Below, piece by piece: positions 1 through 47,510 of a stretch of DNA of 47,510 nt. This DNA is from Thermoplasmata archaeon (GTDB taxonomy: Archaea > Thermoplasmatota > DTKX01 > VGTL01): contig JAWCLH010000003.1 in NCBI GenBank assembly GCA_038851035.1, positions 1 through 47,510 of the forward strand, in the 5' to 3' direction. Position numbers and translations under genes: made by a program. The notes below the pieces were generated by a model that worked only from the letters and a program-made list of their open reading frames with translations, ran no database searches and was not told the DNA's origin. Position 1 is the stretch's first letter, and each line of letters opens with the position of its first letter.

Positions 1-2645
1 CGGACGACTTCGACACCGAGCTCACATTCTCAATCCTCAACCCCTCCAATGCCTCGCTCGTCGAGCTCACCATCAACGGCTCCTTCCTCGCAGCAAGGGC
101 CCTCGAGACGAACTGGTCCGGCTCCGCAGAGCTCGCCGTCAGGGCCACCGACGCGCGCGGCCAGTCCACGACCTCAAATCAGTTCGCAGTTCTCGTCGCA
201 GAGGTCAACGACGCACCCCTCATCACCTCCATCCCCAACATTACCGCAGAGCTCGGCCGCAACTACACCTACCAGCTCACAGTCGTGGACGACGAGAACG
301 ACACCCTCTTCTTCTCGCTCGACGAAAAGCCCACGGGGATGCTGGTCAGCTCCGCAGGCCTAGTCACCTGGAAACCCTCATCCATGGACGACGTGGGCAA
401 GACATTCAACATCACAGTGCGCGTCTCCGACGGCACCCTCTTCGACCTCCAGAAATTCAATATCACCGTCTTCTCCACCAACCACCCGCCCGTCATAAGG
501 CCCTTCGTCAGCGCCACCGCATACGCCGGAAAGCCCTACTCTTGCCAGATCGAGGCGAGCGACGAGGACGGCGATGTACTTGAATTCTCGCTGTTCAGAG
601 CACCAGCGGGAATGACCATCAACTCGTCCACGGGCCTGATTTCCTGGCCCTCGCCGGTGGAGGGCAACCACACCATAATCGTCAACGCCACCGATGGCAT
701 CGTTTCCTCGAGCTACACCTTTAATCTGAAGGTCATCAAGAACACCATTCCCAGAATCAAAAGCTCCCCACCGAGCAGGGCCGTCGTCGGGCAGGAGCTC
801 AGATACCGTGTCGAGGCCTCCGACGCCGATGGCCAGGCCCTGAGCTTCGAGCTCGTGAGGGCCCCGTGGGGAGTGAAAATCTCATCTTCCGGGGTCATGA
901 CCTGGACACCGCAAAAGAACCAGACCGGCAACCAGCACTTCGTCGTGCAGGTCAGCGACGGCGTGGACAGCACAACCCAGAGCTTCGACATCGAGGTCGT
1001 CGAGAGCGCAGTCGCAGGCATCGACCCCCTGCTTCTGGGAATTGTTGCGCTCGTGCTCGTAGCCTGCGCGGCTGGGGCCCTCTGGTACTCAAGGGCGAGA
1101 AAGAGGGAGATGAAGCTCAAGGGCAAGTGGCCCGAGATGCCCCGGAGGCCCGAGGTGGTCTCGGAGGAGAAGCCCGGCGGACCGCCGGCTGGGCCGGGTG
1201 CTCCGCAGGAGAAGGCCCCGCCCGGGAAACCTCCGGCGCCACCTGAGGCTCCAAAGCTTCCGGAGAAGGAGGAGGCCGGAGCCGCGGCTCCCGCGGAGGC
1301 TGCGGCCGCGCCCGCGAGGGCACCCCCGCCCCCGCTCGCCGCGGCCGCTCCCCTGCCCGGCGCGACCCGCGTCCAAGACATATTCGTGATATATCGCGAC
1401 GGAAGGCTGATTCACCACCTGACCAACCGTCTCACGCCCATGGACCACGAGATATTCGCCTCGATGTTCAGCTCGGTCCAGGACTTCATGAAGGACTCGA
1501 TGGGCGCCCAGAAGGTCGACGCGATCAAATTCGAGGACTACAACATACTTATGGAGAAGGGGAAGATGATCAACCTCGCGGTCGTGCTCTCCGGCGAGGA
1601 GCACCCCGACACGAGACAGACGATGCGAACAGCCATCGCCGACATCGAGCTCGTCTGCGCCCGCGCGCTGGAGAAGTGGGACGGCGAGGCGGCGCCGCTG
1701 AAGAAAGACCTTGAGCTCCTGCTCAGGCCCATCTCTGAGCTCTATCTGACTGCGGCCCCAGCAAGTAAGCCCCGGGTCAAGAGCCCGGAGGAGTACGTGA
1801 GCATACTCGGCGGCGTCGAGTTCTACAGGGGCTACATCAGGCTCAAGCTCGTCATTACGAACGACCTCGACGCCGTCATAACCGACGCCTCAGTGAAGAT
1901 CATCGTGAAGAGTGACGCGATGAGAATCAGCCACATCGAGCCTCCCCAGTACAGGCTCGAGGGCGACAGCATGATAATTGGCAACGTCCAGCCAGGGGAG
2001 AAGGTCCAGGCCGACGTTTATCTGGACCCGCTGGTCTGCACAAGCTCTTTCGTTGACGCAACCCTGACGTTCAAGGACGCCAAGGCCGACCTCTACTCCA
2101 TAGTGATGCCACGGAGGAGGGTGGAGGTGGTCTGCCCCACCTTCGTCACCGACCAGGACATCAATGTGGCGATGCTCAGGAAGATGATATCCGAGTTCCA
2201 GCAGCACGACAGCAAGGTCTACAACATCCCCGAGGGCCTCTGGGCCGAGGACGCGTTCCGCATAGGGATGTCGGTCATCGAGGCCCATAATGTGAGGCTC
2301 ATCCGAGAGTTCGTGGAGCAGAAGCCCACCTATCGAGCCGAGGCTTGGTATTACGGCAGGACGCAGTTCAAGAAGGACCAGGTCGTGATGAGAATCAGCG
2401 TTTCAAGAGAAACGAACACACTCGAGTTCTTCGTCGGCTCGTCGGACCTGGCCGCAATCACCGGCTTGCTGGCGGAATTCGGCCACGAGCTGAACCGCAG
2501 GCTGAAGAACAAGGGAATCATCCAGCAGAGCATCAGGCACCTCGACCTGACCGAGAAGGACAGAATCGCCCGGAGGAGCCAGCTCCTGCTCCACCGCTAT
2601 GCCGAGGGTGAGGCCGAGGCTGAGGAGAGCGAGCCGAATAAGTGA
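1..2645 (+). CDS. Receptor-like membrane protein: Ig/cadherin-like ectodomain, one TM segment, roadblock/longin-like cytosolic domain (5' end outside window)
   Basis: The reading frame is open from base 3 to the TGA at 2643-2645, so the N-terminus lies outside the window; 880 residues are visible. The first ~335 are four Ig/cadherin-like repeats (conserved 'NDAPLITS', 'DEDGDVLEFSL', 'DGIVSSSYTF', 'ITVR'-type strands with several N-x-S/T sites). A single hydrophobic segment follows at about residues 342-364, then a basic stop-transfer cluster (RARKRE), giving an outside-in topology. Next comes a Pro/Ala-rich linker (~385-455), an alpha/beta domain (~455-565: 'DIFVIYRDGRLIHHLTNRL', 'LAVVLSG', 'WDGEA') of the roadblock/longin-like regulatory type, and a C-terminal region with a beta-rich part (~593-700) and an alpha/beta part (~705-850). 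The first Ig unit resembles the C-terminal half of the 4244-7816 product, so the two are partial paralogues. Membrane topology is well supported; the cytosolic fold assignments are inference. Confidence 0.8.
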   Translation, partial: DDFDTELTFSILNPSNASLVELTINGSFLAARALETNWSGSAELAVRATDARGQSTTSNQFAVLVAEVNDAPLITSIPNITAELGRNYTYQLTVVDDENDTLFFSLDEKPTGMLVSSAGLVTWKPSSMDDVGKTFNITVRVSDGTLFDLQKFNITVFSTNHPPVIRPFVSATAYAGKPYSCQIEASDEDGDVLEFSLFRAPAGMTINSSTGLISWPSPVEGNHTIIVNATDGIVSSSYTFNLKVIKNTIPRIKSSPPSRAVVGQELRYRVEASDADGQALSFELVRAPWGVKISSSGVMTWTPQKNQTGNQHFVVQVSDGVDSTTQSFDIEVVESAVAGIDPLLLGIVALVLVACAAGALWYSRARKREMKLKGKWPEMPRRPEVVSEEKPGGPPAGPGAPQEKAPPGKPPAPPEAPKLPEKEEAGAAAPAEAAAAPARAPPPPLAAAAPLPGATRVQDIFVIYRDGRLIHHLTNRLTPMDHEIFASMFSSVQDFMKDSMGAQKVDAIKFEDYNILMEKGKMINLAVVLSGEEHPDTRQTMRTAIADIELVCARALEKWDGEAAPLKKDLELLLRPISELYLTAAPASKPRVKSPEEYVSILGGVEFYRGYIRLKLVITNDLDAVITDASVKIIVKSDAMRISHIEPPQYRLEGDSMIIGNVQPGEKVQADVYLDPLVCTSSFVDATLTFKDAKADLYSIVMPRRRVEVVCPTFVTDQDINVAMLRKMISEFQQHDSKVYNIPEGLWAEDAFRIGMSVIEAHNVRLIREFVEQKPTYRAEAWYYGRTQFKKDQVVMRISVSRETNTLEFFVGSSDLAAITGLLAEFGHELNRRLKNKGIIQQSIRHLDLTEKDRIARRSQLLLHRYAEGEAEAEESEPNK

Positions 2646-2747
2646 GGCCCGGGCGGGAGCGGTCGCGCGCATGGGAGCGCGGGGGCACGGGCGCGTGACC
2701 GCGAATGCATCGCGCGCGAGGGGCGGGGCTGCACCGGAGGCATGGAG

Positions 2748-3455
2748 ATGAGGGTTTACGTGGGGACGAGCGGCTGGGCGTATCCATCGTGGAACCCCGA
2801 GTCGTCGCTCGACTGGTACGTGAAGAACGCGGGCCTGAACGCCGTCGAGCTGAACGCCTCGTTCTACAGGTTCCCCTACCCGAACCAGGTGCTTGGCTGG
2901 GCAAGAAAGGGGAAGAAGCTGCGCTGGGCAGTCAAGGTGCACAGGTTCGTGACGCATGTCTACAGATTCAAGGGAAAGGCGCACGCCAGCTGGAGGAGGT
3001 TCAGGGAGCTCTTCGAGCCCCTGGACAATCGAATCGACTTCTATCTATTCCAGCTCCCGCCGGGCGCCAGGCCATCCTCCGCCTCCGCGATGAAGAGGTT
3101 CTTTAATAAGATAAACCTTGGCCCGAGGGCGGCGCTGGAGGTCAGGAATGAGGAGTGGTTCGAGCCGCGATGGCTGGAGTGGGCCGGAGGACTGGGCCTG
3201 ACATGGGTCTCCATAGACGCCCCTGTCCTGAGCCGCGAGGTCTTTAGGACGTCGGACTTCGTCTATCTCAGGATGCACGGAAGGACCGGGTGGTACAGGC
3301 ACGACTACAGCGATGAAGAGCTGGGGGAGAAGGCCGCCTTGATTCGGGCGGCGGGGCCAAGGAAGGCCTACATATTCTTCAACAACGACCACGACATGCT
3401 CGAGAACGCCAGGGGCATGCGGCGAATTCTGGGGAGCGTGACCAGGAGCCGCTGA
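2748..3455 (+). CDS. DUF72 family protein (YecE-like, TIM-barrel)
   Basis: A 235-residue protein with the DUF72 signature throughout: 'VYVGTSGWAYPSW' at the N-terminus, 'NAVELNASFYRFP', 'WAVKVHRFVTH', 'FLFQLPP', 'ALEVRNEEWF', 'FVYLRMHGR' and a C-terminal 'AYIFFNNDHD'. The length is normal for the family. Two in-frame ATGs lie at 2742 and 2748. GGAGG at 2736-2740 is one base before the first but seven before the second, and family members start right before 'VYVGTSGW', so 2748 is preferred. The biochemical function of the family is not established. It follows the preceding gene by about 100 bp on the same strand. Confidence 0.9.
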   Translation: MRVYVGTSGWAYPSWNPESSLDWYVKNAGLNAVELNASFYRFPYPNQVLGWARKGKKLRWAVKVHRFVTHVYRFKGKAHASWRRFRELFEPLDNRIDFYLFQLPPGARPSSASAMKRFFNKINLGPRAALEVRNEEWFEPRWLEWAGGLGLTWVSIDAPVLSREVFRTSDFVYLRMHGRTGWYRHDYSDEELGEKAALIRAAGPRKAYIFFNNDHDMLENARGMRRILGSVTRSR

Positions 3456-3461
3456 TGACAT

Positions 3462-3479
3462 AGCCGGGGGCCACCGGCT
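3462..3479 (+). other. Perfect 6-bp hairpin just after the DUF72 stop codon
   Basis: AGCCGG (3462-3467) and CCGGCT (3474-3479) form a perfect stem around a six-base loop, seven bases after the TGA. No T-run follows, so it is not a classical terminator. It may shape the 3' end of the transcript or be chance. The rest of 3480-3647 has no recognisable gene. Near its end is an AT-rich inverted repeat, TAATAA-TGGG-TTATTA (3631-3646). Confidence 0.3.
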
Positions 3480-3647
3480 GTGAGAAGGGCACGGGCTCCT
3501 GGCTCGCTCTGTTCACCTATGATGCTCCTGGGGAGTGAAGGGACGGGTGGCTCAGCCGCAGGAATTCCGGTAAATTGTGTCCTGTAGCCGCCGGAGAGCT
3601 TTTTGGGCCAATTTTATTAAAGGCTGTGAATAATAATGGGTTATTAA

Positions 3648-4106
3648 AATAATTTACGAACACGATTAAAACTCGTCTGCCAGAACCCGCACTGCAGATA
3701 CTACCTCCAGAGCGAGGGAAAGGACATCATCAGGCGCGGCCGGAACAGCGCGGGGCACCAGAGGTTCCAGTGCAGGCACTGCGGCGCGAGGTTCGTGGAG
3801 ACCAGAGGGACGCCCCTCTTCCGGAGGCGGCTCTCGACCATGGAGGCGGCCAGGATTTGTAGGCTCATCGCCGAAGGGAAAGGAATTCGGCAGATCGAGC
3901 GGCTCATCGGGCGGCACAGGGACACCATCAGGGGGCTGATCGGCGCTTTCCTCCGGAACTACCACGCCGGAACGAGATATCTCGTCAGTGCTCTGAAATT
4001 CAACAGACCGGAGGTCGAGGCTTTCTGGGGGATGTTGGCTGAGATGAGGAAAATGCCGGGAAAGGTCCAGGATAAAGAATTGGCACGGGACGAGGAGGTG
4101 AGGTGA
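3648..4106 (+). CDS. Orphan IS1 InsA-like zinc-finger/HTH protein (start unclear, possibly a remnant)
   Basis: The frame is open from 3648 to the TGA at 4104-4106. The translation contains a CX4C...CX2C zinc finger: Cys codons at 3678 and 3693 ('CQNPHC') and at 3771 and 3780 ('CRHC'). Between them lies 'RRGRNSAGHQRFQC', closely matching the N-terminal zinc-finger region of IS1 InsA, where an A-G-H-Q-R-aromatic run precedes the second Cys pair. A helix-turn-helix region follows ('MEAARICRLIAEGKGIRQIERLIGRH'-like, from 3840). No ATG, GTG or TTG lies in frame before the first Cys; the first ATG (3840) and the GTG at 3795 would remove the finger. Either the 5' end is lost or a rare start is used. 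No InsB/DDE partner is visible downstream. It is thus a DNA-binding remnant or domesticated transposase subunit rather than a complete element. Confidence 0.65.
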   Translation, partial: NNLRTRLKLVCQNPHCRYYLQSEGKDIIRRGRNSAGHQRFQCRHCGARFVETRGTPLFRRRLSTMEAARICRLIAEGKGIRQIERLIGRHRDTIRGLIGAFLRNYHAGTRYLVSALKFNRPEVEAFWGMLAEMRKMPGKVQDKELARDEEVR

Positions 4107-4199
4107 ACGGAATGAGCAAAGCAGTGGTGCTAGACCTGCGAAAATTCGAAAGCGGCTTAAATAACGCCATTATTTATGCCCTCCTCCGCCCTGAAAAGA

Positions 4200-4210
4200 T
4201 TAATAAATAT
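4200..4210 (+). promoter_or_regulatory. TATA-like box before the FG-GAP surface gene
   Basis: TTAATAAATAT lies 34 bases before the ATG at 4244, in otherwise GC-rich sequence, and fits an archaeal TATA box with a short leader. A second AT-rich block, with inverted arms AAATAA...TTATTT, lies slightly upstream around 4158-4176. Confidence 0.45.
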
Positions 4211-4243
4211 GCGCATCCAATAGATTTACCAAAGGTCCCCCCC

Positions 4244-7200
4244 ATGAGAAAAATCCCACCCCTGCTGTTCGCCTTACTGCTCTCCGCTCCACTCTCGCTT
4301 CCGGGGAGCGAGCCTCTCAGCTTTGAGGGCGGGTCAGGTGAGGTGACGCTCGCCATCGACCCTCCCTCCTTCGAGGCCAACACCAGCATCTCCGTTCCGG
4401 CGGGCTTCTAAGCAGCAAATGCCACGGTTCTAGTTAGAGGTTTGCCCGCGATCAACGACCCACCGATCTATCCCGAGAATGTTGCCCTGAGCATCAATGG
4501 AACAACCATTTGGGGTTTCCGTGGCGATAGCCTCGGCGCCCTTGGAAAGCAGGAGAAATTCCTCAACGGCATAAAGAGCGCAGATTTCACAGTCGATGAG
4601 AAGGGCGGGTCGAGTGGAACCCATATTCGATTACCGAAAGGGGCGGTGGTCGAGAAAGCGGTTATGGAGATATGGAGCGGCCCGAGGCTGGCCATGAGGG
4701 AGCTCATTAACTTCACCGGCTCCTCTGAGAACGATAACCTGGGCCACAGTGTATCCGGCGCCGGTGATGTTAACGGTGATGGCTACGATGACGTGATTGT
4801 TGGAGTTCCCCTTGCCAACAAGGCTTATATTTATTTTGGGGGAGCGACAATGAACAGCACCCCCGATGTGGTTCTCATGGGTGAAGAAACATTAAAAGAA
4901 AAATTTGGATGGTCAGTATCGGGCGCGGGCGACGTGAACAGCGATGGATACGACGATGTGGTCGTGGGGGCGCCATATAATTCCATGTTTGGTTATATTG
5001 GAAAAATATGTGTGTATTTCGGCAGCTCGAGCATGGACGCCACTTCGGATCTGATTCTCTTCGGTTTTGCAAGAAGGGGCTGCTTTGGCTATTCTGTTGC
5101 CTGTGCCGGAGACGTGAATGGGGATGGGTACGGCGACATCATAATTGGTCAACCTTTCAACAGTTCTGAAAGAGATAATTATGGCGAAGTAAGCATTCTT
5201 TTCGGCGGGGCGGATTTCCTTTCTGGGACAGCTCTTGTTGGAAAAAGTAAAAATGACAATTTTGGCGCGTCGGTGTCTGGAGCAGGAGATATAAATAAGG
5301 ATGGATACGATGATGTCGTAATTGGTGCATCTTTAAAAGACCTATTTGGCGAGTTATATATTTTTTAAGGTGGAAAGAACTTGGATAAGGAGGCGGATGT
5401 TATATTTAGGGGAGCCTGCGAAAGGGACTTTCTAGGCTTCTCGGTTTGTGGTGGTGGAGACCTCAACGGCGATGGATACGCGGATGTGATCGCGGCATCA
5501 GTCAGTAACAATGGCTCCATGCCTGGAGCAGCGTATGTCCTATTTGGCGGTAGTAACATGGATAACGTCCCCGATAGAACATACATGGGAATTTGGACTA
5601 TGGGAAATGACCATCCCAAAGCGGTGGGATGCGCCGAGGATATAAACGGTGACGGAATTGATGATGTGATTGTGGGTTCATATCTTGACAACATCGCAGC
5701 CAACGAGGCGGGGGCGGCATTTATTTATTATGGTGGCTTGAGCCCGGACACCTCCGCCGATTGGACGCTCCTCGGGGCTGCAGCGGGCGACCATTTTGGC
5801 TATTCGGTATCAGGAGCAGGCGACGTCAATGGTGATGGTTATAATGAGATAATCATTTCAGCACCTCATAATGATTCTGGCAGCCGAGACGCCGGCCGGG
5901 CGTACATCTATACGCTTGTCAATTTGTCGCTTGGAGGCATTCTTGATCCTGTTATCACTTTGGGTTCAAAAACAGTTTTAAGCCATCCTGGGGTTTTTTC
6001 CTTTGGAACCATGATTGCAGTTGATAACTTCGCCTCTACCGTCAACGAACTCCTGCAAGCCGCTGAACCATCAGGCATGGATGAGTTCGGAAACGAGTTT
6101 GTCGATATTCCCATGCTCGCGTTCGCAAAGAGCGAGGGCGTCCTGAAAATAACTAATCTGAGCATAATTTACCAGTGCGACTTCAGAACACCCAATTTCG
6201 CCCTTCCTCTCAACCTTTACCTCAGAGACCATCAGGGAGACGCAAGCCCCGACGGAAATATAACAGTGCCCATCAGGGTAGCCAGCGCGACTGCCGGGAG
6301 AATCAGGTTCTCCGGGCTCGAAATGACCCGCGACCTCCCGCCCGCACAGGTCAGGGAGCTTGAAGGCCTCATCCTGGATGAAGAGACCACGGTCGTCACA
6401 TTCGTGGACCTTCACGACCACTTCGAGGACGACCTCGACCCGGATGACAAATTGAGCTTCTCTGTCGTTTCCGCCACAAATGCCAGCTCCGTGCGGCTCT
6501 GGATATCCGGAAACAGGTATCTCTCCGCGGACGCAATGACGGGCAGGAACAGCGCCAACTGGACCGGGAGCGTTGAGGCGGTCGTCGCCTGCATGGACGG
6601 CTGGGGCCAGAGAACGAATTCGCGGCCGTTCACGATAACCGTCAGGAACGTCGAGGACCCGCCCGTGATAACCAGCGAGCCCGTGAGAACCGGCAAAGCG
6701 GGCGTCCTGTACTGCTATAATGTGACCGCCGCCGACGGCGACGGCGACGCGCTCGAGTTCAGCCTTGTCAGAGCGCCGGTGAACATGAGCATTGGCTCGT
6801 CCTCGGGGAGTATAACCTGGGTTCCGCCGCGGAAGGGAATCTATGATGTCTCAGTGCAGGTGAGCGACGGGAAGTTCTCGGACGCCCAGGGCTACAATAT
6901 CTCTGTTCCCAACAGCCCTCCCAGAATTATCGATGGTGAGCCGCCTCCGGCTTTGCTGGGAGAGGACTACACATACGCCATTCCCGCAGTTGACGACGAC
7001 GGTGATGCGCTGAGCTTTTTCCTCCTCCCCCACATCGAGAACATGTCCCTGAACTCCTCCACAGGTGTCCTGAGCTATAGGCCGGGGGAAATCGGAGAGT
7101 TCCCGGTCACGGTCAATGTCTCCGACGGCGAGGCGAACATCACGCACAATTTCACCATCATCGTCGTCCGCGGGAACAGGGCTCCCCTGTTCAAATCCAG

Positions 7201-7816
7201 ACCCGTTACGGAGGGCGTCCGCCATGTCCCCTATCGCTATGATGTCCGCGTGGAGGACCCCGACAGAGACCCCGTGAGCCTAACCCTCATTTCGGGGCCC
7301 CGGAACATGACCCTGGACGGTGCCACGGGGAGAGTGGAATGGCTCCCGGACGAGACCGGGAATTTTTTCGTGAGCCTCCTGGCCTCGGACGGACGCGGCG
7401 GAGAAGCTCTTCAGGAGTTCATGATTCATGTCAGGGAGAAGGTCCCGCACATAGTGGAGTTCGTGAGACCTGCCGAGGGGCAAAGGGTCAGGGGAAAAAT
7501 AACAGTCGAGGGCAGGGCGCTCGGTGGCTCGCTCGATGTGGTGGGGGTCCAGGTGAGGGTGGACGCGGGCGCGTGGGCCGACGCCGAAGGTAACTCATCG
7601 TGGAGATACATCCTCGACACGACGAAGCTCGCGGACGGAGAGCATGTCCTTGAGGCAAGGGCATTCGACGGCTATGATTTCTCTACATCGACGAAAAGAA
7701 TCATAGTAGTTGACAATCCCGGAACAGGGGGAGCTGGAATTAATATATACTTCGGAACGGGGCTGGTCTTAATTGTTGTTGGGGCGTTGGCGATCTTTCT
7801 ACGATGGAGACTTTAA
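4244..7816 (+). pseudogene. FG-GAP / Ig-like surface protein gene with two in-frame TAA codons
   Basis: One continuous frame of 1,190 codons runs from ATG 4244 (signal peptide 'MRKIPPLLFALLLSAPLSL') to the TAA at 7814-7816. It is broken only by TAA at 4409-4411 (codon 56) and TAA at 5366-5368 (codon 375); there is no frameshift. Both sides of each stop are clearly the same protein. Domains: an N-terminal beta domain ('PAGF*AANATVLVRGLP'); about seven FG-GAP/integrin-propeller repeats (~150-565) with Ca-type loops such as 'GDVNGDGYDD'; a mixed beta region; three Ig/cadherin-like repeats ('DGDGDALEFSLVRAP'); an Ig-like unit (~1070-1155); and a C-terminal TM helix ending 'FLRWRL'. At the second stop the neighbouring repeats read 'YIYFGG' or 'FIYYGG' where this one reads 'YIF*GG', so TAA sits where an aromatic/Tyr codon is expected. 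A recent pseudogene, an assembly error or readthrough are all possible. Confidence 0.75.
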
Positions 7817-7932
7817 AAGACCAGAAGCCGATAAGCCAGAGCTGCTGGAGGGGAGAGAAATTTAGCCATTTTTCACTTCGAAAAAGAGGGAATGATAACT
7901 GGGTGGTCTGAAAAGAATATGTTAATCTCTCG

Positions 7933-8949
7933 CTACGCTTCGAATTTGTAGCACGCCACTCCTGTCCACTGGCCACCGTTCGGTGGAGGGTTGTTCTGCA
8001 CGTCGTATGTTTCAATATACCAGAGCGCCCCATTGTTGAGTTAGATGCTCTCGTCATTTAAATATTCGCTGGGATGCTGTGAGTATTCGGTATATTGGCA
8101 ATGGACGAAATAGATGTCTTGAAAAGTAGGAAATCCGTGTTGTTGCGGAATCGCTCTCAGTATGATAGACCGCTCTTCAACCGGTGGGGGCATTGGAGGG
8201 TTTGGATTCTCGATTTTAGCGAGATCTCGCTGCCCCCACCCAACACCGCGGAAAAAGGTTTCGAAGGATACCAGAACCCATTGGTTGCCATTCCAGAAAT
8301 AGAAATTGTTGTTGGGATCGCTGTAAACATACGCGTCAAACAAGAATGGAATCTCAATGGTTTCGACTGTGTCTCCATTATGCCCCCACTTTCCATTTTG
8401 CAGCGTAGGGAATTGAGTTATTGTAAATTCAATCGTAAGATATCCGCCGGGGTATTGTCCTCCAGGGAGACATAAGTCTATTTTTTCTGTGAAACTGCAT
8501 TCGACGATGGAATCGCTATCAAAATCTAGGTCATAATCCACAGTCAACGTTGTGGTTTGCTGGTTTGGACGTTCAGTAAATGTGTGGCTAACGTATTTAA
8601 GATGATTGTCTGAGGTGCCCTCGGAGTGACCATAATACATCATCTCTCCCTGGCTCATCTTGATTCCTATCCAAGGTATCGTCATTTCGTGCACGTAATA
8701 ATCGTATGGATCATTTCCGCCTGCGGAATAGTATAGATCCCAGAAAGAAATGCCTGTGCCCCAAGGGTCTTGGTTCTTATCGGAATGTTCATAGATGGCG
8801 GACCACCCGGGAGTCGCATGCCACTGCGGATCGTTCGCCACTACACCATTTACATCCCCGGGTCCCTGCGCCGTCACGCCGATCTACGGCAGCAGAGCCA
8901 ACAACGCACCTATCCATACCGCAACCCCAAACCATATCCCGCGCTTCAT
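7933..8949 (-). pseudogene. Secreted protein gene of unknown function with in-frame TAG and TAA
   Basis: Reading from ATG at 8949-8947 gives a typical signal peptide ('MKRGIWFGVAVWIGALLALLP'), then TAG at 8886-8884 (codon 22), then 280 residues of normal-looking Trp/Tyr/Gly-rich secreted protein ('WDLYYSAGGNDPYDYYVHE', 'ECSFTEKIDLCLPGGQYPGG'). TAA follows at 8043-8041 (codon 303), then a continuation that is plainly coding ('LNNGALWYIETYDVQ', 'GGQWTGVACYKFEA') up to TAG at 7935-7933. A GTG at 8877 could start a version without signal peptide, which makes little sense for this composition. I do not recognise the family. Base composition is less GC-rich than the flanking housekeeping genes. It is convergent with the FG-GAP gene, whose stop lies 116 bp away. 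Confidence 0.6.
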
Positions 8950-9028
8950 TTGCCCCACCCGCGATTTGTTTGAGGTGTCGGATCAATATAGATTTACGCG
9001 GGATGAAAGACATTGTCCTTATTTAAGC

Positions 9029-9081
9029 GACTTAAACGTCCCGGCTGATGGGACTTAACCGTCCTGATTAACGGGACTTAA
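9029..9081. repeat. 23-bp tandem repeat (2.3 copies) in the intergenic region
   Basis: GACTTAA begins at 9029, 9052 and 9075, an exact 23-base spacing. The intervening 16 bases are similar (ACGTCCCGGCTGATGG versus CCGTCCTGATTAACGG). Each unit contains a small dyad, GAC-TTAAMC-GTC. It lies in the gap between the secreted-protein gene (its start at 8949 points away) and the end of the 118-aa gene at 9181. It looks like an array of protein-binding sites upstream of the minus-strand gene. The rest of 8950-9180 shows no gene. Confidence 0.6.
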
Positions 9082-9180
9082 TATCTGTTGGGTCCTGCCT
9101 TATTTGGAAATTGAGACCCATCACGCCCCCTCTGACCGGTGCCCTGACCATTTTGCTTCGGAACCGCACCAGAGCAGCCC

Positions 9181-9537
9181 TCACCCGCAGTACTTCCTGT
9201 AGACCGCGAAGTAGTCCAGCTTCCCGTCCTTCATCTCTTCGTTGAATATGACCTCAAGGCCGCCCTCGGCGTAGCGCTCGACCTCCGCTGCCACCTCCTC
9301 CTCGCTGACCAGCTCGAGATTGCGCGCTATCGCGTTCAGGGAGAGCATCCTGTATCGGTCGAACTCAGAGAAGGACTGTCTGAACACAACAGGGTTCTTC
9401 AGCTCCTTCTTCTTTCCAGTGACGATGCCTATGGCCGCCGCCAGCGCGACGACGTTGTCCTTTGAGTCGATTGCGTGGCTCCTGTAGGCCTCGTCGAGCC
9501 TCCTTGCGCTCTCCTCGTCTATGTGGAACGTGACCAT
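9181..9537 (-). CDS. Small 118-aa protein coupled to the DndD-like ATPase
   Basis: A small mixed-charge protein of 118 residues, starting 'MVTFHIDEESARRLDEAYRS' and ending '...DYFAVYRKYCG'. I do not recognise the family with certainty. The N-terminus looks like a strand plus helix (ribbon-helix-helix or DndE-like pattern) and the rest is predicted mostly helical. The start is taken at ATG 9537-9535 because it overlaps the TGA of the upstream ATPase gene (TGATG) and has GGAGGTGAG before it; a GTG one codon earlier is also possible. The one-base overlap implies translational coupling and a shared job with the ATPase. In dnd operons the gene after dndD is the small dndE, so an accessory DNA-binding role is a reasonable guess but only that. 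Confidence 0.7.
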   Translation of the reverse strand: MVTFHIDEESARRLDEAYRSHAIDSKDNVVALAAAIGIVTGKKKELKNPVVFRQSFSEFDRYRMLSLNAIARNLELVSEEEVAAEVERYAEGGLEVIFNEEMKDGKLDYFAVYRKYCG

Positions 9538-11522
9538 CACCTCACCTCCTGTATGGTCGAGAACTTCTGTAGCTGGTCGTGCTCCAGCGTGAACCTGCGC
9601 TGCACGCTCGAGAGCGACTTCCAGTCCTCCGGCCTCAGGTCCTCGTCGGTGACAAGGAGAACAACGTTTTTCGCCAGCTCTGGAATCTTCTGAATCAGGC
9701 GGGTCTTGTGGGTCTGGTCCAGCCGGCCGAACGGGCTGTCCATTATCAGCGTCCCCTCGTGCGTCGAGTCCTTCAGGCCGCCGAGGAACGAGAGCGCTAG
9801 AACATGCCTCTCGCCGTCTGAGAGCTTCTTTGACTCAATCAGCCCGCCCCCCTGCTCCCTGACCCTGACCTCGAAGGTCTCCGGGTCTATTGACAGCCCG
9901 ATGAATTCGAGGGGCTTGTTCGTTATCGAGGTATAAATCGAGGAGGCCCGGCGCTCTATCTCAGCGCGCCTCTGCTCGGCGCTCCTGTCGATTATCTCCT
10001 CCAGAGCCTTGAGAACCCTGCCCGACCGGGATATCGCCTCGAGCAGCGACCTGCTCGCGGCGCTCTTCTTCGAGAGGCTTATCTCGAGCTGGCGCTCGAG
10101 CTCCTGGACCTGCCTGCGGGTCAGGTTGAGGGCTGTGCGAGTCTCTTCAATCCTCGCCTGGCATACCGCCTTCTCCTTGGTCAGCTGGGTCAGCCTGTCG
10201 AAAACCTCCTTCTCCCTGAGGTTCTGGGCCGAATGAGTCCTGAGGGCCTCCCTCTCCCTCTCCAGCGCCCTCGCCACCCTCTGGCGGTTATCGTCGAGGT
10301 ACCTCCTCTTCGCCTCCAATCTGTGGACGTTCTCCCCCTCCTCCTCGACCGCCCTCGCCTTCGAGAGCGCTGTGGTCAGGTCGCCCTGCGTCCAGGAGAA
10401 CCTGTCGGTCTCTATTACTTTGATTGTTCCAAGGGCCTGGTTGATTTTTCCTATCATATCGTCTATATGCGCGAGCGCATCGACCTCCAGCCTCCCGCCA
10501 CATATGCAGATGCCGCTGGCCTTCAGGTCCTTCATGAACTCCAGCTGGTCCATTAGCCTCCCCTGCTCGATTCTCTCCTCCACCGCCTGCTCCTTTATCT
10601 TCCCGACGAGGTCGACGGCGCCCCTGACCGATTTACCAAGTATAAGCCAGGGCAGCTCGGCCTTGAACGCCGCCTCCGCGCTCAGTATCCCCGCCTCCTC
10701 CTTGTCCAGCTCGGCCGAGAACTCCTCGAGCTCCTGAATTCTCGACTGTATACCCCTTAGGTCATCGAACTCCTCCAGGTTGTGCTGGAGGCCGCGGATG
10801 TCCCTGTTGAGGGCCTCGAGCCTCTCCTCCTCCTCGTTGAGCTGCGCCACCTGCTGCGCCGCCCTCGCCCTTAGCTCCTTCAACTCCGCCTCGGTTTTCT
10901 CCATCTCCGGAGAGGATTGGACGTCCCTGAGCTCCTTCTCGAACTCCTTTCTCACGCGCTCGATGTCCTCCCGGGCTTGTCTGAGGAACGGGAGGCCGAG
11001 CGCCTTCTCCACAGTCTCCCTGTTGTTGGCCTGCGCCTCGGCGTACCTAGATATCGTCTCGCCGTCGAAGAAGAAGAAGCTGGCCACGTCCTCGGGGAAG
11101 ACGTCGTAGAGGAGGGAATTGTCGGAGCCCAGGTCCTTTCCGTCCACCCTGAAGCTCAGGGTCTCCTCGAAGTCTGAGCGCCTCGACGGCTCAGCCACCC
11201 CATCCCTCGCCCTCACGCTCCTCTCGACCTCGAACAGCTTCCCATCGTGCTCGAAGGTAACCCGGACCCTAGCATGGTATCTCCCCTCCCGCTTCGCTGT
11301 ATTGTTTATTAAACCGGGGTAGTTGGCCGGGACGAGCCTGTCGTGCCTTTTCTCCTTTCCATACAGCGCCCAGAAAACGGACTCCATCAGGGTGGACTTG
11401 CCCCGACCGTTGTCGCCCTGGACCACAACGACGTTTCCCGGGCCATCCGTTATCTCGACCCGGTTGACCCCGTGGAAGACCTTGAAGTTCTCCAGCTCGA
11501 GCGCTTTGATGAGCAGCTCAAT
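9537..11522 (-). CDS. DndD-like SMC/Rad50-family ATPase (non-canonical or frameshifted start)
   Basis: A ~661-residue SMC-type ATPase with split ABC halves around a long coiled coil. The N-terminal half has 'LELENFKVFHG' and the P-loop 'GDNGRGKST' (~35-43). At ~149 lies 'FFFFDGETI', the hallmark of the DndD family. A degenerate hook 'GICICGG' sits near ~338, the ABC signature 'LSDGERHVLALS' at ~562 and Walker B 'LIMDSPFGRLDQ' at ~592. Length matches DndD (~660 aa). No ATG, GTG or TTG exists in frame before the P-loop; the first GTG (11426) would delete the start of the ATPase fold. I place the start at ATT 11522-11520, which overlaps the stop of the 52-aa gene (ATTGA); the alternative is a frameshift at the adjacent run of seven G (coding strand) joining the two. 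DndD acts with other Dnd proteins in phosphorothioate DNA modification, but no dndC or dndB is in view, so function here is open. Confidence 0.85.
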   Translation of the reverse strand: MELLIKALELENFKVFHGVNRVEITDGPGNVVVVQGDNGRGKSTLMESVFWALYGKEKRHDRLVPANYPGLINNTAKREGRYHARVRVTFEHDGKLFEVERSVRARDGVAEPSRRSDFEETLSFRVDGKDLGSDNSLLYDVFPEDVASFFFFDGETISRYAEAQANNRETVEKALGLPFLRQAREDIERVRKEFEKELRDVQSSPEMEKTEAELKELRARAAQQVAQLNEEEERLEALNRDIRGLQHNLEEFDDLRGIQSRIQELEEFSAELDKEEAGILSAEAAFKAELPWLILGKSVRGAVDLVGKIKEQAVEERIEQGRLMDQLEFMKDLKASGICICGGRLEVDALAHIDDMIGKINQALGTIKVIETDRFSWTQGDLTTALSKARAVEEEGENVHRLEAKRRYLDDNRQRVARALEREREALRTHSAQNLREKEVFDRLTQLTKEKAVCQARIEETRTALNLTRRQVQELERQLEISLSKKSAASRSLLEAISRSGRVLKALEEIIDRSAEQRRAEIERRASSIYTSITNKPLEFIGLSIDPETFEVRVREQGGGLIESKKLSDGERHVLALSFLGGLKDSTHEGTLIMDSPFGRLDQTHKTRLIQKIPELAKNVVLLVTDEDLRPEDWKSLSSVQRRFTLEHDQLQKFSTIQEVR

Positions 11523-11676
11523 CCCCCCCGAGCAGCTTCCGGAACTCCCTCAGCCTGTGGGTCCTGACGGGTACGTTCTTCTCTATCTCGACTATCTTGA
11601 GAAGCGTCTCCTCGCTCAACCTGTGCTTTTTACAGACCTCCGAAAGGAGAGCAGGGTCGACCAGTACTTGGGGCAT
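11518..11676 (-). CDS. 52-aa protein, first gene of the SMC module (or its detached N-terminus)
   Basis: An ORF of 52 codons starts at ATG 11676-11674 and ends with TGA at 11520-11518. The sequence starts 'MPQVLVDPALLSEVCKKHRL' and continues with Ser-Glu-Glu-Thr helices and 'TLLKIVEIEKNVPVRTHRL'; it is charged, predicted all-helical and could be a small HTH-like domain. It lies 52 bp after the Cgi121-like gene on the same strand, and its stop overlaps the only plausible start of the ATPase gene. Its last codons contain GGGGGGG, so a one-base length error or slippage there would fuse it to the ATPase. The family is not recognised. Confidence 0.6.
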   Translation of the reverse strand: MPQVLVDPALLSEVCKKHRLSEETLLKIVEIEKNVPVRTHRLREFRKLLGGD

Positions 11677-11728
11677 GTGACGCTAATCGCTCTGCGGGGT
11701 AAAAAGGTTGTCTGCGGGCCTCTAGAAA

Positions 11729-12349
11729 TCACTGCCGTTCGATGTCGAGGAGGGCGACCATCTCCAGTGCCTCGTCGATTTCCCGGCCCCGGAGCCCCAG
11801 CCGGGCCAGAGCCCTTCTCCCACCCGCCGCCTCCGGGCCGCAGGGAGCGGCCCCGAGAGCCTTGAGGAGCTCCTTTCCTCTCCCGCGCGCTCCCCGTCCA
11901 ATCAGCACGGCGGCGATTCGACGGGTCCTGCCGCTCACCCCGACCAGCTTCAGCGCGTCGCGAATCTGCCTCCGGCCAGAGGCGTAGAGGAGGATTTCCA
12001 TGGCGAGTGAGGATGTTCGGCCCATTCCCCTCTCCATCGCCCGGAGCGCATGAATGGCCGCGGAGCGCAGGTGCTCCTCGCCCGCGAGCGCGCTAGCGTC
12101 GAAAAGCTGAGCCGTCAGGCCGCGGGCTGATGCGAACGCTGATGCCGCCGCGATAAGCTCGCCGGGCTCCCTACGCCTCTGCAGCTCGCCCCAGCAGATC
12201 TCGACCACCTGGCCCTCGGAGAGGGGTACGGGCCGCGTAGTTGCCCTTCTATTCCAGATGTCACTGCCTCTACCGCCCCCTGTCGTCTCAGCCCGGCGCC
12301 GGGATGATTCGCCCCCTTTTCCTTTTCTGCCCTCTTCTCTTCTAACCAT
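11729..12349 (-). CDS. cgi121: KEOPS complex subunit Cgi121-like protein
   Basis: The 206-residue product has the Cgi121 pattern: 'TAQLFDASALAGEEHLRSAAIHALRA' split over a strand and helix, 'SLAMEILLYASGRRQIRDALKLVG', then 'RRIAAVLIGRG'. Cgi121 belongs to KEOPS, which makes threonylcarbamoyl-adenosine at position 37 of ANN-decoding tRNAs, and it binds the tRNA 3' end and the kinase Bud32. The conserved domain fills the C-terminal ~150 residues; the first ~45 are a low-complexity Arg/Gly/Glu extension not typical of the family. The start is set at ATG 12349 because GGAG lies four bases upstream; it overlaps the end of hel308 by 8 bp. An upstream start at 12388 would overlap hel308 more deeply. 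Linkage to hel308 is common in euryarchaea. Confidence 0.85.
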   Translation of the reverse strand: MVRREEGRKGKGGESSRRRAETTGGGRGSDIWNRRATTRPVPLSEGQVVEICWGELQRRREPGELIAAASAFASARGLTAQLFDASALAGEEHLRSAAIHALRAMERGMGRTSSLAMEILLYASGRRQIRDALKLVGVSGRTRRIAAVLIGRGARGRGKELLKALGAAPCGPEAAGGRRALARLGLRGREIDEALEMVALLDIERQ

Positions 12350-14753
12350 CTCTCCTACCACCTTCGTCTGCAGCGCCGGAAACACCACTCTTCTCTCTTC
12401 CTGCTGGGACCTGCATCTCTGCCAGTTGGTTAATTATCGCCTCCGCAACCTTCGGCCCGATTCCCGGAATTCCCGCCAGTTTCTCCCGCTCGGCCGCGGC
12501 CAGCTCCTCAAGACTCCTGAGGCCTGCGTTATACAGCGCCCTCGCCCTGACCCGCCCTATGCCCCTCAGCCTGACCAGCTCGAGCAGCTCTTCCCTGACC
12601 CCGCTCTCCACCCGCCTCTGCAACAACTCCAGCTCTTGCACAAACGGGAGGTGGAGAAGGCGGGCAAGCTCTCGCATTGAATAGAGAATCCATCTCGCGG
12701 TCTCTACCTTCGCCCTAATGTCCCCGGGGCCGACGTCGTACCTCTCCGTCATCACCTCCTCGCCCTTTTCGTCTATCCAGTCCTGCAGTAGGCAGGCGAG
12801 CTTCAGGTCAGCCAGATACCACTCATATTCCCCCGGATCGTCCGGGGGTGGAATGAGCAGCCCGCCACGCGCGAGCGCGGCAGTCTGATCGAGCCACTCG
12901 ATGTCTCCCCTCCTCAGGTACATCCCGACCCTGCGCATGTCCGGCGTGGAGGCTGCAACGTGCAGGAGGCCAAGAGTGGTGGGAGGGGGAATCGAACTCG
13001 CCGTTCCCTCCCTGCCCTCGGCCCCTCTCCCTGCAGCCCCCCCGCTATTGTTGTTGGCGCTTTCTGAGCCGGCGGCGGCCTTTTGCGACAGCTTCCATCC
13101 GCCCTTGTCTCGGGCCCGCTCCAACGCCTCCCGAATCGTCCTGGCCGACAGAGGGTCTATATAGAGCTCGGATACCCTTCGGCCGTAGGGGGTCGCCTCC
13201 AACTCCTCCCCAATCCTTTTGACCAACCCTTCCTCGACCAAAAACTCCAGCGACCTCTCGACGACGATGTCCACCGCCCCCTCCGCACTCTGCCGGGCGA
13301 AGAGGGTTGCTCCGAAGAAGCTGAGTAGCTCGGGCATGGTTGATGCGAAGCCCGAGGCTATCGAGGATAGGACGTGGACGCGAAGGACGCCCTCCACGCC
13401 AAGCTTCGACTCTATCGGCTCGGGCTCGCCGAGAAGGTACTCGTCCAGGGCGATTCGCAGGTCGGTCTCGGTCCTAGCGACTATTACAGCCTCTCCCTCC
13501 GTGTCGTACCTCGGCCTTCCGGCCCTTCCGGCCATCTGCTTTATCTCGTGAACCGGAATGAACACCTGACCCACTCCAGGCTCGAACCTCCTGATGTCGC
13601 GTATAACGACGCACCTTGCCGGCATGTTGATGCCCGCGGCCAGGGTGGGCGTGGCGAAGAGCAGTTTGACCCTGCCCGACCTAAAAGCCCCCTCGACCCT
13701 CCGCCTCTGCTCCGGCGTCAGGCCGGCGTGGTGGAAGGCGACGCCGCACCTGACGCAACCCGCCAGGCGCTCCGCCATCGTTGTCCTCTCTACCTCCGCC
13801 GCCTCCAGCTCCACCCCCTCGGCCTCCAGCGCCTCCCTCTCGCCCCCGGCCAGCAGCTTCGCCACCAGCGGCCTCGCCTTCAGCGCCATCGCCTCCGCGG
13901 ACCGGCGCGAGTTGACGAAGACGAGGCACTGCCCGCCCCCGAGAATCACCCTCCGGGCCAGCGGGAGGGCCGGCTCCGAGTGGAGCCCCACCTCGACTTT
14001 TGTATTGTCCGTGAACCTGACCTCGCCCTCGAAGAGCACGCCCTCCCTCAGCCTGACGGGCCTCCAGTCGCTCGTGTAGTGCTCCGCGCCGAGCCAGCGC
14101 GCCAGCTCCGCGGAGTTGGGGATTGTGGCGGAGAGAGCGAGGAGCTGGGCCCGGGGGTTGAGCCGCCTGAAGCGCGTCAGCAGAACCTCCAGCGTCGGTC
14201 CCCTGTCCGGGTCACCTATTAGGTGGACCTCGTCTGCCACAATAACCGAGAGGCTCGAGAGCCAGCGCGCCCGGTGGCGGAGGAGGGAGTCGGCCTTCTC
14301 CGAGGTCGCAACAACCACGTCGTATCTCTCGAGATACTCGTCCGCCGTGTCATAGTCGCCGGTCGAGACCCCGACCCTGATGCCGAGCGGCTCGAAGGCC
14401 CTGAGGTCCTCGAGCTTCTCGCTCGCCAGCGCCCTGAGGGGAACTATGTACAGCGCCCGGCCGCCCTCTAGGACTCTTTTCACAAGGGCCAGGTACGCCA
14501 CAAGCGACTTCCCTGAAGCGGTCGGCAGGGCAAGGACGAGACTCTTGCCGGCTAGTGCCGGGGCGATGGTCTCTGCCTGAGGGGGATAAAGAGTGGTGAG
14601 GCCTTGCTGCTTGAGAATCGCGACAACTTCCGGTGGGAGGCCGAGCTCGTCAACGCACGGGAGTCCCCGTCCAACGACCCGCGCACCTCCAACTTCGTAG
14701 GGCCCCTCTTTGGTGGCTCCGGGAGTTCCTGTCTTTCCCTCCATGTGTTGCAT
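12342..14753 (-). CDS. hel308: ATP-dependent DNA helicase Hel308 (Ski2-like)
   Basis: An 803-residue superfamily 2 helicase. Motifs in order: Q-motif region 'TLYPPQAE' (~54-61), Walker A 'PTASGKS' (77-83), 'DEVH' box (174-177), 'SAT' (208-210), 'QMAGRAGRP' motif VI (406-414), then a winged-helix and ratchet region and a C-terminal helix-hairpin-helix tail ('LRGIGRVRARALYNAG', 'IPGIGPKVAEAI'). This is the Hel308 order rather than RecQ or Lhr. Hel308 unwinds 3'-tailed forks and acts at stalled replication forks. Length is slightly above the usual ~700-750 because of an N-terminal extension and a ~33-residue Ser/Asn/Gly/Ala-rich insert near 556-589. ATG at 14753 or 14744 could start it. It is first in the minus-strand operon with the Cgi121-like gene and the SMC module. 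Confidence 0.95.
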   Translation of the reverse strand: MQHMEGKTGTPGATKEGPYEVGGARVVGRGLPCVDELGLPPEVVAILKQQGLTTLYPPQAETIAPALAGKSLVLALPTASGKSLVAYLALVKRVLEGGRALYIVPLRALASEKLEDLRAFEPLGIRVGVSTGDYDTADEYLERYDVVVATSEKADSLLRHRARWLSSLSVIVADEVHLIGDPDRGPTLEVLLTRFRRLNPRAQLLALSATIPNSAELARWLGAEHYTSDWRPVRLREGVLFEGEVRFTDNTKVEVGLHSEPALPLARRVILGGGQCLVFVNSRRSAEAMALKARPLVAKLLAGGEREALEAEGVELEAAEVERTTMAERLAGCVRCGVAFHHAGLTPEQRRRVEGAFRSGRVKLLFATPTLAAGINMPARCVVIRDIRRFEPGVGQVFIPVHEIKQMAGRAGRPRYDTEGEAVIVARTETDLRIALDEYLLGEPEPIESKLGVEGVLRVHVLSSIASGFASTMPELLSFFGATLFARQSAEGAVDIVVERSLEFLVEEGLVKRIGEELEATPYGRRVSELYIDPLSARTIREALERARDKGGWKLSQKAAAGSESANNNSGGAAGRGAEGREGTASSIPPPTTLGLLHVAASTPDMRRVGMYLRRGDIEWLDQTAALARGGLLIPPPDDPGEYEWYLADLKLACLLQDWIDEKGEEVMTERYDVGPGDIRAKVETARWILYSMRELARLLHLPFVQELELLQRRVESGVREELLELVRLRGIGRVRARALYNAGLRSLEELAAAEREKLAGIPGIGPKVAEAIINQLAEMQVPAGREKSGVSGAADEGGRRDG

Positions 14754-14893
14754 GGTGACCTTAGGCCGTCCCGGGGATTTCAGCCTTGCGACGTGACCGA
14801 ATCATCCTGCGTCGTGAGTGGGGGCTGTTGAAGACGGTTTTGGTAAGACGGGCGTCGAGCGCGGGCAGAATTCGCGAAATTCTTAACAAAATC

Positions 14894-14903
14894 TTTAAAT
14901 AAA
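14894..14903 (+). promoter_or_regulatory. TATA-like box for the PKD protein gene
   Basis: TTTAAATAAA stands alone in a GC-rich gap. Transcription would begin roughly 25-30 bases downstream, after the ATG at 14915, which argues that the downstream ATG cluster at 14954 is the true start. The rest of the 14754-14953 gap holds no gene. Confidence 0.55.
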
Positions 14904-14953
14904 TCCCACGGACTATGTCGTTAATAACGGTCAGAGACAGGAGAGGCAGAGAT

Positions 14954-17536
14954 ATGATGATGAGGGGCGCGTGCCTGATTCTCGCCGCCGTACTGGTCGC
15001 AGGCTCCGTCCCGCTTCAGGTGGCCGGAGGAGGGGGATGGGGCGGGGCTGGCGGCTCCGGGAGCGCGAGGGCCGCGGGGGCCGGAGGTGAGGCCGGCTCC
15101 TCCCCGAGAGCCGCCCCGAACGCCGACGCCGGCCCTGACCAGAGCGCTCTGGTCAATCAGACAGTCTACTTTGACGGCTCGAACTCCTCCGACCCAGATG
15201 GGGACCCCCTGAGCTACTCTTGGGACTTCGATAGGAGCAACGGCATCCAGCAGGACGCCACTGGCGTTAGAGTCAGCCACGCTTACAGCCAGCCCGGGAC
15301 CTACTGGGTCACGCTGACTGTCAGCGACGGCCAGCTGTTGGACACGGACGAGTGCCAGGTCACAGTCACAACGGCGGGGACTAACGCCCCTCCCACGGCG
15401 GTCATAAGTAGCCCTGAGAACGGGGACATATTCGTTGTCGGGGAAAGAGTTAGATTCGATGGGTCCAACTCAAGCGACCCGGACACCCCGTCCGCCCTAC
15501 TCAGGTTCACCTGGGGCTTCGGCGATGGCACGTCGGATAGGGGAAAGGTTGTCTATCACACCTACACAGAGCCGGGCCTGCGCATCGCCAACCTGACCGT
15601 CAACGACACCAGCTCCGAAAACCGCGACTATGTCTGGATTAACATCCTCCCCGCGCCAAGCCCGGGCGAGATCAACACCCCTCCTAAAGCAGACGCTGGA
15701 CCCAACCAGTCGGTCGTGGTCAACGAGACGGTCTATTTCACCTCGCTCTCCAGCGACCCCCAGAGCGACAACCTCAACTACTACTGGGACTGGGACCGCT
15801 CGGACGGTGTGGACTTCCTCAATCCTGACGGAGAGGGTAAGGTCTGCACCACATCCTACGAGCGGGCAGGCAATTACACCGTGACGCACTGGGTCATCGA
15901 GAGCGACACTATGGCTCACTTTTTCGCGGTGGACACCTGCTGGGTCAATGTGACCGAGGTTCCCCTCCTTCCCCCGCTCGCGGAAGCCGGCCCGGACCAG
16001 ACTGTGGAGGTTAGCAAGGAGGTCACGCTCTCAGGCTCTGGGCTCGCTCGCAATCCGGGGGGCTCGATTAGGCTCTACGAGTGGGACTTCGAAAGCGACG
16101 GGGTGTGGGACTGGAACTCCACCACGACCGGCCGCGCCCGCCACACCTATAGGGTCGTGGGAAGTTATGTCGCGAGGCTCAGGGTCACCGACGACCACTC
16201 CCTGACCGCCGAGGACACGACCAACGTCACCGTCACGCCGAAGCCGAACATACCGCCAGTGGCGAGCGCGGGAGGGGACGTGAGCGCCTTCGTCGGCCAG
16301 ACCGTGGTCTTTCACGGCACTGGCTCGGACGAGGACGGGCAGGTTGTGCTCTACCAGTGGGACTTCGAGAGCGACGGCGTCTGGGACTTCGAGAGCCCCT
16401 CATCCGGCACTGCGAGCCACGCCTACCCCGCCCCCGGTACATTCGAGGCCCTCTTCAGGGTGACGGACGACCGGGGTGACAGCGCGGATGACGTCTCTGT
16501 TGTCACGGTGGTGCTCAACCAACCGCCTATCGCCGACGCCGGCGGGGACCAGACCGTCAACTGCGGGGAGCCCGCCCAGTTCGACGGCAGCGGCTCTAGG
16601 GACCCCGAGGGGCAGAAGCTCAGCTTCTCCTGGGACTTTGACGACCGGGACGGAATTCAGGCCGACGCCTCTGGACCGATGGTCGAGCATGTCTACACAA
16701 GAGGTGGGGATTACACGGTCACCCTCACAGTCACGGACGAGATGGGCAAGAGCGCAAGGGACACCGCCATCGTTACGGTTGTTCAGACGGCCGGCGTCTC
16801 CCTCGCGATCGACTCGAGGGGCAAGAGCCTCTCCCCCGGCGAGAGCTCGGAGTTCAGGCTCACGATTCTGAACACGGGCAATGGCGAGGACACCTTCGGT
16901 CTGAGCGTATCCGGGGACAATTACAGATGGGTCAGCCTCCAGAAGATTGAGGTCTCGCTAGGGGCGGGCGCCTCTGCGGTGGTCGGTGTGACAGTCACCG
17001 TGCCCATGGATGCTGCCGCCGGCGCCCAGGCCAAGTTGAGGATTAAGGCCGCTTCCGCCCTCGACTCAAGCGTCGAGGCTGAGGCGCAGCTGACTGTAAC
17101 CGTTAAGCAGGTCTTCGGCACGAGCCTATCTTCCGAGCGGAGCCAGCTCTCTATCGAGGCGGGCAGGAGCGCCACTCTGAGAATAACGATAACCAATACG
17201 GGCAACGGCGATGACAAGGTCGTCCTGAGCGCCACCGGCGCCGCTGGAAAGTGGGCGAGCTTCAGCCCCCGCGAGACCCTCCTTACAAAGGGCGGGATCA
17301 AGACAGCCTCGCTCAGAATTCAGGTTCCGAATGACGCCGCCGCCCAAGACTACTTATTGATGATACAGGCGACCTCGCAGGACGGCAGCATAACCTCGAC
17401 CCTCACCCTCAACCTAACCGTTAAAAAGGCTTCGGGCCCCACTCCGGCGTTCACAACACCTCTCCTTGTGGTGGCGTTTGCTGCTGCCGCAATTTCGGTC
17501 GCGCTGCGGCTTGGTTCACGGCGCCACCTGGAGTAG
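14954..17536 (+). CDS. Secreted, membrane-anchored protein with six PKD domains and two NEW3-like domains
   Basis: An 860-residue surface protein. The start is taken at ATG 14954 (three ATGs in a row), with GGAGAGG seven bases upstream; an ATG at 14915 is in frame but lies before the expected transcription start. A signal peptide ('GACLILAAVLVAGSVPL') and a Gly-rich spacer precede six PKD-type repeats, each with a 'NADAGPDQ'-like entry, 'WDFD' or 'WGFGDG' core and 'Y..PGTYWVTLTVSD' exit. Two beta domains follow, each with 'LNTGNGEDTFGLSVSG'-like strands typical of NEW3/CARDB folds. A C-terminal hydrophobic helix ending in 'GSRRHLE' anchors it. PKD domains are structural or adhesive ectodomain modules in archaeal envelope proteins; no catalytic domain is visible. 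The downstream neighbour is convergent. Confidence 0.85.
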   Translation: MMMRGACLILAAVLVAGSVPLQVAGGGGWGGAGGSGSARAAGAGGEAGSSPRAAPNADAGPDQSALVNQTVYFDGSNSSDPDGDPLSYSWDFDRSNGIQQDATGVRVSHAYSQPGTYWVTLTVSDGQLLDTDECQVTVTTAGTNAPPTAVISSPENGDIFVVGERVRFDGSNSSDPDTPSALLRFTWGFGDGTSDRGKVVYHTYTEPGLRIANLTVNDTSSENRDYVWINILPAPSPGEINTPPKADAGPNQSVVVNETVYFTSLSSDPQSDNLNYYWDWDRSDGVDFLNPDGEGKVCTTSYERAGNYTVTHWVIESDTMAHFFAVDTCWVNVTEVPLLPPLAEAGPDQTVEVSKEVTLSGSGLARNPGGSIRLYEWDFESDGVWDWNSTTTGRARHTYRVVGSYVARLRVTDDHSLTAEDTTNVTVTPKPNIPPVASAGGDVSAFVGQTVVFHGTGSDEDGQVVLYQWDFESDGVWDFESPSSGTASHAYPAPGTFEALFRVTDDRGDSADDVSVVTVVLNQPPIADAGGDQTVNCGEPAQFDGSGSRDPEGQKLSFSWDFDDRDGIQADASGPMVEHVYTRGGDYTVTLTVTDEMGKSARDTAIVTVVQTAGVSLAIDSRGKSLSPGESSEFRLTILNTGNGEDTFGLSVSGDNYRWVSLQKIEVSLGAGASAVVGVTVTVPMDAAAGAQAKLRIKAASALDSSVEAEAQLTVTVKQVFGTSLSSERSQLSIEAGRSATLRITITNTGNGDDKVVLSATGAAGKWASFSPRETLLTKGGIKTASLRIQVPNDAAAQDYLLMIQATSQDGSITSTLTLNLTVKKASGPTPAFTTPLLVVAFAAAAISVALRLGSRRHLE

Positions 17537-17607
17537 CCTCAGTAAGCAATCTGCCCTAAGAATTTTACGCGGTGGCGGGGGAGTGGATAAATGAAGGGCC
17601 TGGTCTT

Positions 17608-20115
17608 TCATTTACCGCTGGAGTGGGTGTAGAAGTAGAGCATCTGGCCCGTTTCCATTGAGAAAGCGGAGACACAGCCCTCCGACTCCAGAAGGACGGC
17701 GTAGCCGGTCTTCTCGGCGGCGGCGTACATCGAGACCAGGCTCAGGCTGGGGTGGAGGTGGTCCGCCCTGAGCGATAGGGAGACGGATGGGAAATGGATT
17801 CCTCCTTCTTTAAAGAACCTCCAGGCAGTCTCATTGTCACTCCTCATCAGCGCCTCCGCAGAGGCCATCGTGAGGGTCCTCGGAATGGAGGCCTCGGCCG
17901 TACTCAGGGCAGTTGGGGGCGAGATCCAGTCAGATTTCAGTATGTATTCACCGGCTAAGGTGCGAGTGACGTTGATGAAGTACCCAACGGCCGCGCCCGG
18001 CCAGGCGAAAGTGAGGTTCCAGCTCGCGGACTGGGGGCCAAGGCTCCCCTCAGTGTAGGTGCCGCACACGGCGTAGGCCTGGGGGTGGCTGGACAGGAAC
18101 TGGCTGAAGTCCTGACTCCTCGACTTCGCCTCCTGAACGGCCTCAGAGGGCGAGAAGCGGAGGCTGGAGGCACCTGAGCCCATCTGGGGAACGTCGTTGA
18201 AGGAGGCAAAGAATTCCTGGGGGAGGGGGGAGGGGTTGAAGCTCTGCGGAGTGGTGTCGATATCGAAGGTGCCGGCTGAGAAGCCTCTCATCTCGGAAAT
18301 ATGGTCGGAAGAGTAGAATGTCTCCCCGCTCCTTCCGGAGAGATGCGTGTGAATGCGGGTCGGAAGAGAGGCGTTGCTGCAGAGCCACATATCTATAAAG
18401 AACTCATTCAGCCCAAAACGACGCATTGAGTCGGCGTCCATGGTGATATGGAGGCCGAGGCTAGGCCGGCCACGAACGTCGCGCGCGTCGATGGGGCTCC
18501 AGTAGTAAACCCCGCCGCCCGTGGACAGGCTCCCGTTTAGGGAGGAGGGGGTTTCCTGCGAGAAGCTTTTCCCGCGGTATATCTTCTCCAGCTGGAACTG
18601 GTCCAGAATGTCCCCGACCCTTAAGTAGGCTCTCAGGGTGTCGGTCGAGTCAAGAGTGGAGCCGGGGAAGCTGATAAGTAGAAGGGAGATGGTCGTCCGG
18701 GCCCGGGCCTCGACCAAGAACACACCGCCGGAGGCGGGGTCGGAGAAGGTGTTCTCGTCATAGCTAAGATTGCCACCCAGCCTGTAGGTGCCGGCGGTGG
18801 TGGTGGAGGCGTTGCCGTCGAGCCTCAAAGTCTCCTTGCTGTATACATGGAGGGCTCTGTGCTGGACCTTGAAACCGTCCTCTCTCGTCGTGACCTCCCA
18901 AACCCACTGGTCGAGCGTGCCGCTGAATTCGAATGAGACGGCGTTGACGTGCACGGAGCCGGATGGGAGCTGAATCGTGTAGAGATATGTGTCGTTGTTG
19001 CTAAGTGAGGCCGCTCCGGACACGTCGTAGTAGGCCCTGTCGTCCACCCTTTTCTCCGGCACCACCACGCTCAGCGGCCTCACGTTGATTCTCGATCGCG
19101 CAGGCTGCGATTCCCTACCACCCTCGTTCCTGACCACAAGCTCCACGACATAGCTTCCGGGCTGAGAATAGAAATGGCTGACCGTTTTCTTCTTTCCGGC
19201 CTCCGTGGTGCCGTCCCCGAAGCTCCATTTGTACCACACCAGCTTTCCGGTGCTGGACGAGGAGAAGCTTCCATCGAAAACCACCACCTCCCCAGCCGAG
19301 GCGCTGGGAGGGTGGATGATGCGGGCTTTTATGACCTCCGCCGGGTGTGCAAAAGTATTGAGCAGGGCGGCAAATAGTAAAATAAGGACAATCGCCAGCG
19401 CCGCTAAGATTGCGCCCCTCCTCACCTTTTGGTGGGAGTGCGGTGCGACCCTCCGCACTTTCCTTACCTTTCTTACCTTCCGTACAACGAGTGCTTCGGG
19501 GGAGCTTCCGGGTGTGGCCCTTTCGGTCCTCTCCGCCTCTCTCGCGTAACGCCGCTCCTGCGCCACTCGCTCCTCTGACGATACGGGGCCGGGTCCACCC
19601 TCCCCGCCCCTGTCTTTTTCTTCGAGACGAATAATTCCCTTCCTTTCTCCCAGTTTCGTCAGTTCTGGGACTCCACGTGCCGGCGACATCGGTCCGGGGC
19701 GCCTGCGGCGCGGGGTGGGGTAGCGAATCTCGGCGTGCGGGAGCGCAGTGTGGGTTTCCCCGAGCGCTATGCCCGATGCGCGTGGTCTTGCGAGTCTTAT
19801 GGGCTGAGGAGGAGGCTGTGTCGGTGCAGGCCATTCTATACGAACGCCGGGCTCCGGCGGGGACGGGCTGGGGGGCGGCTGTGCCTGAGGCGGCTTCTCA
19901 ACGGGAGGACGGGCCGGGGGGTGAAGCTGCTGCTTCAGGAGCTCTAGCCGCCTCTCCCGGAATCTCTCGATGTCCGTCTCCAGAAGAACCTCAAGCTCGC
20001 TGACATCGAATCCCATCTCCTTCCACTGGGCGAGCTTTTTTCTGAACCTCTCCCTCTCGGCTTCAGAGGAGGTGTCGATGCCATTTCCCTGGGGAGCCCC
20101 TCCAAGAGGAGGCAT
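17608..20115 (-). CDS. Type II membrane protein: cytosolic coiled/proline-rich N-terminus, one TM, extracellular PKD domain
   Basis: An 835-residue protein with no signal peptide. Residues ~17-65 are charged and helical with the motif 'KKLAQWKEMGFDVSELEVLL', the same pattern as the repeats of the 41975-44089 protein. Then come a Pro-rich region (~66-130), a basic region with 'VRKVRKVRKVRR', and one TM helix (~231-253, 'ILAALAIVLILLFAALL'). Outside is a PKD domain (~258-345, 'WYKWSFGDGT', 'FYSQPGSYVVELVV') and a long unclassified beta-rich ectodomain of ~490 residues with many N-x-S/T sites. Basic residues before the TM helix fit an N-in orientation. The starting ATG follows an AT-rich box by about 20 bases. 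I cannot assign a function; a link between cytoplasm and envelope is suggested by the architecture. Confidence 0.8.
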   Translation of the reverse strand: MPPLGGAPQGNGIDTSSEAERERFRKKLAQWKEMGFDVSELEVLLETDIERFRERRLELLKQQLHPPARPPVEKPPQAQPPPSPSPPEPGVRIEWPAPTQPPPQPIRLARPRASGIALGETHTALPHAEIRYPTPRRRRPGPMSPARGVPELTKLGERKGIIRLEEKDRGGEGGPGPVSSEERVAQERRYAREAERTERATPGSSPEALVVRKVRKVRKVRRVAPHSHQKVRRGAILAALAIVLILLFAALLNTFAHPAEVIKARIIHPPSASAGEVVVFDGSFSSSSTGKLVWYKWSFGDGTTEAGKKKTVSHFYSQPGSYVVELVVRNEGGRESQPARSRINVRPLSVVVPEKRVDDRAYYDVSGAASLSNNDTYLYTIQLPSGSVHVNAVSFEFSGTLDQWVWEVTTREDGFKVQHRALHVYSKETLRLDGNASTTTAGTYRLGGNLSYDENTFSDPASGGVFLVEARARTTISLLLISFPGSTLDSTDTLRAYLRVGDILDQFQLEKIYRGKSFSQETPSSLNGSLSTGGGVYYWSPIDARDVRGRPSLGLHITMDADSMRRFGLNEFFIDMWLCSNASLPTRIHTHLSGRSGETFYSSDHISEMRGFSAGTFDIDTTPQSFNPSPLPQEFFASFNDVPQMGSGASSLRFSPSEAVQEAKSRSQDFSQFLSSHPQAYAVCGTYTEGSLGPQSASWNLTFAWPGAAVGYFINVTRTLAGEYILKSDWISPPTALSTAEASIPRTLTMASAEALMRSDNETAWRFFKEGGIHFPSVSLSLRADHLHPSLSLVSMYAAAEKTGYAVLLESEGCVSAFSMETGQMLYFYTHSSGK

Positions 20116-20133
20116 GAATCGGTATTATCCCCT

Positions 20134-20147
20134 TGTAATTAATTAAC
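20134..20147 (-). promoter_or_regulatory. TATA-like box for the type II membrane protein gene
   Basis: On the minus strand the sequence reads GTTAATTAATTACA, ending about 20 bases before the ATG at 20115. This suggests a leaderless or very short-leader transcript separate from the upstream paralogue gene. Confidence 0.45.
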
Positions 20148-20269
20148 TCTGTGGTCCGGTTCCAGACTCCCCCCACTATCCCCTTTTGCGGTTCCTCGCG
20201 GGCATTTCGAGAAGGTATGCTTAATGGGCCGAATGGTACATCTGGTGGCTAGAGGGGGAGGCATTATTG

Positions 20270-20290
20270 GTGGGCTCGGCGCGAGCCCAC
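20270..20290 (-). terminator. Strong hairpin downstream of the 1087-aa surface gene
   Basis: GTGGGCTCG (20270-20278) and CGAGCCCAC (20282-20290) form a perfect nine-base-pair stem with a GCG loop. It begins 43 bases after the minus-strand stop codon at 20334. No T-run follows, so it is a candidate 3'-end structure rather than a proven terminator. The rest of the 219-bp gap has no gene. Confidence 0.35.
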
Positions 20291-20333
20291 GTTCTAATAG
20301 GCCTTCGGGAGGGGTCGATTTCGCCGGTGTTGG

Positions 20334-23300
20334 CTATCCAGACCCTCCCTCCTGTTCCGGGGAGGGTGGCCCTCTTATTTCCTGCCCAGGTCCCGCAGGG
20401 GTGGTTGGCTGGTCTGGTTGCTGCGGATACTGCTCCTGGGTGTACTGCTGCTCCCCCTGTTGGCCCTCGTAGCCCTGCTGGCCGTACTGTACCTGCGGGT
20501 ATTCCTGTTGGTCGTACTGAAGTGGGTAACCGTGCTCATCGTACTGGGGGTAGGGTGGGTAGCCGTCACCGCCAAGCTCCTGGGACTGTTGATACATGCT
20601 CCCCTCTGGGACGGCCTCGGCAGGCTCCGCTTCGAGCGAGGCCTCGGCAGGAGGCATCCTCCTGCGCCTCATCACGAAAAAGGCGCCGATGCCCACGAGC
20701 GCCACGAGCGCCACTATTCCGCCCAGAACCATCAGGGTCCGGGAATCAATCAGGGGCTTTGTCTCCGGTTCCTTCACAACCACCGTCAAAGTTATAGTGG
20801 TCTCGGAGCGACCGTCTGAGACCGTCAGGGTTATGGCATGGGTCCCGACGCTGAGCTCCTTTGTAGTAAAGGAGGGCAGGGTGCTGAGAATTCTGCCACC
20901 CTCAGTCCATGTGTAGCTCAGGGGGTCGTTCTCTGGGTCGGAGACAGTGACCGAGAACGTGATCGCCTTTCCCTTCTCGAACTCCTGACCGAGCTGGGGC
21001 GAGTAGGAGATCACCTTGGGCGGGTTGTTTTTTAGAATCTCTATGGTGATGCTCTTGGACTTGACTGTCGCCTCTCCGTCGGAGACCTCCAGGTATATCG
21101 TGTGCACGCCCGGGGCGAGCGAGGATGTGGTGAAGCTCAGCTCGTCGCTCAGCTCTATCTTCTTGTCCATCCAGCTATAAGTAAGGGCGTCGCCGTCCGG
21201 GTCCTTTGCCGTCCCTTCGAAGGATATTTCTGTGCCTTCCATGAAGGACTCCCCGTTTTTCGGAGAGAGTATTTTGACTTCGACCGGCTCTCGGTTTTTG
21301 TTTTTCACGGTTACCCTCCACTCCCTCTCCACTTCCAGCTCGCCGTCGTCCACAACTACTTTGATAACATGCTCACCGGCGGAGAAGTAGTTCGTCTGAT
21401 ATAGGAAGCTGTTGTCCGAAGGCCCCATGTTCTTCCCGTCAATGAACCAAGTGAAGTTCAGGAGGTTCGGCGACTCTATATCCGTGGCTGTCACGCTGAA
21501 CTCCATGCTCTCCATTTCCGTCATCGTCACCTCGCCCGAGGGGCTATAGTTGGTTATCTTCGGCGGGTCGTTGACCGGGATAACCGTGACCCTAACGGTC
21601 ACGAAGGCTTCGCCTATCCCCTTGTCGTCCTGGCCAGTGAATTTTATCTCCTCCGTGAAGCCTGAGAGGTTGGGGCCCGGCTTCAGAGTGACCTTCTGGG
21701 TGATGTACTCAACAATAACCGCAACCCGGCTCTGTCCGGAGGGAATGATGGTGACTGGGTCATTCTCCGGGTCCTCGAAGACCCGAGACATGTCAAGCGT
21801 AAGGCTCTCGTCCTCGTTTATCTCGACTTGGGCCGGGGGCGGATTCACTACTTTGGGAGGTTGGTTCACGTGCTGGACGGTGACGTTGCAGGTTGCGGAC
21901 ACGGAGGCTGAGGCGTTGTCCGTGGCGGTGAAAGTCATTCTGACATGGCCGTAGAAAGTGACCGGGTCGATTAGCGTTACCTTGCCAGCTGGCGATATCT
22001 CAACCCAGACCGAGCCGTTGTCCGAGACCGAGTAGGTCAGCTTGTCCCCATAGGGTATGTCCACATCAGAGAATATCTGGCTGAGGTCAATGGACGTGTC
22101 CGTGCCTCCCTGCAGCATCTGCACGTCGGCGATGCGCTTCTTTATATATGGAGGGTCGTTAACAGAAGCCACCGTGACTTTCATCGTCTGCTGAACAACA
22201 CCCCCAAAGCCGTCCCTCACTGTGATGTCGACCGACTCCTGCCCGTACCAGTTGGGCTTAGGAAGAATGTCTATGGCGCCGGATGTTGTATTATATAATG
22301 TAGTGAGCTGGCTCGCACCGGCGAGCTCAAAGGACAGGTCATCCTCGTCCGGGTCGGAGAAGAGTGATAAAACGGGAACGGATGTTGACTCGTCCTCGTT
22401 GATAAAGACGTCTGGTATTGTGCCCTGAGCGACAGGGTTGTGGTTGGGTGAGGAGAAGGTGATTTTGTAGTTCATCATCGCGGTGTCATCGGTTATCTGG
22501 TTGTTCCGAACCGCGAAGAGCATCGAGACAGATATAAAATAATAGGTCTCGGCCGGGGCTGCGGGGAGGTTCAAGGTGACTGAGCCGGTCGTGCCGCTGC
22601 CCTGAATATTGACCCCTCCGATAAGATAGTGCATGTTTTGGTCGAATATGGAGACATTGAAAACATCCGTTCCGCTATTCCTATCTACCCGGACTTGGAG
22701 GGTGTCGCCGGCCAGCACTCTGTACCTGTACCAATCGTAGTGGTCCCAGCCTTGGTCCACCCGGTCGCTCGGCGCGGCGTTGTGCTTGACCCTCGTGGCG
22801 TTGTTGCAGTCGTTGTTTCCATCTGATGGGACAAGCATCTTGCTAACTTGTAATGTGTAGTCCCCGGCCCCGTCGTAAGCCGATGCCTGGACATAGTACC
22901 AGCCGGTGTAGGAAGCCGCCCAGCTCACCCTCTCGGTCGGATCTCCGTACCATGATAAATTATAAATCTGAGAGCCATTGAAATTTAGAATATCGTAGAC
23001 GGCGAGGTCGAAATCGTTGGTCCGGTCCGCCGTCATGTTCACCCACGCAACCTCGCTCTGGCCGCTGACGTTGCCGTTCAGCCAGATTCTGTACCATTTG
23101 TTCAGGCCGGGCCGTTCAGAGTCTAGCGTGCCCGTGTAAGTGTTCCCAGGTGTCATCGTGATGGGGTCGTCCAGTGTCACGTTGAGCACGTACTCCGACG
23201 TCCCCAACAGGGCGTTGACGAGTATGTAGTAGGTGCCGTTGACGCTTATCAGAGTGTTGGCGGATGCAGGCGATTCGCTGGTGGAATGGTAGGCTATATA

Positions 23301-23597
23301 GTCGCCCTCTGGGTCGAGCAGATATAGCCCCATCGTGGTATTCTGGTCGCTCCAGCTCAGCTTCGCGCTGAGGACCTTCCCGGCGGTCGCCGATATCTTG
23401 AAATAGTCTTGAGGGTCGTCCGTGGAGTTGACCTCGCCCGTTACAGGAACACCGCTCGAGACGGGAGTGGCTGAAGCCATGTCGTTGTCGCTGTCGGGGG
23501 TCCTTTGGTCCGCACCGGCGGGGGCCGGGAGGAGGACCGCTCCTGCGGAAAGGGTCATCAGAAGCCCAGCCCATAGCGCGAGGCCTTTTCTTATCAT
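20334..23597 (-). CDS. Large surface protein (paralogue 3): PPC-like and cadherin-like repeats, TM, Gln/Tyr-rich cytosolic tail
   Basis: A 1,087-residue protein with a signal peptide ('LALWAGLLMTLSAGAVLLP'). It carries the family's N-terminal motif 'TPDSDNDMASATPV' and then three PPC-like beta domains ('STDDPQDYFKI', 'DHYDWYRYRVLAGDTLQV'). Tandem cadherin-like repeats (~388-690, 'VFINEDES', 'NWYGQESVDITVRD', 'VNDPP' linkers) and three Ig/PKD-like repeats ('DPDGDALTYSW', 'DPENDPLSYTW') follow. A TM helix (~950-972) is followed by RRRR, then a ~110-residue cytosolic tail rich in Gln, Tyr, Pro and Gly. The tail is absent from the two paralogues. An adhesive or structural envelope role is likely, and no enzyme domain is seen. 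The gene lies 88 bp after its neighbour and has its own AT-rich promoter. Confidence 0.85.
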   Translation of the reverse strand: MIRKGLALWAGLLMTLSAGAVLLPAPAGADQRTPDSDNDMASATPVSSGVPVTGEVNSTDDPQDYFKISATAGKVLSAKLSWSDQNTTMGLYLLDPEGDYIAYHSTSESPASANTLISVNGTYYILVNALLGTSEYVLNVTLDDPITMTPGNTYTGTLDSERPGLNKWYRIWLNGNVSGQSEVAWVNMTADRTNDFDLAVYDILNFNGSQIYNLSWYGDPTERVSWAASYTGWYYVQASAYDGAGDYTLQVSKMLVPSDGNNDCNNATRVKHNAAPSDRVDQGWDHYDWYRYRVLAGDTLQVRVDRNSGTDVFNVSIFDQNMHYLIGGVNIQGSGTTGSVTLNLPAAPAETYYFISVSMLFAVRNNQITDDTAMMNYKITFSSPNHNPVAQGTIPDVFINEDESTSVPVLSLFSDPDEDDLSFELAGASQLTTLYNTTSGAIDILPKPNWYGQESVDITVRDGFGGVVQQTMKVTVASVNDPPYIKKRIADVQMLQGGTDTSIDLSQIFSDVDIPYGDKLTYSVSDNGSVWVEISPAGKVTLIDPVTFYGHVRMTFTATDNASASVSATCNVTVQHVNQPPKVVNPPPAQVEINEDESLTLDMSRVFEDPENDPVTIIPSGQSRVAVIVEYITQKVTLKPGPNLSGFTEEIKFTGQDDKGIGEAFVTVRVTVIPVNDPPKITNYSPSGEVTMTEMESMEFSVTATDIESPNLLNFTWFIDGKNMGPSDNSFLYQTNYFSAGEHVIKVVVDDGELEVEREWRVTVKNKNREPVEVKILSPKNGESFMEGTEISFEGTAKDPDGDALTYSWMDKKIELSDELSFTTSSLAPGVHTIYLEVSDGEATVKSKSITIEILKNNPPKVISYSPQLGQEFEKGKAITFSVTVSDPENDPLSYTWTEGGRILSTLPSFTTKELSVGTHAITLTVSDGRSETTITLTVVVKEPETKPLIDSRTLMVLGGIVALVALVGIGAFFVMRRRRMPPAEASLEAEPAEAVPEGSMYQQSQELGGDGYPPYPQYDEHGYPLQYDQQEYPQVQYGQQGYEGQQGEQQYTQEQYPQQPDQPTTPAGPGQEIRGPPSPEQEGGSG

Positions 23598-23622
23598 AAC
23601 TTCGCACCTGCCTGTCCATAAT

Positions 23623-23639
23623 CTATAATATATTAATAG
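23623..23639 (-). promoter_or_regulatory. TATA-like box for the 1087-aa surface gene
   Basis: On the minus strand CTATTAATATATTATAG lies about 26-42 bases before the ATG at 23597. It is the clearest TATA-like element among the three paralogues and implies independent transcription. Confidence 0.5.
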
Positions 23640-23684
23640 TTTGTTGAGCAGGAGACGAGCAAAGGCTTTAGGGCTAAATCCTTT

Positions 23685-26600
23685 CTAAACGCGGCGTCTC
23701 TTCCGGAGGGGGAGGGAGCACACGAGTAGCGTCAGTAGAGCTGCCGCCGTCGCCGGGGCCGTCGCGCCGGGCAGGAGACCCCCCTTAGGCTCCGCCTCTA
23801 CCTTCAGCGTCAGCCTCTTCTCCACATAGTTCCGGCCGTCTGTGACGTTGAGGTCAATGTAGTGGACGCCTGCACTGAACTTTTTGGTGAAGTTGGCGCT
23901 CGTCGAGAGCACTTTCGTCCCCTCCCTCCATTGGATGGTGGGGGTGTCTCCGTCCCTGTCGAACACCTCCGCGCTGAATCTAACGGCAGAGCCTTCACGG
24001 CACTTGTGGAACTCCCCCGGGCTCAGTATGTTGACTGTTGGAATTGAGTCCACAAAGAACCTAACGCTTGCGACAGTCTCCTCGAACCCATCCCACACAT
24101 GGACCTCGACCGTGTGCCAGCCCGGCGGAAACTTGTACCTCAGGCTCTTCGAGATGCCGAGAGTGGCGTTGCCCTCTTTCCAGGTATAGACGAGCGCGGG
24201 CGCTGCGGGGTCGTTTGGGTCGATGTCTGGGTCAATGGCCTCCGCCCTGAGCAGCACCAGCGGCCCGCCCTCGGGGTAGATGCTGCCCTCCGCTGGCGAG
24301 ATTATTGTAATCCGTGGCCTCTGGTTGGTATTGAAAACGGGCACGCTCCAGCTGTGGCTTGTGGTGAACTCTCCGTCGCTTATTGTAACGGTAATGTTGT
24401 AGGGCTGCTTCCTTGATGTTCTCAGGTCCGTGATGAAGGTAAATTCGGGGGAGGTGGAGTTCTGCTTCACACCATCGACGAACCAGGCATAGGTAAGCTC
24501 CTCGAGTGGGGTATCGACGTCTCCGGCCACCACCACCAGCCGCAGTTCCTCCGTCTCGTTGACGGTCACCTCGGATGAGTTTGGGCTGAAGGAGGCGACG
24601 AATGGAGGGTCGTTGACGGGGAGCACCGTGACGGCCACCTGAAGGGTTGCAGAGAGGTTTCCTGTGTCCGTGGCGACGATAAATACTGAATCAACACCGG
24701 TCCAGTCGCGATGCGGCCTGACTTCAGCCCTTCCGTCAGGAAGGACGCTGCAGCTGATGTTCTCGCTCCCGACGCCAGTGTAGCTCAGGACATCCGTTGC
24801 ATAGGTGGTGTCCCTGTCGATGAAATAGTCCTTAGCGATGAGAGCGGTGTTCACCCCGTCCTCCATCATCTCTATGTCAACCCTGTCAACCTTTGTGGCG
24901 GGGGGGTGGTTGGTGTGGAGGACGGTAATCGTCATCTGCTGGAGCGCTAACTGGTTCTTCTGGTCGAAGGCCCGGAAGGTCACCTGCCGCGTCCCGAAGA
25001 AGTTGTAAACGGGCCCTACGGTCACTATGAGGGTGTCGTAGTCTAGAGACATCGGAAGGCTGACGTTGCCCGACCATGTGTACCTGAGCCTGTCCCCGTA
25101 TGGAATGTCGGGGTCCCAGAACGCGCCGCTGAGGTTGATTTCAGCGGTGTGGTCCTCCCACATCGTCAGGTTCTCAAGGCGCTTCGCAACAACCGGTCTG
25201 TCGTCGGTGGGATAGACGTAGACATTAACAAATATGCTCGTGGAGGCGTTGAACTCGTCCCGCGCGGTCAGGTTGATGTTCTCGTTGCCCGACCAGTCAC
25301 TCTCTGGCTTGAGGGTCACCGTGCCATCGAGAGACAGGGCCACATTGATGTGCTCGCTGCCGCTCACCTCGAAACCGATTCTGTCGCCATCAGGCTCTTC
25401 GAAAACATTGTGGAGGTTGAAGGGAGAGAAAGTGGAATCCTCGGCCATTGAGATATAGCCCGGGTGGGAAGCGAGGATCGGCGCATGGTTGGTCGATGGG
25501 GGAGAGGTGACCTGAAGAGTATAGCTGGCATTGGCGTTCTCGCCAGATATCCTGCCCTGAGCGTCTAGGCCGTGCTCGGCTATCGGTACTATATAATAAC
25601 GGTTGTTGACCGTGACGGTGTGGACCAGGCGGACGCTGTTCGTCCACCCGATGCCCGGGAGGAAGTTAGAGGCGTTGGCCACGGGGGTGTAGAGGCCGCT
25701 GACTTTGTGTAGGAGCCAGAGCATATATTTCCCTGGGACATAGCTGTTGAGGGTCATCGTGACCTCGAGTCTGTCGTCCTCGACGAGATAGAGCTTGTAG
25801 AAGTCGTAGTGGTCAAGTGCTTGGTCTATCCAGGAGGATATGGGGGTGTTGTTGATTTTGGTGGCGTGCTCGCCATCCTGGTCGTTGTCGTTCGGTGTGG
25901 ATTGGAGAACCCCCATCGTCACATTGTATCTTCCGCTCCCGCTCCTCGCCCAGACCTTCAGGAAATAGCTCCCGGAGTAGGTAGCGGCTGCCTGAATCAT
26001 TCCGCCAGAGGGGTGGTCCAGGGAGATGTTGAAGGTGTAGCTCCAGAGCTCCAGCCAAAGCCCGTAAAGGATAACATCGAGCGTCAGATTGTCGTCCTTA
26101 TAAATCGTGAACTGAGCTAGGTCATTGTTCAGCCCGCTGTTGGTTCCGCCGCTCATCGTGAAAACATACCAGTCGGCTGAGTTGTTGCTCACCCGGCTCA
26201 GCGAGGCCTCAAAATATCCCAGAGAGTTGATCTGTGTGGGGTTCTCAACACTGCAGCTCAGGACATAGTTCCCCGTGAGACCTTCGGCGAGCGCGACTGT
26301 GAAATAGTAGGGTGCGTTGGATATGGCAACCAGAATTGAAACCGATTCCCACTCCCGACCAAGATTAGACTCCTCCACAAATGCACCCTTGGGGTCGTGG
26401 GCGATGAGGCGGACTTTGATGCCCGGGTAGCCCGGAAGGAAAACGGAGACGTTGAGCACCTGCCCCGCACTCCCGGAGAGCTTATAAATGTCCTGGGGGT
26501 CATTTGAGCTGTCTAGGTCGCCATCGTACGACTGCCCGCTCTGGGCCGGAGTGGCGTTGGCGAAGTCGTTGTCGTTGTCGGGCGTCCTCAGCGGCCCTTT

Positions 26601-26687
26601 TTCCGGGCCCACCGAAGCCTGATACGGGGCGCTGCTCAGTAGCAACAAGGATAGTAGGATTAAGGCTCCAAGCGCGCGCATCCGCAT
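23685..26687 (-). CDS. Large surface protein (paralogue 2): PPC-like and cadherin-like repeats, C-terminal anchor
   Basis: A 1,000-residue protein in the same series as its two neighbours: signal peptide ('ALGALILLSLLLLSSAPYQA'), motif 'RTPDNDNDFANATPAQSG', three PPC-like domains ('SSNDPQDIYKLSGSAGQV', 'DHYDFYKLYLVEDDRLEV'), cadherin-like repeats ('SMAEDSTFSPFNLHNVF', 'MWEDHTAEINL', 'NDPPFVASFSPNSSEV') and three Ig/PKD-like repeats. It ends in a short anchor, 'PGATAPATAAALLTLLVCSL' plus a basic cluster RKRRRV, with no cytosolic tail. That ending resembles archaeal CTERM sorting signals (short motif, hydrophobic helix, basic end), but no archaeosortase is in the window, so a plain TM anchor is equally likely. 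ATG at 26687 or 26681 could start it. Confidence 0.85.
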   Translation of the reverse strand: MRMRALGALILLSLLLLSSAPYQASVGPEKGPLRTPDNDNDFANATPAQSGQSYDGDLDSSNDPQDIYKLSGSAGQVLNVSVFLPGYPGIKVRLIAHDPKGAFVEESNLGREWESVSILVAISNAPYYFTVALAEGLTGNYVLSCSVENPTQINSLGYFEASLSRVSNNSADWYVFTMSGGTNSGLNNDLAQFTIYKDDNLTLDVILYGLWLELWSYTFNISLDHPSGGMIQAAATYSGSYFLKVWARSGSGRYNVTMGVLQSTPNDNDQDGEHATKINNTPISSWIDQALDHYDFYKLYLVEDDRLEVTMTLNSYVPGKYMLWLLHKVSGLYTPVANASNFLPGIGWTNSVRLVHTVTVNNRYYIVPIAEHGLDAQGRISGENANASYTLQVTSPPSTNHAPILASHPGYISMAEDSTFSPFNLHNVFEEPDGDRIGFEVSGSEHINVALSLDGTVTLKPESDWSGNENINLTARDEFNASTSIFVNVYVYPTDDRPVVAKRLENLTMWEDHTAEINLSGAFWDPDIPYGDRLRYTWSGNVSLPMSLDYDTLIVTVGPVYNFFGTRQVTFRAFDQKNQLALQQMTITVLHTNHPPATKVDRVDIEMMEDGVNTALIAKDYFIDRDTTYATDVLSYTGVGSENISCSVLPDGRAEVRPHRDWTGVDSVFIVATDTGNLSATLQVAVTVLPVNDPPFVASFSPNSSEVTVNETEELRLVVVAGDVDTPLEELTYAWFVDGVKQNSTSPEFTFITDLRTSRKQPYNITVTISDGEFTTSHSWSVPVFNTNQRPRITIISPAEGSIYPEGGPLVLLRAEAIDPDIDPNDPAAPALVYTWKEGNATLGISKSLRYKFPPGWHTVEVHVWDGFEETVASVRFFVDSIPTVNILSPGEFHKCREGSAVRFSAEVFDRDGDTPTIQWREGTKVLSTSANFTKKFSAGVHYIDLNVTDGRNYVEKRLTLKVEAEPKGGLLPGATAPATAAALLTLLVCSLPLRKRRRV

Positions 26688-26712
26688 CCCCCGAGTTCAT
26701 CCTCCCCGTCGT

Positions 26713-26727
26713 ATTTGAAATTTATGG
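26713..26727 (-). promoter_or_regulatory. TATA-like box for the 1000-aa surface gene
   Basis: On the minus strand CCATAAATTTCAAAT lies about 26-40 bases before the ATG at 26687, within the 113-bp gap after the upstream paralogue. Confidence 0.4.
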
Positions 26728-26800
26728 GATGGAAGAAAACATTTTAATCTATCTAGTGAACGGCCCTTCACGTCCCTTCTTACAAGACAATCAGGAGGGC

Positions 26801-29752
26801 TCAGTCCTCCTCCCGCTTCAAAACCCTCCACGCCCAGAAGCCAACCACCACTCCTATCATGACAGCAAGCGCGACGCCCACCGTCAGGTACATCATGTTC
26901 ACCCCCTCGGGAGCGGGCTCGACAATCTCAATCTCCATGGTGAGCTCGGCTGTCATTAACCCATCCGACACGAGCAGGCGTATTGTGTGCCTCCCAACCT
27001 TCAGGTCCGACTTGATGAAGAACGAAGCGTTGGAGAGGAACTCCGCACCATCGTACCATGCATAGGTAAGACTGTCCCCCTCGTCATCCACCGCCTCAAC
27101 CGAGAACTCCACCCTCTTATCCTTCACAAACTTTTGGCCGTCCATGGGCTTGAAGGAGATTATCCGGGGAACAGTGTTGGCCCGAATGGTTATGGAGACC
27201 GGAGGCGATTTCACGACCGCAATGTCATCCGTCACCTGGAGATAGATCGTATGCGCGCCCAAGCTTAGCCCTGTGGTGGTGAAGTTCTGGCCGGTTCCCA
27301 GCTCCTTCATTCCCTCCATCCATATGAAGGTCAGCTGGTCTCCGTCAGGGTCGGTGGCGGCGCCTTGGAAGACAACTGGCTCGCCCTGCTTGATTACCTG
27401 CCCAGGCTTGGGATTGATTATTCTCACATCGGTCGGCTCGCGGTTAATATTCTTGACCGTGACATTCCAGCTCAGTCTGGTGACCAACTCGCCGTCATCC
27501 ACCGCCACAGTGACCACATGGCTTCCCGCAGAGCTGAAATTTGTTTTGTAAATGAATATATTATTACCCATTTGCATTAGCTGCTCGTCAAGGTACCAGC
27601 TGTAACCTATTACTAAACCCTTCTCGGGGTCGTGGGCGGTGACGCAGTACTCCTGGCTCTCTCCCTCCGAGATGGTCACATTACCCGGCGGGCTGAAGTT
27701 GGTGATTCTGGGTGGGTCGTTGACGGGGAGGACCGTGATGGAGACTATCACAGACGCGGAGCCCCCGGCCGGGTCGGAGGCGGTGACGGTTATGTCCTCG
27801 GTGAAGCCGGAGAGGTCTGGGAGAGGCGCGAAAGTTACGTTTAAATCGCCGGCCTTCGCGTCCGCGCGGACGCGGTTGTTGCCTGAGAAGCTCAGGCTCA
27901 GCTTATCTCCGTCCGGGTCGATAAAGACCATGGACATGTCGAGCTCGGCAGTATCATCTTCGTTGACTGTCACAGGCGGGGGTTGGGTTCTGATTTGCGG
28001 GGGCTGGTTCACATGAATCACGGTAACATTACATAAGGCCCTCGCAGAATAGCCCGTCTTGTCGGTGGCGACGAACGTCATTGTAATCCTGCCATAAAAG
28101 CTGGCCGGTGAGGTCAGAGTGACCCTCCCCGAGGTCTTGATGTCCACCCAGATTGAGCCATTGTTCTCGACGGTATAGGTCAGGACATCGCCCCACCTCG
28201 TGTCGTTGTCGAGAAAGACCTTCCCCAGGTCAATGCTGGTGTCCGTGCCGCCCTGGGGCATCGTAATGTCCTTTATTGGCTCTTTCACAATTGGTGGGTC
28301 CTCGACGGATAGCACGGTCACGTCAATGAGCTGGCTTGTCTTCAGACCGCCACTGTCTATGGCGTTCACGTAGGCGTTCTCCCTCCCGTACCAGTTCGGG
28401 GCTCCCCGCACGCTCAGAACGCCTGTGGTCCAGTCGTAGCTGCCCAATATGTTCCCTCCCGTGCTTGTCACTGTAAAATTCAGGGGCTCGCCATCGATTT
28501 CTTCGAAGTGGTTCAGGGGGTAAAGGAGGTAGCTCTCGTCCTCTTTTAAAACTATGCTGTCGAACGGGGCTTTTATGACCGGGGGATGATTGGGGCCTGT
28601 GAAGTTTATCCAGTAGCTCAGGCTCCCCTCATTGTCGGTGTAGCCTCCGCCGGGCCCGCTTTGGAAGTTGCGCGTGCAGGCGACGAAGATATAGAACACC
28701 TCGTCTATAAGGGCGCTTGGAGTTGTGAAGTTCACGTAGCTGGTGGTATAGGGGTAACCCCAATAGTAGTCCTCGTTGATTCTTGAACCGAGGAAAGTCA
28801 GGTTCGACGAGTAGACCGATACATTGAACAGGTCGCTCCCGTATCTTGTCACATTGATGTTCAGGTTGTCGTTGGCCCGCATCGGATAGGCGTACCAGTC
28901 GTAGTGGTCCCAGGCTTTGTTCACACTGCCCTGAATGTGGGCGTTCCGGGCCACCAGGGTGGCGCTTGAGGGGTCGTTGTTTCCGTCCGAGGAGACATCG
29001 AATAGGCTGAGCTCGAGGGTGTAGTCGGTTGTTCCCTGGACTGGTGATACGCCTACATAATACCACCCCGTGTATGAGGCCGCTGCTGCCACCCTTCTCC
29101 GGTTCTGGGTGTTCCAGCTCTCGTTGTAGGTCTGATTAGAAAAGCATACCAGCAGGTCAGTAATATAGAGGCCCAGCCTGGCGCCGGTATTGCTCTGCGT
29201 CAGGTTGACCCACGCGGCCTGGCTCCGGCCGCTGACGTTTCCCTCCATCCAGAAGCGATAGAAGAAGTTCCTGTCCTGTGAGCCCGCGACCGCTGTGCCT
29301 GTGACGGGGGTTCCAGGAGTGATAATGGGCGGGGTCGCGAGCGTGACGTTCAGGGTGTAGTCCGTGGTGCCGGAGTGGGCCTTTATTTGGAAGTAATATG
29401 TCCCGTTCATGGTTGCTAGAATGGTGTTGGCCCGTGTGCCTGAGGATATGAGGCTCAGCCTCAGCCTGAGGGGGTTATAAATGCTGAGGTTAAGGGAGGC
29501 GGATGGGTTGCTCCAGCTCAGCACGGCCTTGAGCGTCTGCCCTGATGCGACGTTATCGATTTTAAAATAGTCGTAAACATCATCGGCCGAGTTCACGTTT
29601 CCGCTCACCGGGACACCATCGGTGACCGGGGTGGCGAAGTCGAAGTCGTTGTCGCTATCCGGGGTTCTCGGCCCCTCCGCCTCCAAGAGCGGGAAAAGGA
29701 CCGTTCCGGCCATGAGCATGGAGATTACCACCCATGACTTTGTGCCCATCAC
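26801..29752 (-). CDS. Large surface protein (paralogue 1): PPC-like and cadherin-like repeats, C-terminal TM
   Basis: A 983-residue protein. Signal peptide ('WVVISMLMAGTVLFPLL') and the shared 'RTPDSDNDFDFATPVTDG' motif lead into three PPC-like beta domains ('SADDVYDYFKIDNVASGQ', 'WDHYDWYAYPMRANDNL'). Cadherin-like repeats follow ('VLKEDESYLLYPLNHF', 'NWYGRENAYVNAIDSGG', 'VNEDDTAELDMSMVF'), then three Ig/PKD-like units ('DPDGDQLTFIWMEG'). One TM helix ('MYLTVGVALAVMIGVVVGFWAW') and a short basic tail (LKREED) end it. It is closest to the 1,087-aa paralogue in repeat wording, for example 'MPQGGTDTSIDLGKVF' versus 'MLQGGTDTSIDLSQIF', which indicates gene duplication within the cluster. First gene of the minus-strand series. 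Confidence 0.85.
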   Translation of the reverse strand: MMGTKSWVVISMLMAGTVLFPLLEAEGPRTPDSDNDFDFATPVTDGVPVSGNVNSADDVYDYFKIDNVASGQTLKAVLSWSNPSASLNLSIYNPLRLRLSLISSGTRANTILATMNGTYYFQIKAHSGTTDYTLNVTLATPPIITPGTPVTGTAVAGSQDRNFFYRFWMEGNVSGRSQAAWVNLTQSNTGARLGLYITDLLVCFSNQTYNESWNTQNRRRVAAAASYTGWYYVGVSPVQGTTDYTLELSLFDVSSDGNNDPSSATLVARNAHIQGSVNKAWDHYDWYAYPMRANDNLNINVTRYGSDLFNVSVYSSNLTFLGSRINEDYYWGYPYTTSYVNFTTPSALIDEVFYIFVACTRNFQSGPGGGYTDNEGSLSYWINFTGPNHPPVIKAPFDSIVLKEDESYLLYPLNHFEEIDGEPLNFTVTSTGGNILGSYDWTTGVLSVRGAPNWYGRENAYVNAIDSGGLKTSQLIDVTVLSVEDPPIVKEPIKDITMPQGGTDTSIDLGKVFLDNDTRWGDVLTYTVENNGSIWVDIKTSGRVTLTSPASFYGRITMTFVATDKTGYSARALCNVTVIHVNQPPQIRTQPPPVTVNEDDTAELDMSMVFIDPDGDKLSLSFSGNNRVRADAKAGDLNVTFAPLPDLSGFTEDITVTASDPAGGSASVIVSITVLPVNDPPRITNFSPPGNVTISEGESQEYCVTAHDPEKGLVIGYSWYLDEQLMQMGNNIFIYKTNFSSAGSHVVTVAVDDGELVTRLSWNVTVKNINREPTDVRIINPKPGQVIKQGEPVVFQGAATDPDGDQLTFIWMEGMKELGTGQNFTTTGLSLGAHTIYLQVTDDIAVVKSPPVSITIRANTVPRIISFKPMDGQKFVKDKRVEFSVEAVDDEGDSLTYAWYDGAEFLSNASFFIKSDLKVGRHTIRLLVSDGLMTAELTMEIEIVEPAPEGVNMMYLTVGVALAVMIGVVVGFWAWRVLKREED

Positions 29753-29790
29753 AATCCCTCTCGTTACGAAGAGAAATAACGCTCAAACTG

Positions 29791-29804
29791 TATTTAATAA
29801 TATT
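29791..29804 (-). promoter_or_regulatory. TATA-like box for the 983-aa surface gene
   Basis: On the minus strand TATTATTAAATACA ends about 39 bases before the ATG at 29752, and GAGAGGG lies just before the ATG as a possible ribosome binding site. Confidence 0.45.
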
Positions 29805-29960
29805 GGAGTGGAAACGGTCTGATACGGGCGGCTGACCCCTCCTGAGCTCCGGTCGCCCCATAGAACCCGCGCGGGGCAGGAATTGGCCCTGGAGGGCTGG
29901 GTACAGTTGACTTAGGGTCCCGCAACCCTGTGCGGAATAAATTCTCAGGTTCTCTGGGAT

Positions 29961-29982
29961 TTTAAAAGATTCGACTTTAAAG
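29961..29982 (+). promoter_or_regulatory. TATA-like boxes before top6B
   Basis: Two TATA-like blocks, TTTAAAAG (29961-29968) and CTTTAAAG (29975-29982), precede the ATG at 30041. The 288-bp gap between the divergent surface gene and top6B otherwise contains no gene. Confidence 0.45.
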
Positions 29983-30040
29983 AGAAACATAATAGATATG
30001 AGAGAGGATTGCTATATCTTGGGTCAGAGGAAGAGCGCAG

Positions 30041-32080
30041 ATGGCAGGAACACCGATCGCCGAGGAATTGGCGAAGAAGCAGAGGGAGATATCGGTAGCT
30101 GAGTTCTTCGAACGGAATAAACAACTGCTCGGCTTCGACAGCCCGACGCGAGCGATGCTTACATCGGTCAAGGAGGCCGTGGACAACTCTCTGGACGCCT
30201 GCGAGGAGGCCGGTATTCTTCCGGAAATTCTAGTCGAGATACACGAGACCGGGAAGGGGGAGTACACGGTGGCCGTGCAGGATAACGGCCCCGGAATCGT
30301 GAAGGCCCAGATTCCCTCAGTCTTCGGAAAGCTTCTCTACGGCTCGAGGTTCCACGCCATCCGGCAGTCCAGGGGCCAGCAGGGCATCGGTATCTCCGCG
30401 GTCGTTATGTATGCCCAGCTGACCACGGGGAAGCCGACTAAGGTGATTTCTAAAATCGGGCCTGACCACCCAGCACAGTACATGGAGCTGATTCTCGACA
30501 CTAAGAAAAACGCCCCCGAAGTGCTCAAACAAGAGGTGATTCTCTGGAAGGACACAAGCGGGGGGGTGGAGGCGGGTCCGCCCCGTGAGATCGAGCACGG
30601 CACTAGGGTCGAGTTCACAATCAAGGCCAGATATATCAGAGGGAAGCAGTCGGTCTACGACTATTTGAGGAGCTCCGCCATCGTCAACCCCCACGCCAGA
30701 ATCATCCTGATAGAGCCCGATGGAACTAGAACCATTTTTGACAGGGCCACCGAGAAAATGCCCCCGCCAAGCGTCGAGATAAAGCCGCATCCAGAGGGCA
30801 TAGAGCTCGGTACCCTTCTCAAGATGGCAAAGGAGACCGAGGCCCACAAGATGACTTCCTTCCTCGTCAACGACTTCTCAAGGGTGAGTCTGGACAAGGC
30901 CCGGCAGATATGTGAGAAAGCCGGGGTCGCCGAAAACCTCAAGCCTAGGGAGCTCGACCTCGGAAGCGCAAAAAGGGTGCTGGAGGCCTTCAGAGCTGTC
31001 AAATTGATGGCTCCGCCGACCGACTGCCTCTCCCCGATAGGTGAGACCCTTATAAAAAAAGGGATGAAGAAGGACGTAAACGCAGACTTCGTTGTAACCC
31101 ACACCCGCCCGCCCTCGGTCTACTCCGGAAACCCCTTCCAAGTGGAGGCTGGGCTGATGTATGGCGGCTCGCTAAATAAGGATGAGCCGGCCACGATTCT
31201 TAGGTTCGCCAACCGCGTCCCCCTCCTTTTCCAGCAAGGCGGCTGCGCCATCACCCACGCCATTGAGAACATAGACTGGAGGAGATATGGGCTAGAGCAG
31301 AAGGGCGGTAAGGGAATTCCTATCGGACCAGTGCTAATTCTGGTCCATGTCGCCTGCACCAAGATTCCGTTCACATCGGAGTCCAAAGAGGCGATTGCGG
31401 ACGTCCCCGAGATATTGACAGAGGTGGAGCTGGCCGTGCGGGAGTGCGCCCGAAAGATGCAGGTTTTCACTAAAAAAAGGGCGAGGCTCGCTAAGCTCAA
31501 GGAGAAGGAAGAAATCATAAGAAAGCTCCTACCGATAATCGCGGAGAAGTCCGCCCATCTGCTGGGGAAGCCGGTCCCTCCGATAGAGCCGGTTGTGGCA
31601 AAAATCATGAACAGCGTGCTGGTGAGGGAGGACATTCAGTACGAGGCGCCAAAGAAGCTTCACCACGTGAGGATTGAGGTCGTTAACTTCACGCCATCAA
31701 GGAAGAGGTTCAGGCTCCTTAGCGTGGTTCCCTCGGATGCCCTGGTTCAGAACTTCAGCCCGAAGCCGGAGTCTGTGAACAATCATGTCATCACCTGGGA
31801 GCTGAGAGGCCTTGGCACGATGGAGAAGCTGGAGCTTCGCTTTGACTTAATGGGTCTCGACAAAGAGGACTTCGAGGAGTGCGAACTCTATGTCAAGGAC
31901 ATCGACCCTGAGCTCGTCAATGGCGCCGAGCCCTGGGACCCGGAGGCTTACGAGAGAAAGCTGAAGGAGCTCACGGAGGAGGAGGCGGAGGAGGGAGAGG
32001 AAGGGATTAGGAACGAGGATGAGCCCCAGGAGGATAACGGGGCTGAGCAGGAGAGCGACGAGATGGGTGACGAGGATTAA
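30041..32080 (+). CDS. top6B: Type 2 DNA topoisomerase VI subunit B
   Basis: A 679-residue GHKL ATPase subunit of topoisomerase VI, which relaxes and decatenates DNA by passing one duplex through a transient double-strand break made by subunit A. ATP-site motifs are intact: 'EAVDNSLDA' (45-53), 'DNGPGI' (81-86) and '[10 protein letters not shown]' (111-120). The H2TH-containing middle and the transducer domain follow ('[17 protein letters not shown]' at ~330; '[18 protein letters not shown]'). The C-terminal ~40 residues are very acidic (repeated Glu), beyond the usual core. An AG-rich ribosome binding site precedes the ATG. top6A starts 18 bp downstream on the same strand, the standard archaeal operon order. 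Confidence 0.97.
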
Positions 32081-32098
32081 AAGCTGGGGTGAGCGTCC

Positions 32099-33262
32099 AT
32101 GAGGCCTAGGACGAAGAGGGCGCATAGCATTGACGGGTTTATGGCAAAGGGGACCGACGTCGTAGCGTCGCTGGAGGAGCTCGCGAGGGAGGTCTATGAG
32201 AGACTCGCAGCGGCCCAGATTCCAGCGATATCCTTGCCGACCAGAACCAAGGGAAATATAAGGTTCTCAGAGAAGGAGCAGGTCTGGAAGTACGGGAGCC
32301 TTTTGACCACGAGAAGTGCTAAAACACTAGACGGGGCCTATATGCTGGCGAGAACAATGTACTCCGTCGACTTCATCAAGAGGATGCTCAGTGAGGGCAA
32401 GTCCTCGACGCTTAGGGAGATGTACTACATAAGCGAAGGCTGGGGGCTGGCGAAGTTCCACGACCAGGACGAGAGCGACAGGCTTGTTGAGGACCTCGAA
32501 ATAAAAACGGGACAGATGAGGGAGGCGATGAGGCTGAGGCCCGAGGAGAACGGGGCCTCCATTATAGGGAACATAACAATAGAGGAGGTCAACCGCAAGG
32601 GCGAGAGAAAGAAAATCAATTGCCGGGACGACGTCGGGGATGGAGGGTATGGAATTCCATACAATGTCGAGAAGGAGAAGCTTAAGTTTCTCGATTGGGA
32701 CGCAAAGTTCGTGATAGCGATAGAGTGCGGCGGCATGTTCGACAGACTCGCGGAAAACGGTTTCGACGAGAAGGAGAGCGCCATCCTCGTCCACCTCAAA
32801 GGGCAGCCGGCGCGCTGCACACGGAGGCTGATCAAGAGGCTGAACGAGGAGTGCGGTCTGCCTGTTGTGGTCTTCACAGACGGCGACCCCTGGTCCTTCC
32901 GCATATTCGCCTCGGTCGCCTACGGCGCCATCAAAACAGCACACATCTCCGAGTTTCTGGCGACCCCAGAGGCCCAATTCGTCGGCGTAACCCCATCGGA
33001 CATCGTGAACTACGAACTCCCATCAGATAAGCTCAACGACCAGGACATCAGGGCCCTCAAGGCCGAGCTGACCGACCCACGGTTCAAGGGGCAGGTACTT
33101 GCGCGCAAGGCGGACGGCCGGGAGGTCATGTGGGAGGACGAGATAAAGCTCCAGCTCGAGCTCAACAAGAAGTCCGAGCAGCAGGCACTCGCCAAGTACG
33201 GCCTGAATTTCGTCACCGACAACTACCTCCCCGAAAAGCTCAGCGAGATTGGAATCATCTAG
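32099..33262 (+). CDS. top6A: DNA topoisomerase VI subunit A (Spo11-like)
   Basis: A 387-residue catalytic subunit. The winged-helix domain carries the 'LREMYYISE' motif with Tyr109-Tyr110, one of which is the nucleophile that attacks DNA. The Toprim fold follows, with the metal-binding Glu in '[11 protein letters not shown]' (E209) and '[12 protein letters not shown]' (D261, D263). Length is normal for archaeal Top6A. GGGGTGAG lies a few bases before ATG 32099; a second in-frame ATG at 32141 ('MAKGTDVV') is a weaker candidate. Works as an A2B2 heterotetramer with the upstream gene product. Confidence 0.97.
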
Positions 33263-33324
33263 GCGGTGCGGGGTCGAGAGAAACTTGACTGCACTGCACA
33301 GCGCCCCCCACTGTTTCGGCCCCT

Positions 33325-33768
33325 CTACTCCCGCTTCTCTGTCTCTTTCTCGAGCTCGACTTTGTACTCCATAACCACCTTTGGTTTAACGGAGTTAACC
33401 ACCGCGCTGTGCTTTTGCGCGAGCTCAAGGCAGCGCTCCGCTTTAGCGATGTCCTCATCGGAGGCTACCACGACGCGAGGGTGAATCACCACCCTTTTAA
33501 AGGCAATCCGGGGCAGCGTTCTGTCCATGATTCCATTGCAATTGCATTCGAAGGCCCTGAGCCCGACCTGCTCCTTCTCGGCGAAACGGAGAAAGGCGAG
33601 CGTGAAGCTCATGTTGACTGAGGCCACAAACGAGTCCTCGGGTGTGAGCGCACCGGTCTCGCCCTGAAACTCGGGAGACGCAGAGAAAACTCCTTTGAAG
33701 CCATTGCCACACGCGACCTTCCCCTTTCGTCCCTCGGTCCATGTCACCTTGGAGCTGTAGACATACAA
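33325..33768 (-). CDS. OsmC-family protein lacking both family cysteines
   Basis: A 147-residue protein with the OsmC/Ohr fold pattern: N-terminal strands 'VTWTEGRKGKVAC', 'TPEDSFVASVNMSFTLAFL' as the first helix, 'IHPRVVVASDEDIAKAERCLELA' and the C-terminal 'HSAVVNSVKPKVVMEYKV'. Peroxide-reducing OsmC/Ohr members use one Cys in the first helix and one in the 'C-x-V/I-x-x-S' motif; here both positions are Ser (Ser54 and Ser121). Other Cys residues (20, 75, 77, 113) are not at the usual sites. It may have lost peroxidase activity or use other chemistry. The gene is convergent with top6A and has a TATA-like box upstream. Confidence 0.8.
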   Translation of the reverse strand: MYVYSSKVTWTEGRKGKVACGNGFKGVFSASPEFQGETGALTPEDSFVASVNMSFTLAFLRFAEKEQVGLRAFECNCNGIMDRTLPRIAFKRVVIHPRVVVASDEDIAKAERCLELAQKHSAVVNSVKPKVVMEYKVELEKETEKRE

Positions 33769-33803
33769 ACCGGCCCCGCCCCCGAAACCCTATCATCTGG
33801 ACG

Positions 33804-33813
33804 GTTTTTAAAG
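33804..33813 (-). promoter_or_regulatory. TATA-like box for the OsmC-like gene
   Basis: On the minus strand CTTTAAAAAC lies about 36-45 bases before the ATG at 33768. Farther upstream, a GC palindrome (33887-33901, CCACCCC/GGGGTGG) directly follows the stop of the previous minus-strand gene. Confidence 0.5.
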
Positions 33814-33902
33814 AATTCGTTGCCGGTCGTCGTTCCCGGTCCCACGCCCCTCCGGCAGGTTTGGAACCCCCTGAGGCCTCCTGAGACCACCCCCGGGGTG
33901 GC

Positions 33903-36900
33903 CTAATCCCTGCGCCTCTGGATTTTCCAGAAAAGCAGGATGGCCCACACCCCAATCACTAAAAGAACTGCCGCCGCAGCCCAAACAAATACACCATATG
34001 CAGGGGGCGGGGGAATATACTCCCCAGACCTCACAACCACAACCCATAGCTCACCGGTGGTCAAGAGCCCCGATGAATCCCGGGCCTCCACTACGACCTT
34101 CATCCTTCCCCGGAAGGGGGTGTTGTGCGCCTCTATCATCAGATAATTTGAAAAAACGACCGAGACACTCACCCCGGTGGCCGGTGAGGGCGTAAGGAGC
34201 TCGTAGGTCAGGTTGGAAGCCGGTGTGTGGTCGTCCTTAAACAGAGGGGTCAGGTTTAAAAAGGTGGGGCTGGGGGAAGCGGCGTCGACCTTCAGCTCTG
34301 GGTGTCTCCTGAATTCTGGTGCATTGTTTGTCTGATAGTGGATCGAAAGATTGAAAAGGAGTAATCCTCCCCCCTTCGCACCCAATCGAACCGGCGCACA
34401 GAAATCGCCCCGGAGGGGTTGCGTGGCCAAGAGAGACCGGAGGGCCTCCGTCAGCTCCACCCTCACTGCAAACTCATATGTGATGGACAGCTCACGGAGC
34501 CTGACGATACCGGGAGAGGAGTGGAGCACTAGTTCCACCTCGACAGCCTCGTCGCCCCCACCGACACTGTCAAGCCGGGTTTGGAAAGCATTCTCGAGCC
34601 CCGTAAGAATCACACGCCCCAGCGGACCCGCAGAGCTCCACTCGGGCTCTCCATCCCCCCCAACGTCGACCGTCACGCCCTCCGGGTAGTCTCCCGTCCA
34701 TCGATAAGCGATGCCTACCCCTTTCGCTGCGCCAAAAAGGGTTCGGGTGGTTTCTTCCCAAATGAGGTTCCGGCCGCCTGTTATGTAAGAGCTACCGAAG
34801 TAGGCGGGCTCGCTGAAGGGCTCCGGTCTGAATGCCGCATCAAGGGCGATTATTTGGCTGCTGTAACCAAGCGCCAGAAAAGTCCTTCCTGCAGAACAAT
34901 CGCGCACAACGGCAACGACGTCCAGATTGGAGAGGGGGAAGCCCTCTCCCGCATGAACATAGGTTGCGCTGCCCATGCCGGGTGAGAATACGGTCAGGCC
35001 TCCGATGCACTCTCCGGAGCCCGGAGAGTAAGCGCCATGGCCGATGATGAGCCTGCCCCGCTCGTCGAGGCACATTGAGGTTACTTCCGTATTCAATAGG
35101 GCCGGGACGGAGGCAGGTGAGTAGAGGTGGGTACGCCCGGAGGACAGGTTGATTGCATAGAGACCCCCTCCCTCCCTGCGGCAGCCTGCGAAAAGGGTTC
35201 CCGAGGAGGGGTTGAGGAGGAGGGAACTCAGAAAAGGGGTGGGGGTCTCGATGCCTGTGAACTCGCCTTTCACCAGCTCTAACTCGAAGAGGCCGGAGGC
35301 TGTGTGCTCGCCGGCCACACCGATGAATACTCTCTCTTTAAAGGGGTCCAGCGCCACTGCCGTGGGCCGGCAGTCCCAATACTCGGGCAGGAGTTCCATG
35401 AAGTAACTCCTACTGCTCAGGGGAGCTCCGGCTGCACCAAGTTCGAGCAACGTTACCCTGAGTTTAAAGAACCTCCAGTGGCCGTAATCCTTATCGAATT
35501 TCCAGCCGTCCATAGAGCCCACAGCAAGGCGGCCGGAGACAAGCTGCATGACCTTTACTGAGCCGCAATCTAGGAGCCATTTCGGCTCCCCAGTGGTCCT
35601 ATTGATGGCAACCAAACCCTGAGGGGTCCCGAGGATAAGGCTGTCGTTCAAGGGAACCAAGCACTCCAATCGCCTTGCGGCTCCTGCCCAACTTTCATTA
35701 AGAAAAACGCGGCTGGCTTTCCCAGCCCTCAGCTCAAAGAGCCACAGGCCGGTGCTTTCGCCATAGATGAGCATCTTGCCGCCCCCTCCATCCATGGCCC
35801 AAGAGGTGGGCTTATCCCCTTCGGGGAGCGCTATAAGGTGGCGTATCCAGCTCTCCTCGGCGAGGTCGCACTCAGTCACTGCAATACCTGAGCTGGAGGG
35901 GCTAAGCCCGGCAACTCTTCCTCCTTCCAAGACGAGGCCTAGGGAGGCCCCGGTGTCGCGGAATGGGCTGAATTCCGACTGGGCCCAGCTCAGGGAATCA
36001 ATCTCGAGGACTGGCGCGGCCGGCTGGGTTCGGCCGGAATATGACGAGCTCATGGCAACCAAAAGCCTATTAGTCTCGGGAAGGAGAACCATCGAGAGCG
36101 GCTGGTCTGAGTTAGAAGACTGGTAGCTATGGGAGCGAACATCTCCTCTGTCCAGCTGGACGAGCGAGACGGCCCACCATCCCCTTTGGAGAGTGGAGGC
36201 CACGAAAGCGGTCCGTGTGGAGGGGTCATAGTCAAGTGCCGCAGGAAAGCCCGGCATGCTCTGGGAAAGGCCCGTGGGCTCCACAATTTCTCCGGTGAGC
36301 GTGTTCGCCGCCGCAACCCATCCCGGGCCGGCTCCAACCAACCAGCCGCCCCTCAGGGAAATTATGGTGAGCTCGAGCGCCCTCTGGCCGGTGAAGACTT
36401 CCCGTGAGGCACCGGTGGTAAGATTGTATAGCAGAACACCCCCTTTCGGTCGGAAGAAGGCGACCATGTCGCTGAGTGAATCATAATGTGCCTCGATGGG
36501 GCCGGAGTCGTTAAATCTAACCTTCCCAACAGGCGACACGGAGCCTGTAGACGGCTCAACGAGCGAAATCGCCATCTCTGGCGTATCGCCGGTCAGAACG
36601 ATGAAACCACCCCGGCGCGGGCTCCACCCAAGAAGCCTTGGCGTAGGGACCTCGAAATCGTATTCCCACGACCTTACCCACCGCTCCTCCCCCAGAAGCT
36701 CCATGGACGCAGAGGTTATGCGCGCACCTCTCGGAAGGAGGATGGAAACGCGGCCGGTCGTGCCGGTCTCGGACGGAAAAGCACAAACAGCCTCGGCCTT
36801 TCCATCGATAAACTCCACCTGCCTCCCCATCTCACCGCCAATTCCTTCCTCACTGTAGGCCCACTCCACGTTCCCGTCCGCCCCAAGGTCGAGGGTGGGG

Positions 36901-37199
36901 CGCGAGGGATACTCCCCACCCCTCCCAGGGAGGCCGCGAATCCAGAGGGAGGCTGAGAGGATATGGACACTTCTGGGTAGAGTGATGCAGGCGAGGGCCT
37001 CCTCTTGGTACTGAGGAAAATAGATCGTGGCCTCAGCGGACCCGGTTGAGAATGTGGTAACGACCCCGCTACCCGGTCCGCCACTGCCACCTGCAGGAAT
37101 CGCTTCGAGAAGAGTCAGGGCCACGACGGAGGCGATGGTAATGTAGAGTGGGCCCCCAGCCGCTTTCTTTCCTTTTCCGAATAATAATACTCGCCTCAT
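33903..37199 (-). CDS. Giant membrane-anchored surface protein with beta-propeller-like repeats
   Basis: A 1,098-residue protein with an N-terminal signal or anchor helix ('LYITIASVVALTLLEAIPAGG'). A long region follows of repeated blade-like units alternating 'LVATGxx', 'VAINRTTGEPKWLL', 'LFAGCRREGGGLYAINLSSG' and similar, as in PQQ/WD-type quinoprotein propellers. Two copies of a 'LDLGADGNVEWAYSEEGIGG' / 'VDVGGDGEPEWSSAGPLG' beta unit flank the propeller. The C-terminus has a cadherin-like unit ('NAPEFRRHPELKVDA'...'EARDSSGLLTTGELWVVV') and a TM helix followed by KIQRRRD. Secretion and anchoring are clear; the propeller is inferred from repeat texture. GGAGG sits immediately against the ATG at 37199. 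It is divergent from the next surface gene. Confidence 0.75.
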   Translation of the reverse strand: MRRVLLFGKGKKAAGGPLYITIASVVALTLLEAIPAGGSGGPGSGVVTTFSTGSAEATIYFPQYQEEALACITLPRSVHILSASLWIRGLPGRGGEYPSRPTLDLGADGNVEWAYSEEGIGGEMGRQVEFIDGKAEAVCAFPSETGTTGRVSILLPRGARITSASMELLGEERWVRSWEYDFEVPTPRLLGWSPRRGGFIVLTGDTPEMAISLVEPSTGSVSPVGKVRFNDSGPIEAHYDSLSDMVAFFRPKGGVLLYNLTTGASREVFTGQRALELTIISLRGGWLVGAGPGWVAAANTLTGEIVEPTGLSQSMPGFPAALDYDPSTRTAFVASTLQRGWWAVSLVQLDRGDVRSHSYQSSNSDQPLSMVLLPETNRLLVAMSSSYSGRTQPAAPVLEIDSLSWAQSEFSPFRDTGASLGLVLEGGRVAGLSPSSSGIAVTECDLAEESWIRHLIALPEGDKPTSWAMDGGGGKMLIYGESTGLWLFELRAGKASRVFLNESWAGAARRLECLVPLNDSLILGTPQGLVAINRTTGEPKWLLDCGSVKVMQLVSGRLAVGSMDGWKFDKDYGHWRFFKLRVTLLELGAAGAPLSSRSYFMELLPEYWDCRPTAVALDPFKERVFIGVAGEHTASGLFELELVKGEFTGIETPTPFLSSLLLNPSSGTLFAGCRREGGGLYAINLSSGRTHLYSPASVPALLNTEVTSMCLDERGRLIIGHGAYSPGSGECIGGLTVFSPGMGSATYVHAGEGFPLSNLDVVAVVRDCSAGRTFLALGYSSQIIALDAAFRPEPFSEPAYFGSSYITGGRNLIWEETTRTLFGAAKGVGIAYRWTGDYPEGVTVDVGGDGEPEWSSAGPLGRVILTGLENAFQTRLDSVGGGDEAVEVELVLHSSPGIVRLRELSITYEFAVRVELTEALRSLLATQPLRGDFCAPVRLGAKGGGLLLFNLSIHYQTNNAPEFRRHPELKVDAASPSPTFLNLTPLFKDDHTPASNLTYELLTPSPATGVSVSVVFSNYLMIEAHNTPFRGRMKVVVEARDSSGLLTTGELWVVVVRSGEYIPPPPAYGVFVWAAAAVLLVIGVWAILLFWKIQRRRD

Positions 37200-37233
37200 C
37201 CTCCTTTCGCCGGAAATAAAATATAAACACGAC

Positions 37234-37248
37234 CATAATATATTTATG
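37234..37248. promoter_or_regulatory. Shared AT-rich palindrome in the divergent promoter of two surface genes
   Basis: CATAA-TATAT-TTATG is a perfect dyad with a five-base centre, midway in the 95-bp gap between starts at 37199 (minus) and 37295 (plus). It reads as a TATA-like box on both strands and lies about 35 bases from the minus start and 47 from the plus start. A second AT block (37213-37227) lies closer to the minus-strand gene. It may drive both genes. Confidence 0.5.
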
Positions 37249-37294
37249 CTGGGCCTCTTCTTTAATGTCGTCGCATCAGCGGCCGGATGATTGA

Positions 37295-40200
37295 ATGCGC
37301 CTGAAGGCCGGGGCCTTTGCTCTTCTCCTCATCATCTCCACATCGAGTGCCCCACTTGCAGCAGTGGAACTCGTAGAGCTATCCCAGGGCTCCGGGGCCC
37401 GAGCCGGTGATAACTTCGGGGCCGCCTTGGCTGCCGCAGACGTCAACGGTGATGGCGCCGAGGACATATGCGTCGGGGCGCCGGGGAGCGACCTCAGCGG
37501 AAACGACGCGGGCGCCGTTTATATTTTCTATGGGCCTGTGTCGGCCTCGCCCAGCGCTCTCTCAGCGGGCTTGGCGGATGTTGTGTTGACCGGGACCATT
37601 TCCGGCGCTCTCTTCGGGAGCTCTATCTCGGGAGGCGGGGACATAAACGGCGACTCGGTGGACGACATAGTGATCGGCGCTCCGGGACACATGGGAGAGA
37701 GGGGAGCGGCGTTCGTTTTCTTTGGCGGGTCTCTCAGCAATTGTTCCGCTGAGTTCGCCAATGTGACCATTCTTGGCTCGCAGCCTGGCGAGGGAGTGGG
37801 CAAGTCGGTCTCGATTCCCGGAGATTTGAACGGTGACGGCCTTGATGATTTTGCCCTTGGAGTGCCAGGTGCATCTTGGTCGGGCGAGGCGAGGGTCTAC
37901 TTTGGAGGGAGGCTTTCGGGGAGGACTCTCTACCCAGACCTCTGGGAACTTCCCCAGGACTGGCCCCAGCCGCTCGACTTCACCTCCGGGCTTAACTCCA
38001 CCGGCAATACCTTCACGCTCTCCGGTGACGACGACGGCTGGGACTGGGAGCGGAACATCTACGGGGGAGCCGACCCGAATGTTCTATTCCTCTTACCAGA
38101 CGGCGCAAACGAGGCCGCGCTGCATTTGCGCCTCGGAGGGGTGTCTTCAGGCGGTGGAGCTGGGAACAACAATGTTCCCGTGAGTGGGGGCTTTGGCATC
38201 GAGTTTTTCATCACTGCGGAGATGTGCTCGCAGATTCGGAACGGCTCCACCGCCCTACTCGCCTTCGATTGGGAGATATTAGACGAGGCGGGGTTGGAGG
38301 CCTGGGACGGAGAGGTTGCTTGGCTGAAAGCCTGCATCTCCAACGCAACTGGAAGATATCATCTTGGCTCGAGCCTCGACGCAGACAGCCAGCCTCAGGA
38401 TGACGACAGGCCCGACTCTGTATCCGACAGTACTCCAGAGATTTACTTCTACGACTGGGGGGACGGGATGGACCGGAGGGTTTCGGGCCACTTCTTTTCT
38501 GAAGTGACAAAATATTTCTCGGCCCCCGGTTACTACTATCTAGACTTCGGCGCGAAGCTGGGCGACTGGTCACATCCCGCGGAGTACCTGCATGTCCTTT
38601 TCGACAACATCACGCTCTTCATCACGCCCCTCCACACACCGGACGCTGTTTTGTACAGCCCTTGCTCCCCCGGCTTCGGAAATCTGGTATCAGGAGGCGG
38701 CGACTTCAACGGCGATGGCCTGTGCGACCTCATTGTCGTAGGGGATGACGACAGGGTCTTCGTGTACTACGGAAACCCTATGCTTGGCGAGGTGTATGGA
38801 CTGAAGTGGGCCAGCATCACACCAACGGCAAAAGCTGCCGGAGACACAACTGGAGAGCCAATAGAGAGCCTCCAGAGCGACGACAATCAGTACTACAGAG
38901 TTGGTCAGGGCAGGGTGATGTGGCTCAACGGGTTCAGAACCTCTGGCCTCGAAGGCGTCCTGAACGCCGCTTTCCTCTTCTGCTCGTTCCGCACGAGAAC
39001 CGGCACATGGTATGAGTACTACAGTGGCGCCAATCCCATCCGACTCGCCCTTCCCACTCGACCACTTACAAACACCAGTCTCCAGCCCTGGTACACCCCA
39101 ACCGAGTCCCTCCTGGGCCCGCTCGATCTCACCGGAGCGGGTGTGGTCGAAATCAGCGACTTGAGCTCGCTTCAGGTTGAGTTCACCAACAACGATGGAG
39201 GTAGCAGGGACGATTGGGTGGAGTTCGATGTGGTGTATGTGGTGCTCGCTTTCTCAGCGTCGCCCAGCGTAACGATATCAGGACCCGCACTCAGCAATAT
39301 CGGAGCGAGCGCAGCCCCTCTCGGGGATCTTGACAGCGATGGTTACGGGGAGATTGCGTTGGGGGCTCCGAACGCTAGCGAGGGCTGCGGGGCGGTCTAT
39401 GTATTCGGCGGGGGGCCTGGCCTGAAATCGTTCCTAAACCATACACGTGCCCGCGCAATAATATCAGGCACCGCCTCCAACAGCCGTTTCGGGGAGGCGC
39501 TCGCCTCGGGAATGGTCTCTCTCGATGGAGTGAGGGATCTCCTCATCGGGGCACCCGGCGCCCGGTGCGTGTACCTCTTCAACGGTACGCCGGAGCTGAA
39601 CGACGCTAGGGCAGACCAAGCCGACGCAAGGCTCGAAGCGGGTGGACCGGAAGGCCTTTTTGGCTCCTCCCTTTTCGCGGCAGATATCGATAGTCATGGC
39701 TGTGCTGAAGTGCTCGTGGGGGCCCCCGGCGAGGGCGGGAAGGGGAAGGCTTATCTCTTCTCCAATCCCGACGAGAGAACTGTCGGTGAGGCTCTTGAAG
39801 TGACCTTCCTCCCTGCAAGGGACCCCATCATTCTGGAGGGCGAGACCCAGGAGTTCTCGTTCAGGGTTCTCAACCCCGTGAGTGAGCTGGGAATCCGCTC
39901 CCAGTGGTACCTCGACAGTGCTCTCATTGATGAAGTCCGTGGGAACCGATACAACTACACCTCCACACACACATCCGCCGGCATCCACGAGGTCATGGTA
40001 AGAATCTGGGACGGATTCCGCTCAACTTCCCACAATTGGCGCGTCAATGTGCTGGATGTGAACGCGCCCCCCATCGTTAACTGGTGGCCCGCTGGCGATT
40101 TCGATATGGCCGAGGGAGAGACGGTCACTCTCGTTGCCAACGCTTTCGACGTGGACAACGATTCGCTGGAGTTCAGGTGGCGGCTGGACGGCGAGGATAT

Positions 40201-41599
40201 TCCACATGGCCTTCCTTTATATCACTACACTCCCGACTTCTCCTCCGCCGGAGAACATCAGGCCAGTTGCACAGTCAGTGACGGCCATGGCCATCTAAGC
40301 TCATACATCTGGAATATTTCAGTTCGCAACCTTAACCGGCCCCCCGTAATCGTGCTTGCTCTGCCCGCGGGGGAGAGCGTTTCGGTATATGAAGGCGAGG
40401 AACTCGCTTTTTCGATTCAGTGCTTGGATCCGGACGGAGATGCCCTGAGCTTGATGTGGTATTATTGCGGGGCTCTGGTAGCCGTGAACACTTATGATTT
40501 TACGTTGCGGCCGGATTATAGGTCTGCCGGGACGAAGGAGGTGAGGGCCGCAGTCTCTGATGGTGAGGCCACGACCACCCGCTGCTGGAGCGTGAGCGTG
40601 ATTGATGTGAACGCACCGCCCGTGGTCGTGGACTCTCTTCCCCGTGGGGAGCCAAAAGTGAACGCAGGGGAGGCTGTGGACTTCTGGATATCCGCCATTG
40701 ACCCGGATGGGAATTCGCTGACAGTCTCTTGGCTCGTCGATGGTGAGGCTGCTGGATGGGGCTCATTCTCCCACAGGGTCTTGACATCGAATGAGTCCCC
40801 CAGCACACAACTCATTTGCGCCATCGTGAGCGATGGGCAGAACATCGTCTTCAGGAACTGGACCCTGCGCGTGAACCACCCCCCACGGATATCGAGCTGG
40901 ATACCGGTTGGGGACATGGTCGCTCTTAAGAGGGGGGAGGCGAGGCTGTTCTTTATAACGTCAGTGGATCCAGACGGGGATCTGCTTGAGGTGAGCTGGC
41001 AGCTTGACGGGGCACCCGTCACTGGCGCAAAGGGCAACTCCATAAGGCTCGCAGGCGATGGGCTTGAGCCAGCCTTTCATACACTCTCCGTATTTGTCTC
41101 TGATGGGGCTCTCGAGGATTTTCATGAGTGGGTGGTCGAGGTCGGGACCGGGCCCCTCCAGCCACCGATTCCCGTTATTGAGCTCAGGCCCCGAGTTCCG
41201 CGGGTGGGTCAGGAATTGGTCCTATTCGCGGGAGAAAGCCGGGACGATGGTGAGATAGTAAACTACACTTGGGAGCTTGGGGACGGAACGGTGGGTCATG
41301 GACCCGTGCTCGCCCATGTCTACACAGAGGCCGGCACATACACGGTGAGATTGACAATCACCGACAATGAAGGAAACAGGGCAGAGGCTACTGTGGTGGT
41401 CGCGGTTCTGCCGGCCATACAACACGGGAGAGGGGACAACGAGTGGAGACCGGTGGCTCTCCTTGTCCTGATGGTGCTGATTCCGCTCCTCGTCATTCTA
41501 ACGGTAATTGTCCTGCTCCAGAGAAAAATATTGAAGGGGCTGGCGAGCGGGGACGAGCCTGACCAAAAGAAGGCTGATCTGGACGGGGGCGATGGCTGA
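37295..41599 (+). CDS. Giant FG-GAP / cadherin-like / PKD surface protein
   Basis: The largest gene here, 1,434 residues. Signal peptide ('GAFALLLIISTSSAPLAAVE'), then FG-GAP integrin-propeller repeats with Ca-type loops ('ADVNGDGAEDICVGAPG', 'GDINGDSVDDIVIGAPG', 'GDLNGDGLDDFALGVPG'). After three repeats the propeller is interrupted by about 230 residues of Trp/Asp-rich beta sandwich ('SGDDDGWDWERNIYGG', 'YYYLDFGAKLGDW'). It resumes ('GDFNGDGLCDLIVVG'), is interrupted again, and ends with 'GDLDSDGYGEIALGAPN' and later blades. Five to six Ig/cadherin-like units follow ('DPDGDALSLMWYYCG', 'DPDGNSLTVSWLVDG'), then one PKD domain ('YTWELGDGTVGHGPVL'), a TM helix (~1382-1405) and an acidic tail. 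It resembles an integrin-alpha-like adhesive ectodomain. It is intact, unlike the FG-GAP gene at 4244. Confidence 0.85.
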   Translation: MRLKAGAFALLLIISTSSAPLAAVELVELSQGSGARAGDNFGAALAAADVNGDGAEDICVGAPGSDLSGNDAGAVYIFYGPVSASPSALSAGLADVVLTGTISGALFGSSISGGGDINGDSVDDIVIGAPGHMGERGAAFVFFGGSLSNCSAEFANVTILGSQPGEGVGKSVSIPGDLNGDGLDDFALGVPGASWSGEARVYFGGRLSGRTLYPDLWELPQDWPQPLDFTSGLNSTGNTFTLSGDDDGWDWERNIYGGADPNVLFLLPDGANEAALHLRLGGVSSGGGAGNNNVPVSGGFGIEFFITAEMCSQIRNGSTALLAFDWEILDEAGLEAWDGEVAWLKACISNATGRYHLGSSLDADSQPQDDDRPDSVSDSTPEIYFYDWGDGMDRRVSGHFFSEVTKYFSAPGYYYLDFGAKLGDWSHPAEYLHVLFDNITLFITPLHTPDAVLYSPCSPGFGNLVSGGGDFNGDGLCDLIVVGDDDRVFVYYGNPMLGEVYGLKWASITPTAKAAGDTTGEPIESLQSDDNQYYRVGQGRVMWLNGFRTSGLEGVLNAAFLFCSFRTRTGTWYEYYSGANPIRLALPTRPLTNTSLQPWYTPTESLLGPLDLTGAGVVEISDLSSLQVEFTNNDGGSRDDWVEFDVVYVVLAFSASPSVTISGPALSNIGASAAPLGDLDSDGYGEIALGAPNASEGCGAVYVFGGGPGLKSFLNHTRARAIISGTASNSRFGEALASGMVSLDGVRDLLIGAPGARCVYLFNGTPELNDARADQADARLEAGGPEGLFGSSLFAADIDSHGCAEVLVGAPGEGGKGKAYLFSNPDERTVGEALEVTFLPARDPIILEGETQEFSFRVLNPVSELGIRSQWYLDSALIDEVRGNRYNYTSTHTSAGIHEVMVRIWDGFRSTSHNWRVNVLDVNAPPIVNWWPAGDFDMAEGETVTLVANAFDVDNDSLEFRWRLDGEDIPHGLPLYHYTPDFSSAGEHQASCTVSDGHGHLSSYIWNISVRNLNRPPVIVLALPAGESVSVYEGEELAFSIQCLDPDGDALSLMWYYCGALVAVNTYDFTLRPDYRSAGTKEVRAAVSDGEATTTRCWSVSVIDVNAPPVVVDSLPRGEPKVNAGEAVDFWISAIDPDGNSLTVSWLVDGEAAGWGSFSHRVLTSNESPSTQLICAIVSDGQNIVFRNWTLRVNHPPRISSWIPVGDMVALKRGEARLFFITSVDPDGDLLEVSWQLDGAPVTGAKGNSIRLAGDGLEPAFHTLSVFVSDGALEDFHEWVVEVGTGPLQPPIPVIELRPRVPRVGQELVLFAGESRDDGEIVNYTWELGDGTVGHGPVLAHVYTEAGTYTVRLTITDNEGNRAEATVVVAVLPAIQHGRGDNEWRPVALLVLMVLIPLLVILTVIVLLQRKILKGLASGDEPDQKKADLDGGDG

Positions 41600-41688
41600 G
41601 AATTCACACGAATAAGTAGTGGAGAGACTGGATGGTGGTAAACCTACAAGTGGAGCGAGCATTGGAGCCATTCTTGAAAAAGCGCTCT

Positions 41689-41771
41689 GCGGGGGGCCGG
41701 ATTCGAACCGGCGGCTCCCTACGGAACAGGATCTTAAGTCCTGCGCCATTACCTGGCTCGGCCACCCCCGC
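41689..41771 (-). tRNA. tRNA-Leu, anticodon UAA
   Basis: On the minus strand an 83-nt cloverleaf folds with acceptor GCGGGGG/CCCCCGC, a D-arm with GCCGAGCCAGG, anticodon stem CAGGA/TCCTG around loop CTTAAGA (anticodon TAA), a long variable arm typical of Leu, and T-arm GCCGG-TTCGAAT-CCGGC. CCA is not encoded. No intron is seen. AT-rich promoter-like sequence lies upstream at 41807-41830 (minus strand TGTATAAACAATATC and following). Confidence 0.95.
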
Positions 41772-41910
41772 ACACCAGTATCATTTTCTTCAACAACCTC
41801 GATTGTGATAATAAAGATATTGTTTATACAGGCTCCCCTCCCCATCGAGCCTGGTCGTATGAATGGACGTTGCTCGGCCTGGGCCCATGCCTCCGCTCCA
41901 GACTTCCAAA

Positions 41911-41919
41911 ACTTAAATA
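41911..41919 (+). promoter_or_regulatory. TATA-like box for the coiled-coil repeat protein
   Basis: ACTTAAATA precedes the ATG at 41975 by about 56 bases. GGAGG at 41961-41965 gives a ribosome binding site nine bases before the ATG, so this gene would have a real leader. Confidence 0.5.
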
Positions 41920-41974
41920 CAATGCTCAACAATTGAGGAGAGAGGGCATAGGACATTGATGGAGGCTGGAACTC

Positions 41975-44089
41975 ATGCGCGGCGCATACTTCATTCCTGT
42001 GGCCTGTGGGCTTTTCAAGCGAAAGAAAGAGGCGGCGCCCACTACGGAGGAAGGCGAGCTAGAAGAGGCGATTAGGAAAAAGCTGAAGGATGAGCTCAGG
42101 GCACGCGAGGACGTAGTCCGCGAGAGGGAAACCGCCCTAAAGCAGAAAGAGGAGGAGTTGAGCAAGAAGGAGGCGGAACTTGCCCTGAAGCTCCAGGAGC
42201 TAGCGGGGCGCGAGGCGAAATTGGAGGCCCGGGCCAAGGAACTCGAGCAAGCAAAGGTTGCCAAGGCGCCCGCTGCTCCCCCCGTCCCTCCTCCTCAGAC
42301 CCAGGAGTTCCCCCCAGACTTCGACGACCCCGCGCTCCAATCCGAGCTCATCGCCAGAATAGAGAAGAGGCTCGAGAGCGCCAGAGAGAAATACAGGCAG
42401 CTGGTCGCCCAGGAGGAGAAGAGGGCGGAGTACAGGGCAAGAATCGAGGGCTACAGGGCCCGGGGGCTTTCTGTGGACAGGCTCGAGGCCGTTATTGGTG
42501 AGAGCCTCGACGACATTCAGATGGCTTTCGAGTGCTACGAAAATGATTTGGCGCATCTGGCCACGCTCGCACAGAGATGCGACCAGCTGGACAAGGTGTT
42601 TGCAGCCGAGGCCGAGGCCCTCAAGGCCCGCTGCAATGACCCCGATGCAATCCCTGAAATCGAGGCTGGGATTGTGGAGTTAGAGGCTCGGGCGGCGGCG
42701 AAGCGAGATGAGCTGCTCGCCAGAATCAAGAAATGGGCGGAGCAGGGCTTCTCTGTGGCCCGCTTCCAGACGATTACTGACCAGAGCCTCGCTGCGCTGG
42801 AGCAGGCAGTTATGCACTATGAGGAAGACATTGAGGTGCTCAGAATGTTCGGCGAGAGGCTTGCCTCTATCGATCCTGTGTTCGTAGAGGAGATCAATAA
42901 TATTCGCTCGATGCTCAACGACCCGGACAGGATACCGGACATCGAGGCCCAGCTTCTACAAGTGGAGCAGAAGATGAATATGAAGAAGCAGGAGTTCGTG
43001 AACAAGCTGGCCGGATACAAGGCGGAGGGCTGGGTGACGGATGCTTTAGACGCTGTGATGACTTCGGACATTGCGACCATAGAAAAGGCCTTCATGCAGT
43101 TCGAGGAGGATATGAAGAAACTCGCGGTTCTCGCCGAGAGAACCTTTAAACTGGACCGCTTCTTCACCCCCCAGATAACTGCTATAACGGACAACCTCCG
43201 TAACCCTGCCCGTATTGCCGATATTGAGGCCAAAATTCAGGCCATTGAGGAGGAAACGGAGCGCAGGAGGGCCGATTTCAGGATAAGAATCGACACACTC
43301 CGGGCCGAAGGTTATGACACCTCCCCACTTGAGGAGGCGATGAGCGGAGACCTCGAAACAATCTCGAACGCTTTCGCAGAGTACGAAGCTGAGCTTGCCC
43401 GACTCAAAGAGCTCCTCCCGCGACTAGTGGCTCTCGAAGCCGAGGGAAGGCACCCGGAAGAGCTTTCCGTTCTAAGGGCCAAATTCAGAAGCCCAGCCGC
43501 GCGTAAGGAAGTCGAGAGGGCGCTGGCGGAGCTGGAGGAGAGGGTGAAGGCCGAGAAGCTACGCGAGACGGAGGAGAGAATCAGAAGGGAGAGGGAGGAG
43601 GCTGAGAAACGTAGCCGAGAGGAGATGGAGAAGGAGCGGCTGGAAAGGGAGAGACTAGAAAAAGAACGGCTCGAGAGGGAGAGACTGGAAAAGGAGACCG
43701 CTCTCGTCAGTGCTGCATCAGCAGTGTCCGCAGAGCCAGTGGCGGCACGCGAAGCTCCAGAGGCCCCGCTCACAATGAGCGCCGGAGCCACCACCGAACT
43801 CCCCACACAGGTCGCCACGCCCCCAGTTCCTCCAACCGCCCAGGTGGTTCTGATGCCTCCCTCACCCACACTCGAAGCTGTCGCGAAGGGCTCCGATGAG
43901 GAGACCGTGAAAGCTCTGATAACCTCTGCGGAAGCGCTGATAAAGGAACTCGCGGCGGCCAATGTAGAGGCGAACCAGGCGAGTTCTCACCTCAAGCTCG
44001 CGCGCGCCTTCTTCAGGAGTAAAAGACTGGACAAAGCCCTTCAATACGCCCAGAAGGCCTATGACAACGCCAAGGCCCTGAAGAAATAG
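41975..44089 (+). CDS. Cytosolic coiled-coil protein with four 94-residue repeats and a C-terminal TPR-like helical hairpin
   Basis: A 704-residue protein without a clear signal peptide ('MRGAYFIPVACGLFKRKKEA'). Residues ~20-95 are a heptad-rich Glu/Lys coiled coil. From ~149 to ~520 run four repeats with an exact 94-codon period. Each starts 'K-R-x-E...ARIKKWAEQGFSV' (Trp/Tyr, Gly-aromatic), continues with 'H/QFEEDMKKLAVLAER' and ends with 'LNDPDRIPDIEAQLLQVEQ'. A second highly charged coiled coil of repeated 'EKERLERERLEKE' follows (~525-575), then a Pro/Ala/Thr linker and a C-terminal helical pair ('ASSHLKLARAFFRSKRLDKA', 'YAQKAYDNAKAL') that looks like one TPR-like hairpin. The function is unknown. 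The 'W/Y-x3-G-F/Y' repeat motif also occurs in the cytosolic N-terminus of the membrane protein at 17608-20115. This suggests a scaffold or polymer-forming role, as inference. Confidence 0.8.
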   Translation: MRGAYFIPVACGLFKRKKEAAPTTEEGELEEAIRKKLKDELRAREDVVRERETALKQKEEELSKKEAELALKLQELAGREAKLEARAKELEQAKVAKAPAAPPVPPPQTQEFPPDFDDPALQSELIARIEKRLESAREKYRQLVAQEEKRAEYRARIEGYRARGLSVDRLEAVIGESLDDIQMAFECYENDLAHLATLAQRCDQLDKVFAAEAEALKARCNDPDAIPEIEAGIVELEARAAAKRDELLARIKKWAEQGFSVARFQTITDQSLAALEQAVMHYEEDIEVLRMFGERLASIDPVFVEEINNIRSMLNDPDRIPDIEAQLLQVEQKMNMKKQEFVNKLAGYKAEGWVTDALDAVMTSDIATIEKAFMQFEEDMKKLAVLAERTFKLDRFFTPQITAITDNLRNPARIADIEAKIQAIEEETERRRADFRIRIDTLRAEGYDTSPLEEAMSGDLETISNAFAEYEAELARLKELLPRLVALEAEGRHPEELSVLRAKFRSPAARKEVERALAELEERVKAEKLRETEERIRREREEAEKRSREEMEKERLERERLEKERLERERLEKETALVSAASAVSAEPVAAREAPEAPLTMSAGATTELPTQVATPPVPPTAQVVLMPPSPTLEAVAKGSDEETVKALITSAEALIKELAAANVEANQASSHLKLARAFFRSKRLDKALQYAQKAYDNAKALKK
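42419..43546 (+). repeat. Four in-frame 282-bp coding repeats (94 residues each)
   Basis: Equivalent codons (basic residue that begins 'K-R-x-E' or its match) lie at 42419, 42701, 42983 and 43265, each exactly 282 bases apart. DNA identity is low but the protein pattern is clear, so the duplication is old and spacing has been kept without any indel. The fourth unit is less regular at its end ('LRAKFRSPAARKEVERALAEL'). Confidence 0.75.
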
Positions 44090-44192
44090 TACTTTCGATG
44101 GCCGAGAGCGGCAAGCTATTGAAGGCGCCAATTCGTTTGAAGCAAGAGGGAATTCCCAGAGGCTCATACAGGCTCATACATTATTCGGGAGT

Positions 44193-44996
44193 CTATGGCC
44201 CCGGCCCCCGGTCCTCAAGAATTTCTTTGGGTGCTCCGGCCAGCTCGACCAGCGCCTCCGCCTCCATGAAATGCAGCCTTCCTGGCACCACAATGGTGTG
44301 ATGCGGGGGACCAAAGCCCTCGTGCCTGAGCCGCTCGATGGACCCTGCCCTGACCACAGGAGTCATCGACCCCGCCCTCGCCACCACGCAGACCAGCCTC
44401 TCACCCTTTAGAACGCCTCCACCCTCTCCGGCCTCGAGCGCCAACATGATTTCGAGAGCCTCGTTGGCCGTCATCAGCCGCCCTTTTTCCGCCTGAATAT
44501 CTAGGAGAACAAGGGTGTGGAGACCCCGGGCGGTGTTCTCTCTTATAACTTCGTATGGGCTTTTCGGAAAGAAGCCCTTCTCCGGGAATGGAAGCGATGT
44601 GGTTCTACCGAATTTATAGTGCTGGAGGCCGAGGAGACCCGGGACCGAAGTGTAGACGGAGGAGCCGTGGACAACACTGACCGGTATTCCGGCCCTGTGC
44701 GCCCGAATTCTCAGCTCTATGTGGGTGGTAGCCGTGAAGGGGTCACCTACAACAAGGAAACCGACTTCGGCCCTCCTTGCCAGCTCAAGAATTCTGTCCC
44801 CTCTCTCCACCTCTTCCCTCACCAGAACATTTATCGGTTTTCCAAGAAGCCTTTCAAGAGATTCGACCGTGGTCCCAGAAAGGGTCGCAGTGTAAAATTC
44901 GGCGAAGAGATATTCGCATGCGCGCGCTGCCTCCAGACCTTTCAAGCTTATGTCTTTCTCGTCGAAGAGTCCGAGGCCGATGAAACTCAGTCCCAT
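44193..44996 (-). CDS. dphB: Diphthine synthase
   Basis: A 267-residue SAM-dependent methyltransferase of the tetrapyrrole-methylase fold. It trimethylates the 3-amino-3-carboxypropyl group on the target His of elongation factor 2, the second step of diphthamide synthesis. Family motifs present: 'FIGLGLFDEKDISLKGLEA', 'VVGDPFTATTHIELRIRA', 'HGSSVYTSVPGLLGLQHYKF' (20 residues of the substrate pocket), 'PYEVIRENTARGLHTLVLLDI' split over a strand, and 'RAGSMTPVVRAGSIERL'. Length is normal. A G/A-rich ribosome binding site (GGGAGGGGAG) precedes ATG 44996. Divergent from the trm5 gene, both acting on translation. Confidence 0.95.
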   Translation of the reverse strand: MGLSFIGLGLFDEKDISLKGLEAARACEYLFAEFYTATLSGTTVESLERLLGKPINVLVREEVERGDRILELARRAEVGFLVVGDPFTATTHIELRIRAHRAGIPVSVVHGSSVYTSVPGLLGLQHYKFGRTTSLPFPEKGFFPKSPYEVIRENTARGLHTLVLLDIQAEKGRLMTANEALEIMLALEAGEGGGVLKGERLVCVVARAGSMTPVVRAGSIERLRHEGFGPPHHTIVVPGRLHFMEAEALVELAGAPKEILEDRGPGP

Positions 44997-45064
44997 GCTC
45001 TCCCCTCCCTCGGATGCCCTCTCTGGTTATCAATTCTTTCGATTCTGGCGATATTCTTCGGAAA

Positions 45065-45073
45065 GGATATATC
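45065..45073 (+). promoter_or_regulatory. TATA-like box for the trm5-type gene
   Basis: GGATATATC lies 25 bases before the ATG at 45098, the spacing expected for a leaderless archaeal transcript. It supports 45098 over the in-frame ATG at 45014, which lies upstream of this box. Confidence 0.55.
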
Positions 45074-45097
45074 GCCTCTCTCTCATACACTGCGCCG

Positions 45098-46132
45098 ATG
45101 GCCCCCGTGAGGTCTTTGTGCCTGCGGGTTCCGAAGAATATGGCCGAAGCGGCAAGGCGGAGCCTAGCCTCTGCAGGCGTGCTCCGTACGGACCTGGTGA
45201 TAAAGAGGGAGGGGAATCATGTTCTCCTCCCGATTTTGGAGGGGGGAGGAGGGGTTGGAGTAGAAGCCTCACCCCACTGGGAGCTCATTGAAGCTGATTT
45301 TGAAATCGCCCGGCGGAGACCTAGCGATTACCGGGAGCTGGTTGATGTGCCTGGCCATCTAAGACGATTTTTGCCAAGGGCGTTCGACGTTATTGGCCGG
45401 GTCATTGTTGTAAAAATTCCTGGTGAACTCACCGGTTTCGAAAAGGAGATCGGGAGGGCTCTTCTCGCAGCGCGGCCCGGGTGCGTCTCCGTGGCTCTCG
45501 ACAAAGGAGTTGGGGGAGAGGAGCGTGTAAGGAGGTTAGAAGTCATTGCGGGCGAGAGCAATCTGGAGACAGTGCATATCGAGCACGGCGCGAGGTTTCT
45601 TGTCGACCCTTCCAGGGTCTATTTCTCTCCGAGGCTGGCGACAGAAAGGGCTCGCGTTGCGGGTCTGGTGGCGGAGGGAGATAGCGTCATCGATCTCTTC
45701 GCCGGGGTGGGCCCCTTCTCGATCCAGATCGCTAGGCTCTCGAAGCCGTCGGAGGTCCTTGCGGTCGATATCAACCCTATCGCCATAGACTATTTGAAGA
45801 AGAACATACGACTCAACAGGGTCTCGACTGTCAGGCCTCTCCTCCTCGACGCACGCAGGGTACCGGGTCTCGTACCGCCGGCGGACAGGGTAATAATGAA
45901 CCTGCCCCACAGCGCCTTCGATTTTCTGGAGACTGGGCTGGCCCTCCTGAGGCCGGGAGGGGCGATTCATCTGTACATAATAGTCGAGAGGGAAAGAATT
46001 CAGGCCGCTCTCGATGGGGTCAGGAAGGCAGTCGAGCGAAATGGAAGGGTTGTTCGGGAAATATCACACAGGTGGGTCAGAGGCTATTCCCCCTCTGAGC
46101 TCCATATCGCTGTTGACCTGCGTGTGGGTTAA
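45098..46132 (+). CDS. trm5: tRNA (guanine(37)-N1)-methyltransferase, Trm5 type
   Basis: A 344-residue class I SAM methyltransferase of the Trm5/TYW2 family, which methylates G37 next to the anticodon and so maintains reading frame; in archaea this m1G is also the first step toward wyosine bases. Visible motifs: a D2-type region 'FDVIGRVIVVKIPGEL', 'HIEHGARFLVDPSRVYFSPRL', the SAM-binding motif 'VIDLFAGVGPFSIQIA', the acidic strand end 'VLAVDINPIAIDYLKKNI', and 'RVIMNLPHSAFDFL', the Trm5-type NLP catalytic-site motif. The C-terminal 'ISHRWVRGYSPSELHIAVDL' is also family-typical. The start at 45098 is chosen from the TATA-like box 25 bases upstream; an extension to 45014 adds 28 residues of no family likeness. 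Taw2-type aminocarboxypropyl transferase is the main alternative and is less likely given 'NLPHSA'. Confidence 0.9.
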   Translation: MAPVRSLCLRVPKNMAEAARRSLASAGVLRTDLVIKREGNHVLLPILEGGGGVGVEASPHWELIEADFEIARRRPSDYRELVDVPGHLRRFLPRAFDVIGRVIVVKIPGELTGFEKEIGRALLAARPGCVSVALDKGVGGEERVRRLEVIAGESNLETVHIEHGARFLVDPSRVYFSPRLATERARVAGLVAEGDSVIDLFAGVGPFSIQIARLSKPSEVLAVDINPIAIDYLKKNIRLNRVSTVRPLLLDARRVPGLVPPADRVIMNLPHSAFDFLETGLALLRPGGAIHLYIIVERERIQAALDGVRKAVERNGRVVREISHRWVRGYSPSELHIAVDLRVG

Positions 46133-46273
46133 ACTCATGTTGAACCTGAGTAGGGCCGCACCCGGGGTGGCGACCGCACGGAGGCTGTCGTGGCGAGGGT
46201 CATCAAAAAGCCAGGGGGGCTCAAGGGCTCGCCTCCTACCCGCTCGCTGGATTTGTGCAAAGGTTCAAATGGG

Positions 46274-47510
46274 TCAGGCAATCCCCACTCGCGCATCCAC
46301 GACCTTGAACTCCCTTCCTTTCTCGAAGGCCATCAGAGGATTAATATCCATCTCGACTATCTCTGGAATATCTGAAACCATCTGGGAGAGGAGCATCAGG
46401 CATTCCGAGAGCTTGTCAATGTCCACGGGCTTCTCACCCCTCGCTCCATTGAGTATCGGGAAGCCCTTTATCCCCTTTATCATCTCAATAGCGTCCTGGT
46501 CGGTCAGGGGAGCCACGCGAAGGGTGATGTCCCGGAGGACCTCGACATAGACCCCACCAAGCCCAAATGCGATGAGCGGGCCGAAATTGGGGTCTGAGGA
46601 TACGCCCATAAAGACCTCCTTCCCATCCTTCACCATCTCTTGAAGTATCACGCCTTCCATTTTCGCGCGGGGGTGGCTCTCTCTGAATTTCTCAAAAGAC
46701 GCCAGAATCATCCTGTAGGCCTCTCGCAGCTCGTTATCCCTCCGCAGGTCTGGGCGAACACCACCCACGTCTGACTTGTGGATAACGTCTGGTGAGAGGA
46801 GCTTCATCACCAGGGGATAGCCCATCTCCGAAGCGGCCCTAATGAGCTCTTCTTCGCTCTTGCAGACTACACTCCTGGGGGTACTGAAGCCGTAGGCGTG
46901 GAGAAGTTCTTCGACTTCGGAACTCAGCAACCACTTCCTCCCCTCGTTCCGCGCTCTCTCGATCACCGCCCGCGCCCTTCTCTCATCCACCTCGAAGCGC
47001 CTTATCTTACCCTCCGGTCTTGTCTGAATTTTTTTGTATTGATACATGGCTGCCAAGGCCTTGGCGGCCGACTCTGGAAACATATAAAGTGGAATTCTAC
47101 AACGGGAGAGCCCGGGGCTGGCCTCGCGCTGCTTCTCGATATTCATGAACACCCCAAGAACTGGCTTGTCGTGCCTCGCGCAGGCTCGGTCTATGGCCTC
47201 GGAGACACCTGTCGCGTCAGTCATTAGAGGGTGGACGAATATAACGATGGCCGAGTCCACATTCCTGTCCTGGAGAACGAGGTCGAGTACTGTCTCGTAC
47301 ATTGCCGGTGTGCCTTCGGCCAGCATGTCCACAGGGTTCTCGACCGATGCCGCAGGCGAGAGGTGTTCCCTCAGGTTCTTCTTCGTCCTCTCTTCTAGTG
47401 AGGCCATCTCGAGGCCGAAGCTGATCGCCGCGTCGGTCGCCATTATTCCGGGCCCGCCCGCGTTCGTCACGACCGCCACCCTCGGCCCGGCGGGCAGGGG
47501 CTGAGTTGAG
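46274..47510 (-). CDS. acd: ADP-forming acyl-CoA synthetase (acetate-CoA ligase type), C-terminal part
   Basis: The frame is open through the right window edge, so the N-terminal CoA-binding domain is missing; 411 residues are visible. The first ~165 are a succinyl-CoA-ligase-like flavodoxin domain ('VAVVTNAGGPGIMATDAA', 'ENPVDMLAEGTPAMYE', 'GVFMNIEKQREASPG'). The rest is an ATP-grasp domain ('EVEELLHAYGFSTPRSVVC', 'YPLVMKLLSPDVIHKSDVGG', 'FGPLIAFGLGGVYVEVLRD', 'EIVEMDINPLMAF'). This order is the fused alpha-beta arrangement of archaeal ADP-forming acetyl/acyl-CoA synthetases, which make ATP from ADP and acyl-CoA during peptide or sugar fermentation. The substrate cannot be told from this part, and related protein acetyltransferases of the Pat type have the same domains. 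No GNAT domain is present at the C-terminus. Confidence 0.9.
   Translation of the reverse strand, partial: STQPLPAGPRVAVVTNAGGPGIMATDAAISFGLEMASLEERTKKNLREHLSPAASVENPVDMLAEGTPAMYETVLDLVLQDRNVDSAIVIFVHPLMTDATGVSEAIDRACARHDKPVLGVFMNIEKQREASPGLSRCRIPLYMFPESAAKALAAMYQYKKIQTRPEGKIRRFEVDERRARAVIERARNEGRKWLLSSEVEELLHAYGFSTPRSVVCKSEEELIRAASEMGYPLVMKLLSPDVIHKSDVGGVRPDLRRDNELREAYRMILASFEKFRESHPRAKMEGVILQEMVKDGKEVFMGVSSDPNFGPLIAFGLGGVYVEVLRDITLRVAPLTDQDAIEMIKGIKGFPILNGARGEKPVDIDKLSECLMLLSQMVSDIPEIVEMDINPLMAFEKGREFKVVDARVGIA

What the first reader, a model, noticed from the sequence alone, without database searches (positions are those of the whole stretch)
9181..11676. Orphan DndD-like SMC module fused to the hel308-cgi121 operon
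A DndD-type ATPase ('FFFFDGETI', intact Walker A, signature and Walker B) is sandwiched between a 52-aa and a 118-aa gene with 1- to 5-base overlaps. dndB and dndC are absent from view. The position after a fork-repair helicase suggests either a defence or a DNA-repair complex using the DndD engine without phosphorothioation. The three-gene unit may be an undescribed system.
Basis: partly seen in the sequence, partly recalled or inferred. Interest (0 to 1): 0.62.

Follow-up and report, generated by a model that had tools for sequence, protein, structure and literature searches.

The report
Effector-less archaeal CxC-ATPase/DndE module
Three adjacent archaeal genes encode the DNA-scanning core of a known antiviral system (PbeBCD, a sister of the DNA-sulfur Dnd machinery), but the nuclease-helicase that nearly always goes with it is missing from this genome and from five relatives, so this archaeal lineage seems to have kept the DNA-binding motor alone for a purpose nobody has tested.

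Summary
Genes at 11518-11676, 9537-11516 and 9181-9537 (minus strand) encode a 52-aa small protein, a coiled-coil ABC ATPase and a 118-aa protein. The ATPase is not DndD proper. It carries the CxC zinc hook and groups with the CxC/PbeC clade (100/100 support against DndD). The 118-aa protein is a clade-2 DndE (PbeD): two ribbon-helix-helix units, closest PDB folds DndE. The small protein is of the Sp-DndD family, which I find to match the C-terminal tail of DndC. The unit is therefore PbeB-PbeC-PbeD (Xiong 2019; Rakesh 2024), and the trio itself is described. New here: PbeA, the HKD-helicase effector, is missing. 45 of 47 assessable CxC loci elsewhere have PbeA directly upstream. The window and five other Thermoplasmata-type genomes, one clade (100/99), have none beside the ATPase, and genome searches of all six found no PbeA or DndC. 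The link to hel308-cgi121 holds only in one family, and the trio has its own conserved promoter-like element. Best reading: a vertically kept, effector-less DNA-scanning/clamping complex that blocks foreign DNA or recruits a host enzyme. Identity is firm; mechanism is inferred.

The parts
11518..11676 (-). 52-aa small protein, PbeB-like SP; Sp-DndD family; free-standing equivalent of the DndC C-terminal tail
   Evidence: Pfam PF20306 E 1.6e-5, 25.4 bits against cut-off 27.2; orthologues in five relatives; the same family hits DndC C-termini
9537..11516 (-). PbeC-type CxC coiled-coil ABC ATPase, about 659 aa, probable CTG start at 11516 (ATT at 11522 possible)
   Evidence: PADLOC PbeC 5.3e-75; CxC-side placement 100/100; start from comparison with L013; AlphaFold model
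9181..9537 (-). 118-aa clade-2 DndE/PbeD-like protein with two RHH units (ATG start; GTG at 9540 also possible)
   Evidence: TIGR04062 weak hit E 5e-4; aligns with PbeD proteins; model pLDDT 95.8 and Foldseek top hits DndE
11391..11420 (-). Walker A QGDNGRGKST
   Evidence: direct reading
10494..10508 (-). CxC zinc-hook CICGG at the coiled-coil apex
   Evidence: both cysteines invariant across relatives; absent from 8 DndD proteins; hook turn in model
9789..9824 (-). ABC signature LSDGERHVLALS
   Evidence: direct reading
9717..9755 (-). Walker B and D-loop GTLIMDSPFGRLD
   Evidence: direct reading
11677..11716 (-). conserved TATA-like promoter element (CCTTTTTACC about 29 nt before ATG)
   Evidence: 24/40 identical to L013 upstream region, 0 of 5000 shuffles as good; similar CCTTTATC box in L014
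11729..12388 (-). Cgi121 (KEOPS subunit); neighbour, not part of the unit
   Evidence: NF011465 6.9e-23
12342..14753 (-). Hel308-type helicase; neighbour, not part of the unit
   Evidence: NF002654 1.6e-253

Best explanation
The three genes are a PbeB-PbeC-PbeD core (small docking protein, CxC-hook ABC ATPase, clade-2 DndE) that lacks the PbeA HKD-nuclease/SF2-helicase effector and any phosphorothioation enzyme. It belongs to an effector-less CxC lineage found in six Thermoplasmata-type genomes. SHOWN: family identities, hook, intact ATPase motifs, gene order, no PbeA or DndC detected by genome search in the six genomes, one clade, purifying selection. INFERRED from the family: DndE's two RHH units touch DNA, the ATPase dimer loops or clamps it through ATP cycling and zinc-hook joining, and the small protein occupies the site where DndC's C-terminal tail would hold DndC on DndD. 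INFERRED output: the complex acts without its own nuclease, most likely as a non-cleaving block of replication or transcription on unmarked or foreign DNA, or by recruiting a host enzyme through the small protein. Self DNA could be marked by methylation, since the genome has several N6/N4 methylases.
For: Family scans; CxC hook in all members and in none of 8 DndDs; tree DndD|CxC 100/100 and effector-less clade 100/99; DndE model and DndE fold hits; no PbeA (TIGR04095 best 33 bits over 65 residues in G000, against 341-440 bits for real PbeA in relatives) and no DndC in six genomes; PbeA adjacent in 45/47 other assessable loci. PF20306 hits DndC C-termini, best E 1.4e-9 above cut-off, and DndC binds DndD tightly while DndD binds DndE (PMC4611135). 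Between genera, NG86 dN/dS is roughly 0.15-0.28 and PbeC/DndE are better conserved than Hel308 (75%/82% against 66% aa identity). PbeABCD blocks viral replication without visible cleavage, and the pbeA deletion keeps weak protection (PMC6459918). N6/N4 methylases present.
Against: No functional data. In H. jeotgali the pbeA deletion keeps less than 10-fold protection, and protection depends on PT, which is absent here. No methylase is next to the trio. Absence searches rest on MAGs (G000 99% complete, but others 68-95%). The neighbours are housekeeping genes, not defence genes, which fits a host role as well as defence. dS is near 1, so the dN/dS values are rough. The 118-aa and 52-aa hits are below curated cut-offs.
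Confidence: 0.45

Rival explanations
1. Domesticated chromosome-maintenance complex: the trio has lost its defence role and serves host DNA repair, fork protection or chromosome organisation, like a small Rad50/SMC with a DNA-binding partner.
Against: Sparse in the phylum (12 of 390 genomes with any relative, 6 of them this clade) and missing in 2 of 5 class members (incomplete assemblies); no conserved neighbour across families, so no fixed repair partner.
Confidence: 0.3
2. Complete defence system with the effector in trans: a nuclease or helicase elsewhere in the genome is recruited by the small protein, replacing PbeA.
For: The small protein is kept in all six members although PbeA is gone; its homologous tail belongs to an enzyme in DndC; the host has other SF2 helicases.
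Against: No shared candidate partner gene near the trio in the six members; the only PLDc_2 match in G000 is one 810-aa protein with counterparts in all six genomes, probably polyphosphate kinase (identity not tested).
Confidence: 0.17
3. Degenerating relic of a PbeABCD or Dnd locus.
For: The system is usually four or more genes; the ATPase has a non-standard start codon.
Against: All ATPase motifs and the hook intact; ORFs open in six genomes across at least four families; dN well below dS.
Confidence: 0.06
4. Ordinary Rad50 or archaeal SMC-related protein.
For: Model resembles Rad50/SMC folds; PDB sequence hits are Rad50.
Against: Rad50 family 61 bits against 188 (DndD) and 251 (PbeC); CxC hook rather than CxxC; operon with DndE.
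Confidence: 0.02

Closest known systems
PbeABCD / CxC ABC-ATPase-anchored system (Xiong 2019 PMC6459918; Rakesh 2024 PMC10853773)
   Same: Order small protein - CxC ATPase - clade-2 DndE; CxC hook; tree placement on the CxC side
   Different: No PbeA HKD-SF2 effector and no PT or methylase genes beside it; small protein is of the Sp-DndD type rather than the Sp-CxC type found in two plasmid CxC systems
DndCDE phosphorothioation core
   Same: ABC ATPase plus DndE with tandem RHH; small protein matches the DndC C-terminal tail
   Different: No DndC catalytic domain, no DndB/DndA seen, zinc hook present, ATPase below the DndD cut-off (188 against 245.85 bits)
Rad50/SMC and Lamassu/Wadjet ATPases
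   Same: Coiled-coil ABC fold; likely DNA clamping
   Different: Different subfamily, no Mre11, kleisin or JetD-like partner beside it; CxC instead of CxxC or hinge

Membership tests
CxC/PbeC ABC ATPase | Coiled-coil ABC ATPase with CxC zinc hook at the apex, sister to DndD | tested here: met
   CICGG invariant; absent in DndD; 100/100 split; PADLOC PbeC 5e-75
CxC/PbeC ABC ATPase | Linked to a clade-2 DndE | tested here: met
   1-nt overlap with 118-aa DndE-like gene; tandem RHH model; DndE fold hits; TIGR04062 sub-threshold
PbeABCD system | Small protein PbeB immediately upstream of PbeC | tested here: met
   52-aa gene, PF20306 1.6e-5, just below cut-off
PbeABCD system | PbeA HKD nuclease/SF2 helicase | tested here: not met
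   Not in locus; none detected by genome search in G000 or five relatives, with positive controls in other archaea
PbeABCD system | Pairing with DndCDEA or another self-marking modification | tested here: inconclusive
   No DndC; N6/N4 methylases elsewhere in the genome, link unknown
Canonical Dnd (DndABCDE) | DndC sulfurtransferase and DndD above model cut-off | tested here: not met
   TIGR03183 only 26-bit partial hit; TIGR03185 188 bits, cut-off 245.85
Rad50 | Rad50 family score and CxxC hook | tested here: not met
   Far below cut-off; hook is CxC
Antiviral defence | Protection against virus or plasmid | not testable with these tools
   needs experiment

The most novel reading that the evidence does not exclude
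An ancient, vertically kept, nuclease-free branch of the CxC-DndE systems in Thermoplasmata works as a stand-alone DNA clamp that silences or stalls foreign or damaged DNA without any backbone or base mark of its own, with the small protein (the detached DndC tail) acting as a general adaptor that plugs different enzymes into the ATPase across all Dnd/CxC systems.
Probability: 0.25. Interest if true: 0.7.

Novelty: new variant of a known kind. Interest (0 to 1): 0.42.

Why it matters
PbeA is assumed to be the executing enzyme of CxC systems; whether those systems cleave DNA at all is disputed between Xiong 2019 (no cleavage) and Rakesh 2024 (cleavage expected). A natural lineage that keeps only PbeBCD is a clean test of what the DNA-scanning core does alone. 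The match between the small protein and the DndC tail also replaces 'disordered negative regulator' with a testable docking role.

Tried and rejected
Rad50/SMC identity (rejected by family scores and tree). DndD proper (below cut-off, hook present, other side of a 100/100 split). Link to hel308/cgi121 as a functional operon (only family f1; separate promoter-like element; insertion in relative). Direct hhalign of a 3-sequence DndC profile to the small-protein profile found nothing; the link rests on PF20306 and PADLOC hits. Search of the DndE profile in PDB sequences gave nothing real; only fold comparison did. Search of other archaeal phyla by the genome search was not possible, so spread outside Thermoplasmata rests on one pattern-limited scan. 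The 2020 ABC ATPase classification paper is not held.

Full report
Observation. The window's minus strand carries, in order, a 52-aa gene (11676-11518), an ATPase gene and a 118-aa gene (9537-9181). The ATPase stop and the third gene's ATG overlap by one base. Walker A, the FFFFDGETI stretch, signature and Walker B are intact.

Identity of the ATPase. PADLOC gives PbeC 5.3e-75 ahead of DndD 5.5e-63. NCBIfam DndD scores 188 bits, under its cut-off of 245.85, and Rad50 61 bits. The protein has a CxC hook (CICGG) that is invariant in the aligned relatives and absent from eight DndD proteins. Bacterial members of the same clade mostly carry CxxC at that place. A careful ML tree of 34 proteins separates DndD from CxC proteins at 100/100 and puts the window protein on the CxC side. 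The AlphaFold model has an ABC head, two long helical arms and a small hook turn at the cysteines (pTM only 0.53), and matches Rad50/SMC folds in PDB. This is the clade named CxC ABC-ATPase by Rakesh et al. and PbeC by Xiong et al. (PMC10853773, PMC6459918).

Identity of the 118-aa protein. The TIGR04062 hit is weak (5e-4), but it aligns with the PbeD of complete PbeABCD loci, three of which hit TIGR04062 at 1e-10 to 2e-6. Its model (pLDDT 95.8) has two strand-helix-helix units, and the DndE crystal structures 4lrv, 7x4e and 5wtu dominate its best PDB fold matches, with TM about 0.55-0.6 and modest E-values. It is therefore a clade-2 DndE.

Identity of the small protein. It hits PF20306 Sp-DndD at 1.6e-5, slightly under the cut-off. 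The same family matches the C-terminal tail of DndC: Halorubrum trapanicum DndC residues 418-462 at 1.4e-9 (above cut-off), Ruegeria 5.5e-5, archaeal G101 9.5e-5, Rhizobium 3e-4; conversely the small protein of L015 hits the end of PADLOC's DndC model at 2e-4. DndC binds DndD directly and tightly, and DndD binds DndE (PMC4611135). I infer that the small protein is a free-standing version of the tail by which DndC attaches to the ATPase. This differs from the published view of it as a disordered negative regulator. I found no paper stating the homology, but the library held is partial. A direct profile-profile test with only three DndCs was negative, so the link rests on the curated family models.

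What is missing. Nearly all other CxC loci carry PbeA directly upstream: 45 of 47 that could be assessed. The window and the loci in G004, G003, G014, G023 and G031 do not. Whole-genome searches of these six found no PbeA (best TIGR04095 match in G000 33 bits over 65 residues, against 341-440 bits for true PbeA in neighbouring archaea) and no DndC (best in G000 26 bits, partial). The six ATPases form one clade at 100/99. They come from at least four families of the phylum; named members are 'Euryarchaeota archaeon M_DeepCast_200m_m1_298', 'Thermoplasmata archaeon nzgw66', 'Thermoplasmatales archaeon Yes46-08' and 'Euryarchaeota archaeon CSMAG_2300'. The small gene is present in all six. Whether PbeA was lost or never gained is unresolved, because the base of the CxC side is not resolved. 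The 45/47 against 0/6 contrast is one clade, so it counts as one evolutionary event.

Setting. Within family f1 the order hel308-cgi121-trio is kept in two genera, but in one of them an AAA_14/DUF4143 ATPase gene lies between cgi121 and the trio. A TATA-like box 29 nt before the small gene's ATG is conserved between the two genera (24/40 identical, 0 of 5000 shuffles as good) despite that insertion. In the other families no hel308-cgi121 pair lies beside the trio in the stretches fetched. The trio is thus probably its own transcription unit next to hel308 by family history, not a hel308 operon member. Between the two genera dN is about 0.14-0.28 and dS about 0.9-1.1; PbeC and DndE are more conserved than Hel308.

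Mechanism. From the family: RHH DndE contacts DNA, the ATPase pair clamps or loops it, and the small protein docks on the ATPase. Xiong et al. saw PbeABCD stop viral replication without visible cleavage, and a pbeA deletion keep weak (<10-fold) protection, whereas pbeB, pbeC and pbeD were absolutely needed. So a PbeBCD core can have some activity without PbeA, at least when PT is present. Here PT is absent, but the genome has several N6/N4 methylases. My best reading is a non-cleaving DNA block or a platform for a host enzyme. A domesticated host-maintenance role is the main rival and cannot be separated from it by sequence alone.

Novelty. The trio itself is described. New here, as far as I could check, are the effector-less archaeal clade and the DndC-tail identity of the small protein. 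Limits: MAGs of varying completeness, one pattern-limited scan of public genomes, and no experiment.

Noticed in passing
L013 8953-10305 and just upstream: An AAA_14 + DUF4143 ATPase gene sits between cgi121 and the trio in the related genus; its upstream edge holds a palindrome (TTTCCAT...AGTGTAGTTT / AAACTACACT...ATGGAA), suggesting an insertion.
   Followed up: partly
window 32099-33262: Topoisomerase VI subunit A (PF21180 2e-57); the ORF before it (30041-32080) may be subunit B but was not scanned.
   Followed up: no
window 17608-26687: Run of large PKD/Big_9/cadherin-like repeat proteins, apparently surface proteins, beside the housekeeping genes.
   Followed up: no
L022 8472-10625: Divergent CxC-like ATPase in G041 with a CGFC hook, weak DndE match behind it and no PbeA on the contig; may be another effector-less variant.
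   Followed up: partly
L015 10351-11745: PbeA there is 464 aa and matches only the helicase part of the PbeA model (249-671 of 672), so it seems to lack the HKD nuclease domain; possibly an intermediate between full PbeABCD and the effector-less clade.
   Followed up: partly
L016 13236-14532 and L017 6591-7838: A PF01877 RNA-binding gene and a helix-hairpin-helix gene sit beside the ATPase-DndE pair in G023, with similar-looking genes in the same positions in G031.
   Followed up: partly
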